Notes under the pieces: model-generated
What the model saw: the letters and a program-made list of their open reading frames with translations, nothing else
The model's database searches: none
What the model was told of the DNA's origin: nothing
Shown here: positions 1 to 64,000 of the stretch, piece after piece
Layout of the letters: every line of letters starts with the position of its first letter
Position numbering within the stretch: position 1 is the stretch's first letter
Assembly: GCA_948439405.1 (NCBI GenBank)
Contig: CAOJNB010000002.1
Location: forward strand, 62,001 to 126,000
Source of the DNA: an uncultured Coriobacteriaceae bacterium
Lineage (GTDB): Bacteria; Actinomycetota; Coriobacteriia; Coriobacteriales; Atopobiaceae
Direction of reading: 5' to 3'
Length of the DNA stretch: 64,000 bases
Made by a program: the position numbers and the translations under genes

Positions 1-1
1 C

Positions 2-463
2 CTGCGCGAGGTGTCGCCCCTGTTCGGAGGGCGCCTCGTGAGCGAGCGACGCATGGTCGAGCAGCTGGACCGCGTGAGCGAGGCGGCAATCTCATGGCAC
101 GCCGAGCGCGAGCGCGCGGAGCGGGCCGCGGGCACCCTCCGACAGGCGCGCCTCGCGCGAGCGGCGCGAGGGCTCGTCCTCCAGCACCTCTCGGAGCCGA
201 TCTCGATCGACTCGCTCGCCCGCGACCTGCTCACAAGCAGGAGCCGCCTGTGCGCGGCCTTCCGCCGCGAGACCGGCGAGCCGCTCGGCGGCTACGTGCG
301 TCGCAAGCGGATGGAGCGAGCCGAGCAGCTGCTCGGCGTTCCGAGCCTCACCGTCGCCGAGGTCGCGGCAGAGGTCGGCTACTCCCGGACCTCGAGCTTC
401 ACCGTAGCGTTCGAGCGCGAGCACGGACGCCCGCCGAGCGCATGGCGCAGGGAGGCGAGCTAG
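2..463 (+). CDS. AraC/XylS-family transcriptional regulator, 5'-truncated by window edge
   Basis: The reading frame is open to the left edge, so the true start lies outside the window; a GTG at 11 is only the first internal start codon. The last 100 residues form a two-helix-turn-helix AraC DNA-binding domain: an ISIDSLARDL first HTH, then the linker through GGYVRRKRMERAEQLL, and a second HTH with the family signature VAEVAAEVGYSRTSSFTVAFEREHGRPPSAWR. The ligand-sensing N-terminal part is missing, so the inducer cannot be guessed. The gene is followed by a non-coding stretch with repeats and runs towards the convergent phosphate operon. Confidence 0.85.
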   Translation: MREVSPLFGGRLVSERRMVEQLDRVSEAAISWHAERERAERAAGTLRQARLARAARGLVLQHLSEPISIDSLARDLLTSRSRLCAAFRRETGEPLGGYVRRKRMERAEQLLGVPSLTVAEVAAEVGYSRTSSFTVAFEREHGRPPSAWRREAS

Positions 464-505
464 CGCGCTCCGTCCGCGACGGAAGGTGCCGTCGCAGGAC
501 TTCGA

Positions 506-705
506 CCTGCAACACTCCGCCTTTTCTGCACTGGTGGCACGTATGTCCGAGTGTTGCAGGCTCTCGGGGCCGCCGCCCGGCGGCAGGCGCGGCGCCCGAA
601 CCTCAGGCTGCACGAAACGCGCAGGTAAAACGAACGCGCCCCGCACGCCCCCTAGGAACGGGCGCGTGCGGGGCGCGGTGCGGGCCATGCGGACCTGCAA
701 CACTC
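506..705 (+). repeat. Palindromic repeat element, family B copy 1
   Basis: A 55-bp palindrome (506-560) has perfect 12-bp arms, CCTGCAACACTC and its complement, around a 31-nt loop. About 130 nt later the same 12-mer recurs alone at 694-705. A near copy of the palindrome, including the loop core TGCACTGGTGGCAC, lies inverted at 61816-61870, also with a solitary arm about 115 nt away. The element fills the gap between two convergent genes and includes the GC hairpin annotated at 627-680. No coding sequence is apparent in this 297-base gap. Confidence 0.75.
627..680 (-). terminator. Rho-independent terminator of the pit/DUF47 operon
   Basis: Read on the minus strand, a very GC-rich hairpin (arms CGCGCCCCGCACGC and complement around a short loop) is followed by TTCGTTTT. 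It sits about 80 nt past the stop of the DUF47 gene. The hairpin lies inside repeat element B1. Confidence 0.6.
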
Positions 706-760
706 GGCTCCCGGCGCCACCGGAACACGGCGCCAGCAGCGTGCGGGCCGGCCGGCGCGC

Positions 761-1390
761 CTACGCCTCCTTGATGACGATGCGGCGGCCGACGCTCGAG
801 ACGCGGTCGTAGGCGTCCAGGCAGTACTCCATGCGGTCGAACAGGCGCAGCCACGCGAGGCGCTCCGTGGAGGGCGACTCCTCGTGGAACAGGCGATACA
901 GGGCGCGCTCGTACACCTTGTCGCCCTTGTTCTCGATGTGGGAGAGCTTGTGGGCGGCGTCGCTCAGGCCCGAGTCCTGGTTCTGGAAGTCGGGGAGCAG
1001 GTAAATCATCTCCTTGAGGGCCTTCGCGGCCTCGTAGGAGAGGTCGGCCATCTCGGTGCCCTCCTCGCGGACCTCCTTGATGTTGAAGAGGTCGAGGCGC
1101 AGCGAGGCGCCCTCGGTCTGGTCGATGATGTCGTCCATGGCGAGCGTGAGGTCGCTGATGTCCTCGCGGTCGAACGGCGTCATGAACGAGGTCACGAGGC
1201 GGTCCATGATGTCGCGGACGAACCCGTCGCCCTTCGACTCGGCCGCGGAGATGGACTTCATGAGGTCCATCGAGCCCTCCCCGGGGAAGGCGTGGAACAG
1301 CTCGGAGTAGACCTTCGCGGTCTCCTCGACGAGGGCGGCGAAGCCCTTGAGGGACGTGAAGAACGGGTCTTCCTTCTTGCGGCGTGCCAT
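761..1390 (-). CDS. DUF47 / PhoU-like phosphate transport accessory protein
   Basis: This 209-residue, all-helical acidic protein belongs to the DUF47 family (Pit accessory protein, PhoU-like four-helix fold). Family members are encoded beside Pit transporters and modulate them, probably by binding the cytoplasmic face with metal. The sequence has the expected paired helices with the SISAAESKGD and LSHIENKGDKVYERALYRLF segments, which are the repeated E-x3-D-type metal-cluster helices of PhoU-like proteins. The ATG is preceded by AAGGAGG at 6 nt. It is second in a minus-strand operon, 79 nt after the phosphate transporter gene. Confidence 0.9.
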   Translation of the reverse strand: MARRKKEDPFFTSLKGFAALVEETAKVYSELFHAFPGEGSMDLMKSISAAESKGDGFVRDIMDRLVTSFMTPFDREDISDLTLAMDDIIDQTEGASLRLDLFNIKEVREEGTEMADLSYEAAKALKEMIYLLPDFQNQDSGLSDAAHKLSHIENKGDKVYERALYRLFHEESPSTERLAWLRLFDRMEYCLDAYDRVSSVGRRIVIKEA

Positions 1391-1469
1391 GCGGTGCCTC
1401 CTTGGACGACGTTGCTTGCGAGAGCGCGCAGGCGCGCGCGACGCCCGGCGGCGGCCGGGCGGAGTCCGG

Positions 1470-2516
1470 CTAGAACAGGAACAGGAACAGCTTGGCCATC
1501 GCGAAGCCGAGAAGCCCGCAGCCCGGGAAGGTGCAGACCCAGGTGTAGACGAGCTCCTTGGCGACGGACCAGTCGACCTCGCGCGGGTCCTTCGAGGCGC
1601 CCGCGCCCATCATCGCGGCCGACGAGGTGTGGGTGGTCGAGACGGGCAGGCCGGTGAGGGTGGCGGCGAGCAGCGAGATCGTCGCGGAGAGGGCCGCGGC
1701 GAAGCCCTGGTACTGCTCGAGGTCGACCATCTCGACGCCGACCTTCTTGATGATGCGCTTGCCGCCCACGGCGGTGCCGAGCGAGATGGCGCCTGCGCAC
1801 AGGACCTCGAGCCACAGCGGGAAGTTGAGGTCGCTCGCGGAGAGGCCGGCGGACAGCGCCACGGCCATCATGGCCATGGACATGAACTTCTGGCCGTCCT
1901 GCGCGCCGTGCATGCAGGCGGCGCCCGCGGCGGCGGCGACCTGCATCTTGCGGAAGAAGCGGTTCACGTGGCGACGATCCTGGTCGCGGCAGACGACCTC
2001 GATGACCTTCGAAATGCCCCAGCCGAGCACGAAGCCGCCGATCGTCGAGAGCACGAGGCCGTAGATGACCTTCACCCACTGGCCGAGGTTGACGGCGTCG
2101 AAGTTGCCCTGGAGGGCGAAGGCCGCGCCGGTGAGGCCCGCGATGAGCGCGTGGCTCTCGGAGGTGGGGATGCCGAAGACCCAGGCGGCCGAGGCCCACA
2201 CCACGATGGCGACGGCGGCCGCGGCGAGCGCGACGAGCGCGGCGTGGGAGTCCCCGCCGAAGTCGACCATGCCCGAGAGGGTGTCGGCGACGGCGGTCGA
2301 GATCATCGTCATGCCGATGAGGCCCGCGAAGTTGCAGACCACGGCCATCGCGATGGCGCCGTCCACCTTGATTGCGCGCGTCCCCACGGGAACGGCGATG
2401 GCGTTCGCGGCGTCGGTGGCGCCGTTGACTAAGATGATTCCCAGGACCAGTACCAGCGCAATTGCGAGGAACGGGTTGGATGTGATCTCACCGAGAACGA
2501 ACCCTATGCTGACCAC
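1470..2516 (-). CDS. pit: Inorganic phosphate transporter, Pit family
   Basis: The 348-residue protein has about ten hydrophobic segments and the two PiT signature regions: NGATDAANAIAVPVGTRA near residue 32 and a second copy in the C-terminal half (GLPVSTTHTSSAAMMGAG). It would import phosphate, often as metal-phosphate, using the ion gradient. Length is in the normal bacterial range. Translation appears to begin at a GTG preceded by a GAAGAGGGG stretch. The gene heads the operon with the DUF47 partner, and its 5' region carries the TTACA repeat array, which suggests induction under phosphate limitation. Confidence 0.92.
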   Translation of the reverse strand: MVSIGFVLGEITSNPFLAIALVLVLGIILVNGATDAANAIAVPVGTRAIKVDGAIAMAVVCNFAGLIGMTMISTAVADTLSGMVDFGGDSHAALVALAAAAVAIVVWASAAWVFGIPTSESHALIAGLTGAAFALQGNFDAVNLGQWVKVIYGLVLSTIGGFVLGWGISKVIEVVCRDQDRRHVNRFFRKMQVAAAAGAACMHGAQDGQKFMSMAMMAVALSAGLSASDLNFPLWLEVLCAGAISLGTAVGGKRIIKKVGVEMVDLEQYQGFAAALSATISLLAATLTGLPVSTTHTSSAAMMGAGASKDPREVDWSVAKELVYTWVCTFPGCGLLGFAMAKLFLFLF

Positions 2517-2550
2517 GAAGACCCCTCTTCCTCGTGCGGCCGTATGCAGG

Positions 2551-2636
2551 AATTGTAAGGCTCTGTAAGGGATGTAAGCCTTCCATAATGTAATTGAGCA
2601 GGTAGGGGGCGCCGGTAAGGGCTATGTAAGGTAAAC
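2551..2636 (-). promoter_or_regulatory. Array of TTACA/GTAAG repeats, candidate Pho box
   Basis: On the minus strand CTTACA or close variants recur at spacings of 9-11 bp: three around 2555-2578, one degenerate copy at 2590-2595, and two or three around 2615-2636. Pho-type response regulators of Gram-positive bacteria bind direct TTAACA-like hexamers at about 11-bp period. The array lies directly upstream of the phosphate transporter and between divergent genes, so it could also act on the plus-strand gpsA. The spacing is not perfectly regular. Confidence 0.5.
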
Positions 2637-2676
2637 GCCCGCCTCGTCGGGCGGGACCGGAAAGGGGTAGCGCGCC

Positions 2677-3723
2677 ATGAAGACAGTCACCATCATCGGA
2701 TCGGGGCAGATGGGCTCGGCCCTCGCCTTCCCGCTGCGCGAGAACGGCAACGAGGTGAGGCTCGTCGGCACGCACCTTGACCGCGAGATCATCGACGCCT
2801 GCCGCGCGACCAACCGCCATCCGAAGTTCAAGTACGACTTCCCCGAGGGCGTGCGCTTCTTCCAGGTCGACGACGTCGACGAGGCCATCGACGGGGCCGA
2901 CTTCGTCATCTGCGGCGTCTCGAGCTTCGGCGTCGAGTGGTTCGGCACCGAGATCATGCCTCGCATCCCCGAGGAGACGCCCATCCTCTCCGTCACGAAG
3001 GGCCTGCAGAACCTCGAGGACGGCACCCTGATCACCTATCCCGAGGTGTGGCGCCGCATGCTCGCCGAGCGCGGACTCAAGCGCAACCTCAACGCCATCG
3101 GCGGCCCGTGCACGTCCTACGAGCTCGTGTTCCACGACCAGACGCAGGTCAGCTTCTGCGGCGAGGACATGGACACCCTGCGGATGATGCGCGAGACGAT
3201 GCGCACGTCCTACTACCACATCTCGATTACCACCGACGTGGTGGGCGTCGAGAGCGCCGTCGCCCTCAAGAACGCCTACGCCTTCGGCGTGGCGCTCACC
3301 ATCGGGCTGAACCAGAGGGAGCACGGCATCGACTCCGAGCTCCACTTCAACTCCCAGGCCGCCGTGTTCGGCCAGGCGACCCGCGAGATGGCGAAGTCGC
3401 TGGCCATCCAGGGCGCGCCCGACCTCGACAACCTCTGCGTCGGCGTGGGCGACCTCTACGTCACGGTGTACGGCGGGCGCACCCGCCTGATCGGCACGCT
3501 GCTGGGCCGCGGCCTCTCAATCGACGAGGCGCTCGAGCAGCTGCAGGGCGTCACGCTCGAGTCGCTCGTCGTGAGCCGCCGCGTCGCCGAGGCCTTCCGC
3601 ATGAAGGCGGCGGCCGGCGAGATCGACATCGACGAGTTCCCGCTGCTCTGCCACATCGACGACATCATCTCCAACGGCGCCGAGGTGGACATCCCCTGGG
3701 AGAGGTTCACCTACGAGGGGTAG
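2677..3723 (+). CDS. gpsA: NAD(P)-dependent glycerol-3-phosphate dehydrogenase
   Basis: This cytoplasmic enzyme would interconvert dihydroxyacetone phosphate and sn-glycerol 3-phosphate, feeding phospholipid synthesis. The Rossmann dinucleotide loop is GSGQMGSA at residues 8-15. The catalytic lysine context is VGVESAVALKNAYAFGVAL, and the substrate-domain signature appears as GVGDLYVTVYGGRTRLIGTLLGRG. At 348 residues it is slightly longer than typical. The second position of the first motif (Q for the usual A/S/T) and the diverged second signature suggest a GpsA-like subfamily, so strict substrate identity is less sure than the fold. AAAGGGG precedes the ATG. Confidence 0.82.
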   Translation: MKTVTIIGSGQMGSALAFPLRENGNEVRLVGTHLDREIIDACRATNRHPKFKYDFPEGVRFFQVDDVDEAIDGADFVICGVSSFGVEWFGTEIMPRIPEETPILSVTKGLQNLEDGTLITYPEVWRRMLAERGLKRNLNAIGGPCTSYELVFHDQTQVSFCGEDMDTLRMMRETMRTSYYHISITTDVVGVESAVALKNAYAFGVALTIGLNQREHGIDSELHFNSQAAVFGQATREMAKSLAIQGAPDLDNLCVGVGDLYVTVYGGRTRLIGTLLGRGLSIDEALEQLQGVTLESLVVSRRVAEAFRMKAAAGEIDIDEFPLLCHIDDIISNGAEVDIPWERFTYEG

Positions 3724-3740
3724 GCGGCGCCCCCGCGCCC

Positions 3741-3800
3741 CGGGTCGGCGCGCCGCCGAGGCCTCCTCCCCTTTCGTGATGGCCCCGGCGCGCCGACCCG
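3741..3800. terminator. Bidirectional hairpin between convergent genes
   Basis: Perfect 14-bp arms CGGGTCGGCGCGCC (3741-3754) and its complement (3787-3800) enclose a 32-nt loop, placed exactly between the stop of gpsA and the stop of the convergent symporter gene. It lacks a strong T run, so it may act as a bidirectional or Rho-assisted terminator. Confidence 0.55.
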
Positions 3801-3803
3801 GCC

Positions 3804-5237
3804 CTACTCCCCGTCGCGGAAGGTGAGCAGCTCGTCGTAGCTCGTGCCGCGCGGGCGGATCGTGTCCGGATCTCGGAAGAGGTCGTCCGAGAGGCGCCTG
3901 ATCACGGGCGCCAGGCAGATCAGGGCGATCAGGTTCGGGACGGCCATGAGGCCGTTGAACAGGTCGGCGAACACCCACACCGTGTCGAGGCTCGCGACGC
4001 AGCCCGCGAACACCATCGCCACGTAGGCGACCTGGTAGACGCGGATGGCGACCCGGACGCCGGAGCGGTTCTTGAAGAGGTACTCGACGCACTTCTCGCC
4101 GTAGTAGTACCAGGCAATCAGCGTCGCGAAGGCGAACAGCACCAGCCCGACGGCGACGACGTACTGCCCGCCCGGGATGCTCTGCTCGAAGGCGGCCGAG
4201 CTCATGGCGCCCTCGGACATCATCGGGTCGGCGCGCCACAGGCCGCTCGTGAGGATCACGAGGCCCGTGATGGTGCACATGACGATGCTGTCGAAGAACA
4301 CCTCGAAGGTGCCCCACAGTCCCTGGCGGGCGGGGTGGTCGTTGTCGGCGGAGGCGTGCGCGATCGGCGCCGAGCCCATGCCGGCCTCGTGGGTGAACAC
4401 GCCGCGCGACATGCCGACGCGACAGGCGTACATCACCGTCGCGCCGAGGAAGCCGCCGGTCGCCGCGGTGCCGGTGAAGGCCCCCTCGAAGATCATGGCG
4501 AAGGCCGCGGGGATGCGCACGGCGTTGGTGACGAGCACCACGACCGCGCCGACGAGGTAGAAGACGGCCACGAAGGGTACGAGCACCTCGGTGACGCTCG
4601 CGATGCGGGTGATGCCGCCGATGAGCACCAGGCCCGCCAGCAGGGCGGCCACCGCGCCGATGACCGGCAGGGGGACGCCGAAGGAGTCGTTGACGGCGCC
4701 GGCGAGCGAGTTCGCCTGCACGCTGGCCCCGATGCCGAAGGAGGCGAGGAAGCCGAAGGCGGCGAACAGCAGGGCGAGCCACCTCTTCCCGAGCCCTCGG
4801 GTGATGTAGTACATGGGGCCGCCCACGACCTCGCCGCGCTCGTTGGTGGTGCGGTAGGCGACCGCGAGCGTGACCTCGCAGTACTTGATGACCATGCCGG
4901 CGAGCGCGCTCACCCACAGCCAGAACAGCGAGCCCGGGCCGCCCGTCGCGACGGCGAGGGCGACGCCGACGATGTTGCCGGTCCCCATCGTCCCCGCCAG
5001 CGCGGTGCACACCGCCTGGAACGGCGAGATGGAGCCCTCCCCCACCTCCGACTTGTCGCGGCGCTGGAAGAGGGTCTTGGTGGTGTAGCGCATGACGGTG
5101 CGGAAGCGGGTGAAGGTCACGCCCCTCGTGACGAACAGCAGGAACACGCCGGTCCCTATCATCAGCACGACCATGGGGATGCCCCACAGCACGTTGTCGT
5201 TGAGCGCTTCCAGGATGGTCACGAGTCGTTCGAGCAT
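3804..5237 (-). CDS. Sodium:alanine/glycine symporter (AGCS family)
   Basis: A polytopic membrane protein of 477 residues with the AGCS hallmarks: GEGSISPFQAVCTALAGTMG then TGNIVGVA near the N terminus, and GGPMYYITRGLGKRW in the middle. It would take up alanine, glycine or a related amino acid with Na+. The frame is open further upstream to 5294, but that part is arginine-rich and overlaps the preceding gene; the chosen ATG (protein MLERLVTILEALND) has GAGGA just before it and puts the start 22 nt after the ABC ATPase stop. It is the last gene of the operon. Confidence 0.88.
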   Translation of the reverse strand: MLERLVTILEALNDNVLWGIPMVVLMIGTGVFLLFVTRGVTFTRFRTVMRYTTKTLFQRRDKSEVGEGSISPFQAVCTALAGTMGTGNIVGVALAVATGGPGSLFWLWVSALAGMVIKYCEVTLAVAYRTTNERGEVVGGPMYYITRGLGKRWLALLFAAFGFLASFGIGASVQANSLAGAVNDSFGVPLPVIGAVAALLAGLVLIGGITRIASVTEVLVPFVAVFYLVGAVVVLVTNAVRIPAAFAMIFEGAFTGTAATGGFLGATVMYACRVGMSRGVFTHEAGMGSAPIAHASADNDHPARQGLWGTFEVFFDSIVMCTITGLVILTSGLWRADPMMSEGAMSSAAFEQSIPGGQYVVAVGLVLFAFATLIAWYYYGEKCVEYLFKNRSGVRVAIRVYQVAYVAMVFAGCVASLDTVWVFADLFNGLMAVPNLIALICLAPVIRRLSDDLFRDPDTIRPRGTSYDELLTFRDGE

Positions 5238-5259
5238 GGACGTCCTCTGTCTTCGGTCG

Positions 5260-6045
5260 CTATCCCTCCGCGGCCTGCGCGGCCGACCCATCAAGATAGC
5301 GGGACAGGAAGGCGCGCGTGCGCTCGTGGCGAGGATGCCGGAAAAGCTCCTCAGGCTCGGCCTCCTCGAGAATCACGCCGCCGTCCATGAAGACGATGCG
5401 GTCGGACGCCTCGCGGGCGAACTGCATCTCGTGGGTGACCACGATCATCGTCATGCCCCCGTCGGCCAGCTCGCGCATGACGTCGAGGACCTCGCCGACG
5501 ATCTCAGGGTCGAGCGCGGAGGTGGGCTCGTCGAACAGCATGATGTCCGGGCTCATGCACAGGGCCCGCGCGATCGCGACGCGCTGCTTCTGGCCGCCGG
5601 AGAGCTGGGTCACCGCGGCGTCGGCGAACGAGGCCATGCCGACGGACTCGAGCCTCTCCATCGCCGTGGCGCGCGCCTCCTCGCGCGTCGCCCTCCCGAG
5701 CGCCACCGGCGCCATCGTGCAGTTCTCTATGACGGACTTGTTGGCGAACAGGTTGAAGCCCTGGAACACCATGCCCATGCGCGTCCGCAGCTCGTTGATG
5801 TCGGTGCGCTCGTCGGTGAGGTCCTGGCCGCGGAACCAGACGTGGCCCGCGTCGGGCTCCTCGAGCAGGTTCAGGCAGCGCAGCAGCGTCGACTTGCCCG
5901 AGCCCGAGGCGCCAATCACGGACACGACCTCGCCCTCACGGATCTCGAAGCTGATGTCGCGGAGCACCTCGAGGTCGTCGAAGGACTTCCTCAGGCCCTC
6001 GACGCGGATGATGGGCTCCCGGGCCCCGGCTGCGGTGCTAGCCAC
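5260..6045 (-). CDS. Polar amino acid ABC transporter ATP-binding protein (GlnQ type)
   Basis: This is the cytoplasmic ATPase of a type I amino-acid importer, 261 residues. Walker A is GASGSGKST (about residues 45-53), the signature is [15 protein letters not shown], Walker B is [14 protein letters not shown], and the switch histidine is in VVTHEMQFA. The protein resembles GlnQ/HisP/ArtP. Its ATG overlaps the end of the permease gene by 8 nt, showing translational coupling. The symporter gene follows. Confidence 0.93.
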
Positions 6046-7222
6046 GCTCGATCATCTCCTCGGCGAAGGTGGGGTCGGCCGACATGACGCTGCGCGTCCT
6101 CATCCCCATGCGCGCCGACAGCGCGCTGAGGACCTTGCCGGCCACGTAGGTGAGGCACAGGTAGACGAGGGCGGTCGCGACGTAGAGCTCCATCTGGCGG
6201 AAGTAGATGCCGGCGACCGAGGTGGTCGCGTACATGAGGTCGAACACGCCGATGACGGAGAGGACGGACGAGTCCTTGATGTTGATGATCAGCTCGTTGC
6301 TGATCGCGGGGATGGCGTTCTTCACGCCCTGCGGGAAGACGACCATCCGCATGCCCTGCCACTGGGTGAGGCCGAGCGAGCGCGCGGCCTCGAGCTGGCC
6401 CGGGTCGATGGCCTCGATTGAGGCGCGCAGCACCTCGGCCATGTAGGCCGCCGAGCACACCGACAGCGTCACCAGGCCGGCGATGAAGAAGCTCCACACC
6501 CCCTGGACCTCGCCGATGCCCATGCCCGTGGACTTGAACAGGTTGAAGCCCGTGTAGTAGATGATGAGGCCCTGCACCATCATCGGCGTGCCGCGGATGA
6601 TGGTGATGTAGAGCTTGGCGAACCCGCACCCGACGACCTTGAGGAAGCGGACGAGGTAGCTGTCGCCGCGGTCGGGCGTCTGGATGCGCAGGAACACCAG
6701 GACGAGGGCGATCGCGAAGGCGATGACCGTGCCGAAGAAGGCGAGCGCGATCGTCGTCTGGATGCCGCGGACCATGATCGAGCCCGACTGGGAGATCATG
6801 TAGATCGCTGCGGGCAGGAACTCCTGGGGGTTGCTGTCGGCTGCCATCGCGGCGTCGTAGGCCTCGAGGAAGTTGCCGACGAACCACTCGGCGACCATGA
6901 AGGTCCCCGCCGCCCAGGCCACGTAGGAGAGCAGCCGCACCGTGCGGCGCGCCCCCTCGCGGACGAACGGCGCGTCCTGGGAGTAGGCCTCCCAGTGGCC
7001 GAGCTTCCAGGCGCCCGCCGCGGCGGACGCCACGAGCCACAGCGCCGCGACGGCGCGGCACGCCCAGACCGCGGCGGGGGCCGCCACGCCGTGCCGCTCG
7101 AGCGACAGCAGCACGCCCAGCGCCAGGTAGGCGCTCGTTCCCAGGAAGACGAAGCGGTGGTCCCCCGTGAGGAACCCCGCGAGGCGCGCGACCGCGCCGC
7201 CCCGCTTGCCCGTCGAAGCCAT
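6038..7222 (-). CDS. Polar amino acid ABC transporter permease with long N-terminal extension
   Basis: The C-terminal 220 residues are a HisM/GlnP-type permease. The [12 protein letters not shown] segment and the EAA loop ([33 protein letters not shown]) are clear. It is unusually long (394 residues against about 220-240) because about 140 residues with three predicted membrane segments precede the permease domain. Three start codons lie close together (7231 GTG, 7228 ATG, 7222 ATG); the last has the best distance to the GAGG ribosome-binding site. It would form a homodimeric channel with the ATPase encoded downstream. Confidence 0.9.
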
Positions 7223-7255
7223 TCGCATCACCCTCGTTCCACGCGCGCCGGACGG

Positions 7256-7726
7256 CTACCGCTCGTGCCAGCGCCTGTCGACGTACTCGCAGACCTCAGC
7301 CCAGGGGAGCTCCATGTCCACCCAGAAGCTCAGCTGCATCACGTAGCGCTGCAGCGCGCGGGCGAGGCGGGCGAGCTCGGCGTGGTCGGCCACGGCCTCG
7401 AAGCCGTCGGCGGCCTCGCGCAGCATCCCGGAGCAGTCCGTCATGTGGCCGGCGGCCTCGAAGCTGTCCGCGTAGGCGCGGCAGCGGCGGGCGAGCAGGG
7501 CGCCGAGCGTGGCGACGTCGCCCTCGCCCTCGTTGGCCATCCCGTACAGGGTGTAGAGCAGGTCCCCCAGGTTGGAGAGGTAGCCCCAGCAGTAGGCCCA
7601 GCAGGAGAACCCCTTGCCGGTGTCGAAGTTGCGCCCGACCATGCGGGAGACGTCCTCGGGGCGCTCCAGCCACATGCCCTCCATGTCGGCCCGGAGCCTC
7701 TCGACGAGCTGATCGGTGGCCGCCAT
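7256..7726 (-). CDS. Uncharacterised protein of an amino-acid uptake operon
   Basis: A 156-residue soluble, acidic, mainly helical protein that I do not recognise. It has a cluster of aromatic and cysteine residues (GKGFSCWAYCWGYLSNLGDLLYT) followed by a long helical part with two further cysteines, and ends in DRRWHER. No signal peptide is visible. The start at 7726 has GGAGG nine bases upstream and lies directly behind the stop of the DUF3830 gene; an ATG at 7735 lacks ribosome-binding space. Its position between the cyclophilin-like gene and the permease suggests a role tied to the transported substrate, but no function can be assigned. Confidence 0.7.
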   Translation of the reverse strand: MAATDQLVERLRADMEGMWLERPEDVSRMVGRNFDTGKGFSCWAYCWGYLSNLGDLLYTLYGMANEGEGDVATLGALLARRCRAYADSFEAAGHMTDCSGMLREAADGFEAVADHAELARLARALQRYVMQLSFWVDMELPWAEVCEYVDRRWHER

Positions 7727-7727
7727 G

Positions 7728-8132
7728 CTACTCATCCTCCTCGACGATGCGGGTCGACACGAGGCCGCCCTGCCGGTACCAGACCTTGTCGGCCTCCTCG
7801 GTGAAGGCGGCGAGGTCCTCCGGGACGATCTCGGCGAACTTCGTGCACCACCCGGCTGGCTCCGTCGGCCCGAAGAAGGCGCAGATGGCCCCCCAGGGCG
7901 GATAGAACACGACGTTGCCCGGCTCCTCCTCGAACACCTTGTTCTCGAGGACCGTGAGGTCGCCGCACGGGGTGTTCCAGGTGATCTCGTTGCTGCAGAT
8001 GTTGGCGGCGAACACCACGGAGTCGAACCCGCCCGTCGCCTCGATCGCGGCGCACGTCACGGGCGCCTCGTCCAGGCACAGGTCGGCGGTGAACTCCCTG
8101 CCGCCCAGGGTGATCTTGAGCTTCTTCGTCAT
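7728..8132 (-). CDS. DUF3830 cyclophilin-like protein
   Basis: The 134-residue protein matches the DUF3830 pattern: an initial strand pair (ITLGGREFTADLCLDEAPVTCAAIEA), then WNTPCGDL, and PGNVVFYPPWGAICAFFGPTEP. These proteins adopt a cyclophilin-like beta barrel but have no established reaction. AGGAG precedes the ATG. The gene sits 44 nt after the solute-binding protein and is followed immediately by the unknown gene, so it is part of the transport operon. A role in handling the imported amide or amino acid is a guess from context only. Confidence 0.75.
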   Translation of the reverse strand: MTKKLKITLGGREFTADLCLDEAPVTCAAIEATGGFDSVVFAANICSNEITWNTPCGDLTVLENKVFEEEPGNVVFYPPWGAICAFFGPTEPAGWCTKFAEIVPEDLAAFTEEADKVWYRQGGLVSTRIVEEDE

Positions 8133-8176
8133 CGCTCGCTCCTAACGCGGGACCAAACCTTGCCGTGCGGCGCGGC

Positions 8177-9070
8177 CTACTCCGGCGCGCGCTCCGCGCA
8201 GGCGTCCCAGAGGCTCTGCCGGTCCTCGTCGGACATCGAGGCGATGACCTCGTTCACGGTGTCGAGCAGGCCCTGCGGGTCGTCCTTGACGACGGCGACG
8301 CACGGGTCGACGCCCGGGGTGTCGAAGCCCTTGCCGTCCTCGAAGGTCACGACGACGTAGTCCGGGTAGGTCTCCTCGTAGACGTTCTTGTTGTTCTCGT
8401 CCACGACGACGCCGTCGACCGTGCCCTGGATGAGGCGGGCGATGGAGTCGGGGATGTTGTCGACCGGGTCGAGGTGGTTGACCTCGGGGATCTGGTCGAC
8501 GACGGAGTCGGGCAGCGACGACTTCTGGCCCAGGATCGAGGCGCCGCGGAAGTCCTCGAGGCTCGTGGCGTCGGCGTACTCGGAGTCCTTGGCGACCATG
8601 ATGCCGACGCCGGAGCTCAGGTACGGGTCGGAGAAGTCGACGGACTCCTTGCGCTCCTCGGTCGCGGACATGCCCGAGCAGATGGCGTCGATCTGGCCGT
8701 TCTGCAGGGCGGCGATCAGGCCGGTGAAGGCGATGTTGATGACGACGGGCTCCTTGCCGAGGGCCTCGGCGATCTTCTTCATGAGCTGGATGTCGTAGCC
8801 GTCGGCGTACTGGCCCTCGAGGTTGTCGATCGGGAGGGTGTACTCGGTCTCGGTGCCCTGCTTCCACTCGTAGGGGGCGTAGGACGCCTCGCAGCCGAAG
8901 CGGATGACGTTCTCGTCCGCGGACGCGCTGCCCGCCGCGGAGCCCTCGGCCGCCTCGTCGGAGCCCGAGGAACAGCCCGCGAGCGCCGTCATGAGCGCGG
9001 CGCCCCCGATCAGCTTCACGAAGCCGCGGCGCGACAGCGCCCCCGTCGCCATGTCCGTGAGACCTGCCAT
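8177..9070 (-). CDS. Amino acid ABC transporter substrate-binding lipoprotein, Tat-type signal
   Basis: This extracytoplasmic receptor of the importer has a family-3 solute-binding fold (297 residues). The N terminus has a twin-arginine pair (SRRGFVKLIGG, residues 13-23) and a lipobox LAGC with Cys33, so it is probably exported by Tat and lipidated. The binding-domain hallmarks are IRFGCEASYAPYEWK, GYDIQLMKKIAEALG and SGMSATEERKESVDFSDPY. Translation starts at an ATG with a perfect AAAGGAGG. It is the first gene of the six-gene operon, behind an AT-rich regulatory region. Confidence 0.92.
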   Translation of the reverse strand: MAGLTDMATGALSRRGFVKLIGGAALMTALAGCSSGSDEAAEGSAAGSASADENVIRFGCEASYAPYEWKQGTETEYTLPIDNLEGQYADGYDIQLMKKIAEALGKEPVVINIAFTGLIAALQNGQIDAICSGMSATEERKESVDFSDPYLSSGVGIMVAKDSEYADATSLEDFRGASILGQKSSLPDSVVDQIPEVNHLDPVDNIPDSIARLIQGTVDGVVVDENNKNVYEETYPDYVVVTFEDGKGFDTPGVDPCVAVVKDDPQGLLDTVNEVIASMSDEDRQSLWDACAERAPE

Positions 9071-9100
9071 GCCGTCCTCCTTTGTTCGAGACTCATTTGC

Positions 9101-9190
9101 ATATTCATGCTGCCCTATGCGGATTGCAGCATATTGACTATCGCATTACGGGAAAGTAACGCAATACTTTGTCACGCTAAAGTAACAAAG
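9101..9190 (-). promoter_or_regulatory. AT-rich promoter/operator region of the amino-acid transport operon
   Basis: This is the only AT-rich patch nearby. It carries an inverted repeat ATGCTGC (9107-9113) / GCAGCAT (9126-9132), an imperfect inverted repeat GCATTAC/GTAACGC (about 9144-9163), CTTTGT/ACAAAG (9167-9190), and a direct repeat AAAGTAAC at 9153-9160 and 9180-9187. Several nested sites suggest regulation by one or two dimeric repressors or activators. No regulator gene is adjacent. Confidence 0.5.
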
Positions 9191-9267
9191 GGGTCTTGGC
9201 AGGCGTTCGGCGCGCGAACCGAGGCGCGGACGGGCGGGCAGGCCGCGAGGAAGTGGGTCGGGTGAGG

Positions 9268-9705
9268 TCAGCCGCGACGAGCGGCCCGCTCGTCCTCGAG
9301 CCAGGCGGCGAAGGCGGTTCCCGGGGCGACGCCGTCCTCGCGGTCGGCGACCGGCTCATACTCGCAGGTCGCTTCGTAGCTGCCACCGTCGTTGCGCCAG
9401 TGCCCGCGGATCTGGGTGGGACAGGCGCGTCCGGCCCGCTCGCACAGCTCGCGCAGTCCGGCCAAATCCTGCGCGGCCAGGCCCATCACCTGGAGCAGGA
9501 TCGACCTGTCGGCCACGACGGCGTCGAGACGCTCGAGCTCGCCGCCGCGCTCGACGAAGGCGTTGAACGAGGTCATCGTCCCCTCGATCGCGCCGAACAC
9601 GTACACGTCGCCGATCCCGCCCCTGCCCTCGCAGGCCTCGAGCACAAGGTCGACGAGGCCGAGCTGGACGTCGGCGAACTCGTCTTCGAAGGTGCGCTCC
9701 CCCAT
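9268..9705 (-). CDS. Uncharacterised acidic protein
   Basis: A 145-residue protein of unknown family with an alternating beta/alpha look. It has a GDVYVFGAIEGTMTSFNAFVERGGELERL region and a C-terminal strand-rich part containing GSYEATCEYEPVADREDG. It has no signal peptide or membrane segment. I chose the ATG at 9705 because AGGGAGG lies six bases upstream; an upstream extension to 9729 has no such site. It has its own transcription unit between the transport operon and a small acetyltransferase-like gene. The layout recalls YezG/DUF600-like immunity proteins, but the match is too weak to claim. Confidence 0.6.
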   Translation of the reverse strand: MGERTFEDEFADVQLGLVDLVLEACEGRGGIGDVYVFGAIEGTMTSFNAFVERGGELERLDAVVADRSILLQVMGLAAQDLAGLRELCERAGRACPTQIRGHWRNDGGSYEATCEYEPVADREDGVAPGTAFAAWLEDERAARRG

Positions 9706-9803
9706 GGCGTGCCTCCCTGGTCGTCGCATGCCGCGGCCCGCGAGGAGCGGGCCGTCCTATCCTAGGAGGTCGCGTCCATCGGGATCCCCCGGACGGAGAC
9801 ACC

Positions 9804-10073
9804 ATGACCGACACCGTACGCATCGTCGACCACGATCCCGTCGCCCCGTTCGAGGAGGGGCTGCTCACCCAGCTCGCCGCCTGCCCATGGGAGGCCGGCC
9901 GCCAGCTCGCCGCGAACGTCGAGCGCGGCGCAGGCGAGATTCTCGTCGCCTCGTCGATGGCGGAGCGCGGCTTCTATGCGGCCTGCGGCTTCCGCGAGGT
10001 CGGCGAGGCGACGGCGTTCTGGGGAGAGCCCGTCATGGTGTGCGCGCTCCCCTGCGGCCCGGACGCCTCCTAG
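9804..10073 (+). CDS. Short GNAT-acetyltransferase-like protein, possibly a remnant
   Basis: The last 35 residues (AERGFYAACGFREVGEATAFWGEPVMVCAL) look like the end of a GNAT N-acetyltransferase, where the FY-x-x-x-GF motif closes the acetyl-CoA fold. The 89-residue product is far too short for the full domain and lacks the acetyl-CoA pyrophosphate loop. The first 50 residues are unrelated to the canonical GNAT start. It may be a decayed or rearranged gene, or a small protein with another job. Confidence 0.45.
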   Translation: MTDTVRIVDHDPVAPFEEGLLTQLAACPWEAGRQLAANVERGAGEILVASSMAERGFYAACGFREVGEATAFWGEPVMVCALPCGPDAS

Positions 10074-10156
10074 CCCTCACCGCCCGACGCGTCTCCGGAG
10101 GTTCGGAGTCGGAGGGCGCCCATACTGGGGATAGGGCGTCGTGAGGAGATGGTCCC

Positions 10157-11611
10157 ATGAGCGTGCTCGCCGCCTATGCCGTTCCGCACCCGCCGCTCGC
10201 CGTACCGGGCGTCGGCCGCGGTCGCGAGGAGGGAATCGCCGCCACGGTCGCGACCTTGCGCGAGGTGGCGCGCCGCATCCGCGAGCTCGAGCCGGAGACG
10301 ACCGTCGTCTCGAGCCCGCACGCCACCGCCTACCTCGACTACCTGCACCTCTCGGGCGGCCGGGGCGCGCGGGGCACCTTCGCGAGCTTCGGCGACGCGG
10401 CCGACGGCAGCGAGGTGGCCTACGACCGCGAGCTCGTGGGGGCCGTCTGCGAGCTCGCCGAGCGCGAGGAGCTCGCCGCCGGCACCGCGGGCGAGCGCAT
10501 CCCCGAGCTCGACTGGGGCGTGCTCGTCCCCCTCCACTTCGTGCAGGAGGCCTACGAGGAGGCGCGCCGCGCAGGTCGCGAGCCTGCCCCCTACCGCGTC
10601 GTGCGCACCGGCATCTCGGGGCTCTCGCCCGCCGACCACTATCGCCTGGGGCAGCTCGTGGAGCGCGCCGCCGACTCGCTCGGCCGCCGCGTCGTCCACG
10701 TCGCCTCGGGAGACCTCTCCCACAAGCTCGAGGAGGACGGTCCCTACGGCTTCGCGCCCGAGGGCCCCGTCTTCGACGAGCTCGCGTGCCGGGCCTTCGA
10801 GTCGGGCGACTTCCTCGCGCTGCTCGCGGCCGACCCCTCGCTGTGCGAGCGGGCGGCGGAGTGCGGGCTGCGCTCGTTCCAGATCATGGCAGGCGCGCTC
10901 GACCGCACGCCCGTCCGCTGCGAGCTGCTCAGCCACGAGGGGCCGTTCGGCGTGGGCTACGCCGTGGCGGCCTTCACGCCGGAGGGGCCGGCCGGCAGCG
11001 ACCCCGAGCGCGCCTTCGGCGAGCGCTACGGGCGATGGCACGCGGCCGAGCTGCGACGCGTGCGCGATTCCGAGGACCCCTGGGTGCGCCTCGCGCGGAC
11101 GCAGGTGGAGGCCTGGGTGCGCGAGGGCCGGCGCCTCGACCCGGCGCGCGACCTGCCCGCCGAGCTCGCGGCGGCGCTGCCCGACGAGCTCTCCCGGCGC
11201 CGCGCGGGCGCCTTCGTCTCCCTCAAGACGGGAGGCAGCCTGCGCGGCTGCATCGGGACGATCCTGCCCTCGCAGCGGAGCCTCGCCGAGGAGATATGCG
11301 CGAACGCCGTGGCAGCGGCCTCGCGCGACCCGCGCTTCCCGCCGGTGCGCGAGGAGGAACTCGGCGACCTCGTCTACGACGTGGACGTGCTCTCCGCGCC
11401 CGAGCCCGTCGCCGGCCCCGCCGAGCTCGACCCCGCGCGCTACGGCGTGATCGTGAGCGCGCCCGACGGGCGGCGCGGCCTGCTGCTGCCCGACCTCGAC
11501 GGCGTCGACACCGTCGAGGAGCAGGTGCGCGTCGCCGCCTCGAAGGGCGGGATCGACCCGGACGAGCCCGGCGTCTCCTACGAGCGCTTCGTCGTGGAGC
11601 GGCACACGTGA
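10157..11611 (+). CDS. AmmeMemoRadiSam system protein: LigB-like domain fused to AMMECR1
   Basis: This two-domain protein has 484 residues. Residues 1 to about 280 resemble the LigB/class III extradiol dioxygenase-like (Memo-like) fold, beginning MSVLAAYAVPHPPLAVPGVG with conserved histidines and an ASGDLSHKL motif. Residues about 295-484 are an AMMECR1 domain with its invariant LRGCIGT motif and FVSLKTGGS before it. In many bacteria these are separate genes of the AmmeMemoRadiSam set, whose biochemical role is unknown. The radical SAM member follows with a 4-nt GTGA overlap, so the products are made together. Confidence 0.88.
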   Translation: MSVLAAYAVPHPPLAVPGVGRGREEGIAATVATLREVARRIRELEPETTVVSSPHATAYLDYLHLSGGRGARGTFASFGDAADGSEVAYDRELVGAVCELAEREELAAGTAGERIPELDWGVLVPLHFVQEAYEEARRAGREPAPYRVVRTGISGLSPADHYRLGQLVERAADSLGRRVVHVASGDLSHKLEEDGPYGFAPEGPVFDELACRAFESGDFLALLAADPSLCERAAECGLRSFQIMAGALDRTPVRCELLSHEGPFGVGYAVAAFTPEGPAGSDPERAFGERYGRWHAAELRRVRDSEDPWVRLARTQVEAWVREGRRLDPARDLPAELAAALPDELSRRRAGAFVSLKTGGSLRGCIGTILPSQRSLAEEICANAVAAASRDPRFPPVREEELGDLVYDVDVLSAPEPVAGPAELDPARYGVIVSAPDGRRGLLLPDLDGVDTVEEQVRVAASKGGIDPDEPGVSYERFVVERHT

Positions 11612-12492
11612 GCGCCCCGGACGCCACGTCTGTCGCCATCTGCGACGCGTGCCCGCGCCGCTGCCGGCTCGCCGAGGGCGCGCTCGGGTGGTGCCGGGCG
11701 CGCCGCAGCGTGGACGGGCGCGTGGTCCCGGAGGGCTACGGGCGCCTCACCTCGATCGCGCTCGACCCCGTCGAGAAGAAGCCCCTCTCCCGCTTCATGC
11801 CGGGCATGCTCGTCCTCTCGGTGGGCGGCTACGGGTGCAACCTGCGCTGCCCCTTCTGCCAGAACGCGACGATCTCGCAGGTGGGGTCGACGGGCGTCGG
11901 CTGGCGCGAGGTCGCGCCCGACGAGCTCGTGGCCCTCGCCGTCGCAGAGCGCGAGCGCGACGCCCGCGTCGCGGGCATCGCCTACACCTACAACGAGCCG
12001 CTCGTCTGCTGGGAGTACGTGCGCGACTGCGCGCGGCTCGCACACGAGGCCGGCCTCGCGAACGTGGTCGTCACCAACGGCTGCGTGGAGCCGGGCGTGC
12101 TCGACGCGCTCGACGGCCTCGTCGACGCCGCCAACGTGGACCTCAAGGGATTCGACGCCGCCTCCTACGACGCCCTCGGCGCCCCGCCCGGCGCCTGGGA
12201 CCGCGTCCGGGGCACGATCGCGCGGCTCGCAGCCGACCCCCGCTGCCACCTCGAGGTGACGACCCTCGTCGTGCCGGGGATGAGCGACTCGGAGGAGGGC
12301 GTGGACGTCGCGGCGCGCTGGCTCGCCTCGCTCGACGGCGGGCGAGGGCGCGAGGAGGTCACCTACCACCTCACCCGCTTCTTCCCGCGCTGGCGCATGG
12401 CGGACGCGGCGCCCACGCCCGTGCCCGTGGTGCGTCGCCTCGCCGAGGTCGCCGCGCGCCACCTCGACCACGTGCGCGTCGGCAACTGCTAG
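11608..12492 (+). CDS. AmmeMemoRadiSam system radical SAM enzyme
   Basis: A 294-residue radical SAM protein related to pyruvate-formate-lyase activating enzymes. The iron-sulfur motif is GYGCNLRCPFCQN (CxxxCxxC) near residue 75, preceded by a cysteine-rich N terminus (CDACPRRCRLAEGALGWCRAR) that probably binds an extra cluster. AYTYNEPLVCWEY and NVDLKGFD are typical of this subfamily. The GTG start overlaps the stop of the LigB-AMMECR1 gene. The target is not known; the family name describes co-occurrence of the three domains. Confidence 0.92.
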   Translation: MSAPDATSVAICDACPRRCRLAEGALGWCRARRSVDGRVVPEGYGRLTSIALDPVEKKPLSRFMPGMLVLSVGGYGCNLRCPFCQNATISQVGSTGVGWREVAPDELVALAVAERERDARVAGIAYTYNEPLVCWEYVRDCARLAHEAGLANVVVTNGCVEPGVLDALDGLVDAANVDLKGFDAASYDALGAPPGAWDRVRGTIARLAADPRCHLEVTTLVVPGMSDSEEGVDVAARWLASLDGGRGREEVTYHLTRFFPRWRMADAAPTPVPVVRRLAEVAARHLDHVRVGNC

Positions 12493-12518
12493 CGGGACGG
12501 GACGGCAGGCGCGGGCGC

Positions 12519-13349
12519 CTAGGCCTCCGCGACGCTGCCGACGTGCAGGTAGCCGACGCACTCGCCCAGCTCGTCCCGCAGCAGGGAGAAGGCGTCCGTG
12601 CCGGTGCAGTGGAACGTGAGGTAGCGCGCTCCCCGCTCGGCGAGCTCGCGCGCCATGCCGCGTGTGAGCGCGGGGTCCTCGACGGAGCCGCCGCTCGGGT
12701 CCGTCAGGTGCATGCCGGCCACGACGACGTCCATCGGCGCGCCCGCGATCTCCTCCGCGGCGTCCATGATGTTGAGGATGCCCCCATGCGAGCAGCCCGA
12801 CACGAGCACGTGCCTGCCGCCCTCGCGCACGAGGAGGCTCCGCTCGTGCGAGAAGTCGTCCGGGACGAGCCCTCCGTCGCCGAGCGCCATGAGGCGCCGG
12901 TTCGAGCGCGCAATCTCGTGGTCGCGGCGCCGCGCCGTGAACAGCAGGAGCCCGTCGCCCAGCTCGTGGCGCTCCCCCACCCGCACGACGCGCGGGTCGT
13001 CCGCGAGCGACGGGTCGATGCCGATGCCGTGGTTGCGCTCCGGCGTCCCGCTCGCGAACGTGCCGAAGGCGCCCTCGCGGACGTAGACCTTCGTCCCGCG
13101 CCCGCTCGTAGCCTCGAGGAAGGCCGCGAGCCCGCCGCCGTGGTCGTAGTGCCCGTGCGAGAGCACGGCGAGGTCCGCGGAGGCGGCGTCGACGCCGAGG
13201 GCGCGGGCGTTGTCCAGGAACGAGGCGTCCGGTCCCATGTCGAACAGGACGCGCCGCCCGTCGTCGAGCTCCAGGAAGAGGCTCAGGCCGTGCTTCGCCA
13301 CGAGCCGGCTCGAGGGCGTGCAGTTCTCCATGAGGACCGTGATGCGCAT
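12519..13349 (-). CDS. MBL-fold metallo-hydrolase (COG1237-like)
   Basis: A cytoplasmic metallo-beta-lactamase-fold protein of 276 residues. The metal motif is LSHGHYDHGGGL (HxHxDH), followed by VSGCSHGGILN and VVAGMHL as later metal-ligand strands, and FHCTGTDAF near the end. Start TVLMENCTPSS and the order of motifs match the COG1237 group, related to the ribofuranosyl-aminobenzene phosphate synthase-like hydrolases; substrate unknown. The ATG at 13349 follows GGGAGGGGAAG; the frame is open upstream but arginine-rich and non-conserved in character. It converges on the radical SAM gene. Confidence 0.85.
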   Translation of the reverse strand: MRITVLMENCTPSSRLVAKHGLSLFLELDDGRRVLFDMGPDASFLDNARALGVDAASADLAVLSHGHYDHGGGLAAFLEATSGRGTKVYVREGAFGTFASGTPERNHGIGIDPSLADDPRVVRVGERHELGDGLLLFTARRRDHEIARSNRRLMALGDGGLVPDDFSHERSLLVREGGRHVLVSGCSHGGILNIMDAAEEIAGAPMDVVVAGMHLTDPSGGSVEDPALTRGMARELAERGARYLTFHCTGTDAFSLLRDELGECVGYLHVGSVAEA

Positions 13350-13440
13350 GGGGCTTCCCCTCCCGATCGGAGCTCGCGCCCATTGTAGGGATGGGGGTCC
13401 GGGGCGGCCGTCGCTCGAACCGCCTCCCACGACCCGGCGG

Positions 13441-13514
13441 GAAGTTCGTTGTCGTTTCGTGACGGGATTCCTGGCGCCCCAATCGAATCTCATTCCCAAA
13501 CGACAACCAAGTTC
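13441..13514. repeat. Palindromic repeat, family A copy 1
   Basis: An imperfect palindrome of about 74 bp with arms containing CGTTGTCGTTT and its complement AAACGACAAC. It lies in the 328-bp gap between the MBL gene and the divergent AbiEi/DUF559-like gene. Related copies are at 14740-14809, on the other side of that gene, and 36789-36857. I see nothing else coding in this gap. Confidence 0.75.
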
Positions 13515-13677
13515 GGGCGCTAGCCACGACCGACCTCCTGAGCCGCATTTGGGTCCCTCCCGCCGCGCCACCCCGTCGGACGCTCCCTCGGAGCGTCGGC
13601 ATCGCGCCAGGGGCAGGTCCCGATCGGGTCACGGCGCATGCGTAGGCTCCGTGGACAGGCGAGCGGGAAGGGTTGGG

Positions 13678-14685
13678 ATGGGACATGGCTTTCACCGTGG
13701 CACGGACGAGAGGCTAGGACGCCTCCTGTCCGCCGCGGAGGATCGGGGCGAGGCGCTCGTCGCCCTCGACCCCTCCACGAGGAGCGCCCTCGAACGGCGC
13801 AGGGGGCTCGGCGTCTCGAGGATCGCGCCTCGCGTCTACGCGCGCACCGACTACTGGGAGTCCCTGTCGCCGCGCGCCCGAGGCGTCGTCGTGCTGCGGG
13901 CGCTCGCGCGAAAGCATCCGAGGTGGACGTTCTGCTCGACGTCGGCCGCCCTCGCATGGGGACTGTACGTATCCCATGCGCGACTGCGCGTCGTGCACGT
14001 CGTCGGGGCCCGGCGAAGGCCGTCCGTCCGCGAGGGCATCATGGTCGTCGCGCATGGCGCAGCCCTGGAAGAGGTGAGGGCGGGCGAGGTCCGCAGCGCG
14101 CACGGCCTTCGCATGACCCGGCTGCTTCGCACCGTCCTCGACGCCACGTGCGCGCTCCCGTTTCCCGAGGCTCTGGCCGTCGCCGACTCGGCCATGAGGT
14201 TCTACGGCGTGGGACGCGAGGGGCTCTCCGCGTTCGTGGGGGAGCACGGTCGGGGGCGGCACGGTGCGTCAATCGCTCGAAGGGCAGTCGAGCATGCCGA
14301 TCCACGCAGCGAGAACGGGGGCGAGTCCGTGGTCCGCGGCCTCATGATCGAACTCGGATTCGCGGTACCAGAGCTCCAGGTCGAGATTCCGGACCCACTC
14401 GGAGGTCCGACGTATCGCGTCGACTATCTCTGGCGGCTGGACGGGGGACGCCGCGTCATCGGTGAGCTGGACGGCATGGCGAAGCTCATGTCTGACGCAC
14501 GAACCTCCCCGGAAGCGACCGCGCGCCGCATCCGCAACGAGCGAACGCGCGAGGCGCGCCTCACGGTCGGCGGGACGAGCGTCATGCGGATACCGAGCTC
14601 GGTCATCGGCAGCCCCCGGGAGCTGGAACGCATCCTCGAGGCGTACTCGATTCCCCGAACCCACCCACGATGCAGACACGCATGA
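13678..14685 (+). CDS. AbiEi-like winged-helix protein with DUF559/Vsr-like nuclease-fold C-terminus
   Basis: The 335-residue product resembles large actinobacterial proteins annotated as AbiEi-family antitoxin-like. Residues about 10-100 form a predicted winged helix with SRIAPRVYARTDYWESLSP and FCSTSAALAWGLYVSHARLR. The middle carries GLRMTRLLRTVLDATCALPFPEALAVADSAMR, typical of these proteins. The C-terminal domain has YRVDYLW, then VIGELDGMAKL and an arginine-rich helix, the D...ExD layout of DUF559/very-short-patch-repair-like nuclease folds. No AbiEii-type toxin gene is adjacent. The ATG at 13678 is chosen because coding character begins there; the ribosome-binding site is weak. The gene is bracketed by two family A palindromes. 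Confidence 0.7.
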   Translation: MGHGFHRGTDERLGRLLSAAEDRGEALVALDPSTRSALERRRGLGVSRIAPRVYARTDYWESLSPRARGVVVLRALARKHPRWTFCSTSAALAWGLYVSHARLRVVHVVGARRRPSVREGIMVVAHGAALEEVRAGEVRSAHGLRMTRLLRTVLDATCALPFPEALAVADSAMRFYGVGREGLSAFVGEHGRGRHGASIARRAVEHADPRSENGGESVVRGLMIELGFAVPELQVEIPDPLGGPTYRVDYLWRLDGGRRVIGELDGMAKLMSDARTSPEATARRIRNERTREARLTVGGTSVMRIPSSVIGSPRELERILEAYSIPRTHPRCRHA

Positions 14686-14702
14686 CCGCGAGACGGCAGC
14701 CA

Positions 14703-14740
14703 TGTGCCCGCCTGAGCCATAACAAGCTCAAGCGGGCACA
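14703..14740 (+). terminator. Hairpin after the AbiEi/DUF559-like gene
   Basis: Arms TGTGCCCGCCTGAG and CTCAAGCGGGCACA pair at 13 of 14 positions around a 10-nt loop, 18 nt after the stop codon. There is no T run, and palindrome A2 begins immediately after it, so its termination role is uncertain. Confidence 0.45.
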
Positions 14741-14809
14741 CTTCGTTGTCGATTCGGAACGTCCGTCGATGAGCCTCGGCTCCTCGCGTTCCGAAACGAC
14801 AACGAGGTC
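14740..14809. repeat. Palindromic repeat, family A copy 2
   Basis: Arms of 22 bp match at 20 positions (left ACTTCGTTGTCGATTCGGAA, right the complement of ACCTCGTTGTCGTTTCGGAA), with a small inner GAGCC/GGCTC hairpin in the loop. It lies between the AbiEi/DUF559-like gene and the convergent desulfoferrodoxin gene. Confidence 0.8.
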
Positions 14810-14839
14810 ACACGGGAGCCACGGGCCAACCCACGCGAA

Positions 14840-14875
14840 GCGCCCCTCCCCATCGCAAGAAATGGGGAGGGGCGC
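14840..14875 (-). terminator. Terminator hairpin of the desulfoferrodoxin gene
   Basis: A perfect 14-bp stem GCGCCCCTCCCCAT / ATGGGGAGGGGCGC encloses an 8-nt loop, 30 nt past the minus-strand stop codon. Downstream bases on that strand begin TTCG rather than a long T run. Confidence 0.6.
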
Positions 14876-14904
14876 CGGTGCCGAGTCGTATGACGTACGA
14901 GCGG

Positions 14905-15273
14905 CTACGCCTTCCAGAGGCCGTGCAGGTTGCAGTAGGCGTACACGGTAGCGTCGCCGTCCACGACGAAGCTGGCGTGCGGCGCCTGCTCGGGAGCGAG
15001 CTTGGCGATCTGGATCTTGTCGTCGGTAACGGCGGCGATGAAGGTGATGTAGTGCTCGGGGATCATCGGGTGGTCGACGCTGCCCACGTTCACCTCGAGC
15101 TTGCCGTCGGCCTCGGTGACGACGGGGACGTGCTTCTCGACGGCGGCGTCGACGGTGTTGGCGGTGAGCAGCTCCATCTTCTCGCCGCAGCACACGGGGT
15201 TGACCTTGCCGTCCTCGATCACGACGACGATGTTGCCGCAGTGGTTGCACTTGTAGAACTTGGCCTCTGCCAT
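14905..15273 (-). CDS. dfx: Desulfoferrodoxin (superoxide reductase)
   Basis: A 122-residue two-domain superoxide reductase of anaerobes, which reduces superoxide to peroxide without producing oxygen. The N-terminal desulforedoxin-like iron centre uses Cys9, Cys12, Cys28 and Cys29. The catalytic centre has the four-histidine, one-cysteine set: His48 (EKHVPV), His68 and His74 (HPMIPEHY), Cys114 and His117 (CNLHGLW). Both centres are complete. The gene is monocistronic with its own terminator, and GAGAGAGGAAGAACC precedes the ATG. It marks the organism as an anaerobe that meets oxygen. Confidence 0.95.
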   Translation of the reverse strand: MAEAKFYKCNHCGNIVVVIEDGKVNPVCCGEKMELLTANTVDAAVEKHVPVVTEADGKLEVNVGSVDHPMIPEHYITFIAAVTDDKIQIAKLAPEQAPHASFVVDGDATVYAYCNLHGLWKA

Positions 15274-15379
15274 GGTTCTTCCTCTCTCCTTGGCCGCGTG
15301 GGCTGGTCCCGGTGCGGCCCGTGATGAAATGATACCACCTTTGTAGCAATTTATCCCGAGAACCGTCCGCGATTTCGGC

Positions 15380-15407
15380 TTGCATTTCCCGCAGCAGCCC
15401 CTATACT
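15380..15407 (+). promoter_or_regulatory. Sigma-70-type promoter of tRNA-fMet
   Basis: TTGCAT (15380-15385) and TATACT (15402-15407) are separated by 16 bp, 31 nt upstream of the mature tRNA end. Confidence 0.6.
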
Positions 15408-15437
15408 TGATAGAGCGCTACGGAGTAGCGTCCGCAT

Positions 15438-15514
15438 TGCGGGGTGGAGCAGTTTGGTAGCTCGCCGGGCTCATAACCCGGAGGTCGTAGGTTCAAATCC
15501 TGCCCCCGCGACCA
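15438..15514 (+). tRNA. Initiator tRNA-Met (CAT anticodon)
   Basis: A 77-nt cloverleaf with anticodon CAT in the loop CTCATAA. The anticodon stem has the run of three G:C pairs (CCGGG/CCCGG) that marks initiator tRNA for the ribosomal P site. The T arm is GTAGG-TTCAAAT-CCTGC and CCA is encoded. Positions 1 and 72 would be U and G rather than the usual C and A mismatch; a weak 1-72 pair still fits an initiator. Confidence 0.93.
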
Positions 15515-15523
15515 TACATGTGC

Positions 15524-15555
15524 AGCCCGGGGACTTCGGTCCCCGGGCTTTTTTC
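15524..15555 (+). terminator. Rho-independent terminator of tRNA-fMet
   Basis: A hairpin AGCCCGGGGA-CTTCGG-TCCCCGGGCT is followed directly by a run of T, ten bases after the tRNA. This is a textbook intrinsic terminator. Confidence 0.92.
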
Positions 15556-15722
15556 TATCGCAGGCTCGGCTCGCCTCGTCAGACGCCGAGAGCCAATTCA
15601 CATTGGACGGGAAGTTCGAGGACCTGTTCTGCTTCTGAGCGCGCAACGGGCTGTTTCTTGTGCGGCGTCGGGCGCTCGACGACGATGGGCGTGCGAGGGA
15701 AGGCCGGACGAGGAGGAATCCC

Positions 15723-16550
15723 ATGCCCATGAAGGACGTCATCGCAGCCATCCGCAGGGAGGCTGGCATCACGCAGGAGGAGATGGCGCGCAGGCTCTAC
15801 GTGACGCGGCAGGCCGTGAGCCGATGGGAGACGGGCGAGACGACCCCCAGGATCGACATGGTGAAGCTCATCTGCGTCACCTTCGGCGTGCCGCTCGAGC
15901 GCTTCTTCGACATGCCCATGAGCTACTACTGCCAGTGCTGCAGCATGCCCATCCCCGACGAGGAGATGCGCGGCACCGAGGCCGACGGCTCCAGGAGCGC
16001 GGACTTCTGCAAGTACTGCTACGACCACGGCGACTTCACCGCCAAGGGCATGACGATGGACGAGTTCATCGAGGCCACGGCTCCCATGGAAGCAAAGGCG
16101 CTCGGCGTCTCCCTCGACGAGGCGGTATCGCTCATGGCCACGCTGCTGCCGCACCTCAAGCGCTGGCGCGAGGTCGCCGAGAACGAGGAGGCCTACGGCG
16201 AGGAGACCCGGGCTGCCTACGGCGACGAGGTGGTGAACGCTGCCAACGAGAAGTACGTGGCGATGGGAGAGGCGGCGCACCTGCAGGCCGAGGAGCTGGC
16301 GCTGGCCATCAACGAGCAGCTGCGCCGTGCGATGGACACGGGAGATCCAGCCGGTCCGGAAGCGCGCAAGCTCGTGGCGATGCACGGCCACTGGCTGCGC
16401 ATGTACTGGCCGGACGGGCTCTACACGCCCGAGGCCCACAAGGGCCTGGCCGACGGCTACGTCTCCGACGAGCGGTTCCGCACCTACTACGAAAAGGTGG
16501 CTCCCAGTGCCGCGCAGTTCCTGCGCGACGCGATTCACGCATGCGCGTGA
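15723..16550 (+). CDS. XRE-family regulator with zinc-ribbon and TipAS-type domains
   Basis: Residues 1-60 are a Cro/C1-type helix-turn-helix (AGITQEEMARRLYVTRQAVSRWETGETTPR). Residues about 68-105 are a putative zinc ribbon: YCQCCSMPIPDEE with the second pair CKYCYDHGDF. Residues about 140-275 resemble the TipAS drug-recognition domain, with LKRWREVAENEEAYGEETRAAYG and later HGHWLRMYWPDGLYTPEAHKGLADGYVSDERFRTYYE. The combination suggests a ligand-sensing transcription factor; TipAS domains bind thiopeptide antibiotics in the founding protein, but here the domain is joined to an XRE rather than a MerR DNA-binding domain. The start follows GAGGAGGAATCCC. No obvious drug pump is adjacent. Confidence 0.8.
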   Translation: MPMKDVIAAIRREAGITQEEMARRLYVTRQAVSRWETGETTPRIDMVKLICVTFGVPLERFFDMPMSYYCQCCSMPIPDEEMRGTEADGSRSADFCKYCYDHGDFTAKGMTMDEFIEATAPMEAKALGVSLDEAVSLMATLLPHLKRWREVAENEEAYGEETRAAYGDEVVNAANEKYVAMGEAAHLQAEELALAINEQLRRAMDTGDPAGPEARKLVAMHGHWLRMYWPDGLYTPEAHKGLADGYVSDERFRTYYEKVAPSAAQFLRDAIHACA

Positions 16551-16602
16551 CCTGGCCAGGCTCTCGAAGCGCGTGCGGCGCGAGCTCGCCGTCGAGCAGT
16601 CG

Positions 16603-17094
16603 CTATCCCGCTAGCGCCCGCAGCGCGTCGGCAGCGGCCTGAGAGGAGACGTGGAGCCTGAGGCCGATGGGACTCACCTCGACCGTCACGACGGGGGAGC
16701 CTTCGTAGGTGGTGACCTCGCAGGCCTTGACCTCGTCGAGGTCGGCCGCGTCCTGCCCGAGCCTCTGCGTCTCGGGCTGCCAGAGCTCGAAGACGTACTC
16801 GGCCGGCTCGTCCGGCTCCGCGGCGAGGCCGTTCTCCTCGGAGAGCGGCCCGAAGGCCCGTTCGATCTCCGCCTGGTCGGTCACCTCGCGCACGACTTCG
16901 CCGGACTCGGCGTCGCGCACGACGAGGCGGGAGACCTTGCCCCACTCGACGTCCGAGAGCGCCTCGGCGAGCTCCTGCGCCCCCTCGGCGGCCTCCCCCA
17001 GGCCCAGCAGGCCGAGGCACCCCGAGAGGGGCAGGGCGACGACGACGGCGAGCAGGACGGCGACGGCCGCGCGCAGTTTCGCATGGGTCCTCAT
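16603..17094 (-). CDS. Small lipoprotein of unknown function
   Basis: A 163-residue protein with a signal peptide (charged start MRTHAKLR, hydrophobic stretch, lipobox LSGC with Cys26). It would be lipid-anchored to the membrane outer face. The mature part is acidic, beta-rich and unrecognised (DAESGEVVREVTDQAEIERAFGPL, VTVEVSPIGLRLHVSS). The start at 17094 is supported by GGGAGGAG; the frame is open upstream to 17298 but crosses the G tract. It is divergent from the LPQTG surface protein. Confidence 0.75.
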   Translation of the reverse strand: MRTHAKLRAAVAVLLAVVVALPLSGCLGLLGLGEAAEGAQELAEALSDVEWGKVSRLVVRDAESGEVVREVTDQAEIERAFGPLSEENGLAAEPDEPAEYVFELWQPETQRLGQDAADLDEVKACEVTTYEGSPVVTVEVSPIGLRLHVSSQAAADALRALAG

Positions 17095-17128
17095 GGGTCT
17101 CCTCCCGACGGGCCACGCAGCGATGATA

Positions 17129-17137
17129 CCCCCCCCC
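17129..17137. repeat. Nine-base C (G) homopolymer tract
   Basis: C9 on the plus strand lies about 35 nt upstream of the lipoprotein start and 137 nt upstream of the surface-protein start. On the minus strand G9 is followed directly by TATCAT, a possible -10 element, so tract length could alter promoter spacing. This is inference. Confidence 0.55.
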
Positions 17138-17273
17138 ACCGCACGTCCGTCCATCAAACAGGCCGGACACGCGGCCGTACCCATCACCCGTTTCCGCGGC
17201 TCGACGGGTGATGCCAACGCGAGGGGTCCGCGCGAGAATCGAAGGTGACGTGCCCTCGACACGAGGAGGACCC

Positions 17274-19928
17274 ATGAGAAGGCGCCTGATGGTCGCACTC
17301 GCAGGTCTGGCCGCGGCGCTCGTGCTGCTGCCGACCGCCGCGTTCGCCGAGACGTACACCGTGACCCTGGCCGACCAGACGGGCGTCGCCGGCCTCGTGG
17401 ACACCACGAACGTGGCCGTCGGGGACCGTCACTACTTCGGCGGGGAGTCCGTCGAGGTCGAGGCGGGCGCGACCGTGCGGCTGAACGGCAGCGTGGAAGA
17501 CGGCTACCTCTTCCTCGGCTGGGAAGGGCTGCCAGACGGCACGGACTACGTCGACATGCGAAACACGAGCTTCGTCATGCCCGCACAGGACGTCACCGTC
17601 AGCGCGCGCGTCGCCGCGATCGACCCCGGCATGAGGGAGGTCGACGGCATGCTCGTATGGGACGAGGTCGCGGGCTTCCTCAGCTGCCCCGAGGTGGGCG
17701 ACTCGACGGCCGCCATCGCACAGCAGGGCATCGCGGCCGTCGACGGCGCGTACTCCTTCGACATCGAGAGCGTCTACCAGCGGCTCGAGCAGAACTGGAT
17801 CGCGATGGGGCGCCCCGGCTGGGGAGCCGGCCTCACGGGCGACCACCAGATCAACGTCGTCTACTACAAGCGGGGCTCCAACGGCCAGCTCCTCGTGCAG
17901 GGACGGCTCAACGGCGCCTTCACCTACCATTACCAGGAGGGACTGCTCACCCAGCTCGAGAGGCCCGCCGGCGCCGCGTGGGAGGACGGGACGTCCGGTC
18001 CGGTCGCGACCTGGGACGCCGTCGAGGGCGCGAGCCGCTACAAGGTCATCTTCTACGAGACGACCGACGGGGACCGTCGGAACTGCGGCACCATGACCGT
18101 CACCGCGACCAGCTGCCCGCTCTCCGACGTGCTGGCCGACGCGCCGGCCGGGACCTCGTACGCCTTCACCGTCGAGGCCCTGGGCCCTGACGGCGACTAC
18201 CAGCGCATCCCCAGCGGACCGTGCCAGCAGAGCGAGTCCTGGACCGGATACGACGTGTGGGTCGCGGGCGTCAGGGCGTCCAACCTGAACGCCGACGACG
18301 TGCTCGGCGACGGGACCGTCGCCTACGATGCGGAGACCTCGACGCTCGCGCTCGACGGCGCGGACATCGCGGCGAGCGACCTGGAGGCCGCCGTCTACGC
18401 CGAGCAGGACCTGACGATCGAGCTCGAGGGCGAAAGCGCCGTGACACTCATCCTCACGGACGCGTACGCCGGCGGAAGGAAAGTCGCCGCGATCGCCTGC
18501 GAGGGAGGATCCCTCTCGATCCGCGACGGCGCGGGGGCGGGGCAGGGCTCGCTCGTGGCGACCTGCGACGCCGAGGACGTTCCCACGCAGCGGCCCACGA
18601 CGCCCGAGGAGGAGTGCTGCGTCAGCGGCATCTCGGCCACCGGCGCCATCAGCGTCGAGGGGGTCGAGCTCACGGCAGAAAGCCTCGTGGCCTGGGACGG
18701 GTACGCCTCGAGCTACGGCATGCGCTGCCGGGGCTTCGAGAACGTGGGGGTCACGCTCAGGGACAGCACGGTGACGGCCACATCGGCTGACACGCAGGGA
18801 GCCTGTAGCATCGCGATCGAGTGCGAGGGCGAGGACGTAGCCCTCGCCGGACGCTCGGTCCTCGTCGAGGGCGGAGAGCTCATGGCGACCGCCGGGTTCT
18901 CCGCTTGGACGTCCGTCGGCATCGACGCCGCCGGCGACGTCGTCGTGGAGGGCGCGAAGGCGACCGCCGCGGGAGGCGAGTCCCGGGAGAGCGCGGGCAT
19001 CCTGAGCTGGTTCGGCGACGTCTCGCTGGACGGCGAGGTGACCGCGCGCGGCAGCAGGACGAAGGGCGCGCCCGAGGACGCCTGGAGCGCCGGCGTGCGC
19101 GCCGAGGAGGGCTCCGTCAGCATTGCGGGCGGCACCGTGGGGGCGACCAGCGGCTGGATAACCGAAGACGGCGACGCCCATGGCATCTTCGGCGCGAACG
19201 GCGTCTCCATCACCGGCGGCACGATGACCGCCTCGGGCCCCACGACAAACATGGACGGATGTGACTCCGACCACAGCGCCGCCATCGCCAGCGGCAGGGG
19301 CGACGTGGTCATCTCCGGCACCGACACCAAGGTCTCGGCCCACGGAGGCTATTCGGGCGGCGACGCCTTCGGCATCGAGGCCGCGAACGGCGACGTGGCC
19401 ATCACCGGCGCGACGGTGCGCGCCTCCGCGTCCCACAGCGGCACCGACGGCGCCGTGGGAGTCCGCGCAGGCGGCAGCATCGTCATCCGCGGCGCGGACG
19501 TGGCCGCCGCGGGCGAGGCCCGGGCCGTCTCCCTCACCGAAAGCCTCACCGTCGCCCCCGACGAGGGCATGCTCGCCGCCGTGAGGACGCACGACGAGGT
19601 GCTGGAGGACGACTGGTCCACCCCCGACCCCGACTGGGACGGCATGGCAGCGGTGTCCACGCCCATCGAGGGCTCGCCCTTCGCCGGCGAGGTGACGATT
19701 GATCCCGCGCTCCTGGACGGCGCGCGGTACCTGAGCGTGAACGACGAGCAGGTCGAGGAGCCGGACGAGCCCGTCGACCCGAGCGACCCGAGCGCGCCGA
19801 CGGGGACCGGCGGGCAGGAGTCCCTCCCGCAGACGGGAGACGACGCGGCGAGCCCGCTGGCCGCCCTCGCGTGCGGATCGATCCTCGCAGCCGCGGGCAT
19901 CGCGAGGAGGCGCATGGCGAGGCGCTAG
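17274..19928 (+). CDS. Sortase-anchored (LPQTG) surface protein with beta-helix carbohydrate-binding-like region
   Basis: This 884-residue secreted protein has a signal peptide (MRRRLMVALAG..., cleavage likely after AFA near residue 26) and a C-terminal sorting signal: LPQTG about 34 residues from the end, hydrophobic segment, RRRMARR tail. After an InlB/Listeria-Bacteroides-like repeat unit (LFLGWEGLPDG) it has a segment of about 200 residues ending in a fibronectin-like region, then YDVWVAGVRASNLNADDVLGDG, which starts a Cthe_2159-like beta-helix with many short GxxxITGGTVxA-type rungs (residues about 330-800). It would be attached to the cell wall by sortase and probably contacts host or dietary glycans. 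ATG follows GAGGAGGACCC. Confidence 0.88.
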   Translation: MRRRLMVALAGLAAALVLLPTAAFAETYTVTLADQTGVAGLVDTTNVAVGDRHYFGGESVEVEAGATVRLNGSVEDGYLFLGWEGLPDGTDYVDMRNTSFVMPAQDVTVSARVAAIDPGMREVDGMLVWDEVAGFLSCPEVGDSTAAIAQQGIAAVDGAYSFDIESVYQRLEQNWIAMGRPGWGAGLTGDHQINVVYYKRGSNGQLLVQGRLNGAFTYHYQEGLLTQLERPAGAAWEDGTSGPVATWDAVEGASRYKVIFYETTDGDRRNCGTMTVTATSCPLSDVLADAPAGTSYAFTVEALGPDGDYQRIPSGPCQQSESWTGYDVWVAGVRASNLNADDVLGDGTVAYDAETSTLALDGADIAASDLEAAVYAEQDLTIELEGESAVTLILTDAYAGGRKVAAIACEGGSLSIRDGAGAGQGSLVATCDAEDVPTQRPTTPEEECCVSGISATGAISVEGVELTAESLVAWDGYASSYGMRCRGFENVGVTLRDSTVTATSADTQGACSIAIECEGEDVALAGRSVLVEGGELMATAGFSAWTSVGIDAAGDVVVEGAKATAAGGESRESAGILSWFGDVSLDGEVTARGSRTKGAPEDAWSAGVRAEEGSVSIAGGTVGATSGWITEDGDAHGIFGANGVSITGGTMTASGPTTNMDGCDSDHSAAIASGRGDVVISGTDTKVSAHGGYSGGDAFGIEAANGDVAITGATVRASASHSGTDGAVGVRAGGSIVIRGADVAAAGEARAVSLTESLTVAPDEGMLAAVRTHDEVLEDDWSTPDPDWDGMAAVSTPIEGSPFAGEVTIDPALLDGARYLSVNDEQVEEPDEPVDPSDPSAPTGTGGQESLPQTGDDAASPLAALACGSILAAAGIARRRMARR

Positions 19929-20485
19929 ACGGAACCAGACGCATTCGGGAGGTCCGCGGAACGTGCGTCCGCGGACCTCCCCTTCTCGCCGTCCGCGAAC
20001 CAGAACCGACGCATCCTCTCGAGGAAGGCCGGCTTGATCGGCCACCCCGACCTGTCGCCTATGACTGAGTCGACGCCGCAGAACGGACAGACCGCCGTTT
20101 CGTCCCAAGCGTCCTCCATCCATTCCTCGATCAGCGACGGATGGAAGATAACCCCGCAATGGAAGCATCCGCACACCGAGCTGCTCTCTAGTTCCCCTCG
20201 GTTCGACGAGGACGAGCGTCGCGCGGCGACATGGTCGGGCATGCGCTCCCCTCCCGAGGCGAACTCCAGGGCGCGAAACCCCGCCTCACCGAACCGAGCG
20301 TGGCAATCGCGGCACTCCCACTTCGGGGAGTCGTACTCGACGAAACAGGACCCGAGGACGACACGTCCCTCGCGAAGGGCGCGGCGGAACCCCTCGTCCC
20401 AGCTCGGCCTCCCCCACTGGATGCGGGCGATGCGTGACGAGCCGCACTCCGGGCACCGGAAACGCACGGGAAAGATGTCCTCCAT
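19925..20485 (-). CDS. Zinc-finger cytoplasmic protein of unknown function
   Basis: A 186-residue protein with two cysteine clusters: an N-terminal ribbon (RCPECGSS ... WECRDCHARFGE) and a C-terminal module with CGCFHCGVIFHPSLIEEWMED followed by AVCPFCGVDSVIGDRSGWPIKPAFLERM. The C-terminal part matches a widespread but uncharacterised bacterial family annotated only as cytoplasmic protein. The chosen ATG opens with MEDIFPVRFRCPECG; upstream sequence is low-complexity arginine-rich. Its stop codon overlaps the stop of the LPQTG gene by 3 nt, and its last residues encode the other strand's terminator. Confidence 0.72.
   Translation of the reverse strand: MEDIFPVRFRCPECGSSRIARIQWGRPSWDEGFRRALREGRVVLGSCFVEYDSPKWECRDCHARFGEAGFRALEFASGGERMPDHVAARRSSSSNRGELESSSVCGCFHCGVIFHPSLIEEWMEDAWDETAVCPFCGVDSVIGDRSGWPIKPAFLERMRRFWFADGEKGRSADARSADLPNASGSV
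19949..19979 (+). terminator. Terminator hairpin of the LPQTG gene, inside the convergent CDS
   Basis: A perfect 12-bp stem GAGGTCCGCGGA / TCCGCGGACCTC with a 7-nt loop begins 20 nt after the surface-protein stop and is followed by CCCCTTCTC. It lies inside the last codons of the minus-strand gene. Confidence 0.55.
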
Positions 20486-20685
20486 GGCGAACCCCCAGAG
20501 CGACGGCACGGTCTTTCTTCGTCCATCCTGCCTCCGAGGGCGGACGCGAATGCGACCCTCCTCCCCCTCCGTACGGACCTCGCAAGGCCGCGGCAAGGCG
20601 GGCCTCCGCCCTCCCGGCTTGCGGTATCGTGGACGGACAGGCGTGTCTCGGCGAAGCCGACGCGATTCGAGCGTGAGGAGGACGC

Positions 20686-21657
20686 ATGATCGAGTGCTAC
20701 AAGACCGGTCCCGACGGCATCACCTCCCGGATCGACACGCCCGAACGCAACGCCTGGATCAACGTCGTCGAACCGACGCCCGAGGAGCGTGCCTGGCTCG
20801 TCGACGAGATCGGCATCCTGCCGGAGTTCGTGCGCTCCGCCCTCGACGAGGAGGAGATCTCCCACGTCGACTACGACGAGGACGTCCGCCAGACCCTCGT
20901 CATCGTGGACTACCCGAGCGCCGAGGACGTCGAGGACATGCAGGACCCCACGATGCTGCAGTACCAGACGCTGCCCATCTCGGTGATCTTCCTGCCCGAG
21001 CAGGACCTCATCGTCACGATCTCCCTGCAGGAGAGCCACATCGTGACGGACTTCGCCAGGGGCCGGGTCCGCCAGCTCAACACCCGCCTGCGCACCCGCT
21101 TCCTGCTGCTCATGCTGCTGCGCATCTCCCAGAGCTACCTCGTCGCCCTGCGCCGCATCGACCGCCTCTCCATCAAGACGGAGAGCCGCCTGTACGGCTC
21201 GATGCGCAACGAGGAGCTCCTCCAGATGCTCTCGCTCGAGAAGTCCCTCGTCTTCTTCTCGACGTCGCTCAAGTCGGCCGAGGTGACACTCAACAAGATC
21301 TCGCTCGGCCACCCGATCGCGCTGTACGAGGACGACCGTGACCTCATGGAGGACGTCATCATCGAGGTCCACCAGGCCCAGGAGATGTGCAACATCTACT
21401 CGAACATCCTCTCCGGCACGATGGACGCCTACGCGAGCGTCATCTCGAACAACCTCAACATCGTGATGAAGGTCCTCACCGTCCTCACCATCGTGATGTC
21501 GGTGCCGAACATGATCTTCAGCTTCTACGGGATGAACGTGGAGCTCCCCTTCGCCGGCCTCCCCTTCGTGGGCAGCTGGGTGTTCCCGCTCGTGCTCACC
21601 GCCCTGGTGTGCGCGACCGTGGCCTGGGTCTTCAAGCGCAAGGGGCTCTGGGGCTAG
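20686..21657 (+). CDS. corA: CorA-family magnesium/divalent cation transporter
   Basis: The 323-residue protein has a long acidic cytoplasmic alpha/beta domain and two C-terminal membrane helices, the first ending in the diagnostic pore motif YGMN (SFYGMNVELPF). It would form a pentameric Mg2+ (or Co2+/Ni2+) channel. The second helix ends with positive FKRKGLWG, as in the family. GTGAGGAGGACGC precedes the ATG. It forms its own unit between two minus-strand genes. Confidence 0.93.
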   Translation: MIECYKTGPDGITSRIDTPERNAWINVVEPTPEERAWLVDEIGILPEFVRSALDEEEISHVDYDEDVRQTLVIVDYPSAEDVEDMQDPTMLQYQTLPISVIFLPEQDLIVTISLQESHIVTDFARGRVRQLNTRLRTRFLLLMLLRISQSYLVALRRIDRLSIKTESRLYGSMRNEELLQMLSLEKSLVFFSTSLKSAEVTLNKISLGHPIALYEDDRDLMEDVIIEVHQAQEMCNIYSNILSGTMDAYASVISNNLNIVMKVLTVLTIVMSVPNMIFSFYGMNVELPFAGLPFVGSWVFPLVLTALVCATVAWVFKRKGLWG

Positions 21658-21721
21658 GAGCCGCCGTCGGGCGCCCCTGCGAGCTGCACGACGAGTTCCG
21701 CGAGACGGGAGCGGACCTCCG

Positions 21722-22801
21722 CTAGTTCATCTCCGCCAGGGTGAAGAGGAGCTCCCCGTCCTCGTCGTAGGAGACCTCGAAGACGGCCGTGGCGGAGTAC
21801 TCCGGCACGCGGTCGCCGCCGAGCTCGTCGAGCATCTCGTCGAGGGGCAGCCCGTAGGTCTCCGGCGCGATGTCGGTCGGCATGACGGTGTCGTCCGGGC
21901 GGTACACGTCGAAGGCGACCTCGTAGCGGTTCCCGCCCAGGTCCTCGAGCGACGTCGCGACGGCCACGCCCTGGGTCGGCCAGGCGACGCCCTGCTCGTA
22001 GACGTAGTAGAACCAGCCGTCGCTCACGGTGCCGCGGTCCGCCATGGGGGCCTGGGTCTCGCCGGGGTTGAGGTCGTAGGACAGTTGGTCGTAGGTGAGC
22101 TCGACGCCGACGTAGTCGTATAGCAGCCCGACGAAGTAGTCCGCGGGCACGCGCGTCGCGTAGCCCTCCTCAGCCATCGGGTCGCCGGTGCCGGCCACGC
22201 TCTCGACGTACGGGTTCTCGTTGTAGGCCATGTGGAGCTGCATGAACCGAATCAGCTCGAAGGTCGTCTCGTCGTCCAGGGGGTCGTCGCGCGAGAAGGA
22301 ATCCCGCGCGGAGATGCCGTCGGAGAGCTCGGTGAAGTTCGTGAGGAAGAGGTTCACGTCCCCGTAGTCGCCCTGGTCGGACAGGCTCAGCCGGATGGAG
22401 CTGGACGAGCTCGGGGCCTCCTCCTCCGCGGGCTCCGCCTCGGGCTCGGGCTCGACCTCGACGGGCTCGGAGGGCTCCTCCCGCTCGGGCGCGAGCAGCC
22501 CGAAGCCGCCCGTCAGGAAGGCCGCGACCCCGACGCCCGCCAGCAGCGCCGCCGCGAGGGCGATCGTGACGATGGCCGGGACCGGCAGCCCGCGGCGCCG
22601 GGCGTCCGCGGGCTGCGCCCGGACCTGGGTCTGCGCGGCCGCAGGCTCGGGGGCGGGTCCGGTGGTGGCGGCGGGCGCGGAACCCGTCGCGTCGGCGTGC
22701 GGGAGCTCTTGCGTCTCCTGCTCCGAGGGAACGGGCGCACCGCAGCTCGTGCAGAACCGCGACTCGTCAGGAATCTTCGCGCCGCACTGGTCGCAGAACA
22801 T
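21722..22801 (-). CDS. Zinc-ribbon membrane protein of unknown function
   Basis: The 359-residue product begins with a double zinc knuckle (Cys3, Cys6, Cys17, Cys20; MFCDQCGAKI...FCTSCGAPV). A proline/alanine-rich linker, one membrane helix at about residues 80-105 (LPVPAIVTIALAAALLAGVG), an acidic stalk (EEPSEPVEVEPEPEAEPAEEE) and a 230-residue extracytoplasmic domain follow. This layout is common in actinobacterial and firmicute zinc-ribbon membrane proteins; the outer domain (FLTNFTELSDGISARDSF...) is not recognised. The start at 22801 follows GAGGGGG. Confidence 0.75.
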   Translation of the reverse strand: MFCDQCGAKIPDESRFCTSCGAPVPSEQETQELPHADATGSAPAATTGPAPEPAAAQTQVRAQPADARRRGLPVPAIVTIALAAALLAGVGVAAFLTGGFGLLAPEREEPSEPVEVEPEPEAEPAEEEAPSSSSSIRLSLSDQGDYGDVNLFLTNFTELSDGISARDSFSRDDPLDDETTFELIRFMQLHMAYNENPYVESVAGTGDPMAEEGYATRVPADYFVGLLYDYVGVELTYDQLSYDLNPGETQAPMADRGTVSDGWFYYVYEQGVAWPTQGVAVATSLEDLGGNRYEVAFDVYRPDDTVMPTDIAPETYGLPLDEMLDELGGDRVPEYSATAVFEVSYDEDGELLFTLAEMN

Positions 22802-22861
22802 GGAACCCCCTCGCTCGTCGCCGCGCGTCACGGGAGCATTGTACGGCCCCGCGGGGAGGCG

Positions 22862-23584
22862 CTACGACGCCAGGGAGCCGCCGGCGGGGACGACGCGGTC
22901 GTAGAGCGCGGTGTGGCGGTCGTCGAGGTCGCGGTCGACGTGGAAGTGGCCGCAGTACCAGTGCCGGTACTCGAGGCGCTCCTCGAGCTCGTCGAGGAAG
23001 AAGGTCAGCCGGTCGAAGTCGGGCGCCTGCCACATCGACGCGGGGTAGAGCGCGCGGGGGAGCATCCGGTTGGCGCAGGTGTGCGTCACCACGTAGTCGA
23101 CCCTCCAGCCGACCTCGTCGAGCGCGGCGCGGGCCCGCTCGAAGTCCTCCTCGTCGGGCAGCTCGACCGGCCACCAGTCGCAGCCCTCCGTGCGCCAGGC
23201 GCGGTCCACGCTCGTGGCTCCGCCCATGGTGAACAGCGTGCATCCCTCCAGCTCGTAGACCTCGCCGCGCATGAGGCGCAGGATCGGCGACTGCGGGGCG
23301 ATGCGCTGCACCCTGCCGCCGTGCCACGGCTCCGAGGGGCGCTCGGCCCAGTGGTCGAAGCGCTCGTGGTTGCCGTCGACGAACGTGACCCGATAGGGGC
23401 GCGACTCGAGCCAGCGGACGTCCTCGGACTCGGCCTCGGAGAAGTCCCAGGGAAAACCGAAGTCGCCGCAGACGACGAGGACGTCGCCCGCCCCGGGGAC
23501 GGGAGCGCCCTCCCCCGCGCGCTCGAGGTCCGCGAGCTTCCGCATGTTGAACCCGCCGTGCAGGTCCCCGGTGAGGTAGAGCAC
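22862..23584 (-). CDS. Metallophosphoesterase (calcineurin-like)
   Basis: A 240-residue cytoplasmic phosphoesterase with the standard metal motifs in order: GDLHG (residues 6-10), GDFGF, GNHE, a THTC strand and GHFH. The insertion of aromatic residues around WYCGHFHVDRD resembles small YmdB/YfcE-like or protein-phosphatase-type phosphoesterases, but the substrate is open. The GTG start lies six bases after the upstream membrane-protein stop, with TAGGGGA as ribosome-binding site, so the two are co-transcribed. Confidence 0.85.
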   Translation of the reverse strand: MLYLTGDLHGGFNMRKLADLERAGEGAPVPGAGDVLVVCGDFGFPWDFSEAESEDVRWLESRPYRVTFVDGNHERFDHWAERPSEPWHGGRVQRIAPQSPILRLMRGEVYELEGCTLFTMGGATSVDRAWRTEGCDWWPVELPDEEDFERARAALDEVGWRVDYVVTHTCANRMLPRALYPASMWQAPDFDRLTFFLDELEERLEYRHWYCGHFHVDRDLDDRHTALYDRVVPAGGSLAS

Positions 23585-23589
23585 GTCCC

Positions 23590-24150
23590 CTACGCCTGGC
23601 GTGGGGTGGGGACGGCGCCCTCCGCACCGCGGCGCGCCACGAGCATCCAGACGGCCCCCGCGACGACGACCGCCGCGGCCACGTAGCACAGCCAGGAGGC
23701 GACGCCCCAGCCGTAGATCTGGTTGTCGGCGACGGCGGGGGCGAGGAACTGCGTCCTGACGAAGGTGACGAGCATCGCGGAGAGGACGCACGGCACGATC
23801 GCGCCGAGGGGCCTGCCGAGCGCGGCGAGCACCAGCGTGAGGACGGAGAGCGCGAGCAGCCCGTAGAAGAAGACCGTGACCACGGCGGAGACGACGTCGG
23901 CCTCCGCGCCGGTCGAGAGCCCCACGAGGGCGTTCAGGACGTTGGCGAGCTCGAAGAGGGAGAGGTCGGCCATCTGGGCGGCGGTGACGCCCGCGCTCGA
24001 GATGAGCGTGACGTCGCCCGCGGCGAGGGCCTGCTCGCGGAACTCCGCCGTGCCGGCAAGGTAGGGCAGGAAGAAGCAGGCGACGAGCAGGACGGCCCCG
24101 GCCACCATGACGATGCGCGGGACGAGGGGCTTCGCGGTCTTCTCGGGCAT
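23590..24150 (-). CDS. Four-helix membrane protein of unknown function
   Basis: A 186-residue integral membrane protein with about four hydrophobic segments: near the N terminus (IVMVAGAVLLVACFFLPYLAG), two in the middle and one near the C terminus (ASWLCYVAAAVVVAGAVWMLVA). A polar loop (TAEFREQALAAGDVTLISSAG) separates the first two. I do not recognise the family. GGAGGA precedes the ATG. The metallophosphoesterase gene follows at 5 nt. Confidence 0.7.
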   Translation of the reverse strand: MPEKTAKPLVPRIVMVAGAVLLVACFFLPYLAGTAEFREQALAAGDVTLISSAGVTAAQMADLSLFELANVLNALVGLSTGAEADVVSAVVTVFFYGLLALSVLTLVLAALGRPLGAIVPCVLSAMLVTFVRTQFLAPAVADNQIYGWGVASWLCYVAAAVVVAGAVWMLVARRGAEGAVPTPRQA

Positions 24151-24342
24151 GGGGTCCTCCGATCTCCGTGCTCCGCCGGACTTCGGCGACGATGCAGGGC
24201 ACCATGGTACGACGCGCGCGCCACCAGCGCCCCGGATCGGCGCCGACGCTCGAAATCGACCACAATGGGTACCGTGAGACCAGGAGACCGGTCGATTCGG
24301 AACGGACGTCCCGCCTGCTCGGGCGGAGAGAGGGAGGCAACC

Positions 24343-24705
24343 ATGAGGATCGCGATCCCCACGATGGGCGAGGGCGGGCTGGACTGCGAGCGCTCCGGCC
24401 ACTTCGGCCACGCGGACTGCTTCACCGTCGTCGAGGTCGAGGACGGCGAGATCGGCAAGGTGAGCGTCATCGACAACCCGCCGCACGCCGAAGGCGGCTG
24501 CATGCGCCCGGTGGGCATCCTGGCGGACAACGGGATCGACGCCATCGTCGCCGCCGGCATGGGCATGCGCCCGATGATGGGCTTCGCCCAGGCGGGCATC
24601 ACCGTCCTGTACGAGAGCCAGACCCCCAACGTCGGCGAGGTAGCCAGGATGGCCGCCGCCGGCGAGCTTCCCGCCATGGGCGAGGAGCACGCCTGCCACC
24701 ACTAG
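24343..24705 (+). CDS. NifX/NafY-type dinitrogenase iron-molybdenum cofactor biosynthesis family protein
   Basis: A 120-residue small cytoplasmic protein of the Nitro_FeMo-Co family. It begins MRIAIPTMGEGGLDCERSGHFGHADCFTVVEVEDG and has the conserved GIDAIVAAGMGMRPMMGFAQAGI core and a metal-binding-like EEHACHH tail. Non-nitrogen-fixing anaerobes carry such proteins near metal-handling genes; there is no nif gene here, so a metal-chaperone or iron-sulfur role is more likely than nitrogenase maturation. AGGGAGG precedes the ATG. It converges with a metal-binding membrane protein. Confidence 0.85.
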   Translation: MRIAIPTMGEGGLDCERSGHFGHADCFTVVEVEDGEIGKVSVIDNPPHAEGGCMRPVGILADNGIDAIVAAGMGMRPMMGFAQAGITVLYESQTPNVGEVARMAAAGELPAMGEEHACHH

Positions 24706-24728
24706 GAGCCGCGGGAGCCGCGCCCCCG

Positions 24729-25100
24729 CTAGGCCTCCGGCACCGAGTAGCCCGCCGACCGCACGGCCTCCTCGCAGGCCGCGCGGTCGATTGCGTGCTT
24801 GGAGAGCACGTGCGCCGTGCCGGACGCGAGGTCCACGCGAGCCCACGTGCCCGGCAGCGCGTTGAGCGCGTCCTCGACGCGCACGGCGCAGCGCTCGCAG
24901 GTCATCCCCTCGACGGGGACGTCGGCTGCACAGGGATAGTGGGACTCGTCTGTGTCCGCGACCATGACGGCGCGGGTGGGCGCGGAATCCCCTCCGTGCG
25001 AGCCGCAGTTGCACCCGCCCGAGCGCAGCCTGCGTACGTAGCTCGCCGCCACGAGGGCGACGACCACGAGGATCGCCCCGACGATGATGACGTTGCCCAT
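24729..25100 (-). CDS. FeoB-associated-type Cys-rich membrane protein fused to a heavy-metal-associated domain
   Basis: The 123-residue protein starts with a membrane helix (MGNVIIVGAILVVVALVAASYV), a basic stop and a short Cys motif (CNCGSHGG), as in FeoB-associated cysteine-rich proteins. A copper-chaperone-like HMA domain with the binding loop GMTCERC follows (residues about 60-122). The fusion suggests handing a soft metal to or from a membrane partner; no feoB or copper ATPase gene is adjacent. AAGGAGC precedes the ATG, and an AT-rich region with a possible metal-regulator box lies upstream. Confidence 0.75.
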   Translation of the reverse strand: MGNVIIVGAILVVVALVAASYVRRLRSGGCNCGSHGGDSAPTRAVMVADTDESHYPCAADVPVEGMTCERCAVRVEDALNALPGTWARVDLASGTAHVLSKHAIDRAACEEAVRSAGYSVPEA

Positions 25101-25121
25101 GATCGCTCCTTGGTCATGATT

Positions 25122-25149
25122 GTTAGCCTTATCGAACTCCTTAGGCAAC
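25122..25149 (-). promoter_or_regulatory. Candidate metal-regulator (DtxR/MntR-type) operator
   Basis: In an AT-rich patch upstream of the HMA membrane protein, GTTAGCCTTA and TTAGGCAAC form an imperfect inverted repeat with a 9-nt spacer. AGCCTnA/TnAGGC half-sites are characteristic of DtxR/IdeR/MntR-like operators. The spacer is not that of the canonical 19-bp box, so this is tentative. Confidence 0.35.
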
Positions 25150-25325
25150 TGTATCTTACTTTCATTCGAGACCAGGGATCCTCGCGCACGATCCGGTTGA
25201 CCGCAGCAGCAGAACGTCAACTACGGCTCCTTTGCGTCGATGGCCGGTCGACCCCACACTGGGGGTGCCGGCCGGCGACATGTCAGGCGACGGGGCGAGC
25301 CCCGTCAGACGCAAGGGAGCCACGC

Positions 25326-26480
25326 ATGCAGGACGTCAACATCTCTCGCACGATCGCACGCTGCCGCCGCGAGCGCGGCGTCACGCAGGAGCAGCTCGCG
25401 AGCCACCTCGGGGTGACGAAGGCGGCCGTCTCGAAGTGGGAGCTCGGCCAGAGCCTTCCCGACGTGGCGCTGCTGCCGCGCATCGCCTCGTACTTCTCCC
25501 TCACCCTCGACGAGCTCTTCGACTGGCGGCCGCGGCTGAGCGAGGCCGAGGCGGCGGCCGTCTACGCGAGCGTCCACGCCGAGGCGGCCGAGGACCTGCC
25601 CGCCGCGCACGCGCGCCTCATGGAGGTCGCCCGGGACCGGTGGTCGGACTGGGGCCTGCTCGTGACGCTCGCCACGCTGCTCACCTCCTGGGCTGCGGGC
25701 TGGGCGGCGCCGGACGCGGGCGAGCCCGGCGAGGCGGAGGCGCCCGAGCGGCTGCTCGCCGAGGCGCACGAGCTGCTGGACCGCGTCCTCGATGGCGCGA
25801 GCGATCCGGCCCTGCTGTTCGCCGCGACCCAGGCGAAGGCTTCCGCCCTCTTCCAGCAGGGAGAGCTCGAGGACGTCGTGGCGCTCCTCGACCCGCTCGT
25901 GCGCCGCGAGGACGCGGGGGCGGCGACCATGCTGCTGGCGAGCGCGCTGCGCGGGACCGGGCGCGACGAGGAGGCATGGGAGCTGCTGCAGGCGCGCTGC
26001 CTGCAGGCCGCCACGGACCTCGAGTCCCTCATGCTCCAGCAGGTCGGGATGGGCGACGACGCCACCTTCGCCGCGGCCTGCGCGGAGGCCGCCCTCGGCG
26101 TCCACGAGTCGCTGGGGCTGGGAGCCGTGAACCCCCACTACCCTATGACGGTCGCGCTCGAGGCGGCCTCCGCGCTGCGCCGCGCGGGCGACGCGGACGG
26201 GGCGGTCGCGTGGCTCGGACGGGCCGTCGACGCCGCGGCGACCGACGAAGTCCCCGCACCCGCCGCCGAGATGCCGCTGTTCTCCCACGTCGCCGAGCGG
26301 CTCGACCCCACCCAGGTGTCGCCGGAGTGGTCGGAGCATAAGGAGGCCCAGGCCGCCCGCATGCTCGCCCTCGTGCGCGAGGGGCTCGTCGCCGCGGTGA
26401 CGGGGGACGAGTGGGCGGCGGTCGCGGACGACCCGCGCTACCGCAAGGTGGTACGCAAGGCCGAGGGGCTCGCCTCTTAG
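25326..26480 (+). CDS. XRE-family regulator with TPR-like C-terminal domain
   Basis: The 384-residue protein opens with a Cro/C1 helix-turn-helix (GVTQEQLASHLGVTKAAVSKWELGQSLPD, residues about 18-47) followed by SYFSLTLDELFDW, the usual boundary. The rest is a helical solenoid of TPR-like pairs (LLAEAHELLDRVL, ALFQQGELEDVVALLDPLV, AWELLQARCLQAATDLESLML). Such XRE-TPR regulators sense peptides or stress in Gram-positives; the signal here is unknown. The ATG follows AAGGGAG. It is divergent from the HMA membrane protein. Confidence 0.85.
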   Translation: MQDVNISRTIARCRRERGVTQEQLASHLGVTKAAVSKWELGQSLPDVALLPRIASYFSLTLDELFDWRPRLSEAEAAAVYASVHAEAAEDLPAAHARLMEVARDRWSDWGLLVTLATLLTSWAAGWAAPDAGEPGEAEAPERLLAEAHELLDRVLDGASDPALLFAATQAKASALFQQGELEDVVALLDPLVRREDAGAATMLLASALRGTGRDEEAWELLQARCLQAATDLESLMLQQVGMGDDATFAAACAEAALGVHESLGLGAVNPHYPMTVALEAASALRRAGDADGAVAWLGRAVDAAATDEVPAPAAEMPLFSHVAERLDPTQVSPEWSEHKEAQAARMLALVREGLVAAVTGDEWAAVADDPRYRKVVRKAEGLAS

Positions 26481-26488
26481 GCCGGGAC

Positions 26489-26524
26489 GGCCCGGCGGCC
26501 CCGTCGACCCGGGACCGCCGGGCC
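26489..26524 (+). terminator. Terminator-like hairpin after the XRE-TPR gene
   Basis: Perfect arms GGCCCGGCGG and CCGCCGGGCC flank a 16-nt loop, eight bases after the stop codon, followed by CCTCGTCT rather than a long T run. Confidence 0.55.
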
Positions 26525-26702
26525 CCTCGTCTGCCTCGTAGTCGCCCGCCCCCGCCCGGTGGACGAAGGATGGGGCCGCATCCCGACGCCCGCGTCGCTC
26601 CCCGCCTTGCGATAACGTCACGCAGGCGCAAGGCCCTCCCATGGCGCCCGCACCTGCGGGGCGCGAGAATGGGGGCCGCGGGGCGCGGGAGAGAGGACGC
26701 AC

Positions 26703-27701
26703 ATGGCGATGGTCGAGCGGTTCCTGGCGGGCTACTCCGAGAACTTCATGCTGGCGCTCGGCCTGTGGCCCGTCTTCTCGGTGCTGCTCACCCTCCCCAT
26801 CCTCGCCTGGCTCTACCACCGGGACGGCAGGCTCCGCTTCGGCTCGGCCGTCTCCACCTACCTCACGGTGCTCTACGCGCTCGGCATCGTCTGCTTCACG
26901 CTGTGGCCGCTGCCCTCCGGCGAGCGCGGCCTCGGCATCACCTACGGGGTGCCCTGGCAGCTCGACCCGCTCGCCTTCGTGGACGACTTCCGCCGCGAGG
27001 GCATCTCCGTGCTCCCGCAGATCGCCTTCAACGTCGTGCTCTTCGTGCCGCTCGGCTTCGTCTGCGGGAGGCTCTTCCGCTGGGGGCTCGCCCCCTCCGT
27101 GCTGGCGGGACTCGCCGTCTCGTTCGCCGTCGAGGCCGCGCAGGGCACGGGGCTGTTCGGCCTCTACCCCTACGCCTTCCGCACGGCCGACGTCGACGAC
27201 CTGATCTACAACACGCTCGGGGCGCTCGCGGGCTGGGGGTGCTCGTGGGCACTCGGCCGCGTGCTGCCGCCCGGCGCGCTCGCCGACGAGGACGACGTCA
27301 CCCGCGAGCCGGGCTTCGTGCGCCGCTGCGTGGCGCTCTGGCTCGACCTGCTGCTGATGGGGCTCGCCTTCCTCGTCGTGGCCGTCGCCGTCTCGCTCGC
27401 GACCTGGAACGTGCCCGGCCTGGACGCCCTGCGCGACGTCCCCTGGGCCGAGGCCGTGCTGCTCGCCGTCTTCGTGCTCGTCGAGGGGGTCCTGCCCTGG
27501 CGGCACGACGGCTCCACCCCGGGCGGCGCCTTCGTACGCATGAGCTGCGAGACCCGCGAGCGTGAGGGATGGCGCCGCGCCGCCTTCTACCTCGTCCGCC
27601 TCGTCGTGCTGGGGGCCGTCCTGCTCTGGTTCCCCGTGGCCTGGCTGCCGACGCTCGTGTTCTGGCTCGTCGCCAGGAGGATGCCCTACGACCTCGTGTG
27701 A
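26703..27701 (+). CDS. VanZ-like membrane protein with RDD domain
   Basis: A 332-residue integral membrane protein of two parts. Residues about 40-190 are VanZ-like: LYALGIVCFTLWPLPS, then IAFNVVLFVPLGFVCG, AVEAAQ and the RTADVDDLIYNTLGALAGWG signature. Residues about 205-330 are an RDD-type membrane domain (GFVRRCVALWLDLLLMGLAF). VanZ gives teicoplanin resistance in the van operon, but VanZ-like proteins are widespread and mostly of unknown function. It is not within a van cluster here; a flavodoxin gene follows. ATG at 26703 follows GAGAGAGGACGC. Confidence 0.85.
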   Translation: MAMVERFLAGYSENFMLALGLWPVFSVLLTLPILAWLYHRDGRLRFGSAVSTYLTVLYALGIVCFTLWPLPSGERGLGITYGVPWQLDPLAFVDDFRREGISVLPQIAFNVVLFVPLGFVCGRLFRWGLAPSVLAGLAVSFAVEAAQGTGLFGLYPYAFRTADVDDLIYNTLGALAGWGCSWALGRVLPPGALADEDDVTREPGFVRRCVALWLDLLLMGLAFLVVAVAVSLATWNVPGLDALRDVPWAEAVLLAVFVLVEGVLPWRHDGSTPGGAFVRMSCETREREGWRRAAFYLVRLVVLGAVLLWFPVAWLPTLVFWLVARRMPYDLV

Positions 27702-27794
27702 GGTTTCCGGAGGGACGCCGGCGCGCGACCGACGAAGCCCTAGCATGTCACCAACGCCGGGAGAGGCCCGACGACCCAGCATGGGAGGTGCCTC

Positions 27795-28313
27795 ATGGTA
27801 CGCACCGTCGTAGCGTTCTGGTCGCGCGCGGGAGAGAACCACGTCGCGGGATCGATCGAGTGGCTCGAGGTGGGCAACACCGCCGTCGCGGCCGGCATCG
27901 TCGCCGACGTCACGGGCGGCGAGCTGCACGAGATTCGCCAGGCGGAGCCCTATCCGGACGGGTACCGCGACTGCGTCGCGGCCGCCGTCGCCGACTTCAA
28001 GGCCCAGGCCCGCCCCGCGCTCCTCGACGAGCCGCCCGCCCTCGCCCCCGGCGACGACCTCTACCTCGCCTACCCCTGCTACTGCGGCACCATGCCCATG
28101 GCCGTGTGGACGTTCCTTGAGTCGTGCGCGACCTCGGGCGTCCGCATCCACCCGCTGTGCACGAACGAGGGCAGCGGCATGGGCACGAGCGAGGCGGACG
28201 TGCGCCGGCTCTGCCCGGAGGCGGAGGTGCTGGCAGGCCTGCCCGTCACGGGCCACGAGGTCACCGAGTCCCGTCCCGTCGTCGAGCGCTGGGTGGCCGA
28301 GTCCGCTCGGTGA
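27795..28313 (+). CDS. Flavodoxin-like protein
   Basis: The 172-residue product has the flavodoxin start (RTVVAFWSRAGENH, strand followed by phosphate-binding loop), a long acidic helix region, YLAYPCYCGTMPMAVWTFLES and LCTNEGSGMGTSEADVRRLCPEAEV, as in the flavodoxin_4-type NADPH-dependent reductase/flavodoxin family. It probably binds FMN and shuttles electrons. Start ATG follows GGGAGGTGCCTC. Electron partner unknown. Confidence 0.85.
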   Translation: MVRTVVAFWSRAGENHVAGSIEWLEVGNTAVAAGIVADVTGGELHEIRQAEPYPDGYRDCVAAAVADFKAQARPALLDEPPALAPGDDLYLAYPCYCGTMPMAVWTFLESCATSGVRIHPLCTNEGSGMGTSEADVRRLCPEAEVLAGLPVTGHEVTESRPVVERWVAESAR

Positions 28314-28337
28314 CGGATGACGGCTCCCCCGCCGCCG

Positions 28338-28540
28338 CGTACGAAGTCGGGTGTTTCCTGGCTCTTGCGCCAGGAAACACCGAGAGTTGTACGTGGATGC
28401 GCCAGGAAGGCCCGAGAGTTGTACGGTTGGCGCCAAGTCGCCCCGAGATTTGTACGCCGCACCGCTCCGGGTCGGACCCGAACCCGTACAAAGTGGGGTG
28501 TTTCCTGGCGCTTGCGCCAGGAAACACCGAGGGTTGTACG
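28338..28540. repeat. Palindromic repeat cluster, family C
   Basis: Two 56-bp palindromes (28338-28393 and 28485-28540) share TGTTTCCTGGC arms around a 3-4-nt loop and CGTAC outer ends. The arms are asymmetric in the same way in both copies: AAGT-type on the left, AACTCTCGG-type on the right. Between them lie two degenerate half-units of 31-32 bp ending TTGTACG (28394-28425 and 28426-28456). The cluster fills most of the 314-bp gap before the Bce-like regulator gene; nothing coding is evident. Confidence 0.8.
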
Positions 28541-28627
28541 CGGCCGCTCCGCTACGGCACCGCGGCACGTCCGAGGCATCGCGGCTACCATGGGGCTGTC
28601 GCGGCTTCGTCGGAGGGAGGTCATGCG

Positions 28628-29299
28628 ATGAGACGCCTGCTGGTCGTGGAGGACGACGCGCGCATCCGCGAGGAGCTCTGCCTGCTGCTCGGGCGCAACG
28701 GCTACGAGGCCGAGGGCGCCGACGGCACCGGCGACGTCGTCGCCCAGGTGCTCGCCCCGCCCGTCCCCGACCTCGTCCTGCTCGACCTCAACCTCCCCGG
28801 CCTCGACGGCACCTACGTGTGCCGCGAGATCCGCCGCCGCAGCGACGTCCCGGTGATCGCCGTGACGAGCCGCGACAGCGACCTCGACGAGCTGCTGACC
28901 CTCTCGCTGGGGGCCGACGACTTCGTGCCCAAGCCCTACAACGACCAGATCCTGCTCGCCCGCATCGCGTCGGTACTCAAGCGCAGCTACGGCGACGCCC
29001 AGGCCGCCGAGCTCAGCCACGGTCCCGTCACGCTCGACGCCGGGCGCTGCCGGGTGACGGGGCCTGCGGGCACGGCCGAGCTCACGAAGAACGAGCTGCG
29101 CATCCTGTCGCTGCTCATGCGCAGTGCCGGGACCGTGGTCTCGCGCCAGCGCCTGCAGGAGGAGCTCTGGAGCTCCGACGAGTTCGTGGACGACAACACC
29201 CTCTCCGTCAACGTGAGCCATCTGCGCCGCACGCTCGAGGGCGTCGGCGCCCCGGGCTACGTCGTGACGCGGCGCGGCCTGGGCTACCTCGTGGAGTAG
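28628..29299 (+). CDS. BceR-like response regulator
   Basis: A 223-residue OmpR/PhoB-type regulator: receiver domain with acidic pocket Glu8-Asp9-Asp10, phosphoacceptor Asp53 (LVLLDLNLPGLDG) and Lys in VPKPYN, then a winged-helix DNA-binding domain (LTKNELRILSLLMRSAGTVVSRQRLQEELW ... TLSVNVSHLRRTLE). It is the regulator of the adjacent kinase and ABC transporter genes and probably binds their promoter. The ATG follows GGAGGGAGG; the repeat C cluster ends 87 nt upstream. Confidence 0.92.
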   Translation: MRRLLVVEDDARIREELCLLLGRNGYEAEGADGTGDVVAQVLAPPVPDLVLLDLNLPGLDGTYVCREIRRRSDVPVIAVTSRDSDLDELLTLSLGADDFVPKPYNDQILLARIASVLKRSYGDAQAAELSHGPVTLDAGRCRVTGPAGTAELTKNELRILSLLMRSAGTVVSRQRLQEELWSSDEFVDDNTLSVNVSHLRRTLEGVGAPGYVVTRRGLGYLVE

Positions 29300-29303
29300 C
29301 GCC

Positions 29304-30326
29304 GTGAGCCTGCGCGCCTACCTCGCCGACCACGCCCTCCCGCTGCTCGTCCGCCTCGCGACGGTCGCGTTCGCCGCCCTCGTCATGTCCGTCTGCGGCG
29401 TCGAGGGCTCCCTCGTCGCCTTCGTGTGCGCCCTGCTGCTCGTCGCGGAGACGCTTGCCGCGCTGCTCGACTGGCGACGCCGCGCGTCCTTCTGGCGGGC
29501 GCTCTCCGAGGCCGCCGAGGGCCTCGAGGAGCCCTACCTCGCGACCGAAGTCGTGGCGAGGCCGGACTTCGAGGAGGGGGCGGTCGCCCACGACGTGCTC
29601 GAGGCGGGCACCCGCGCCATGCGCGAGCGGGTGGCCGAGGCGCGGCGCCGCGAGCGCGAGTACCGCGAGTACGCCGAGACCTGGGTGCACGAGATAAAGA
29701 CCCCCATCGCCGCCGCCCACCTCGTCGCGAGGAACGACCCGTCGCCTGCGGCCGAGGCGATGGACGAGGAGGTCGAGCGCATCGAGGGATACGTGGAGCA
29801 GGCGCTCTACTACGCGCGCAGCACGACGCTCGAGCGTGACTTCCGCATCCGGGAGGCCTCCCTCGACGAGGTGGTGCGCCAGGCGCTTCGCTCCAAGGCG
29901 CGCCCCCTGATCGACGCCCGCGTCGCGCCCGAGCTCGAGGGCCTCGACCTCACGGTCCGCTGCGACCCGAAGTGGCTCGCCTTCGCGATCGGCCAGGTGC
30001 TCGAGAACGCCGCGAAGTACCGCAGGCCCGGGACCGAGCCCGCGCGCGTGCGCGTCTCCGCCGAGCGCCTGCGCGCCTCGGAGGCCGCGACGACCACGGT
30101 CCTCTCGATCGCCGACGACGGCGTCGGCGTCCCGGCGGGCGACGTCGCGCGCGTCTTCGAGAAGGGGTTCACCGGCAAGAACGGGCGCCGCTTCGCGAAG
30201 TCCACCGGCATGGGCCTGTACCTGGTGCGCACCCTGTGCGACAAGATGGGCATCGGCGTCTGGATGGAGTCCGAGGAGGGACGGGGCACCACCGTCCGCC
30301 TCGCCTTCCCCGACAGCGAGCGCTAG
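29304..30326 (+). CDS. BceS-like intramembrane-sensing histidine kinase
   Basis: The 340-residue kinase has two membrane helices in the first 55 residues with almost no extracellular loop, which defines the intramembrane-sensing BceS class. The phosphorylated residue is His129 in ETWVHEIKTPIAAAH. N, G1 and G2 boxes of the ATPase domain are GQVLENAAKYR, IADDGVGVP and STGMGLYLVRTL. In Bce systems the transporter itself is the sensor of peptide antibiotics and signals through this kinase. The GTG start is 4 nt after the regulator stop. Confidence 0.92.
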   Translation: MSLRAYLADHALPLLVRLATVAFAALVMSVCGVEGSLVAFVCALLLVAETLAALLDWRRRASFWRALSEAAEGLEEPYLATEVVARPDFEEGAVAHDVLEAGTRAMRERVAEARRREREYREYAETWVHEIKTPIAAAHLVARNDPSPAAEAMDEEVERIEGYVEQALYYARSTTLERDFRIREASLDEVVRQALRSKARPLIDARVAPELEGLDLTVRCDPKWLAFAIGQVLENAAKYRRPGTEPARVRVSAERLRASEAATTTVLSIADDGVGVPAGDVARVFEKGFTGKNGRRFAKSTGMGLYLVRTLCDKMGIGVWMESEEGRGTTVRLAFPDSER

Positions 30327-30451
30327 GCGCCGCGCGGGGCGCCTCCGCCACCCTTACGAAACCGCAAGGCTGCGGCAAGCGGAGGCCATGGCGGGCCCAC
30401 CCGCCGCCGACGAGGATGGGACCGTGACGTCCCGCGAGAGGAAGGAGCCCC

Positions 30452-31237
30452 ATGGCACCCGTCACCGTTCCCGTCCGTCCCGTCCTGTCATGCCGCAACC
30501 TCGAGAAGCTCTACGGGGACGGCGGCAGCTTCACCCGCGCGCTCGACGACGTCTCCTTCGACGTGGCCGAGGGGGAGTTCGTCGCCATCATGGGCCCGTC
30601 GGGCTCGGGCAAGACGACGCTGCTCAACTGCATCTCGACGATCGACCGACCCACCTCCGGCCACGTGGTCGTCGCAGACGACGACCTCACGACCCTCAAG
30701 GGCGGCGAGCTGTCTCGCTTCCGCCGCGAGCGCCTGGGCTTCGTCTTCCAGGACTCGAACCTGCTCGACACCCTCACGGCGCGCGAGAACATTGCCCTCG
30801 CCCTCACGATCAACCACGTGAGGCCCTCCGACATCCCCGGCCGCGTGGCGGCCGTGGCCAAGCGCCTGCAGATCTCCGGCATCCTGGACAAGCTCCCCCA
30901 CCAGCTCTCCGGCGGCGAGTGCCAGAGGGTGGCCTGCGCCCGCGCGATCGTGTGCGGGCCGTCGCTGCTGCTCGCCGACGAGCCCACCGGCGCGCTCGAC
31001 TCCAAGAACTCCCGCCTGCTGCTCGAGTGCTTCGACGCGCTCAACCGCGGGGGCGCCACGATCGTGATAGTCACCCACGACGCCTTCGCCGCGAGCTGGG
31101 CGCATCGCGTGATCGTGATGCGCGACGGGCGCGTCTTCAGCGAGCTCGCGCGCGGCAACCGCCAGAGGCGCGACTTCTTCTCCCAGGTGATGGACGTCGT
31201 CAGCTTCCTCGGAGGGGAGGGTTCGGATGTACGCTAG
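30452..31237 (+). CDS. BceA-like ABC transporter ATP-binding protein
   Basis: The 261-residue MacB/BceA-type ATPase has Walker A GPSGSGKTT, Q-loop VFQDSNLL, signature LSGGECQRVACARA, Walker B LLLADEPTGALDS and the switch histidine in IVTHDAFAA. It energises the neighbouring FtsX-type permease, probably to release cell-wall precursor-binding peptides such as bacitracin. GAGAGGAAGGAGCCCC precedes the ATG. The permease gene overlaps its end by 11 nt. A 125-nt gap after the kinase gene may hold the regulated promoter. Confidence 0.92.
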   Translation: MAPVTVPVRPVLSCRNLEKLYGDGGSFTRALDDVSFDVAEGEFVAIMGPSGSGKTTLLNCISTIDRPTSGHVVVADDDLTTLKGGELSRFRRERLGFVFQDSNLLDTLTARENIALALTINHVRPSDIPGRVAAVAKRLQISGILDKLPHQLSGGECQRVACARAIVCGPSLLLADEPTGALDSKNSRLLLECFDALNRGGATIVIVTHDAFAASWAHRVIVMRDGRVFSELARGNRQRRDFFSQVMDVVSFLGGEGSDVR

Positions 31238-33344
31238 GATCGCCGTCGGCAACGTCCGCAAGTCGCTGCGCGACTTCTCCGTCTTCTTCGTCACGCTGGC
31301 CATCGGCGTGTGCGTGTTCTACGCCTTCGGCTCGATCACCGACCAGGCGGCCGTCGTCGAGCTCAACGAGGACTCCCGCACCCTCGTGCAGTGGCTCTCC
31401 GGCATGCTCAACGGGGTCTCGTCCTTCTTCGTGGTGATCCTCGGCGCGCTCGTCGTCTACGCCAACCGCTTCATCATCCGCCGCCGTCGCCGCGAGTTCG
31501 GCATCTACCTCACCCTCGGCATGCCCGCCTCGCGCGTGTCGCTGATCGTCGTGCTCGAGGGCCTGCTCGTCGGCATCGGGTCGCTCGTCTGCGGCCTCGC
31601 GCTCGGCGTCGCGCTCTCCCAGGTGATGATGTACGTGACGGCGAGCCTCTTCGAGGCGACCGTCGACGGCTTCGTGTTCGTGTTCTCGGTCGGCTCGTGC
31701 CTGCGCACCCTCGTCTGCTTCGCCGTCGTGTTCCTCGTGTCGCTGCTGCTCAACGTCCGCAGCGTGGCGCGCTGGAGGCTCGTCGACCTCATCGACGCCG
31801 ACCGCGTGAGCGAGCGCGAGCGGACGCGCAGCCTGCCCGTGTGCGTCGTGCTGTTCGTCGTGTCGCTCGTGCTCATCGGCGTCGCCTACGCCGTCCTCAC
31901 CGAGCACGGCATGGCGAGCGAGGGGCCGTGGTTCGGCATCGCCACCGCGCTCGTGGCCGTGGGCACGCTGCTGTTCTTCTTCTCCGGGTCCGGCTTCCTG
32001 CTGCGCCTCGTGCAGGCGTGCAAGGGGCTCTACCTGCGCGGGCTCAACATGTTCGTGCTGCGCCAGGTCTCGAGCCGCATCAACACGGCATGGCTCTCGA
32101 TCAGCTTCGTGTGCGCCATGCTGTTCCTGGCCATCTGCGCCACCTGCACGGGCTTCTCGGTGACGATGGGCCTCAACCGCTCGGTCGCCGAGGGGACCCC
32201 CTACGACGCGAGCCTCACCTCCTTCCCCTCCGGCATCGCCGCCGAGGGCTGGGCCGCCGACGGCGTCCAGGCCGCGGCCGACGGCTACGACATGGTCGGC
32301 GCGCTCCGGCGCGAGGTTCCCGGCTGGGACGACTACGTCGGGCGCGCCGTGCAGGTGGACACCTACGGCGACCGCGTGATGGAGCCCGGCTACGTGCCCC
32401 AGCTCACGATGGCCGACTTCCTCGACGCGACCGACTTCGAGGGCGGCGCCACGACCGACGTGATGCTCGAGTACTCGCGCGACGCTGCCATCCCCTTCGT
32501 CCCCCTCTCGCAGTACAACGCGCTGCGCGAGATGGCCGGCGAGGATCCCGTCGAGCTCGCCGAGGGCGAGTGCCTGGTGTGGAACGACATGGCGGCCCTC
32601 GACGACTTCTGGCGCGCGGTCGCCGCGCAGGGCGGGCCCTTCGAGGCGTGGGGCCACGAGCTCGCCTTCGCCGAGGACGGCGTCGTGGGCGTGCACCTGC
32701 AGGACACCACCACCGGCTCCGCCATCACCGGCGCGCTCGTCGTGAACGACGAGGTGATCCCCGACTACGAGCGGCCCTCCATGAGCGTGGTGAACGTGGA
32801 CTACGCGGGTCCGCGCGATGAGGTGGACCCCGCCTTCACCGACGCGCTGCGCGAGGGGCTCGTGGACGACCTCGCCCGCACCGACGGCGACGCCTGGCCG
32901 GCCTACAGCTACGTCACGGCCCAGGAGCTGCTCGGGGAGATGGGCGGCACCACGCTCGTGATCAGCTACCTGGCCATCTACATCGGCTTCGCCCTGCTCG
33001 TGGGCTGCTCGGCGGTCCTCGCGATCCAGCAGCTCTCCCAGGCGGCCGACAACGTGTCGCGCTACCGCGTCCTCGCCGAGCTCGGGGCCGAGCGCTCGAT
33101 GGTCTCGCGCGCGCTGCTCATGCAGGTGGGCGTCTACTTCCTGTTCCCGCTCGTCGTCGCCGTGGCGCACGCGGCCGTCGCCCTCGCGAGCGTGAACGAC
33201 ATCGTGCTCATCATGACGGGCTTCGACATCTCGCAGTCGCTCGTGGTGACCGTCGGCGTCGTGGTGCTGCTCTACGGCAGCTACTTCCTGGTGACCTACG
33301 TCACCTCGAAGACGGTGATCCTGCGGCCCGCCGCGCGGACGTAG
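31227..33344 (+). CDS. BceB-like ABC transporter permease
   Basis: The 705-residue FtsX-domain permease has about ten membrane helices and a large extracellular domain (residues about 310-560) between helices 7 and 8, the arrangement of BceB-type antimicrobial-peptide sensor/transporters. The N-terminal FtsX region has RRRREFGIYLTLGMPASRVSLIV. The ATG overlaps the ATPase gene. With the kinase, regulator and ATPase it forms a complete BceRSAB-like detoxification module. Which peptide it responds to cannot be read from sequence. Confidence 0.9.
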   Translation: MYARIAVGNVRKSLRDFSVFFVTLAIGVCVFYAFGSITDQAAVVELNEDSRTLVQWLSGMLNGVSSFFVVILGALVVYANRFIIRRRRREFGIYLTLGMPASRVSLIVVLEGLLVGIGSLVCGLALGVALSQVMMYVTASLFEATVDGFVFVFSVGSCLRTLVCFAVVFLVSLLLNVRSVARWRLVDLIDADRVSERERTRSLPVCVVLFVVSLVLIGVAYAVLTEHGMASEGPWFGIATALVAVGTLLFFFSGSGFLLRLVQACKGLYLRGLNMFVLRQVSSRINTAWLSISFVCAMLFLAICATCTGFSVTMGLNRSVAEGTPYDASLTSFPSGIAAEGWAADGVQAAADGYDMVGALRREVPGWDDYVGRAVQVDTYGDRVMEPGYVPQLTMADFLDATDFEGGATTDVMLEYSRDAAIPFVPLSQYNALREMAGEDPVELAEGECLVWNDMAALDDFWRAVAAQGGPFEAWGHELAFAEDGVVGVHLQDTTTGSAITGALVVNDEVIPDYERPSMSVVNVDYAGPRDEVDPAFTDALREGLVDDLARTDGDAWPAYSYVTAQELLGEMGGTTLVISYLAIYIGFALLVGCSAVLAIQQLSQAADNVSRYRVLAELGAERSMVSRALLMQVGVYFLFPLVVAVAHAAVALASVNDIVLIMTGFDISQSLVVTVGVVVLLYGSYFLVTYVTSKTVILRPAART

Positions 33345-33370
33345 CGGGCGCTCGAGACGCGCCGCACGAC

Positions 33371-33407
33371 GCGGGGCCCCGGCGCGACGGGCGCGTCGGG
33401 GCCCCGC
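33371..33407. terminator. Strong bidirectional hairpin between convergent genes
   Basis: A stem of about 16 bp, GCGGGGCCCCGGCGCG paired with CGCGTCGGGGCCCCGC (one mismatch), has a 5-nt loop and lies 26 nt after the permease stop. No T run follows on either strand. The rest of the gap up to 33494 holds a weak GACGGAA/TTCCGTC pair and no gene. Confidence 0.55.
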
Positions 33408-33494
33408 GACCGCATGAGGACCCCCTGCCGACGGAATCCGCCGCCCCGAGCGGTCGGTTCCGTCACGAAACGGAGTCCTCGCAGCACGCGTCCC

Positions 33495-34226
33495 CTATGC
33501 GAGCGAGAACGACCAGAGGTTCGCGCACTGCCCGAGCACCCGGTCGACGTCCCAGGTCCTCGAGGAGCGCAGGACGCTGTTGGGGTCGTGGACCACGAGC
33601 CGGCCGTCCCCGTCGACCCCGGAGATGACGACGAAGTGGCCCGAGCTGGTGAAGTCCCCCGGCCCCACGCTCGCGATCACGGGGCGGCCCGCGGCGAGCT
33701 CCGCGAGGAGGCTGCCCGCGTCCGCGGGGACCTCCCGGGAGGAGAGCCCCAGCCACGAGGCGCCCTCGCCCATCAGCGACCAGGCCGTCATGCCGTCCAT
33801 GACGTGGCCGCGCTCCTCGCTCATCCGACACATGTCGGCCGGGTCGGAGTCCGTGCGGCCCGTGAGGCCCACGTACGCCATCGTCAGGCAGGTGGGGCCG
33901 CAGCCCGCCTCGCCGACGGTGCTGCCGGCGTAGGGCTCCCCCGCCCACTCCGCGTCGGTCTGGTAGAGGTAGGGCACCTCGCCCGCGCGCCACTGGTCGC
34001 GCGGGGTCGAGATACGGCCCACGAGGGGGCCCGGGACGTTCACCGCCCCCGAGAGCAGCCCCCGGCCGAGCCCGAGCGCGCAGACGGCGAGGGCGCAGAT
34101 GGCGACGAGCGTCGCGACGACGAGCGCCGCCCGCAGGGCGCGGCGCGCGCCCCTCCCCCTCCGTCGCCTGCGCGCGGGGCGCCTCCATGCGTCACGGCCG
34201 TACGCGTCCAAGACCTCGGTGTCCAT
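33495..34226 (-). CDS. Membrane-anchored C39-like cysteine peptidase
   Basis: The 243-residue protein has a basic cytoplasmic start, one membrane helix (residues about 33-57) and an extracellular papain-like C39_2 domain. The catalytic triad is visible: Cys109 (GEAGCGPTCLTM), His197 (SSGHFVVISG) and Asp214 (VVHDPNS). It probably cleaves peptides or peptidoglycan-linked stem peptides outside the cell. The ATG follows GGGAGGGAGACGTG. It is divergently transcribed from a VanRS-like pair, so control by that system is plausible. Confidence 0.82.
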   Translation of the reverse strand: MDTEVLDAYGRDAWRRPARRRRRGRGARRALRAALVVATLVAICALAVCALGLGRGLLSGAVNVPGPLVGRISTPRDQWRAGEVPYLYQTDAEWAGEPYAGSTVGEAGCGPTCLTMAYVGLTGRTDSDPADMCRMSEERGHVMDGMTAWSLMGEGASWLGLSSREVPADAGSLLAELAAGRPVIASVGPGDFTSSGHFVVISGVDGDGRLVVHDPNSVLRSSRTWDVDRVLGQCANLWSFSLA

Positions 34227-34404
34227 CACGTCTCCCTCCCCCTCGCCTCCGGACGTGACGAGCATCCCGCCCGAGGGCCCTGAGGGGATGAAGGGGGGCC
34301 TAAGGCTTCCCTCGTTCCGCGCGCGGGGACGTCCGACGTCCCTTAGGAATTCGTTAAGGACCGCGCGCGGCACCCTGGCTATCCTGCTGGGGGAAGGAGG
34401 GGGC

Positions 34405-35139
34405 ATGGGAGGCAACGGCACGACGAGGGTCCTGGTCGTCGACGACGAGCGCGAGATCTGCGACCTCGTCCGGCTCTACCTCGAGAACGAGGGGTTCGAG
34501 GTCGAGACGTTCCTTGACGGCGACGCCGCGCTCGCCCGCGTCGAGGACGAGGGCGCGGAGACCTTCGACCTCGCCGTCGTCGACGTGATGCTGCCCGGCT
34601 GCGACGGCTTCGAGCTTTGCCGCAGGATCCGCGCGCGGCACCGCTGGCCCGTGATCATGCTCACCGCGCGCGACGCGGAGGTAGACCGCATCACCGGGCT
34701 CACGCTCGGGGCCGACGACTACGTGACGAAGCCCTTCCTGCCCCTCGAGCTCGTCGCGCGCGTGAAGGCGCAGCTGCGAAGGCGGCGCGTCTACGACACG
34801 GACGGCGGCCCTGACGCCGCAGGCGCGCGTCCCCACGACGTCCTGACCCACGCCGGGCTCGTCCTCGACGTCACGGCCCACGCGTGCACGCTGAACGAGC
34901 GCCCCCTCTCCCTCACGCCGACGGAGTTCGAGATCCTGCGCATCCTGCTCGAGGCGGACGGGGCCGTCGTCTCGGCACAGGAGCTGTACCAGGGAGTCTG
35001 GGGCGAGGCCTACTACGCGCGCGGCTCGGGGTCCATCACGGTCCACATCCGGCACCTGCGCGAGAAGCTCGGCGACTCCTTCGAGAGCCCGACCTACATC
35101 ACGACCGTATGGGGGTGCGGATACAAGATTGAGCGATAG
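34405..35139 (+). CDS. VanR-like OmpR-family response regulator
   Basis: The 244-residue two-domain regulator has an acidic cluster Asp13-Asp14, phosphoacceptor Asp60 (AVVDVMLPGCDGFELC), switch Thr/Lys in MLTARDAEVDR and YVTKPF, and an OmpR-type winged helix (LTPTEFEILRILLEADGAVVSAQELYQGVWG). Closest in pattern to VanR-type regulators. A GAAGGAGG precedes the ATG. The kinase gene overlaps its 3' end by 11 nt. The gap upstream (34227-34404) includes a probable divergent promoter for the C39 peptidase. Confidence 0.9.
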   Translation: MGGNGTTRVLVVDDEREICDLVRLYLENEGFEVETFLDGDAALARVEDEGAETFDLAVVDVMLPGCDGFELCRRIRARHRWPVIMLTARDAEVDRITGLTLGADDYVTKPFLPLELVARVKAQLRRRRVYDTDGGPDAAGARPHDVLTHAGLVLDVTAHACTLNERPLSLTPTEFEILRILLEADGAVVSAQELYQGVWGEAYYARGSGSITVHIRHLREKLGDSFESPTYITTVWGCGYKIER

Positions 35140-36379
35140 GGAACGCGCCGACGAGCTGCGCGAGGCGCTCCGCACGGCCGGCGTCGCAGCGGCGGCCGTC
35201 CTCGGCGCCGTCATGCTCTACAACGTCCTCGTCGCCTTCGTCGACACGGCGCTCAACGGCGCCTTCATCGACTGGGTCGCGAGCCAGTTCCTCGACCAGT
35301 TCGCCCTGAACGAGCTCGGCGTCCCCGCCGAGCTCGCCCTCAACGTCGTCGGGACGCGCTACTTCTTCTTCCAGCTCGGGTGCTGCGTCGTCACGGTCGT
35401 CGCGGTCGCGTGGGTCGCCTCGGGCCGGCTCGCCCGCAGGCGCGCCGCGCGCCGCGAGCGGGTGCGCGCGGCCGAGCTGCTTCGCTCCTACCTCTCGCAC
35501 GACGCCGACGCCCGGGTGGCGTTCCCCGCCGGATGGGAGGAGCTCGCTCTCGTCGCCTCCGACGCGAAGCGCGCCGCGTCCGAGCGCGAGAGGCGACTCG
35601 CCGAGGAGACCGAGCGCCGGAACGACCTGATCACCTACCTTGCCCACGACCTCAAGACGCCGCTGACCTCGGTGATCGGCTACCTGTCGCTGCTCGACGA
35701 GGTTCCCGAGATGCCGGAGGCGCAGCGCTCCCGCTACGTCGGCGTCGCGCTCGCGAAGTCCCGGAGGCTCGAGGCGCTCACCAACGAGTTCTTCGAGATC
35801 TGCCGCTACAACCTCAGCGGCATAGAGCTCGAGTACTCGACGGTGGACGTGTGCCTGCTCGTCGAGCAGCTCGCCGACGAGTTCCTCCCCCTGCTCCGCG
35901 AGCGCGGCAACGCGCTGGTCGCGCGCGTGAACGGGACGCCGCTGCCCCTCGACGGCGACGCGGGGGAAGAGGGAGCCGGTGAGCCGCCGCGCTGCGAGCT
36001 GCGCTGCGACGCCGAGCGCGTCGGGCGCGTCCTCGCCAACGTGCTGCGCAACGCCGTCACCTACGGCGACCCTGGAACCGAGGTCTCCGTCGACGTCGAC
36101 GAGCTGGAGGCGGCCCCGGGCGAGGGACGCGGCGAGCCGGCCGTTCGCTTCGTCGTCACCGACACGGGGGCGACCATCCCCCGACATCGCCTCGAGGCCG
36201 TGTTCGACCGCTTCTACCGCCTGGACGACGCGCGCAGCGCCTCGACCGGCAACGCGGGGCTCGGCCTCGCCATCGCCCGCGAGATCGTCTCCCTCCACGG
36301 GGGGCGGATCTGGGCGGAGAGCGAGGACGGGCGCACGTCGTTCACGATCGAGCTGCCGGCGCGTCCCGCGTCGGCGTAG
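35129..36379 (+). CDS. VanS-like sensor histidine kinase
   Basis: The 416-residue kinase has two N-terminal membrane helices (residues about 18-40 and 75-98) with a 35-residue external loop, followed by a cytoplasmic linker. The H box is LITYLAHDLKTPLTSVIGYLSLL with His173, typical of VanS. N box NVLRNAVTYGD, G1 DTGATIP and G2 NAGLGLAIAREIV follow. The start is a TTG that overlaps the regulator gene. No vanHAX ligase genes are present nearby, so glycopeptide resistance is not implied. Confidence 0.88.
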   Translation: MSDRERADELREALRTAGVAAAAVLGAVMLYNVLVAFVDTALNGAFIDWVASQFLDQFALNELGVPAELALNVVGTRYFFFQLGCCVVTVVAVAWVASGRLARRRAARRERVRAAELLRSYLSHDADARVAFPAGWEELALVASDAKRAASERERRLAEETERRNDLITYLAHDLKTPLTSVIGYLSLLDEVPEMPEAQRSRYVGVALAKSRRLEALTNEFFEICRYNLSGIELEYSTVDVCLLVEQLADEFLPLLRERGNALVARVNGTPLPLDGDAGEEGAGEPPRCELRCDAERVGRVLANVLRNAVTYGDPGTEVSVDVDELEAAPGEGRGEPAVRFVVTDTGATIPRHRLEAVFDRFYRLDDARSASTGNAGLGLAIAREIVSLHGGRIWAESEDGRTSFTIELPARPASA

Positions 36380-36405
36380 GGCCGGGTCGCGCGCCGGCCG
36401 CAGCG

Positions 36406-36663
36406 CTACTCCCCGCCGAAGATCTCCAGGATGTCGCCGAGGGCGGAGACGGGGCTCTTCCGCTTGTGCCCGTGGCGGTCGTCGACGTGCCTCGCCTCGA
36501 CCGCGCGCTCCTCGGCAGCGCGCCCCTCGCGGGCGCGGTCGAGGATCTTGTCGAGCTCGCCGCGGTCGAGCCAGATGCCCCGGCACTCGGGGCAGTAGTC
36601 GATCTCGACGCCGTTCTTCTCGCTCATCAGCAGGGTGACGTCCTTGCACACGGGGCACTTCAT
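36406..36663 (-). CDS. TFIIB-type zinc ribbon protein
   Basis: A small protein (85 residues) with a zf-TFIIB domain: CPVCKDVTLLMSEKNGVEIDYCPECRGIWLDRGELDKIL, two CxxC pairs and the invariant GIWLDRGEL. The rest is a charged tail. Function of such stand-alone ribbons is unknown. Two ATGs exist: 36675 and 36663; the second has GGAGG seven bases upstream and is preferred. Confidence 0.85.
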   Translation of the reverse strand: MKCPVCKDVTLLMSEKNGVEIDYCPECRGIWLDRGELDKILDRAREGRAAEERAVEARHVDDRHGHKRKSPVSALGDILEIFGGE

Positions 36664-36788
36664 GGCTTCCTCCATGGGTCCTCGGCGGGCGTTGACTGCC
36701 TTCTACCCCATTCGGCCCCTCTCGCCGCCGCGGCGGGAGGGGCTCCCGGCCGACGGGCGCCGGCCGGCCCCCCATCCGATCCCACCCG

Positions 36789-36857
36789 ACTTCGTTGTCG
36801 ACTCGTAACGCCATGGGGCGCCGACGCATCGCTCGCGTTGGAAATCGACAACGAAGT
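36789..36857. repeat. Palindromic repeat, family A copy 3
   Basis: Arms ACTTCGTTGTCGACTCGTAAC and the complement of its right-hand partner agree at most positions (outer 12 bp perfect), with a loop rich in GC. It belongs to the family that brackets the AbiEi/DUF559-like gene at 13.4-14.8 kb. It lies between the zinc-ribbon gene and the adhesin terminator. Confidence 0.8.
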
Positions 36858-36897
36858 TCGCGTCACCGCTGCGGCGGAGACGTGCGTGCAAGAAGAA

Positions 36898-36925
36898 GAG
36901 GGCCCCTCCCTCCGGAGGGGCCCTC
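36898..36925 (-). terminator. Intrinsic terminator of the giant adhesin gene
   Basis: On the minus strand a stem GAGGGCCCCTCC / complement with a 4-nt loop is followed by TCTTCTTCTTG, 28 nt after the adhesin stop codon. Confidence 0.8.
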
Positions 36926-36952
36926 GGTCACTCGGTCATCCGGTCCCGGGCG

Positions 36953-39900
36953 CTAGCCGCGCTTGCGGCGGCTCCTCAGCAGCCCGGCGACGACGAGCAC
37001 GGCCGCGATGGCGGCGACGATGCCATAGGGCAGCAGCTGCTCGCCCGTCTTGGGCAGCCAGCCGAACAGGTCGGGCTCGAGGCTGTCCACCAGGGTTATC
37101 ACGGCGGTGCCGTCCTCGTCGGCCACGGAGAAGGACTCGCGCGCCGCGGCGGGGGCGTCGTCGGCGATGCGGACGGTCCCGTCGTCGAACACGAGGACGT
37201 CGAAGGCCGGGATGGCCTCGTAGCCCTCGGGGGCCCGCGTCTCGGTCACGGTGTAGCGCGTGCCCTCGGCGGAGCCCGTCAGCTGGACGCCGTCGACCAC
37301 GGTGCCGTCGGAGGAGGAGGTGAAGGTCCTCGACGCGTCACCGTTCGGGAACGGACCCTCGACGGTGAACTCGGCGCCGGAGAGCGCGCCGCCGTCCTCG
37401 CCCTGCTTCACGATGCTCGCGCGCAGCGGCTCGTCGAGGGCCACGATCGTCAGGTTGCCCTGCTCGATCGCGTAGGCGGCCGGCAGGTCGGCGGCGGCGA
37501 CGATGGTGCCGTCCTCCTGGACGGTGAACTCCACCGTGCCCTCGGCCAGCTCGTAGCCGGCGGGCGCGACCGTCTCGGTGAGCGCGTAGGTCTCGCCTGC
37601 CGCGAGCTCGGCGGACATGTCGAGCCTGCCGGTCTCGTCGGTGGTGTAGCTGCGGGTCTCGACCCCGGAGGCGCCGGCGAAGCGGCCCTCCACCTCGAAG
37701 GTGGCGCCCGCGAGCGCGACGGAGGTGTCCTCGGCGTCGACCTTGGCGAGCCCGATCACGATCGGCTCGTTGGTCACCTGGACCTGGAAGCGGTTGGAGT
37801 CGACCTTGGTGTAGCCGGTCGGGGGCAGGTTGCCCACGACCTGGCCGTCGACGACGGAGCCCTGGGACTGCAGCGTGCCGTCGGCCGCGACGTACACCCG
37901 CATGGTGCCCTCGGCCGCGAGGTAGCCCTCGGGCGCGTCGGACTCGGTGATGTCGTACGTCCCGCCGACCATCAGCTGGGCGCGCATGGTGGCGAGGCCG
38001 TCGGCGCCGGTCGTGATCGTGACCGGCTCGGTCCCGCCGCCCACGAAGGTGGTCCCGTCGACGGGCGTCACGGTGAAGGTGGCGCCGGGCAGCGCGTTGC
38101 CGTCAGGGTCGACCTTCAGGAGCTCGAGGCCGGTCGGCTCGTTCTGGACCGTGATCGCCACGCCGTCCTCGGAGACCTCGTAGCCCGCCGGCAGCTCGCC
38201 CACGACGTCGATCTCGCCGTCCTCGCCGATGGTGAACTCCATCGAGCCCATGACCCTCAGGTAGCCGTCGATCGTCTGCATCTCCTCGAGGGTGTAGGTG
38301 TGGCCCTGCGTCAGGGTGCGGTCGATCGTGATGGTGCCGTCAGGCCCGGTCGTGTAGTTCTTAGGGCCTGCGCCGTCGGTGCGCATGACGAAGAGGACGC
38401 CCTCGAGGCCGTGGCCGTCGGTGGAGTCGACCTTGCTGATCGTGATGCACACGAACTCGTTGGTGACGGAGAAGCTGTAGCCGTTCCCGTCGAGGCGCGC
38501 GTAGCCCTCGGGCATCTCGCCCTGGACCTCGAGGGTGCCGTCAGCGGCGACCTTCACCGTGAGCGTGCCCTCGACCGGGTCGTAGTCGTTGGGGGCATCG
38601 GTCTCCTCGATGGCGTAGGTGCCGCCCACGAGCAGCTGGCCCACGAGCGAGGCGTTGCCGTCGCGGCCGGTCCTGATCTCGACCGGGCCGGTCCCACCGC
38701 CCACGAAGGTGCTGCCGTCGACGGGCGTCACGGTGAACGTCGTGTTGCGCAGGGCGACGCCGTCCTCGTTCTCCTTGTGGATCACGAGGCGGGTCGGGAC
38801 GTTGACGACGGCGTCGTCACCGGTGAGGGTGTGGTCGAGGTTGTGGCGGTCGATCGTGAACTGGTCGCTCACGAGCCAGCCCTGTCCGTCCTGGCCCACG
38901 TAGCCCTCGAGCGTGCCGCTCTCGACGAGGCGGTAGGTGCCCCACTGCAGGCCGGTGACCCTCAGCTGGCCGGAGTCGCCGCGCGTCGGCCTGCCGACGC
39001 CGGTGTTGGCCTCGTTCATCTCGTAGTTCCTGCCGGTCTGCAGGTCCTCCACGACGGTGACCCACTCGCCGCCGTCGAGGCGCTGGAGGTCGAACGTGAC
39101 GCCGTCGAGCGGCTCCGTGTCGTCGCCCAGGCCGCCGAGCTTCTCGAGCGTCACGGAGCCCGTCTCGCGCCAGTTGGGCACGCCGGGATCGTAGATGCCG
39201 GAGCCGGAGGCGAGCGCCTGGAAGTCGATCTTGGAGGCGTCGGCCGGGATGCGGAACGTCTGCCCCTCGTCCTCGTTGCCGAGCACGAAGGTGGCCTCGA
39301 AGCCGCGCTCGCCCTCGATGTCGTAGCCGGGGTTGGCGCTCTCGACGAGGCGGTAGGAGCCCTTCTGGAGGTCGGGCAGCACGAGCGTGCCGGCCTTGCC
39401 GTCCACGGTCTCGGTCGTGTAGGTGCCGAGCTCCTGCTCGGTCGAGGAGCCCTCGGGCGTCCAGTACAGGGTGAACTCGGCCCCGTCGATGCCGGCGTTG
39501 CCCGCCCCGGGCGTCGCGTCGTACTTCATGAGCACGACGTCGGCCTCGAAGGCCTCGTTCTCGACGTCGACCTCGACGACCTTCTGGTGGTGCGTCGGCT
39601 GGCCGGCGACGTCGGCCTCGATCTCGAACTCGTAGTGCGTGGTCGAGGGAGGCAGCACGGCGCCCGGCGTGGAGTTCGTCTCCACGAGGTAGTACTCGCC
39701 GGGCAGCAGGCCGTCGGCCAAGGTGGTCCTGTGGCCGTCCTCCTCGGTGAGGAAGGTCACGTCGTCGGCGTCCTCGGAGCTCCAGGTGCCGTCAGCACCG
39801 ATGGTGATGCCCTCGGCGACCTTCGTCCCGTCGGAGCGGTAGAGGTCGAACGTGGCACCCGCGAGCGGGCTCGTCTCGCCCTCGTCGTTCGTCACCGTCT

Positions 39901-42900
39901 TGGTGATCTCGAAGTGGCCGCGGAACACCGGGTCCTCGACCTCGACGTTGATCGTGCCGTCGGCCACCGAGCCGGAGACGGCGCCCTGCGTGGTCGAGGT
40001 GACGCTGCCGTCGGCCGCGACGGTGATCGTCACGTCCTCGGCGAGCGCGAAGCCCTCGGGCGGGTTGCTCGTCTCGCGGATGACGTAGGTGCCCGCGCGC
40101 AGGCCCCAGATCTCGCCGTCGGTCTCGACGGAGCCGGTGGCGTCGGAGGGGTCGTCCGTGCCGGCCGCCCACACGCGGGCGGAGGTGGTGCCGTCCTCGT
40201 CGACGGTCCACACCGCGTAGGTCCTGGAGCCGTCGGGGGAGAGCACGGTCAGCTCGACGTCGCGCGGGGCGTCGTCGCCGGCCACGTCGCTCACCTTGGA
40301 GAGGGTGAGGCGGTTGGGCTCGTTGGTGATCTCGGTGCCCGTCTGCTGGTCGCCCGCGACCTGGGTGCCGTCGGCGCCCTCCGTCGCGTAGACCGGGTGG
40401 AAGCCGGGCACGGTGCCGTCCTGCTCGACGGCCCAGTAGGTGTAGGGCTTGTCGTCATGGTCGGCGGCGGGCAGGTTCTCGTAGGTGAAGGTCCACTCGC
40501 CCTCGGAGACCTCGGTCCAGGTGGGCTGGGCCGGCGAGCCGCCGTCGTAGGTGACCTTCTCCGGGTCGCCGCCCTCGACGCTGCGCCACAGCACCATGGT
40601 CGGGCGCGTGCCGGAGTCGAAGTCCGGGACGAGCTCGGGGGCGTCGTCGGACCACAGCTTGGTGCCGGTGAGGTCGACGGTGCGCATCTCGTTGGTGAAG
40701 GTCTGGACGGCGCCGGTCGAGGAGCCGCTCACCACGAAGTAGCGGTGCGCGGTGTCGGCGTCCGGCACCTGCGTGGCGCCCTGGACGTCATAGCCGCCCG
40801 GGACCTGCTCGACCACGCGGTACTCGTAGGTGCGGCCCTGGGTGTCGGTCTCGGGGAGGTCCTTCCAGGTGGCCGTCTCCGTGCCGTCGGTGTCGGAGAT
40901 GGTGAGGCTCACCACGCCGTCGTCGATGGCGCTGTCAGCGGGCTCGGCGCCCGCCTCGACGACCCACTCCCACGGGCCGGCGGCCTCGGTGTCGGTCTCG
41001 GCGAGGCGCCGCTGCAGGAAGTACGTCACCGTCCAGGTGCCGCCGTCGGTGGGCCTGGTGCCCCAGGCGTCATCGACGTCGGCGGCCCACGTCTTGGTGG
41101 CGGAGACGCTCGTGGAGTCGAGGGTGTTGGTAACCACGGTGCTCCAGGCGTCGTCCTTCTCGGTCGTCTCCTGGGAGGGCTGGTAGGGCCCGTAGGTCGT
41201 GTAGATGTTCGCGTCGGCGCTCTCGCTCGCCGTCGGCGGCGTGATCTCCTGGTCGCCGATCTTGGTCTCGACGACGCGGTACTCCACGGAGACGACCTGC
41301 CCGCTGGCGGACTTCACCGTGAGCGGCAGCCCGTTCCACTCGGCCTGCCAGCCGTGGTAGTAGTCGAGCGTCGCCACGAAGGAGTCGGGCGTAAACCCGG
41401 CCGCTGCGGTGTCGTCGTCGGTCGTGCCGGCCGCGGCGTGCGCCTTGAGGAAGCCGTAGGCATCCTGCCACGGGTCGTCGCTGCCCTCGACGCGGGCCTG
41501 GACCGTCACCTCGACGGTCTCGGGTCGCAGGCCGTAGGGATCCTCGCCGTCAACCCAGGTCTTGGAGGCGGTCAGGCCGCCCTTGAGGGAGTTCACGAGG
41601 GAGAGGGAGTCGCTCGTGCCGGCAGTGGCCGAGGAGGTGCCTCTCGTCACGACGTAGGAGGACTCGTAGCCGCTCGGCAGCGTCTCCGTGACGGTGTACT
41701 CCCAGCGCTGTCCGTTGGGCGCCCACTCCTCGACGTTCTCGATCGTGAAGCTCCAGGAGCCGGCGTCGGCGTCCTTCACCCAGCTGAGGTAGTTCGCCCC
41801 GTCCGGGTCGTCGCTCTGGAGCTCGACCTGCTCGGTCATCGGGCCGGCGGAGCGGGAGAGCGTGATCCCGATCTCGTCGGGCCTCGTCCCGAACACGTTG
41901 CCGTAGTCGTTCCAGCGCTTCGTGCCGGAGAGGTCGCAGTTCCCCTCGTCGTAGTCGTTGGCGAAGGTCACGTCGACGACGTCGTCGTTCTTGGCCACCA
42001 CGTCATCGGACATCGTGCCCGAGGGGATGCCCTCGTCCGTCTCGGCGGAGGCCTTGAGCTGGTCGCTGCCGACCTCGAGGTCGCCCATGCCGACGGTCGT
42101 CTCGTAGCCGCCTCCCAGCGGCTCCTCGGTCACGTAGTAGACCCACGGGTCGCCGGAGGGCGCGAGCATCTCGAGGTCGTCGAAGGTGCAGGTGGCCTCG
42201 GCGTTGCCGTCGCCGGAGTCGGCCGCGGCGAACTGCTCGGCCGTGATCGTGCGGGCCTCGACGAGCGCGGACTCGCTGCGCTGCCCGTCATGCTCGTAGT
42301 AGCGGTAGAGGCGGTAGGTGACGTCCGGGTAGGCGTCGCCGGCGTCGCGGCCGGAGAAGGCCTTCTTCACCGTGAGCTGGCCCGTGGGGGCCTGGTACAC
42401 GTTGCGCAGGATGAAGGAGCCCGCCTCACCGTGCTGGACGACGTAGATGTTGCCGGAGACGTCATGCTGGTCGTCGGAGCCGTCCGTGATCTGGAAGCTG
42501 TCGCCCGTCGGGAAGCCGGCCCCCTCGACGCCCTCGAGGCCCCACACGACCTCGACGGCGCGGTACTCGTAGAGCCTGCCGTCCTCGGTGAAGCGCGGCA
42601 GCGGCTCGGGGTTCGCCGGCAGGCTGTCGTTGTCCCCCTTGTACTCGACGTGGTAGCTGTACTGGTTCGTCGTGACCTCCGTGAGCGTGGAGGTCTCGGC
42701 GACGTAGCCGTCCACCTTCCAGGAGCCGTCGGCCTGCCTGGTCGCCGTCATCGGCTCCCAGCTCGTGTCGCCCTTGACGCGCTGCTGGATGTAGACGGTC
42801 ACGTCGGGCAGGTCGTCCTGGGACACGTTGCCCGGGACGTCCTCCCACACCTTGGTGCCGTTCGCGATCACGTTGCTCGTGAGGGTGTTGACGAAGGTGC

Positions 42901-45598
42901 CGCCCTCCTGGATGGCCCAGCCGGTGCCGTTCTGGTCCGTGACGGGGTCGTCGGCCTCGGCGTCGGCGTCGACCTTCACGTAGGGCGCCTCGTCCTTGTC
43001 CACGACGCCCGTGGTGTCGAACGTGACGTCGGCGTAGTTCAGGGACGCGGAGTCCGCGGCCATGGTCTCCTCGGCGTAGTACGTGTACTCGCGGCCCAGG
43101 CTGTCATAGGCCGGCAGCCCGTTGATGGTGCAGGTCTGGCCGTAGAGGTCGGCCGCGAGGTCGGAGTCCCCGCCGCCCGCGCGCGTGGAGGCCTCCCACA
43201 GGTAGTCGACGTACCCGTCGACCACCTCGGGCGTGCCGCCGTCGACCGTGCGGTACAGGGTCAGGTAGATGTCCGGGCGCTGCCCGAGCTCCTCGTAGAC
43301 GTACTGGTCCTTCCACTCCTTGTGGAACTGGACGGACGTCGTGCCGGAGCGCGTGTTCGTGATTTCCCAGCTCTGCGTGTCGTGGAAGTGCAGTGCGGAG
43401 GTCTGGTAGTCGCCGACCTCGACGGAGTTATGGTAATCGCCCTGGTCGCCGACGAAGCTCTCCTCGACGGAGTAGGTCACCGAGTAGCCCTGCGCGTCGT
43501 ACTTGGGCAGGCCCGCGATCACGTAGGTGCCCTTCTCCTGCGTCGTGTCGACGGTGACGCGCAGCTCGCCGCCGGTCACCTGGACCTCGTCGGTGTTCAC
43601 GTTGTACTGGCGCGCGTCGTCGCCCGTGCCGTTGAGCACCGGCAGGCGGTTGCCGGAGACCTGGACCCACACGTTGCCGTCGCCGTCGACGCTGAAGGCG
43701 CTCACCGGTCCGTTCGCGCCCTCGCAATAGACGGTGAGCACGGCGTCGGGACGGATGCCGTCAGGGTCGGTGCCGAGCCCGTCGATCCACTCCTTCGTCA
43801 CGTCGAGGTCGATGATGCCGAGGCGGCGGTTGGTCACCTCGACCGAGCCCATCTCGTCGTTGCGGGTGGAGCGGACCTCGTAGACGTGCTGCGTGGTGGC
43901 CACGCGCTCGTTCTCGGGGTTGCTCCAGCCGACGTTGATCCACTCGACGTCGCCGTACTGGGCCCTGGCCTCGTCCATCGAGACGACCGGGTACACCTTG
44001 CCGTTCTCGACGACCGAGACCTCCTCGGCGTAGAAGTCGTCCTGGTCGAGGTTGCCGATGCCCACGCCGACCTCGGCGTACCAGGAGTTGGCGGCCGAGA
44101 GCTCGATGTTGGAGGCGACGAGCTGGCCCTCGCGGTACGAGACGCGCGGGTCCCCGTTCTCGTCGAGCGTCTGCGACTGCATGTCGTGCGCCGCGTACAG
44201 GTTCACGATGACGGACGGGCGGTGCACGTCGTCGTCGCCGTCGAGCCAGCGCTTCGTGATGCGGATCTCGGAGCTCTCGCCCTCGGCGATGTGGTTGTCG
44301 ATGCGCGTGGTCGCGGTGTCCGGGTCGTAGGTGCGCGTGGCGTACCAGCCGTCCTTCTGGGTCTCGAGGACGAGGTAGTTGTAGCGGGCGCCGGACTCGG
44401 AGTACTTCGGGAGCTCGAAGTCGATGTGGTAGGGGCTCGTCTCCTGGTAGGTCGCGCCCTCGAGGCCGGGGATCTCGGTCGGGGCGGCGTCGATCTCGCC
44501 GTCCATCTCGAAGGTACCGATCAGCTCGTTGTCGCGGAACAGCTGGATGCGGGCGATGCCGTCGTTGTCCACGTCGGCGTACTCCTCGCCCGTGAGGTCG
44601 GGCCTCACCTGGGCCATGCTGCCGTCGGGCTGCTCCCAGTACTTGTCGACGTGCTCCTCGGTGGTGTTCTGGAACGTGTTCGTGATCGTGGTCGTGCCGT
44701 CGTCGTTGACCGTCGGCGTCGAGACGAAGGAGAGCTGCTCCTGCTCGCCGGTGGTCGACGTCACCGTGAGCTCGAAGGAGGCGCTGCCGTCTTCGTTCTC
44801 GCGGAAGTTCGTGTCCTGGCCGCCGAACGCGACGCCCGTCTCGACCCAGCGGTACTCGAGCTCGTGGCCGTTCTCGTCGTAGCGGTCGAAGGTGCCCGAG
44901 AACTGCTTGGTGAGCGTCTCGGCGTGCCAGCCCGTCAGGGTGACGGTGCCGTCCGCGCCCCCGACGTCCTGCCACTCCTCGTCGCTGCCGGCGTGCCGCC
45001 ACTGCGCCGTGAAGGTGCACGTGACGTCGGTGAGGCTGTCCTGGAAGGCGCTGATGACCCACGTCTTTCGCCCCTCGACCGTCACTTGGCCGGTCCTGCG
45101 GTTCGTGACGGTGGCGCCGTTGTAGATGAAGCGGTCGTTGGAGGGACGGGTCGCCTGGCGGTCGTAGTAGACCGGGTCGTCGTTCGAGTCGAGGTAGTTC
45201 GGGCCCGTGTCGCCGGACACGGCGCCGTCAGCCCCGATCGTGCCGTAGACGATCTCGTAGCCCGAGACGGCGTCCTCGCGCAGCGCGTAGACGTAGGGGT
45301 AGCCGTCCGGGTCGTAGCGGTCGAGGAAGCGCTCGCCCTCGGCGATGCCGTACTTCTCGCGCAGCATCGCGTCGAGGTCGACGTTCGTGTCGGAGCCGGC
45401 AGGCAGCGTCAGGGTCACGAACTCCTCGCTACCCTCCTTGTTGACGAGGGTGGCCTGCGTCGCGGTCGCCGGGCTGCCGCCGTTGGTGGAGTAGCGCCAC
45501 AGCGTGTAGGTGACGGCCGGGCGCTGCGAGGCGTCCCCGTCGTCGGCCCACACCTTGTCGGCGGAGTAGGTCGTCAGGCCGCTGTGGCGCAGCGTCAT
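36953..45598 (-). CDS. Giant LPKTG-anchored Cna-B/SpaA-domain adhesin, downstream frame of a frameshifted gene
   Basis: This 2881-residue frame holds about a dozen Cna-B-like domains, each beginning like TKRWLDGDDDVHRPSV or SKTWVDGEDPYGLRPE. At least nine SpaA-like domains follow (for example AGATFDLYRSDGT, PGATFTVTPVDGTTFVGGG), two being near-duplicates at 37.8-38.1 and 38.5-38.7 kb. Lys and Glu/Asn positions fit self-forming isopeptide bonds. The C terminus is LPKTG (about residues 2848-2852), hydrophobic segment and RRKRG, for sortase anchoring. It has no signal peptide: its first ATG (45598) overlaps the stop of the upstream frame as ATGA. The two frames together encode one normal exported adhesin of about 3590 residues. 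Confidence 0.88.
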   Translation of the reverse strand: MTLRHSGLTTYSADKVWADDGDASQRPAVTYTLWRYSTNGGSPATATQATLVNKEGSEEFVTLTLPAGSDTNVDLDAMLREKYGIAEGERFLDRYDPDGYPYVYALREDAVSGYEIVYGTIGADGAVSGDTGPNYLDSNDDPVYYDRQATRPSNDRFIYNGATVTNRRTGQVTVEGRKTWVISAFQDSLTDVTCTFTAQWRHAGSDEEWQDVGGADGTVTLTGWHAETLTKQFSGTFDRYDENGHELEYRWVETGVAFGGQDTNFRENEDGSASFELTVTSTTGEQEQLSFVSTPTVNDDGTTTITNTFQNTTEEHVDKYWEQPDGSMAQVRPDLTGEEYADVDNDGIARIQLFRDNELIGTFEMDGEIDAAPTEIPGLEGATYQETSPYHIDFELPKYSESGARYNYLVLETQKDGWYATRTYDPDTATTRIDNHIAEGESSEIRITKRWLDGDDDVHRPSVIVNLYAAHDMQSQTLDENGDPRVSYREGQLVASNIELSAANSWYAEVGVGIGNLDQDDFYAEEVSVVENGKVYPVVSMDEARAQYGDVEWINVGWSNPENERVATTQHVYEVRSTRNDEMGSVEVTNRRLGIIDLDVTKEWIDGLGTDPDGIRPDAVLTVYCEGANGPVSAFSVDGDGNVWVQVSGNRLPVLNGTGDDARQYNVNTDEVQVTGGELRVTVDTTQEKGTYVIAGLPKYDAQGYSVTYSVEESFVGDQGDYHNSVEVGDYQTSALHFHDTQSWEITNTRSGTTSVQFHKEWKDQYVYEELGQRPDIYLTLYRTVDGGTPEVVDGYVDYLWEASTRAGGGDSDLAADLYGQTCTINGLPAYDSLGREYTYYAEETMAADSASLNYADVTFDTTGVVDKDEAPYVKVDADAEADDPVTDQNGTGWAIQEGGTFVNTLTSNVIANGTKVWEDVPGNVSQDDLPDVTVYIQQRVKGDTSWEPMTATRQADGSWKVDGYVAETSTLTEVTTNQYSYHVEYKGDNDSLPANPEPLPRFTEDGRLYEYRAVEVVWGLEGVEGAGFPTGDSFQITDGSDDQHDVSGNIYVVQHGEAGSFILRNVYQAPTGQLTVKKAFSGRDAGDAYPDVTYRLYRYYEHDGQRSESALVEARTITAEQFAAADSGDGNAEATCTFDDLEMLAPSGDPWVYYVTEEPLGGGYETTVGMGDLEVGSDQLKASAETDEGIPSGTMSDDVVAKNDDVVDVTFANDYDEGNCDLSGTKRWNDYGNVFGTRPDEIGITLSRSAGPMTEQVELQSDDPDGANYLSWVKDADAGSWSFTIENVEEWAPNGQRWEYTVTETLPSGYESSYVVTRGTSSATAGTSDSLSLVNSLKGGLTASKTWVDGEDPYGLRPETVEVTVQARVEGSDDPWQDAYGFLKAHAAAGTTDDDTAAAGFTPDSFVATLDYYHGWQAEWNGLPLTVKSASGQVVSVEYRVVETKIGDQEITPPTASESADANIYTTYGPYQPSQETTEKDDAWSTVVTNTLDSTSVSATKTWAADVDDAWGTRPTDGGTWTVTYFLQRRLAETDTEAAGPWEWVVEAGAEPADSAIDDGVVSLTISDTDGTETATWKDLPETDTQGRTYEYRVVEQVPGGYDVQGATQVPDADTAHRYFVVSGSSTGAVQTFTNEMRTVDLTGTKLWSDDAPELVPDFDSGTRPTMVLWRSVEGGDPEKVTYDGGSPAQPTWTEVSEGEWTFTYENLPAADHDDKPYTYWAVEQDGTVPGFHPVYATEGADGTQVAGDQQTGTEITNEPNRLTLSKVSDVAGDDAPRDVELTVLSPDGSRTYAVWTVDEDGTTSARVWAAGTDDPSDATGSVETDGEIWGLRAGTYVIRETSNPPEGFALAEDVTITVAADGSVTSTTQGAVSGSVADGTINVEVEDPVFRGHFEITKTVTNDEGETSPLAGATFDLYRSDGTKVAEGITIGADGTWSSEDADDVTFLTEEDGHRTTLADGLLPGEYYLVETNSTPGAVLPPSTTHYEFEIEADVAGQPTHHQKVVEVDVENEAFEADVVLMKYDATPGAGNAGIDGAEFTLYWTPEGSSTEQELGTYTTETVDGKAGTLVLPDLQKGSYRLVESANPGYDIEGERGFEATFVLGNEDEGQTFRIPADASKIDFQALASGSGIYDPGVPNWRETGSVTLEKLGGLGDDTEPLDGVTFDLQRLDGGEWVTVVEDLQTGRNYEMNEANTGVGRPTRGDSGQLRVTGLQWGTYRLVESGTLEGYVGQDGQGWLVSDQFTIDRHNLDHTLTGDDAVVNVPTRLVIHKENEDGVALRNTTFTVTPVDGSTFVGGGTGPVEIRTGRDGNASLVGQLLVGGTYAIEETDAPNDYDPVEGTLTVKVAADGTLEVQGEMPEGYARLDGNGYSFSVTNEFVCITISKVDSTDGHGLEGVLFVMRTDGAGPKNYTTGPDGTITIDRTLTQGHTYTLEEMQTIDGYLRVMGSMEFTIGEDGEIDVVGELPAGYEVSEDGVAITVQNEPTGLELLKVDPDGNALPGATFTVTPVDGTTFVGGGTEPVTITTGADGLATMRAQLMVGGTYDITESDAPEGYLAAEGTMRVYVAADGTLQSQGSVVDGQVVGNLPPTGYTKVDSNRFQVQVTNEPIVIGLAKVDAEDTSVALAGATFEVEGRFAGASGVETRSYTTDETGRLDMSAELAAGETYALTETVAPAGYELAEGTVEFTVQEDGTIVAAADLPAAYAIEQGNLTIVALDEPLRASIVKQGEDGGALSGAEFTVEGPFPNGDASRTFTSSSDGTVVDGVQLTGSAEGTRYTVTETRAPEGYEAIPAFDVLVFDDGTVRIADDAPAAARESFSVADEDGTAVITLVDSLEPDLFGWLPKTGEQLLPYGIVAAIAAVLVVAGLLRSRRKRG

Positions 45599-45612
45599 CG
45601 TGCCGCGGAGTA
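45595..45612 (-). other. Apparent one-base frameshift within the adhesin gene
   Basis: On the minus strand the upstream frame runs to YSAAR and stops at TGA (45597-45595), while the next domain (TMTLRHSGLTTYSADKVWADDG) continues in the -1 frame. Reading GCGGGCACG instead of GCGGCACG would join them seamlessly, so loss of one G is the simplest explanation. It could be a real mutation, a sequencing error, or a slippage site. Confidence 0.8.
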
Positions 45613-47715
45613 GACGGCGTTGGTCGATGACCCGTGGTTCGGCGCCGCGGAGTTGTCGTAGGTGGCCTGGTAGTAGTCGCTGCCGGTCTGGGCGCCCGTG
45701 TAGGCGATCGAGTAGACGATGGGCTTGTTGTGCTGGTCGTAGCGCGGAAGGCGCCCGCTGATGACGGCGCCGGTGTCGGTGAGCTCGAGCTTGAGGTCGC
45801 CGCTCGCGATGAGGTCCCTCAGGGAGGGCGGCTGCTCCTGGATGACGCCGTCGATCGTGGCGGACACCATGAAGGCGTCCTCGGGCAGGCTCGCGAGGAG
45901 CTCCGGGAAGTCGTCGTCGCCGATCTTGGCCACGATGTCGAACTGGAGGTCGTAGGTCAGCAGCTGGTAGACGACGAGGCTGCCGTCCTCGGCGTAGCCG
46001 GAGCCCGTGCCGCGGAAGTAGCCGTCGATCTGCCCGTCGCCCTTGGCGCCCGTCCTGTCGGCGAGGCGCCAGGAGACGGACACCTGGGAGCCGGCCACGG
46101 TCTCCGTCTTGGTGAGCACGTTGCCGTCCACGTCGTAGACGGGCTTCGTGACCTCGTTGCCCTGGGCGTCGACGTAGTAGGTCCGCTGCGTCTCCACGTT
46201 CGTGGGCAGCCCGCCCGTGGTGATCGAGTAGACGTTGCCGGCCGCGCTCCCGCTCACGAGGGGGGTCGGCAGCTGGTCCTGGGTGAGGTGCAGCAGCTCG
46301 GAGGCCTTCTGCGTGAGGTTGCCGTCGGCGTCCACGAGGTCGTACCAGGTCGTGCCGTCGACCGTGAACTGCGGCATCATGCCGGCCACGATCGAGTCGA
46401 GCGAGGGGCGAGACGCGGAGTTGTTGTCGCCCCACGTGATTGAGCCCTTCGCGTGCTCGACGAAGTCGGTGGCGACGGTCACGGTGCCGACGCCGTCCGT
46501 GTTGAGGGCGAGCATGCCCGCGGCGAGGACCGCGTTCGCGACCTGCTCGTCCGTCATGCCCTCGGTGCCGGCGAGCTCCTCCTCGCCGTCCTGGCCCTCG
46601 TCCTCGGGCATGGCGACGCCGAGGGTCGCGGCGACGTCCGCCGCGGAGGGGATGGCGAGCGTGGCCGTCTGGGCGGTGCCGTCGGCGCCGGTCTGCAGGG
46701 TCCAGGAGACCTGGGAGGCCTCCTCGCCGAAGGCGGAGGCGTCGACGCGCACACCGAGGTCGACGCTCGCCTCGAGCGTCGCGAGGACGGGGGTCTCGGA
46801 GCCCTTGGCGACCTCGCCCACGGCGTAGGAGGTGCCGGTGGCCGTGTCGACGGGGGCCTGGAACTCGATGACGAGCGAGCCGCCCTGGACGCGGGCGGTG
46901 CCGATCCTGGTCGAGGTGGCGGTGCCGTCCTCGGCGCGCTGCCAGACGTCGACGGTCGCGCCCTCCTCGGCGGTGACGCCCTCGGGCAGGGGCACCGTCA
47001 CGGTGTCGCCCGCGATGACGGAGGCGTACAGGGTGCCGTCGAGGGAGGTCGACGCCGTCGGGTCGAGGCTCAGGGTGAGGTTCAGGGTCGCGGGGACGCC
47101 GTCGGCGAGCGCGGAGCCGATCAGCTGGGCGAGCGGGGCGTCGGGGTCCTCGTCGAGCGCGGTCTGCAGCGCGGAGGCGGCCGCCTCGTCGGCGGCGAAG
47201 GTCAGCCCCTCGCTCGCGAGCTCGAGGGCGTCCGTGTCGCCCTCCCAGGCGCGCGGCGCGGTGCGCTCGGCCTTCGTCTCGGCCTCGGGGGTGGCGGGGG
47301 TGCCGGGGGTCTCGGTCTCGGGGGCGGGGGTGGTCCCCTCGTCCGAGGCGCCGCCGGTCGCGGGGGTCGCGGTCTGCGACGGGGTCGTCGACTCGGGCGT
47401 CGTCGACGGGTCGGCGGTCGTCGTCGACGCGTCGGTCGTCGGCGTCGTAGACGGGTCGGGCGTCGTGGGCTCCTGCGGCGTCACGACGGTCGTCGCGCCG
47501 TCGCCGTCCTGGGTCCCGTCGCCCGTGACGGGCGTCGTCTGCTGGCCCGTGTCGCCGACGGCCGCGTAGACGAGCCCCGTGCTCATCGCCGTCGAGAGCA
47601 CGAGGACGAGGACGAGCAGGGCGCGGGCGACGCGCGGCATGAGCTCGCGCGCGGCGCGCCTGACCCTCCTCGAAACGCGGCGGGCCTTCGTTCCGTTCGA
47701 CATGAAGCGCTTCAT
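45595..47715 (-). CDS. Giant adhesin, upstream frame with signal peptide
   Basis: The 706-residue product has a long basic N-terminal region (MKRFMSNGTKARRVSRRVRR) and a hydrophobic segment (ARALLVLVLVLSTAMSTGLVYA), a typical extended signal peptide. A Thr/Ser/Pro-rich stalk (residues about 55-150) and an adhesin head of about 550 residues follow. The head includes AVYSAAR at its end, where the frame breaks and the Cna-B domains continue in another frame. Alone it lacks a cell-wall anchor and would be secreted or lost. The ATG at 47715 is preceded by a nine-G tract in place of a normal ribosome-binding site; a TATAGT -10-like box lies at about 47796-47801. Confidence 0.82.
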   Translation of the reverse strand: MKRFMSNGTKARRVSRRVRRAARELMPRVARALLVLVLVLSTAMSTGLVYAAVGDTGQQTTPVTGDGTQDGDGATTVVTPQEPTTPDPSTTPTTDASTTTADPSTTPESTTPSQTATPATGGASDEGTTPAPETETPGTPATPEAETKAERTAPRAWEGDTDALELASEGLTFAADEAAASALQTALDEDPDAPLAQLIGSALADGVPATLNLTLSLDPTASTSLDGTLYASVIAGDTVTVPLPEGVTAEEGATVDVWQRAEDGTATSTRIGTARVQGGSLVIEFQAPVDTATGTSYAVGEVAKGSETPVLATLEASVDLGVRVDASAFGEEASQVSWTLQTGADGTAQTATLAIPSAADVAATLGVAMPEDEGQDGEEELAGTEGMTDEQVANAVLAAGMLALNTDGVGTVTVATDFVEHAKGSITWGDNNSASRPSLDSIVAGMMPQFTVDGTTWYDLVDADGNLTQKASELLHLTQDQLPTPLVSGSAAGNVYSITTGGLPTNVETQRTYYVDAQGNEVTKPVYDVDGNVLTKTETVAGSQVSVSWRLADRTGAKGDGQIDGYFRGTGSGYAEDGSLVVYQLLTYDLQFDIVAKIGDDDFPELLASLPEDAFMVSATIDGVIQEQPPSLRDLIASGDLKLELTDTGAVISGRLPRYDQHNKPIVYSIAYTGAQTGSDYYQATYDNSAAPNHGSSTNAVYSAAR

Positions 47716-47722
47716 CGAGCTA

Positions 47723-47731
47723 CCCCCCCCC
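47723..47731. repeat. Nine-base C (G) tract in the adhesin ribosome-binding region
   Basis: On the minus strand G9 lies 8 bases before the adhesin ATG, where the Shine-Dalgarno sequence belongs, with no other GGAGG-like motif nearby. Changes in tract length would change the strength or spacing of the site, or shift any reading frame that starts upstream. Confidence 0.7.
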
Positions 47732-47864
47732 AGCCGTTTTCGACTGCGTCGGCAGGCGCACCGTCGATGCACGGTTGAGGTCCGTTTGATGTGCGACTAT
47801 ACCCACCGGGACGCGCCAGCCCCGGCAAGGGGATACAACTGTTCGCTCATGCTAACAGAAGGCT

Positions 47865-47889
47865 GACGCCGCGACCAGGTCACGGCGTC
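47865..47889 (-). terminator. Terminator hairpin of the HAD operon
   Basis: GACGCCG-GA arms pair across a short loop (one mismatch) 30 nt beyond the last HAD stop; on that strand the following bases are AGCCTTCTGTT. It lies before the adhesin promoter region. Confidence 0.5.
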
Positions 47890-47918
47890 GAACCGGGGCG
47901 AGCGGCGCGGAGGGGTCC

Positions 47919-48731
47919 CTAGCGGCCCCGGGCCTCCCGCGCCTCCGCGGCGATCCTGGCCATCTCGGCCTGCACCGCGTGCTCCGCGTTGGTGCCCAGC
48001 ACCCGCTCCGCGAACGAGCGCAGCACGTAGCAGGCGTTCGCCATCGCGAAGGGGTGGCCCACGTAGCGCAGCATCTCGTAGTCGTTCATCGAGTCGCCGT
48101 AGGCGGCCATGTCCTCGGCGCGGATCTTCAGCCTGCGCCCGATCGTGCGCAGGCCGGAGGCCTTCGAGACGCCGCGCGGCATCACGTCGATGCAGTCGGG
48201 GCTGTAGGGCAGGAAGGTCAGCTCGTCGCCGAGCTCGCTGGTGAGCGAGAAGATGATGTCGGTCGTCTCCTCGGCGCGGTCCACCGGAATCACGATCTTG
48301 AAGATCTCGTCGTCGGGGACCTCGCTCACGTTGCGCTCGTACTCGCCCTCCTCGCCCGGGGGAGGCCCGAACGGGGGCCGCCAGTTCAGCTCGGTCACGT
48401 AGCGGTGCTCCGCGCCGTGCAGCATGAGGTGGGCACAGGAGATGCGGTCGCAGAACTCCTTGAGCCGGCACACGACGTCGTGGTCGAAGGTGAGGTCCTC
48501 GAGCACGCGTCCGTCGCAGACGACCTGGGTCCCGTTCGAGGCCACGTAGTCGATCTCGTCCGCGTAGTCGCCCCAGAAGGCGCGCAGCGTGTCGTGGCGG
48601 CGCCCGGAGCTCACCACGAAGCGGACGCCCGCGTCGCGCAGCTCGTCGATGAGCCCGTAGGTCTCCGGGGGAATCCGCGAGTCCTCGTCCAGCAGCGTGC
48701 CGTCCATGTCCACCGCGACGAGCCTGATCAT
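47919..48731 (-). CDS. Cof-type HAD-IIB phosphatase, eighth (last) of the tandem array
   Basis: A 270-residue haloacid-dehalogenase-type phosphatase. Motif I is VAVDMDGTLLD (Asp8 nucleophile, Asp10 acid/base), motif II VVSSGR (Ser41-Ser42), motif III the lysine in GVSKASGL and motif IV AYGDSMNDYEML. A C2B cap domain (residues about 85-185) determines the substrate, probably a sugar phosphate or phosphorylated cofactor. Its ATG overlaps the stop of the preceding HAD gene by 4 nt. The cap is the most distinct of the series around WRPPFGPPPGEEGEYER. Confidence 0.9.
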   Translation of the reverse strand: MIRLVAVDMDGTLLDEDSRIPPETYGLIDELRDAGVRFVVSSGRRHDTLRAFWGDYADEIDYVASNGTQVVCDGRVLEDLTFDHDVVCRLKEFCDRISCAHLMLHGAEHRYVTELNWRPPFGPPPGEEGEYERNVSEVPDDEIFKIVIPVDRAEETTDIIFSLTSELGDELTFLPYSPDCIDVMPRGVSKASGLRTIGRRLKIRAEDMAAYGDSMNDYEMLRYVGHPFAMANACYVLRSFAERVLGTNAEHAVQAEMARIAAEAREARGR

Positions 48732-49543
48732 GGCCGCTCCCCCGCCTCGATGCGGTCCAGCAGGCGGCGCAGGTCGCACTGGACGCCGTGCTCCTCGTTC
48801 GTCTCGATCACGCGCTCGGCGACCTGCCTCACGCCGTAGAGGCCGTTGCCCATCACCACGGGGTGGCCCACGTAGCGCAGGATGTCGTAGTCGTTCATCG
48901 AGTCGCCGTACATCATCACCTCGTCGGGCGTCAGCAGGTAGTGGCGGATCACCTTGCGGATGCCGCTCGACTTGGAGACGTGCTTGGGCATGTAGTCGAT
49001 GCCGCGGCTGCCCGTCCACGCGAACGTCCAGATGTCACCGAGCTCGACGCCCAGGGCGTAGACGATGTCGGGGACGACGGAGACGTCCTCGCTCAGGATC
49101 ACGCCGTTGAAGATCGCGGCCTCGGGCCCGGGGACCTTGTTGAGGTACACGTCGTTGTCCGGGCCGGGGCGCCGCGGCAGGCGCTCGAACTTCTGCGGCG
49201 GGTCGAAGCAGTAGGCCACGTCGCCGGCGCGCGCGAGCAGGTGCAGGCAGTCGAACTGGTTGACCACCTCGCCCAGGGCGAGCAGGGCCTCGTGGCTGTA
49301 GAGCTCGCGGGAGATGAGCCTCCCGTCCACGTAGACCTCGGCGCCGTTGGAGCAGACGAAGTCCATCTCGTCCGCGATGGGCGCGAACACGTCCGCGAGC
49401 TCCGCGAAGCGCCTCCCCGAGCTCGCCGCGAAGTGGATGCCGTGGCGGCGCAGCTCGTGGACGAGCTCGAAGGTCTCGGCGGGGACGTGGAGGGGCCGGT
49501 CGAAGAGCGTCCCGTCCATGTCGGTCGCGATCAGCTTGATCAT
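48728..49543 (-). CDS. Cof-type HAD-IIB phosphatase, seventh of the array
   Basis: A 271-residue paralogue with motif I IATDMDGTLFD (Asp8, Asp10), motif II AASSGR, motif III HVSKSSGI, motif IV MYGDSMNDYDIL. The cap contains FDPPQKFERLPRRPGPDNDVYL. It ends EHGVQCDLRRLLDRIEAG, the C-terminal helix shared by all members. Both ends overlap the neighbouring HAD genes by 4 nt (ATGA), so translation is coupled. A catalytic set is complete. Substrate unknown. Confidence 0.9.
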   Translation of the reverse strand: MIKLIATDMDGTLFDRPLHVPAETFELVHELRRHGIHFAASSGRRFAELADVFAPIADEMDFVCSNGAEVYVDGRLISRELYSHEALLALGEVVNQFDCLHLLARAGDVAYCFDPPQKFERLPRRPGPDNDVYLNKVPGPEAAIFNGVILSEDVSVVPDIVYALGVELGDIWTFAWTGSRGIDYMPKHVSKSSGIRKVIRHYLLTPDEVMMYGDSMNDYDILRYVGHPVVMGNGLYGVRQVAERVIETNEEHGVQCDLRRLLDRIEAGERP

Positions 49544-50403
49544 GCACGCGCCCCCTCGCTCGCGTCGAACGCGGGGACGCCGCTCCCGCCGGCGCGGATG
49601 TCGTCGATCACGCGGCGCAGGTCGCGCTGGACGCCGTGCTCCAGGTTGGACTCGACCACGCGCTCCGAGACCTGCTTCGGCGGGTAGAAGGCGTTCGCGA
49701 CGACCGTGGGGTGCCCCACCTCGCGCAGGATCTCGTAGTCGTTCATCGAGTCGCCGTAGGCCATGACCTCGTCCGCGGAGAGCCCGTAGTGCGCCATCAC
49801 CTTCGCGATGCCGGTGGCCTTGGTGATCCCCTTCGTCGAGAAGTCCATCCCGACGTTCGTGTAGTTGAACGTGAACAGGTCGCCGAGCTCGAGGTTGAGC
49901 ACGTAGGCGAAGTCCTGGATCTCGTGCGGCAGCTCGGTGATGAACCAGCCAGTCGTCACCCGCTCGCCCGGGCGCGGCACGCGGCGCTGGGCGTGGACGA
50001 GGTCGCCGTCGTTGCGGGTCTCGAGCAGCGGGAGCAGGCGGTCGAACTTCTCCTGCGTGTCGTCGCAGCACAGGATCCCCTCCTCGGAGGCGAGGAAGAG
50101 GTGGTGCGCGTCGAACAGGTTCGTCACCTCCGCCACGCGGCGCACGGCCTCGACCGAGTAGAACTCCTCCTGCAGGCACTCGCCCGCCACGTAGACCTCG
50201 GCGCCGTTCGCGCACACGTAGTCCATCTCGTCGGCGACGGGCGCGAAGTTGTCCAGCAGCAGCGGGTGGTCGCGCCCCGAGCTCACGCAGAAGCGCACGC
50301 CGACCTCCGCGAGCTCGCGGATGAGGCCGAAGGTCTCGGGCGGGACGAGCCCCTCGCCGTCGAGCAGCGTGCCGTCCATGTCGCAGGCGATCAGCTTGAT
50401 CAT
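49540..50403 (-). CDS. Cof-type HAD-IIB phosphatase, sixth of the array
   Basis: A 287-residue paralogue. Motifs: IACDMDGTLLD, CVSSGRDH, ITKATGIAKV (lysine) and AYGDSMNDYEIL. The cap includes EEGILCCDDTQEKFDRLLP with a pair of cysteines not present in all paralogues, and FTFNYTNVGMDF. A 15-residue tail after RAGG (VPAFDASEGARA) is unique to this copy. ATGA overlap at both ends. Confidence 0.9.
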   Translation of the reverse strand: MIKLIACDMDGTLLDGEGLVPPETFGLIRELAEVGVRFCVSSGRDHPLLLDNFAPVADEMDYVCANGAEVYVAGECLQEEFYSVEAVRRVAEVTNLFDAHHLFLASEEGILCCDDTQEKFDRLLPLLETRNDGDLVHAQRRVPRPGERVTTGWFITELPHEIQDFAYVLNLELGDLFTFNYTNVGMDFSTKGITKATGIAKVMAHYGLSADEVMAYGDSMNDYEILREVGHPTVVANAFYPPKQVSERVVESNLEHGVQRDLRRVIDDIRAGGSGVPAFDASEGARA

Positions 50404-51290
50404 GCGGTCCCTCCCGAGCTCGCGACGGAGCCCGAGCCCGTCCCGATGGCCGTGGGCGGCAGGGTGAAGTCGACGAGCCCGTCGCCGCCCGCACGGATGT
50501 CGTCGATGATGCGGCGCATGTCGCGCTGGACGCCGTGCTCGAGGTTCGTCTCGATCACGCGCTCGGCGATCTGGTAGGCGCCGTAGAGCGCGTTTCCCAC
50601 CACGACGGGATGGCCCACGTAGCGCAGCATGTCGTAGTCGTTCATCGCGTCGCCGTAGGCGACGGCCTCGTCGCGGCGGATCCCGTGGTGGCGCAGGACC
50701 TTGCGCAGGCCCGTCGCCTTGTTCACCGTCTTCGGGGTGAAGTCGATCGCCACCATGCCGGTGCGCTGGAACACGAAGCGGTCGCCCATCTCCATGTTGA
50801 GCACGTAGGCGAGGTCCACGATCTGCTCGGGGTCGCTGCACACGCATACGCCGAGGATGAGCTCGGAGCCAGGCGGCGGGGTCCCCGGGGTGTAGGTGGT
50901 CCAGCCGCCGTGCACCTCGAGGAAGCGGGCGTACTTGTCCGGGTCGTCGTCCAGGCAGTACGACGTCTCCTCGGTCGCGCAGGTGAGGTGCAGGCAGTCG
51001 AACTGGTTCACCACGTCGGCGAGCTGCATGAGGTCGTCGCGGGAGAAGAACTCCTTGTCGACGAGCTCGTCGCCCACGTAGATGGAGGTGCCGTTGGAGG
51101 CGACGTAGTCGATCTTGTCGGCGACGGGGGCGAACAGCTCCTGGAGCGTGCCGACGCGCCTGCCCGAGCTCACGCAGAAGCGGACCCCCAGGTCGTACAG
51201 CTCCTCGATGAGCCCGATCGTCTCCTCGGGCAGCCGCGAGCTGGACTCGAGCAGCGTCCCGTCCATGTCACAGGCGATGAACCTGATCAC
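50400..51290 (-). CDS. Cof-type HAD-IIB phosphatase, fifth of the array
   Basis: The longest member at 296 residues, starting with GTG. Motifs are IACDMDGTLLE, CVSSGRRVG, TVNKATGLRKV and AYGDAMNDYDML (Ser of GDSMND replaced by Ala, as in paralogue three of this array). The cap has HLTCATEETSYCLDDDPDKYARFLEV. A tail rich in Gly and Ser (TAIGTGSGSVASSGGTA) follows the common RAGGDGL helix. GTGA and ATGA overlaps link it to its neighbours. Confidence 0.9.
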   Translation of the reverse strand: MIRFIACDMDGTLLESSSRLPEETIGLIEELYDLGVRFCVSSGRRVGTLQELFAPVADKIDYVASNGTSIYVGDELVDKEFFSRDDLMQLADVVNQFDCLHLTCATEETSYCLDDDPDKYARFLEVHGGWTTYTPGTPPPGSELILGVCVCSDPEQIVDLAYVLNMEMGDRFVFQRTGMVAIDFTPKTVNKATGLRKVLRHHGIRRDEAVAYGDAMNDYDMLRYVGHPVVVGNALYGAYQIAERVIETNLEHGVQRDMRRIIDDIRAGGDGLVDFTLPPTAIGTGSGSVASSGGTA

Positions 51291-52129
51291 GCGAGGCCTC
51301 CCGTCCCCCCGAGCCCGTCGCCGCCGGCGCGGATGTCGTCGAGCATCCGCCGCATGTCGCGCTGCACGCCGTGGTCGACGTTCGAGGCGATGACGCGCTC
51401 GGCGAGCTCCTTGATCTGGTCGTACGCGTTCTCGACCGCCGTGGGGTGCCCCGCGTGGTCGAAGAGGAACTGGTCGTTCATCGAGTCGCCGTAGGCGACG
51501 ACCTCGTCGGCGGCCACGCCCCTGGCCTCCATCACGAGCTGGAGCCCCGTGGCCTTCGAGACGCCGCGCGGCACGACGTCCAGCACGGGCTTCTCGAGCG
51601 CCAGGAAGTGGAAGACGTCGCCCATCTCGGCCTCGAGCTCGTCGGCCGCGGCGAGGACGTCGGTGTCCGCGGGGCAGAACAGCGCGCAGGCGACCATGTC
51701 GACCCCCTCGGGGGGCGGGCCCTCGAGCACGCGGCGGGCCGACCAGCCCCACTCCGCGCGCTCGGACTCGGTGACGGCGCCGTCCACGACGTACTCGCGC
51801 CCGTCGCTGCCCACCGCGTTCAGGTGGAAGCCGGGGTGGCGGGCGGCCGCGAGCGCGGCGAGGCGCCCCACCTCCCCCGCGTCGTAGGGATGGCGGGCGA
51901 GGACCTCGCCGCCCGCGGAGACGAAGGTCCCGTTGGCGCACACGAGGTCGACGCAGTCCGCGATCGGCTCCACGAGCCTGCGCACGAACGAGGCGGCGCG
52001 CCCCGAGCACACGCAGAAGCCCACGCCCACCTCGGCGAGCTCGCGGACGAGCCCGTACGTCTCGGGCGGGACCTGGCTGCGCTCGTCGAGCAGCGTGCCG
52101 TCCATGTCGGTCGCGACGAGCCTGATCAC
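51287..52129 (-). CDS. Cof-type HAD-IIB phosphatase, fourth of the array
   Basis: A 280-residue paralogue with GTG start. Motifs are VATDMDGTLLD, CVCSGRAAS (Cys before Ser), GVSKATGLQLV and AYGDSMNDQFLF. The cap is more diverged (AAARHPGFHLNAVGSDGREYVVDG, then CALFCPADTDVLAAADELEAEMGDVFHF) than in the fifth to seventh copies. The C-terminal helix HGVQRDMRRMLDDIRAGGDG matches the others. Coupled to both neighbours by 4-nt GTGA overlaps. Confidence 0.9.
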   Translation of the reverse strand: MIRLVATDMDGTLLDERSQVPPETYGLVRELAEVGVGFCVCSGRAASFVRRLVEPIADCVDLVCANGTFVSAGGEVLARHPYDAGEVGRLAALAAARHPGFHLNAVGSDGREYVVDGAVTESERAEWGWSARRVLEGPPPEGVDMVACALFCPADTDVLAAADELEAEMGDVFHFLALEKPVLDVVPRGVSKATGLQLVMEARGVAADEVVAYGDSMNDQFLFDHAGHPTAVENAYDQIKELAERVIASNVDHGVQRDMRRMLDDIRAGGDGLGGTGGLA

Positions 52130-52968
52130 GCCGGGGCCTCCCCCGTGCCGAGCCCGTCGCCGCCGGCGCGGAGGTCGGCGAGGATGCGGGCCATGTCGCG
52201 CTGGACGCCGTGCTCGGCGTTGGTCTCCACGACCCGCTCCGCGAGGGCCTTGAGCTCGTCGAGCGCGTTGCCGACGGCGCGCGGGTGGCCGGCGCAGGCG
52301 AACAGGTCACAGTCGTTCATCGCGTCGCCGTAGGCCACGACCTCGTCGCGGGAGAGCCCGTGCGCCTCGAGCACGCGGGAGAGCCCGGTGCGCTTGGAGA
52401 CGCCCTTCGGCGTCGCGTCCACGATGGGGACGCCCAGACGGTGGAAGTCGAACACGTCGCCCATCGCGTCGTTGAGGAAGGCCTCCGCCTCGGAGAGGTC
52501 CGCCTGCACGGAGGAGAACATCTCGCAGGACAGCACCCCCACGTCCGCCGGCGGCGGGCCGATCAGGGTGGTGTGCTCGGGCCAGGCCCGGAAGAAGGCG
52601 TCGACGTCGTCGTCCGTGCGCGTCACGAGGTGGTAGTTGCCGTCCGTCCCGCCGAGGCAGGGGTGCAGCATCGGGTAGCGCTCGAACACGATGCCGAAGA
52701 GCTCGTCGAGCGCCGCGCGGTCGAAGGTGTCGCGCACGAGCGGCTCGCCGGCCACGGTCACGTGGGTGCCGTTGGCGCACACCATGTCGATCTCGTCGAG
52801 CACGGACTCCACGAGCGGCAGAGCGGAGTGGGGCGGACGCCCCGAGCACACGCAGAAGCGCACGCCGACCTCCGCCAGCTCGCGGATGAGGTCGAAGGTC
52901 TCCGGCGGGACGCGGCTCTCCTCGTCGAGCAGCGTGCCGTCCAGGTCCGTCGCGACGAGCCGGATCAC
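52126..52968 (-). CDS. Cof-type HAD-IIB phosphatase, third of the array
   Basis: A 280-residue paralogue with a GTG start. Motif I is VATDLDGTLLD (Leu instead of Met between the two aspartates); motif II CVCSGRPPH, motif III GVSKRTGLSRV, motif IV AYGDAMNDCDLF. Like the fourth copy it has the VCSGR and MVCANGTHV pattern, so the two probably arose from a recent duplication. The cap (FERYPMLHPCLGGTDGNYHLV) differs. 4-nt overlaps on both sides. Confidence 0.9.
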   Translation of the reverse strand: MIRLVATDLDGTLLDEESRVPPETFDLIRELAEVGVRFCVCSGRPPHSALPLVESVLDEIDMVCANGTHVTVAGEPLVRDTFDRAALDELFGIVFERYPMLHPCLGGTDGNYHLVTRTDDDVDAFFRAWPEHTTLIGPPPADVGVLSCEMFSSVQADLSEAEAFLNDAMGDVFDFHRLGVPIVDATPKGVSKRTGLSRVLEAHGLSRDEVVAYGDAMNDCDLFACAGHPRAVGNALDELKALAERVVETNAEHGVQRDMARILADLRAGGDGLGTGEAPA

Positions 52969-53816
52969 GACTTGGCCCCGAAGCGCAGCGTCTTGCTCCC
53001 GTCGCCGCCGGCGCGCATCTCCTCGAGCAGGCGCTTCATGTCGCGCTGGACGCCGCGCTCGAGGTTCGACTCGATGATGCGGGTCGCGACCTGCTTGGGC
53101 GCGTACAGCGCGTTCGCCATGGCCGTGGGGTGGCCGACGATGCGGAAGATGTCGTAGTCGTTCATCGAGTCGCCGTAGGCGATGGCCTCCTCGGGATACA
53201 CGTCGTAGTGCTCGAGCACCTGCTGGATGCCCGTGGCCTTGTTCACGTGCGCCGGCATGAAGTCGATGGACTGCCCGTCGGTGGGCGCGAAGGTGAAGTC
53301 GCGGCCCATCTCGAGGTTGAGCAGGTAGGCGATGTCCATGATCGACTCGTCGGAGTCGCAGGCCACGCTCGCGGTGAGGATGTTGGTGGTGGGGGGCGGC
53401 ACGGCGGGGGTCGGGTAGAAGTTCCACTGCCGCCCGACGGTGCGCCGGAAGCGCAGCGCCTTGGCCGGGCTGTCCAGCAGGAAGGGCTGGTCGTGCTCGT
53501 CGTGCACCGTCACGTGCAGGGAGTCGAAGCCCTCGCACAGGTCGCGCAGGCGCATGAGCGCCTCGTAGCTGAACAGCTCGCGGTCGGTCGTGACGCCCTC
53601 GATGACGACGTGGCAGCCGTTGGAGCAGACGAAGTCCATCTCGTGGGCGACGGGGCGGAACAGCTCGTAGAGGAACAGGTAGGGACGGCCGGAGCTCACG
53701 ACGAAGCGCACGCCCTCGGTCCACAGGTCGTGGATGAGCTCGAAGGTGCCCTCGGGCACCTGGCTGTTCTCGTCGAGCAGGGTGCCGTCCATGTCGGAGG
53801 CGATCAGTCGGATCAT
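52965..53816 (-). CDS. Cof-type HAD-IIB phosphatase, second of the array
   Basis: A 283-residue paralogue with an ATG start directly adjacent to the stop of the first copy. Motifs are IASDMDGTLLD, VVSSGRPYL, HVNKATGIQQV and AYGDSMNDYDIF. The cap has DSLHVTVHDEHDQPFLLDSPAKALRFRRTV. The extra tail SKTLRFGAKS follows the common RAGGDG end. It overlaps the third copy by 4 nt. Confidence 0.9.
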   Translation of the reverse strand: MIRLIASDMDGTLLDENSQVPEGTFELIHDLWTEGVRFVVSSGRPYLFLYELFRPVAHEMDFVCSNGCHVVIEGVTTDRELFSYEALMRLRDLCEGFDSLHVTVHDEHDQPFLLDSPAKALRFRRTVGRQWNFYPTPAVPPPTTNILTASVACDSDESIMDIAYLLNLEMGRDFTFAPTDGQSIDFMPAHVNKATGIQQVLEHYDVYPEEAIAYGDSMNDYDIFRIVGHPTAMANALYAPKQVATRIIESNLERGVQRDMKRLLEEMRAGGDGSKTLRFGAKS

Positions 53817-54617
53817 CTAGCCCTCCAGACCCTCGAGGACGCGCCGCATCTCCTGCTGGACGCTGTGGTCCTTGTTCGACCCGATGATGCGCTCCGAGAT
53901 CTGCTTGACGGCGTAGCGCGCGTTCTCCATCGCGACCGGGTGCCCCACCAGGCGCAGGATCTCGTAGTCGTTCATCGAGTCGCCGAAGGCCATGACCTCG
54001 TCGGGGACGATGCCGTAGTGGTCCATGACCTGCTGGATGCCGGTGGCCTTGGAGACGTAGCGCGGCATGACGTCGATCCAGCGGACGTCGGAGGGGGCGA
54101 AGCGGAACGAGTCGCCCAGCTCGCGGTCGAGCGCGTAGGCCATGTCCATGAGGTAGTCGGCGTCGTCGCAGTAGATCGAGCCCTTGAGGATGTTGACCTC
54201 GGGACCGGGCACCACGTTCACGCGGACCTCGTTGCGCAGGTCCTTGTCGAGCGCGCGCTCGAACTTGTCGAGGTCGTCGAGCAGGTAGGAGCGCGTGCGG
54301 TCGTTGACCATGAGGTGCAGGCAGTCGAACATCTGCACGACGCGCTCGAGCTTCATGACCGCCTTGTGGGAGTAGATCTCGCGGTCGATCATCTGGCCCT
54401 GGACGTAGACCTGGCAGCCGTTGGAGGCGACGAAGTCCATGTCCTCGATGACCGGCTCGAAGAACTCGCACAGCGTGTCGTAGCGCCGCCCCGAGGTGAC
54501 GACGAAGTTGACGCCCCTCTCCTTGAGGGCGCGGATGAGGTCGAACGTCTCGGGCGGCACCTTGCTGTCCTCGTCGAGCAGGGTTCCGTCCATGTCGGAG
54601 CAGATCAGCTTAATCAT
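53817..54617 (-). CDS. Cof-type HAD-IIB phosphatase, first of the array
   Basis: The promoter-proximal paralogue, 266 residues and the shortest. Motifs are ICSDMDGTLLD, VVTSGRRYD, YVSKATGIQQV and AFGDSMNDYEIL (Phe for Tyr). The cap has MVNDRTRSYLLDDLDKFERALDKDL. It lacks the glycine-rich tail of the others and ends RRVLEGLEG. Its ATG has GGGAGGG 12 bases upstream, and the region before it holds a 16-bp palindrome shared with the divergent EIIA gene. It stops one base before the second copy begins. Confidence 0.9.
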   Translation of the reverse strand: MIKLICSDMDGTLLDEDSKVPPETFDLIRALKERGVNFVVTSGRRYDTLCEFFEPVIEDMDFVASNGCQVYVQGQMIDREIYSHKAVMKLERVVQMFDCLHLMVNDRTRSYLLDDLDKFERALDKDLRNEVRVNVVPGPEVNILKGSIYCDDADYLMDMAYALDRELGDSFRFAPSDVRWIDVMPRYVSKATGIQQVMDHYGIVPDEVMAFGDSMNDYEILRLVGHPVAMENARYAVKQISERIIGSNKDHSVQQEMRRVLEGLEG

Positions 54618-54657
54618 GATGCGTCGCGTCCCTCCCGCTGGTCCCTATGACAATGCA

Positions 54658-54673
54658 ATACCAGTACTAGTAT
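54658..54673. promoter_or_regulatory. GntR-type palindromic operator between HAD operon and EIIA gene
   Basis: ATACCAGTACTAGTAT is a near-perfect 16-bp palindrome (15 of 16 positions when arms are compared, one mismatch pair). The ATAC-xx-GT/AC-xx-GTAT form resembles operators of GntR/HutC-type sugar regulators. It lies midway in the 100-bp divergent region, in the AT-rich part likely to hold both promoters. No regulator gene is adjacent. Confidence 0.5.
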
Positions 54674-54717
54674 CCCACTGAAATACCCCACGCCGACCAC
54701 CCACATCGAGGAGCGAG

Positions 54718-55215
54718 ATGCGCACGAGCCGCCACGTGATCGCGAGCCCCGTCTCGGGCACGGGCGTCCCCCTCGAGGAGGTTGACGACGCGGTCCTCTC
54801 CTCCGGCGTGCTCGGCGAGGGATGGGCCGTCGAGCCGCGCGACGGGACGGTGCTCGCCCCGATTGACGGCGTGGTCACCCGGATGGCCCGCACCAAGCAC
54901 GCCTTCTGCATGCGCGGCGACGACGGGACCGAGGTCCTCGTCCACATCGGCATCGACACCGTCCGGCTCGGGGGCGCCCCCTTCGAGGCCCTCGCGCACG
55001 AGGGCGACCGGCTGCCGACGGGAGGGCCGGTCCTCTCCGCCGACCTCGACGAGATTCGCGGGGCGGGGCTCTCCGCCCTCACCGCCGTGATCGTGTGCGG
55101 CGACGAGGACGAGCGCGTCGACGTGGTCGCAGCCCCCGGCGGCGACGTGCGCGCCGGCCGGCCGCTGATCGAGGTGCGCCGCGCCGCCGAGGGCGGCCGG
55201 GGGCGGGGCCACTAG
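54718..55215 (+). CDS. PTS glucose-type EIIA component, stand-alone
   Basis: A 165-residue EIIA of the glucose superfamily, a phosphocarrier between HPr and a sugar permease. The domain hallmarks are SPVSGTGVPLEEVDD and, at the active site, VLVHIGIDTVRLGG with the phosphorylated histidine. It is a free-standing component like Crr and has no permease gene beside it, so it must serve a permease elsewhere or act as a regulator. It follows GAGGAGCGAG and diverges from the HAD array. Its stop overlaps that of pepT by 4 nt, tail to tail. Confidence 0.88.
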   Translation: MRTSRHVIASPVSGTGVPLEEVDDAVLSSGVLGEGWAVEPRDGTVLAPIDGVVTRMARTKHAFCMRGDDGTEVLVHIGIDTVRLGGAPFEALAHEGDRLPTGGPVLSADLDEIRGAGLSALTAVIVCGDEDERVDVVAAPGGDVRAGRPLIEVRRAAEGGRGRGH

Positions 55216-56459
55216 GCCCCCTGCGGCACGGCGAAGCGCGCCACGAGGCGCTCCAGCATGTCCACCTGCAGCTCGAGCGCCCTCACCGGGACGAACTCGC
55301 GCACCGAGTGGAAGCACAGCCCGCCGGTCCCGAGGTTGGGGCAGGGCAGCCCGCGCTCGGAGAGCTGGGAGCCGTCCGTGCCGCCGCGCACCGGGCGCAC
55401 CACCGGCTCCACGCCGACGTCGTGGCAGGCCGCGAGCGCGTTGTCGACGAGGAACATGCGGCCGGAGAGCGCGGACGCCATGTTGCGGTACTGGTCGCGC
55501 ACCTCGACCTCGACGCGCGCCGTCGGGTGGGCCGCGCGCACGGCGTCCGCCGCGCGCCCGAGCGCCGCCTTGCGGCCCGCGAGCACCTCGTCGTCGAAGT
55601 CGCGCAGGATGTAGCGGGCGCGCACGCAGCCGTCGTCGCCCTGGACCGACAGGCAGTGGAAGAAGCCCTCGCGGCCCTCGGCCAGCTCGGGGCGCTCGCC
55701 GGCGGGCAGCGCGGCGTCGAACTCGCGGAACAACGAGGTCGCGTTCACCATGACGCCCTTCGCCGCGCCTGGGTGCGTCTGCACGCCGCGCAGCGTGACC
55801 GTGGCCTCCGCGGCGCTGAAGGTCTCCCAGGAGACCTCCCCGACCTCGTTGCCGTCGACGGTGTAGGCCCACGCGGCGCCGAAGGCGTCGAGGTCGAGCA
55901 GGGCGGCGCCGTGGCCGATCTCCTCGTCCGGGACGAAGGCCACCCTGAGCGCGGGGTGCGGGAGCGAGGGGTCGGCGACGAGGCGGGCGAGCAGCGCGCA
56001 GATCCCCGCGACGCCGGCCTTGTCGTCGGCGCCGAGCAGGGTGGTGCCGTCGCTGCAGATCAGGTCCTCGCCGACCAGGTCGTCGAGCTGCGGGCACTCG
56101 GCGGGCGAGACGGAGACGGGCCGGCCCCCGGGCGCGCCCACGACGAGGTCGCCTCCCTCGTAGCGCACCACGTGCGGCCGGACGGGGCCTCCCGGCACGC
56201 CGGGGACGGTGTCGACGTGGGCGATGAGCCCGAGCGCGGGCAGGTCGCACGCCTGCGGCGAGGCGGGAAGCGACGCCGTCACGTAGGCGTGCCCGTCGCG
56301 CCGGACGTCCTCGAGGCCCAGCTCCAGGAGCTCGCGCTCGAGCAGGCGCGCCATGTCGTGCTGCTCGGGGGTGGACGGGGTCCCTCCCTCCCCCGCCTCC
56401 GAGTCCGAGCTCGACGGGACCTGCACGTACCTCAGGAATCGCTCGACGACGTCCGACAT
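55212..56459 (-). CDS. pepT: Peptidase T (tripeptide aminopeptidase)
   Basis: The 415-residue zinc peptidase of the M20 family removes N-terminal residues from tripeptides in the cytoplasm. Metal and catalytic residues are in IAHVDTVPG, LGADDKAGVAG (two-metal bridging Asp), PDEEIGHGA (catalytic Glu and metal Glu) and the VDGNEVG strand. The PepT signatures RPVRGGTDGSQLSERGLPCPNLGTGG and SVREFVPVRALE near the C terminus are clear. ATG with GGGAGCGGCC upstream. Length and motifs are complete. Confidence 0.93.
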   Translation of the reverse strand: MSDVVERFLRYVQVPSSSDSEAGEGGTPSTPEQHDMARLLERELLELGLEDVRRDGHAYVTASLPASPQACDLPALGLIAHVDTVPGVPGGPVRPHVVRYEGGDLVVGAPGGRPVSVSPAECPQLDDLVGEDLICSDGTTLLGADDKAGVAGICALLARLVADPSLPHPALRVAFVPDEEIGHGAALLDLDAFGAAWAYTVDGNEVGEVSWETFSAAEATVTLRGVQTHPGAAKGVMVNATSLFREFDAALPAGERPELAEGREGFFHCLSVQGDDGCVRARYILRDFDDEVLAGRKAALGRAADAVRAAHPTARVEVEVRDQYRNMASALSGRMFLVDNALAACHDVGVEPVVRPVRGGTDGSQLSERGLPCPNLGTGGLCFHSVREFVPVRALELQVDMLERLVARFAVPQGA

Positions 56460-56624
56460 GGCCGCTCCCTTCGCGGGCGGACCTGTCCGCCCGCCCTCCG
56501 CGCGTTCTCTCCGCCCAGATGATAGGCGTCCCGGAGCAGCGAGGGCCCCGCCCGCCGGGTCCCCGCCAGCCGGATCCCCGACCGCCGTGTCCTATTCGTT
56601 GGGTCTTATCCGCCTGGCCTAGGT

Positions 56625-56800
56625 CTTCCTCTCGATCCCTTGCATGCGACCTGCGGTTTTGGAGGGCGAATCCGTGCGTGCGCACAAGTCCTGCCGCTCG
56701 CCGTCTGCCCGCATCCGCCCGCGAAACTCCCGCCAACTTGTGCGAGCGCACGGATTCGACCCGCAAACGCCCAGTTGGCGCGTACACGACCGAAAGGAAG
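56625..56800. repeat. Large imperfect palindrome, family D
   Basis: A palindrome of about 176 bp with best-matching arms GAATCCGTGCG...GCGCACAAGT (56668-56689) and the complement at 56737-56758. Outer parts (CTTCCT...CGATC and CGAAAGGAAG ends) match more loosely. It occupies the divergent region between pepT and the ATP-grasp gene. The rest of the 507-bp gap holds a short tandem repeat and the presumed promoters; no coding sequence is apparent. Confidence 0.7.
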
Positions 56801-56807
56801 ACACAAC

Positions 56808-56840
56808 CCCCCTGCCCCCTGCCCCCTGCCCCTGCCCCCT
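56808..56840. repeat. Heptamer tandem repeat CCCCCTG
   Basis: Four complete or nearly complete copies of CCCCCTG and a partial fifth (one unit is 6 nt). It lies 126 nt upstream of the ATP-grasp start, just beyond the family D palindrome. Its copy number may vary by slippage. Confidence 0.7.
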
Positions 56841-56966
56841 CGGGCACCCCTTCGCCATCCGACGCGCCGCCTGGTGACGCCTGCGGCCGCGACGTGCCTG
56901 ACGGCTAGAATCGGTGGTGCGGGGGTCGGCGCCGCGCCCCGCACCGACCACAGAGGAGGCACCAGC

Positions 56967-58181
56967 GTGAACGTCGTCTTCGTCTCGCCCCAGTTCCCCG
57001 TCGAGTACTGGAACTTCTGCGACCGCCTCCGCGCCAACGGCTGCACCGTCCTCGGCGTCGGCGACGCCCCCTACGACTCGCTCCACCCGGGGCTGCGCGC
57101 CGCGCTCACCGAGTACTTCCGCGTGGACGACGCCGAGGACTACGACCAGATGCTGCGCGCGTGCGCCTACCTCACCTGGAAGCACGGGCGCATCGACTGG
57201 ATCGAGTCCAACAACGAGTATTGGCTGGAGACCGACGCCCGCCTGCGCTCCGACTTCAACGTCACCACCGGCGTCGGCCTCGCCGCGGCGGAGCCCTTCA
57301 AGCGCAAGAGCGCGCAGAAGCGCGTCTACGCCGAGGCCGGCGTCCCGTGCGCCCGCGGCGGGCTCGTGCGCGACGTGGGCGACGCCCGCGAGCTCGCCGC
57401 CGAGATCGGCTGGCCGCTCGTCGCCAAGCCCGACGTGGGCGTAGGCGCCCAGGGCACGCGCAAGCTCGAGGGCGAAGGCGACCTCGAGGCGTTCCTGGCC
57501 GCGTGGTCGGGCGAGCCCTACGTGCTCGAGGAGTTCATCGACGCCAAGGCCATCTGGTCCTACGACGCCATCCTCGACAGCCGCGGCGAGCCCCTGCTCG
57601 AGAGCGCCTGCGTGTTCCCGCCCTCGATGATGGACGTGGCCGGCAAGGGGCTCGACCTCGCCTACCACGTCCGCGACGTGCCGCCCCGCCTCAGGCGCCG
57701 CGGCCGCGCCGTCGCGCGGGCGGCGGGCGGCAGCCGCCGCTTCGTCCACCTGGAGTTCTTCAAGATCGGCCGTGGCCGCAGGGGGCTCGGCAGCAACGGC
57801 GACTTCGTGGGCCTCGAGACCAACAGGCGCCCGGCCGGCGGGCGCACCCCGGACATGATCGACTGGGCGCACTCCGTCGACGTCTACCAGGCGTGGGCCG
57901 ACATGGTCGCCTTCGACGAGCGGCGCCACCCGGCCTGCGGCCCCGACCGCCTGTGCGCCTACGCGGGCCGTCGCGACGCGCACGCCTACGAGCACTCCGC
58001 CGAGGAGGTCCTCGAGGCCTACGGCGGCGTGCTCACCCTGCACGAGCGCGTGCCGCGGGCGCTCTCCGACGACCTGGGCGACGAGTGCTTCGTCGCGCTG
58101 TTCGACGACGAGCGCCAGGTGCGCGAGTTCACGAGGTTCGTCCAGGCCCCGCCGCGACGCGGCGGGCGCGCCCGGGCGTGA
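56967..58181 (+). CDS. ATP-grasp family ligase of unknown substrate
   Basis: A 404-residue cytoplasmic protein with an N-terminal pre-ATP-grasp domain (MNVVFVSPQFPVEYWNFCDRLRANGCTVLGVGD), then the ATP-grasp core. The Lys of WPLVAKPDVGVGAQGTRKL, YVLEEFIDAKAIWSYDAILD and the metal-binding FFKIGRG...GSNGDFVGLETNRRPAG region (Asn/Glu for ATP-Mg) are visible. Such enzymes join a carboxylate to an amine or thiol via an acylphosphate. It is probably part of a two-gene unit with the esterase that follows at 15 nt. GAGGAGGCACCAGC precedes the GTG. Confidence 0.85.
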   Translation: MNVVFVSPQFPVEYWNFCDRLRANGCTVLGVGDAPYDSLHPGLRAALTEYFRVDDAEDYDQMLRACAYLTWKHGRIDWIESNNEYWLETDARLRSDFNVTTGVGLAAAEPFKRKSAQKRVYAEAGVPCARGGLVRDVGDARELAAEIGWPLVAKPDVGVGAQGTRKLEGEGDLEAFLAAWSGEPYVLEEFIDAKAIWSYDAILDSRGEPLLESACVFPPSMMDVAGKGLDLAYHVRDVPPRLRRRGRAVARAAGGSRRFVHLEFFKIGRGRRGLGSNGDFVGLETNRRPAGGRTPDMIDWAHSVDVYQAWADMVAFDERRHPACGPDRLCAYAGRRDAHAYEHSAEEVLEAYGGVLTLHERVPRALSDDLGDECFVALFDDERQVREFTRFVQAPPRRGGRARA

Positions 58182-58196
58182 GGCGAGGAGGCTCGC

Positions 58197-58943
58197 ATGG
58201 AGGGTACCTACCGCAGGAGCCGCAGCGAGGTGCTGGGCCGCGACATGGAGTACAAGGTGTTCGGCCGCACCGGCCGCGTGTGCCTCGCCTTCCCGTCGCA
58301 GAGCGGACGCTTCTACGACTGGGAGGACTTCGGCATGGTCGAGTGCCTGGGGCCGTGGCTCGACACCGGCGCGCTGCGCCTCGTGCTCGTCGACTCCCTC
58401 GACGACGAGTCCTGGTGCGCGCCGGGTCCCTACCACGAGCGCATGGAGCGCCACGAGCTCTGGGTGCGCTACGTGTGCGACGAGCTGCTCCCCGAGGTCG
58501 AGGCCTCCGGCGAGGACGGACCGGCCCGCGGCCACGCGATGGTGACGGGCTGCTCGATGGGCGCCATGCACGCGGCGAACCTCTTCTTCCGCCGCCCCGA
58601 CCTCTTCGACGCGGTGGTCGCGCTGTCGGGCATCTACACCGCCGACTACTTCTTCCCCGGCTACGACGACCCGCTCATCTACGAGAACTCGCCGGAGGAC
58701 TACCTCGCCGGCATGCCGGCCGACCACCCCTACATGGAGCGCTACCGCGCCTCGCGGATCGTCCTGTGCTGCGGCCAGGGCGCCTGGGAGGGCGACCTGC
58801 TCGCCTCCACCCGCAGGCTCGAGGCGACCCTGGGCGCCAAGGGCGTCCCGGCGTGGGTGGACTACTGGGGTAATGACGTGAGCCACGACTGGCAGTGGTG
58901 GCAGCGCCAGCTCCCCTACTTCATGGGGTATCTGCTGGGCTAG
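58197..58943 (+). CDS. Alpha/beta-hydrolase-type esterase
   Basis: The 248-residue product belongs to the esterase-D/putative esterase family. The nucleophile elbow is VTGCSMGAMHAANLFF (GxSxG with Ser in GCSMG), an acid lies in the following strand region and the catalytic His is in DVSHDWQWWQ. It lacks a signal peptide. Its start, 15 nt after the ATP-grasp stop with GAGGAGG, shows a two-gene operon; the pair resembles other ATP-grasp/esterase pairs in Gram-positive anaerobes whose products are not known. Substrate not determined. Confidence 0.85.
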   Translation: MEGTYRRSRSEVLGRDMEYKVFGRTGRVCLAFPSQSGRFYDWEDFGMVECLGPWLDTGALRLVLVDSLDDESWCAPGPYHERMERHELWVRYVCDELLPEVEASGEDGPARGHAMVTGCSMGAMHAANLFFRRPDLFDAVVALSGIYTADYFFPGYDDPLIYENSPEDYLAGMPADHPYMERYRASRIVLCCGQGAWEGDLLASTRRLEATLGAKGVPAWVDYWGNDVSHDWQWWQRQLPYFMGYLLG

Positions 58944-59099
58944 AACCACTACATCTTGTGTGTCATGTGATATTCCCGTGGGGAGGCGCCGAGAGGCGCG
59001 CTCGCGGGCCCCGTCGCCCCTCCCCGGGGTGGATAATGGTTTGTCTCTAATTGTCCTAGGCGCGTCCGCGCGCCGGATCGCGACGTTAAGGAGCGAAGC
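58944..59099 (+). promoter_or_regulatory. Upstream region of serC with hairpins and candidate promoter
   Basis: A GGGGAGGCG/CGCCCCTCCCC inverted repeat lies at about 58980-59028. It is followed by GGATAATGG (possible -10), the AT-rich TTGTCTCTAATTG and AAGGAGC before the serC ATG. The region is AT-richer than its surroundings and is the likely serC-serA promoter. Confidence 0.4.
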
Positions 59100-60185
59100 A
59101 TGGCAAGGGTCTACAACTTCAGTGCCGGACCGGCCGTCCTCCCCGAGGAGGTCCTCAGGACCGCGGCCGACGAGATGCTCGACTATCACGGCAGCGGCAT
59201 GTCCGTCATGGAGATGAGCCATCGCTCCCAGTGGTTCCAGGACATCATCGACGAGGCCGAGGCCGACATCCGCGACCTCATGGCGATCCCGGACAACTAC
59301 AAGGTCCTCTTCCTGCAGGGCGGCGCCTCCCAGCAGTTCAGCGCCGTGCCCCTCAACCTGTGCGCCAACGGCAGCGGCAAGGCCGACTACATCCTGACCG
59401 GCCAGTGGGCCAAGAAGGCCTACCAGGAGGCCGCGCGCCTCGTCGACGCCGAGGCGATCGCCAGCTCCGCCGACGAGACCTTCTCCTACATCCCCGACTG
59501 CTCCGACCTGCCGGTGCGCGAGGACGCGGACTACGTCTACATCTGCGAGAACAACACCATCTACGGCACCGCGTACCACCAGCTGCCCGACACCAAGGGC
59601 AAGGTGCTCGTCAGCGACGTATCCTCGATGTTCCTCTCCCAGCCGCACGACGTCTCCAAGTACGGCGTCATCTACGGCGGCGTGCAGAAGAACGTCGGCC
59701 CCGCCGGCCTGGTGATCGACGTCATCCGCGAGGACCTCATCCCGACCGAGGAGCTCGAGGGCGTCCCCACCATGCTGCAGTGGAAGACGCAGGCCGACGC
59801 CGGCTCGCTCTACAACACCCCGAACTGCTGGGCCATCTACGTGTGCGGCCTCGTGTTCAAGTGGATCAAGTCCCAGGGCGGCCTCGAGGCCATGCGCGAG
59901 CGCAACGTCGCCAAGGCCCAGGTCCTCTACGACTTCCTCGACGAGTCCGAGCTGTTCAAGGGCACCGTCCGCCGCGAGGACCGCTCGCTGATGAACGTCC
60001 CGTTCGTCACCGGCGACAAGGACCTCGACGCCGAGTTCGTCAAGGCCGCGACCGAGGCGGGCTTCGTGAACCTGAAGGGCCACCGCACCGTCGGCGGCAT
60101 GCGCGCCTCCATCTACAACGCCATGCCGATCGAGGGCGTCGAGAAGCTCGTCGCGTTCATGAGGGACTTCGAGGCCAAGCACTAG
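59100..60185 (+). CDS. serC: Phosphoserine aminotransferase
   Basis: The 361-residue PLP enzyme converts 3-phosphohydroxypyruvate and glutamate to phosphoserine and 2-oxoglutarate. The class V signatures are present from the start (VYNFSAGPAVLPEEVL), through LFLQGGASQQFS and to the PLP lysine in YGGVQKNVGPAGLVI. HRTVGGMRASIYNAM at the end binds substrate. AAGGAGC precedes the ATG. Its partner serA follows at 66 nt. All catalytic elements look intact. Confidence 0.95.
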   Translation: MARVYNFSAGPAVLPEEVLRTAADEMLDYHGSGMSVMEMSHRSQWFQDIIDEAEADIRDLMAIPDNYKVLFLQGGASQQFSAVPLNLCANGSGKADYILTGQWAKKAYQEAARLVDAEAIASSADETFSYIPDCSDLPVREDADYVYICENNTIYGTAYHQLPDTKGKVLVSDVSSMFLSQPHDVSKYGVIYGGVQKNVGPAGLVIDVIREDLIPTEELEGVPTMLQWKTQADAGSLYNTPNCWAIYVCGLVFKWIKSQGGLEAMRERNVAKAQVLYDFLDESELFKGTVRREDRSLMNVPFVTGDKDLDAEFVKAATEAGFVNLKGHRTVGGMRASIYNAMPIEGVEKLVAFMRDFEAKH

Positions 60186-60251
60186 CGCCGAGCGCGCCCG
60201 GACCAGCCACCCCGCGCCGGGACGCCGGCGCCTTCAGACGGGAGACACGCC

Positions 60252-61424
60252 ATGTACCAGGTGTACTGCATGAACAACATCGCCAAGGTCGGCACCGACG
60301 CCCTCGGCCCCTGCTTCGAGCTCTGCGACGACGAGCGCGCCGCGGAGGCCTTCATCGTCCGCTCCGCGAACCTCCACGAGACCGAGTTCTCCAAGAACCT
60401 GCTCGCCATCGCGCGCGCCGGCGCCGGCGTGAACAACATCCCCCTGGACGCCTGCGCCGACAAGGGCATCGTCGTGTTCAACTCGCCGGGCGCCAACGCC
60501 AACGCCGTCAAGGAGCTCGTGCTGTGCGGCATGCTGCTCGCCTGCCGCGACATCATCGGCGGCGTCGAGTGGGTCCGCGAGAACTCCGACGACCCCGAGG
60601 TCGGCAAGAAGGCTGAGAAGGTCAAGAAGAACTTCGCCGGCACCGAGATCAGCGGCAAGACCATGGGCGTTATCGGCCTGGGCGCGATCGGCACCCAGGT
60701 GGCCAACGCCGCGCGCAGGCTCGGCATGCACGTCTACGGCTACGACCCGTACCTCTCCGTGCAGGCCGCGCTCGCCCTCGACCGCCACACTCACACGGCA
60801 AAGACCCTCGACGAGATCTTCGAGGTCGCCGACTTCATCACCATCCACGTGCCCGCCAACGACTCGACCAAGGGCATGATCGACGCCGACGCCATCGCCA
60901 AGATGAAGGACGGCGTCGTGGTGCTCAACTACGCCCGCGACCTGCTCGTCGACGAGCGCGCCATGGCCGAGGCCGTGCAGTCCGGCCACGTGGCCCGCTA
61001 CATGACCGACTTCGCCAACTCCGTCTCCACCCAGATGGCCAACGCGATCGTCACCCCGCACCTGGCCGCCTCCACCAAGGAGGCCGAGGACAACTGCGCC
61101 ATCATGGCCGCCGGCGAGCTGCGCGACTACCTGCTCAACGGCAACATCACCAACTCGGTGAACTTCCCGGCGACCGACATGGGCCCGATCTCCACCCCGA
61201 TGCGCCTGGGCATCTTCCACAAGAACGTGCCCAACATGATCGGCCAGATCACCTCCGCGGTCTCCGGCGCCGGCGCCAACATCGAGAACATGACGGACAA
61301 GAGCCGCGGCGACAACGCCTACATGCTCGCCGAGCTCGACCGCGTCCTCGACGCCGACGCCCTCAGGGCGCTCAGCGAGATCGAGGGCATCTTCCGCGTG
61401 CGCGCCATCGTCCCGCAGGAGTAG
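60252..61424 (+). CDS. serA: D-3-phosphoglycerate dehydrogenase
   Basis: The 390-residue enzyme makes 3-phosphohydroxypyruvate, the first step of serine synthesis, and is adjacent to serC. The NAD loop is GLGAIGTQVANAARRLGMHVYGYDP, the catalytic Arg is in LNYARDLLVDE, and the catalytic His in VTPHLAAST. A C-terminal ACT domain (NMIGQITSAVSGAGANIENM ... EGIFRVRAIVP) suggests feedback control by serine. This is the short form without the extra ASB domain. A 66-nt gap after serC and the terminator after it define the operon. Confidence 0.95.
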   Translation: MYQVYCMNNIAKVGTDALGPCFELCDDERAAEAFIVRSANLHETEFSKNLLAIARAGAGVNNIPLDACADKGIVVFNSPGANANAVKELVLCGMLLACRDIIGGVEWVRENSDDPEVGKKAEKVKKNFAGTEISGKTMGVIGLGAIGTQVANAARRLGMHVYGYDPYLSVQAALALDRHTHTAKTLDEIFEVADFITIHVPANDSTKGMIDADAIAKMKDGVVVLNYARDLLVDERAMAEAVQSGHVARYMTDFANSVSTQMANAIVTPHLAASTKEAEDNCAIMAAGELRDYLLNGNITNSVNFPATDMGPISTPMRLGIFHKNVPNMIGQITSAVSGAGANIENMTDKSRGDNAYMLAELDRVLDADALRALSEIEGIFRVRAIVPQE

Positions 61425-61461
61425 CGAACCCGCTCCCGGCGCCCCCGTGGCGTCCCAGAGC

Positions 61462-61642
61462 GAATGTTGTTGCGCCTTCGAGGGGGCCTGCGGGCCCCCT
61501 CTTTCATGTGCGCGCCCCGACCTGCGGGTTCACGCCGACGTCAGCCGACGACCGAGCGCGCCGGGCGCGCGACGGGGCCACAGGCGCAACAACATCCTCC
61601 GAAAGTCGCCATCATCGGCAGGAGAGGCCGATGTTGCTGCAC
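61462..61642 (+). repeat. Repeat element E, diverged homologue of family B
   Basis: A solitary arm GAATGTTGTTGCGCC (61462-61476) is followed by a GC hairpin, a spacer of about 105 nt and a palindrome CGCAACAACATC / GATGTTGCTGC (about 61585-61640). This is the same plan as B2, which follows it. The spacers of E and B2 align, with shared GGGGGCCTGCGG, GCGCGCC and ACCTG blocks. Confidence 0.7.
61480..61504 (+). terminator. Intrinsic terminator of serC-serA
   Basis: AGGGGGCC-TGCG-GGCCCCCT hairpin followed by CTTT, 56 nt after the serA stop. It lies inside repeat element E, and a related hairpin is in the next element. Confidence 0.8.
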
Positions 61643-61691
61643 GAGGCGTGCGCCCGACGCGGGGTATGAGAGGGCGGTGGCGCTCCGGGGC

Positions 61692-61870
61692 GAGTGTTGC
61701 AGCCCGTCGGAGGGGGCCTGCGGAGGCCCTCCCCAAGGGCGCGCCTCCTACCTGGGGCGTTCGATTCGCGTCAGGGCGCAGCGGCGCGTCCGGACCCCTC
61801 TCGGGGCCCGAAGCACCTGCAACACTCCACCGGATGTGCCACCAGTGCAACGAAAAGGGAGCGTTGCAGG
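61692..61870 (-). repeat. Palindromic repeat element, family B copy 2
   Basis: A solitary arm GAGTGTTGCAG (61692-61702), GC hairpin, about 113 nt of spacer, then a 55-bp palindrome (61816-61870) whose loop contains GTGCCACCAGTGCA, the complement of the B1 loop core. It is inverted relative to B1 at the left end of the window. The gap 61425-61937 between serA and the CoA-activase-type gene has no apparent coding sequence besides these elements. Confidence 0.75.
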
Positions 61871-61937
61871 TTGCAGGCTGCAGGTCGTGCGTCATGGGCT
61901 CCCCGGAGGGGCGGTGGCCCCTCCGGGGACGGACGTC

Positions 61938-64000
61938 CTACTCCCCGTCGGGCGCGACGCCGCGCTCGGCCTTGATGCGCTCAATCTCGGCCAGCTGCTC
62001 GTCGGTGAGCCCGAAGCCCACGCCGTCCGTGGCGGAGCCCTCCGCGGGCTCGCCGATGTCGAAGTCGCTGCCGAAGTCGTTGTCGGCCTCGCGGCGGGCC
62101 CAGTAGCTCTCCTCCACGTAGGGGGCGACGACCTTGTCCACGGGGTCCTCGGGGTTCTCGAGCACGAAGCGGTCGGTGCGCATCGTGCGGAAGTTCTCCT
62201 TCGCCACGCTGATCATCAGCTTGATGCGGTTGAGCTGGTTGACCTCCGAGGCGCCGGGGTCGTAGTCCACGGCGACGATGTTGGACTCGGGGTGCAGCTG
62301 GCGCAGGCGCTTGATGACGGACTTGCCCACGACGTGGTTGGGCAGGCAGGCGAAGGGCTGGGCGCACACGATGTTGGGCGTGCCCGTCTCGATGAGGTCC
62401 ACCATCTCGGCGGTGAGCAGCCATCCCTCGCCCATCGTGTTGCACAGCGAGAGCACCTCGCGGGCGGCCTTGGCGAGGCTGCGCACGTCCGGGTAGGGCT
62501 CGAAGCGGCGCGAGCGCTCGAGCATGCGGTTCAGCGGCTTGCGCAGCCCCTGGATCGCCTTGATGGCGGCGGTGTTGACGAGACGCGCCTTGAGGTCGCT
62601 GCCCAGCTCGCGCTTCTGGAAGCTCGGGCCCGAGAGGCTGTAGAGGAAGAAGTCCACGAGGCCGGGGACGTTGGCCTCGCAGCCCTCGGACTCGATGACC
62701 CGCACGAGCTCGTTGTTGGCCGTGGGGTGGAACTTGACGAGGATCTCGCCGACCACGCCCACGCGCGGCTTGGAGCGGTCGTCGACGAGCTCGATCGCGT
62801 CGAAGGCCTCGATCGTGTCGCGGCACAGCGACTCGAAGCCCGCCTTCGTCATCGTCGGGACCTCGGCGCGGGCGCGCTCCATGAAGCGCTCGTAGAGCGC
62901 CTCGACGGAGCCCGGCTCGGCCTCGTAGGGCCGGCAGCGGTAGAGCAGCTGCATGATCAGGTCGCCGAAGATCAAGGCGTACAGGGCGCGCATCACGAGG
63001 CCCGGGTCGGCGAGCGAGAAGCCGGGGTTCTTCTCGTCGAGGCCCGCGGCCATGCTCACCGAGATCACGGGGACGTCGGGGTGGCCGGCGTCGCGCAGCG
63101 CCTTGCGGATCAGCGCGATGTAGTTGGTGGCGCGGCAGCCGCCGCCCGTTTGGGAGATGAGCACCGCCGTCTTCGACAGGTCGTACTCGCCGCTCTCGAC
63201 GGCCTCCATGATCTGGCCAGTCACGAGGATCGAGGGGTAGCAGATGTCGTTGTTCACGTACTTGAGGCCGGCCTCCACGGCGCCCTGGTCCACCGAGGGC
63301 AGCAGCACGAGGTTGTACCCGTAGCCGACGAACAGCTCCTTGACCAGGTCGAAGTGGATCGGCGACATCTGCGGGCACAGCAGGGTGTAGTTCTGCTTGG
63401 CCATCTCCTTGGTGTAGCGGACCTTCTTGAAGCTCGCCGGCTCCGCCTCGCGGTAGACGGGCACGTGGGTGCTGATGTCGGTGTCGCGCGGGCGCTCGAG
63501 CGAGCCGTCGGCCGTCTTGATGCCGTGCGGGTAGGCCTCGAAGGCGGTGCCGCGGCGCACCTGCTCCTCGAGGAGCTGGCGCTGCTCGGAGAGGGCGGCC
63601 ATCAGCGAGCGCACGCGGATGCGGGCGGCACCCAGGTTGGAGACCTCGTCGATCTTGAGCACGGTGTAGATCTTGCCGGAGCGCTCGAGGATCTCCTGGA
63701 CCTGGTCGCAGGTGAGGGCGTCGAGGCCGCAGCCGAAGCTGTTGAGCTGGATGAGGTCGAGGTCGTTGCGCGTGGCCACGAAGCGCGCCGCGCGGTAGAG
63801 GCGCGAGTGGTACATCCACTGGTCGACGACGCGGATCGGGCGCTCGGGCTCGATCTTGTGGGCCACGGAGTCCTCGGTGAGCACGGCGAAGCCGAAGGAG
63901 TTCACCAGGTCGGGGATGGCGTGGTTGATCTCGGGGTCGTTGTGGTACGGGCGCCCGGAGATCACGATGCCGTGGACGTCGTGCTCCTCCATCCAGGCCA
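61938..64000 (-). CDS. 2-hydroxyacyl-CoA dehydratase activase/dehydratase-type large protein, C-terminal part
   Basis: The frame is open at the right edge, and the 687 or so residues seen are only the C-terminal part of a protein of this family that usually exceeds 1,300 residues (BadF/BcrA-type activase domain plus DUF2229 and HgdB-like region). Visible features are [40 protein letters not shown] with the conserved Cys residues, [20 protein letters not shown], and [21 protein letters not shown]. The activity of this large group is unproven; it is thought to handle ATP-driven, iron-sulfur electron transfer. The ATG at 63992 is internal. It is convergent to serC-serA. Confidence 0.85.

What the first reader, a model, noticed from the sequence alone, without database searches (positions are those of the whole stretch)
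47919..54617. Eight tandem Cof-type HAD phosphatase genes in one operon
Eight paralogues of about 270-296 residues follow head to tail, with 4-nt or zero overlaps, all with complete catalytic motifs but different caps. Such dense tandem arrays are unusual: one or two Cof genes is the norm. The third and fourth copies share VCSGR, and the third and fifth GDAMND, showing duplication and exchange. The caps probably define different phosphate esters. It is a natural set for mapping specificity divergence.
Basis: partly seen in the sequence, partly recalled or inferred. Interest (0 to 1): 0.7.

Follow-up and report, generated by a model that had tools for sequence, protein, structure and literature searches.

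The report
Eight-gene phosphatase array with diverged caps
In one bacterial genus, a single sugar-phosphatase-like gene that relatives keep as one copy was copied in place into a row of up to eight genes whose chemical core stayed the same while the substrate-reading cap changed in each copy, giving a natural, readable experiment in how enzymes may gain new targets.

Summary
Eight intact Cof-type HAD-IIB (C2B-cap) phosphatase genes, 266-296 aa, lie head to tail on the minus strand at 47919-54617; one pair abuts, six pairs overlap by 4 nt; all have complete catalytic motifs. They arose in place. Across the family and the class Coriobacteriia the same subfamily is a single gene, often beside pepT. 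Only the window's genus holds an array: eight copies here and five orthologous ones (C1, C2, C5, C6, C7) in the one other species held, whose contigs overlap by 87 bp inside C5. C1 is the conserved ancestral copy; C2-C7 are derived; C3/C4 are a further duplication; C8's origin is unresolved. The caps, not the cores, diverged: at equal core divergence, single-copy caps keep about 50% identity, array caps 20-34%. The cap/core rate ratio is 1.15 on single-copy and 2.70 on paralogue branches, highest before the two species split; orthologous caps are then conserved (55-78%). This supports duplication followed by cap-led divergence of specificity. Substrates are unknown; sugar phosphates are the best guess.

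The parts
53817..54617 (-). C1, Cof-type HAD-IIB phosphatase; conserved ancestral copy, orthologue of the single gene of other Coriobacteriia
   Evidence: 52-65% identical to named single-copy genes; keeps 44/46 core and 16/18 cap columns conserved in single copies; orthologue in G001 82%
52965..53816 (-). C2, derived paralogue; orthologue in G001
   Evidence: 67%, cap 55%
52126..52968 (-). C3, derived paralogue, sister of C4; no orthologue in G001
   Evidence: AlphaFold model pLDDT 92.4
51287..52129 (-). C4, derived paralogue, sister of C3; one of the fastest-changing caps
50400..51290 (-). C5, derived paralogue (GDAMND motif IV); orthologue in G001 spans the contig break there
   Evidence: 67%
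49540..50403 (-). C6, derived paralogue; orthologue in G001
   Evidence: 65%
48728..49543 (-). C7, derived paralogue; orthologue in G001, where it is the last gene of the array
   Evidence: 75%
47919..48731 (-). C8, strongly diverged member, no orthologue found; nearer to single copies of other genera (51%) than to its neighbours
54618..54717 (.). Divergent intergenic region, presumed promoter of the array and of the PTS EIIA gene; holds a 16-bp near-palindrome ATACCAGTACTAGTAT at 54658-54673, the only match in this genome and absent from G001
   Evidence: no sigma-70 consensus match found
54718..55215 (+). Stand-alone PTS EIIA (glucose type, PF00358), divergent neighbour kept in both species of the genus
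55212..56459 (-). M20 peptidase (pepT-like), marker of the ancestral neighbourhood of the single-copy gene across the family

Best explanation
A single Coriobacteriia HAD-IIB phosphatase gene (fold and sequence nearest E. coli YbiV/SupH), lying beside pepT, was duplicated repeatedly in place in one genus of what is most likely Atopobiaceae. The first gene, C1, kept the old sequence and probably the old activity. C2-C7, and probably C8, kept the hydrolytic core (nucleophile D8, acid/base D10, S42, K190, Mg-binding D213/D217) while their C2B caps changed quickly, mostly before the two sampled species split, and were then held by selection. The eight genes look like one co-translated operon that supplies a panel of phosphatases with different substrate preferences, most likely for sugar phosphates or related small phosphate esters. 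Shown by sequence: in-place expansion in this genus, orthology between two species, intact catalytic residues, cap-led divergence. Inferred: co-transcription, different substrates, the link to sugar phosphates and PTS uptake.
For: One copy in nearly all relatives that have the subfamily: 67 of 140 family genomes and 110 of 298 class genomes carry it; two genomes have two, on different contigs; only the window's genus has an array. Same place beside the M20 peptidase as in relatives. Five one-to-one orthologous pairs, and C2-C7 one clade (100/99). G001 contigs overlap by 87 bp exactly within C5, giving C1-C2-C5-C6-C7. Cap versus core: paralogue caps 14-41%, orthologue caps 55-78%; at core identity 45-60%, single-copy caps about 50% with 1-2 gap columns, array caps 20-32% with 8-20; cap/core rate ratio 1.15 single copies, 1.34 C1, 2.70 paralogues, 3.30 before and 1.64 after the species split, ratio of ratios 2.35, 95% 1.74-3.07. 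Cap positions fixed in single copies (E122, K125, K145, R165, P175, S176) change in C2-C7, often to the same new residue in both species (K145: C2 T/T, C5 L/L, C6 T/T, C7 N/N; P175: C5 R/R, C6 Y/Y, C7 W/W). Two confident models with the C2B fold, nearest YbiV/SupH. In a related Cof enzyme, changing cap residue 126 shifts the preference among hexose 6-phosphates (PMC9226320).
Against: No activity or expression data. HAD phosphatases are often promiscuous, so cap change need not mean distinct substrates. C8 does not clearly belong to the same duplication (p-AU 0.064 for all array rows as one clade). The sister assembly is fragmented (230 contigs, 80% complete), so its count of five assumes the simplest join. 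Cap branch lengths of C3, C4 and C8 are long and near saturation, and the branch resampling treats branches as independent. The PTS link rests on neighbours only; the sorbose-type PTS is next to the array in G001 but not here.
Confidence: 0.7

Rival explanations
1. Relaxed constraint: C1 does the work and the other copies drift, with caps loosening because they are less needed.
For: Caps change faster than cores in the derived copies; dN/dS of C2, C5 and C6 is higher than that of C1.
Against: All eight frames and all catalytic residues are intact; junctions keep 4-nt overlaps; orthologous caps are 55-78% identical while paralogous ones are 14-41%; new cap residues are shared by both species; cap acceleration falls after the split (3.30 to 1.64); orthologues are as conserved (65-75%) as the neighbours EIIA 59%, M20 63% and esterase 70%.
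Confidence: 0.15
2. Dosage array: more copies mean more of one broad phosphatase, for example against sugar-phosphate overload; cap differences are incidental.
For: A single operon-like unit next to a PTS gene; known relatives of the fold are sugar phosphatases.
Against: Dosage arrays should stay similar; these are about 34-51% identical and caps diverge beyond the core expectation.
Confidence: 0.1
3. Mixed origin: part of the row, above all C8, came by transfer from another Coriobacteriia lineage and joined a smaller in-place array. This is compatible with the main explanation for C1-C7.
For: C8 is 51% identical to single copies of other genera but 42% to C1, has no orthologue in G001, sits outside C2-C7 in the rooted tree (99/88), and keeps K145, which C2-C7 lost.
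Against: Its branch is long; the all-array clade is not rejected (p-AU 0.064); a tree without outgroups joins C8 to C2-C7.
Confidence: 0.35
4. Assembly artefact: one gene wrongly repeated.
For: The window's genome is a 34-contig, 87%-complete assembly.
Against: The copies are highly diverged, lie inside a long contig (109.9-116.6 kb of C2), and five have orthologues in the same order in another genome.
Confidence: 0.01

Closest known systems
E. coli YbiV/SupH (PDB 1RLM, 2HF2), a HAD-IIB sugar phosphatase
   Same: Best match by profile (1.5e-62) and at the top by fold (TM 0.91 for C1): same C2B architecture and motifs
   Different: Only 25-26% identical; not a tandem row in E. coli (own knowledge); cap residues of C2-C8 differ
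Single-copy Cof gene of Coriobacteriia (Collinsella, Olsenella, Atopobium, Gordonibacter, Ellagibacter)
   Same: C1 is its orthologue (52-65% identity), and in the family it often lies near the same M20 peptidase gene
   Different: One gene, not a row; caps conserved at about 56% on average across genera
Tandem Cof pairs
   Same: Many relatives have a second, distant Cof gene (cofB) next to the single copy, and some Firmicutes have pairs
   Different: Pairs of old, distant paralogues (cofB is a separate clade, 100/100), not a one-lineage row of eight
Thermotoga TM0651-type sugar phosphatases (PDB 1NF2; Ts38HM6PP)
   Same: Same HAD-IIB fold; cap residues shown by mutation to set sugar preference (PMC9226320)
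   Different: Single enzymes with engineered, not natural, cap variation; residue-by-residue match to this array not established here

Membership tests
HAD-IIB / Cof-type hydrolase (PF08282, TIGR01484, TIGR00099) | Profile match | tested here: met
   PF08282 and TIGR01484 above curated cut-offs for all eight; TIGR00099 best-scoring for all but above its cut-off only for C1, C3, C8
HAD-IIB / Cof-type hydrolase (PF08282, TIGR01484, TIGR00099) | Four catalytic motifs: DxDGT, S/T, K, GDxxND | tested here: met
   Invariant columns in all eight
HAD-IIB / Cof-type hydrolase (PF08282, TIGR01484, TIGR00099) | C2B cap between motifs II and III on a Rossmann-like core | tested here: met
   Models of C1 and C3 match C2B HAD structures (TM up to 0.91 and 0.89); the other six by alignment only
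HAD-IIB / Cof-type hydrolase (PF08282, TIGR01484, TIGR00099) | Mg-dependent phosphatase activity | not testable with these tools
   No assay
YbiV/SupH sugar phosphatase | Activity on sugar phosphates | not testable with these tools
   Nearest solved relative only, about 25% identity
Named equivalogs (YidA-type sugar-phosphatase, YigL, HMP-PP phosphatase Cof, YcsE-related, pyridoxal phosphatase) | Score above the curated equivalog cut-off | tested here: not met
   About 45-94 bits against cut-offs of 220-386
Concertedly evolving (homogenised) array | Near-identical copies kept alike by conversion | tested here: not met
   About 34-51% identity and saturated fourfold sites; only short tracts, clear in G001 alone

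The most novel reading that the evidence does not exclude
The array is a genus-specific, operon-encoded panel of eight phosphatases with different, selected substrate preferences, made by repeated in-place duplication and a burst of cap remodelling on a fixed catalytic core: neofunctionalisation with its founder copy and its derived copies still in gene order.
Probability: 0.5. Interest if true: 0.65.

Novelty: new variant of a known kind. Interest (0 to 1): 0.52.

Why it matters
HAD phosphatases are a leading example of a superfamily that diversifies by changing the cap while the core stays fixed, but this is usually inferred between distant proteins. Here the conserved descendant of one ancestor and up to seven derived caps sit in one operon-like row, with a second species to separate the burst from later constraint and single-copy relatives as controls. 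The question of which cap changes set specificity becomes directly testable with one gene-synthesis and substrate-screening set.

Tried and rejected
Third-position and fourfold-site identity gave no dating because all pairs are saturated. dN/dS by NG86 is used only as a relative measure, since extreme G+C at third positions makes dS unreliable; the ATP-grasp control in that run was misaligned and is ignored. The sigma-70 and terminator scan found nothing. The palindrome in the divergent promoter region is unique in the genome and absent in G001, so no regulon could be defined. Paper searches found no report of a long tandem array of Cof genes; the library is incomplete. No exact residue alignment to TM0651 was obtained, so its mutated cap residue was not mapped onto the array; the PfHAD1 structure paper was not held.

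Full report
OBSERVATION. C1 and C2 abut; the other junctions overlap by 4 nt. All are HAD-IIB/Cof proteins and the catalytic residues D8, D10, S42, K190, D213 and D217 are invariant. Starts of C3-C5 are GTG and were set by the N-terminal motif.

RARITY. Cof genes as such are not rare: this genome has 15-17 PF08282 matches and the complete family members sampled have 4-22. The row is what stands out. In 100 other fetched loci, the longest same-strand run of Cof genes outside this genus is two (one apparent run of three is an ORF split by the search). Those loci come from searches for this subfamily, so this is a sample and not a census of bacteria.

ORIGIN IN PLACE. With the eight-gene profile, 67 of 140 family genomes carry the subfamily; 63 have exactly one copy, two have two copies on different contigs, and only the two genomes of the window's genus have more. 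Of 298 genomes of the class, 110 carry it, and besides the window's only one has more than one. A contig of 79650 bp and an identical protein link G100 to an 'uncultured Atopobiaceae' record, so the family is most likely Atopobiaceae. In many family members the order is M20 peptidase (pepT-like), a distant second Cof gene (cofB), then the single copy; in the window's genus it is pepT, a stand-alone PTS EIIA and the array. The array therefore sits at the ancestral place of the single gene.

SISTER SPECIES. G001, the other species of the genus held, has array pieces at the ends of two contigs. They overlap by 87 identical bases inside the orthologue of C5, so the simplest reading is C1-C2-C5-C6-C7, five genes, without C3, C4 and C8. 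The break itself may mean a repeat or strain variation, and the assembly is 80% complete, so more copies cannot be excluded. The upstream neighbours (EIIA, pepT, ATP-grasp gene, esterase, serC) are shared; downstream G001 has plsY, a DeoR regulator and a sorbose-type PTS, while the window has a large surface protein.

TREE. IQ-TREE with a mixture model gives: C1 with its G001 orthologue, beside the single copies (92/91); C2-C7 one clade (100/99); one-to-one pairs for C1, C2, C5, C6 and C7; C3 and C4 sisters (100/99), a further duplication that is either absent from G001 or lost there; cofB a separate clade. C8 is a long branch outside; a single clade of all array rows is not rejected (p-AU 0.064), and a tree without outgroups joins C8 to C2-C7. 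C8's best matches are single copies of other genera at 51%, against 42% to C1. Its origin stays open.

CAPS. Paralogue cores are 44-64% identical and caps 14-41%; orthologue caps are 55-78%. The control is the set of single-copy genes: at core identity 45-50, 50-55, 55-60 and 60-65% their caps average 50, 50, 51 and 51%, while array caps average 20, 24, 32 and 34% with many more gap columns. Of 18 cap columns conserved in at least 95% of single copies, C1 keeps 16 and C2-C8 keep 5-11; of 46 core columns C1 keeps 44 and the others 32-41. On a fixed tree the cap/core branch-length ratio is 1.15 for single copies, 1.34 for C1 and 2.70 for paralogues (ratio of ratios 2.35, 95% 1.74-3.07 by resampling branches), and 3.30 before against 1.64 after the species split. 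Residues fixed in single copies, such as K145 and P175, change in the derived copies, often to the same residue in both species. Together this fits divergence of function followed by constraint better than drift.

STRUCTURE. AlphaFold models of C1 (pLDDT 93.8) and C3 (92.4) are confident; both match C2B HAD phosphatases, with E. coli YbiV/SupH at the top. The cap region at about 113-129 is a loop of lower confidence in C1 and holds a helix (120-126) in C3. Profile search of solved structures also ranks YbiV/SupH first. None of the named equivalog models is reached, so no substrate can be assigned by family.

EXCHANGE. A permutation test on runs of shared variable sites finds one strong tract, 72 identical bases near the 3' ends of C5 and C6 in G001. 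In the window only C4/C8 and C3/C6 pass correction, with short runs. VCSGR (C3, C4) is explained by descent; GDAMND (C3, C5) is not evidence of exchange.

WORKING MODEL AND LIMITS. The likeliest picture is a co-translated panel of phosphatases, C1 with the old activity and the rest with shifted preferences. Published mutagenesis on a related Cof enzyme shows that cap residues set the preference among hexose phosphates (PMC9226320). That the substrates are sugar phosphates is inferred from the nearest solved relatives and the neighbouring PTS genes. Co-transcription, activity and specificity were not tested.

Noticed in passing
window 36953-47772, minus strand: A very large LPxTG-type surface protein (ends LPKTG, hydrophobic stretch, basic tail) is read in two frames: the N-terminal 725-aa ORF stops at 45595 and the rest continues in another frame inside the 36953-46435 ORF. 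A sequence error, a broken gene or two genes are all possible; the N-terminal part has no Pfam match.
   Followed up: partly
window 54658-54673: A 16-bp near-palindrome ATACCAGTACTAGTAT between the array and the divergent EIIA gene; only match in the genome with up to 2 mismatches and absent from G001. Possibly a local operator.
   Followed up: partly
L090 and L092 (G112, G100): Two genomes of another genus carry a second, non-tandem copy of the subfamily on a different contig; the two second copies are sisters (100/100), an independent duplication or a transfer.
   Followed up: no
L005, L006, L007, L011, L015, L018, L027, L089, L091, L093, L094, L095, L099, L100: A distant second Cof gene (cofB, own clade) lies directly beside the single copy, mostly just after pepT, in many relatives of the family but is missing at the locus in the window's genus; a paired function is possible.
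   Followed up: no
L082 2183-5900: In the sister species the array is followed by plsY, a DeoR-type regulator and a sorbose/mannose-type PTS, not found at this place in the window.
   Followed up: partly
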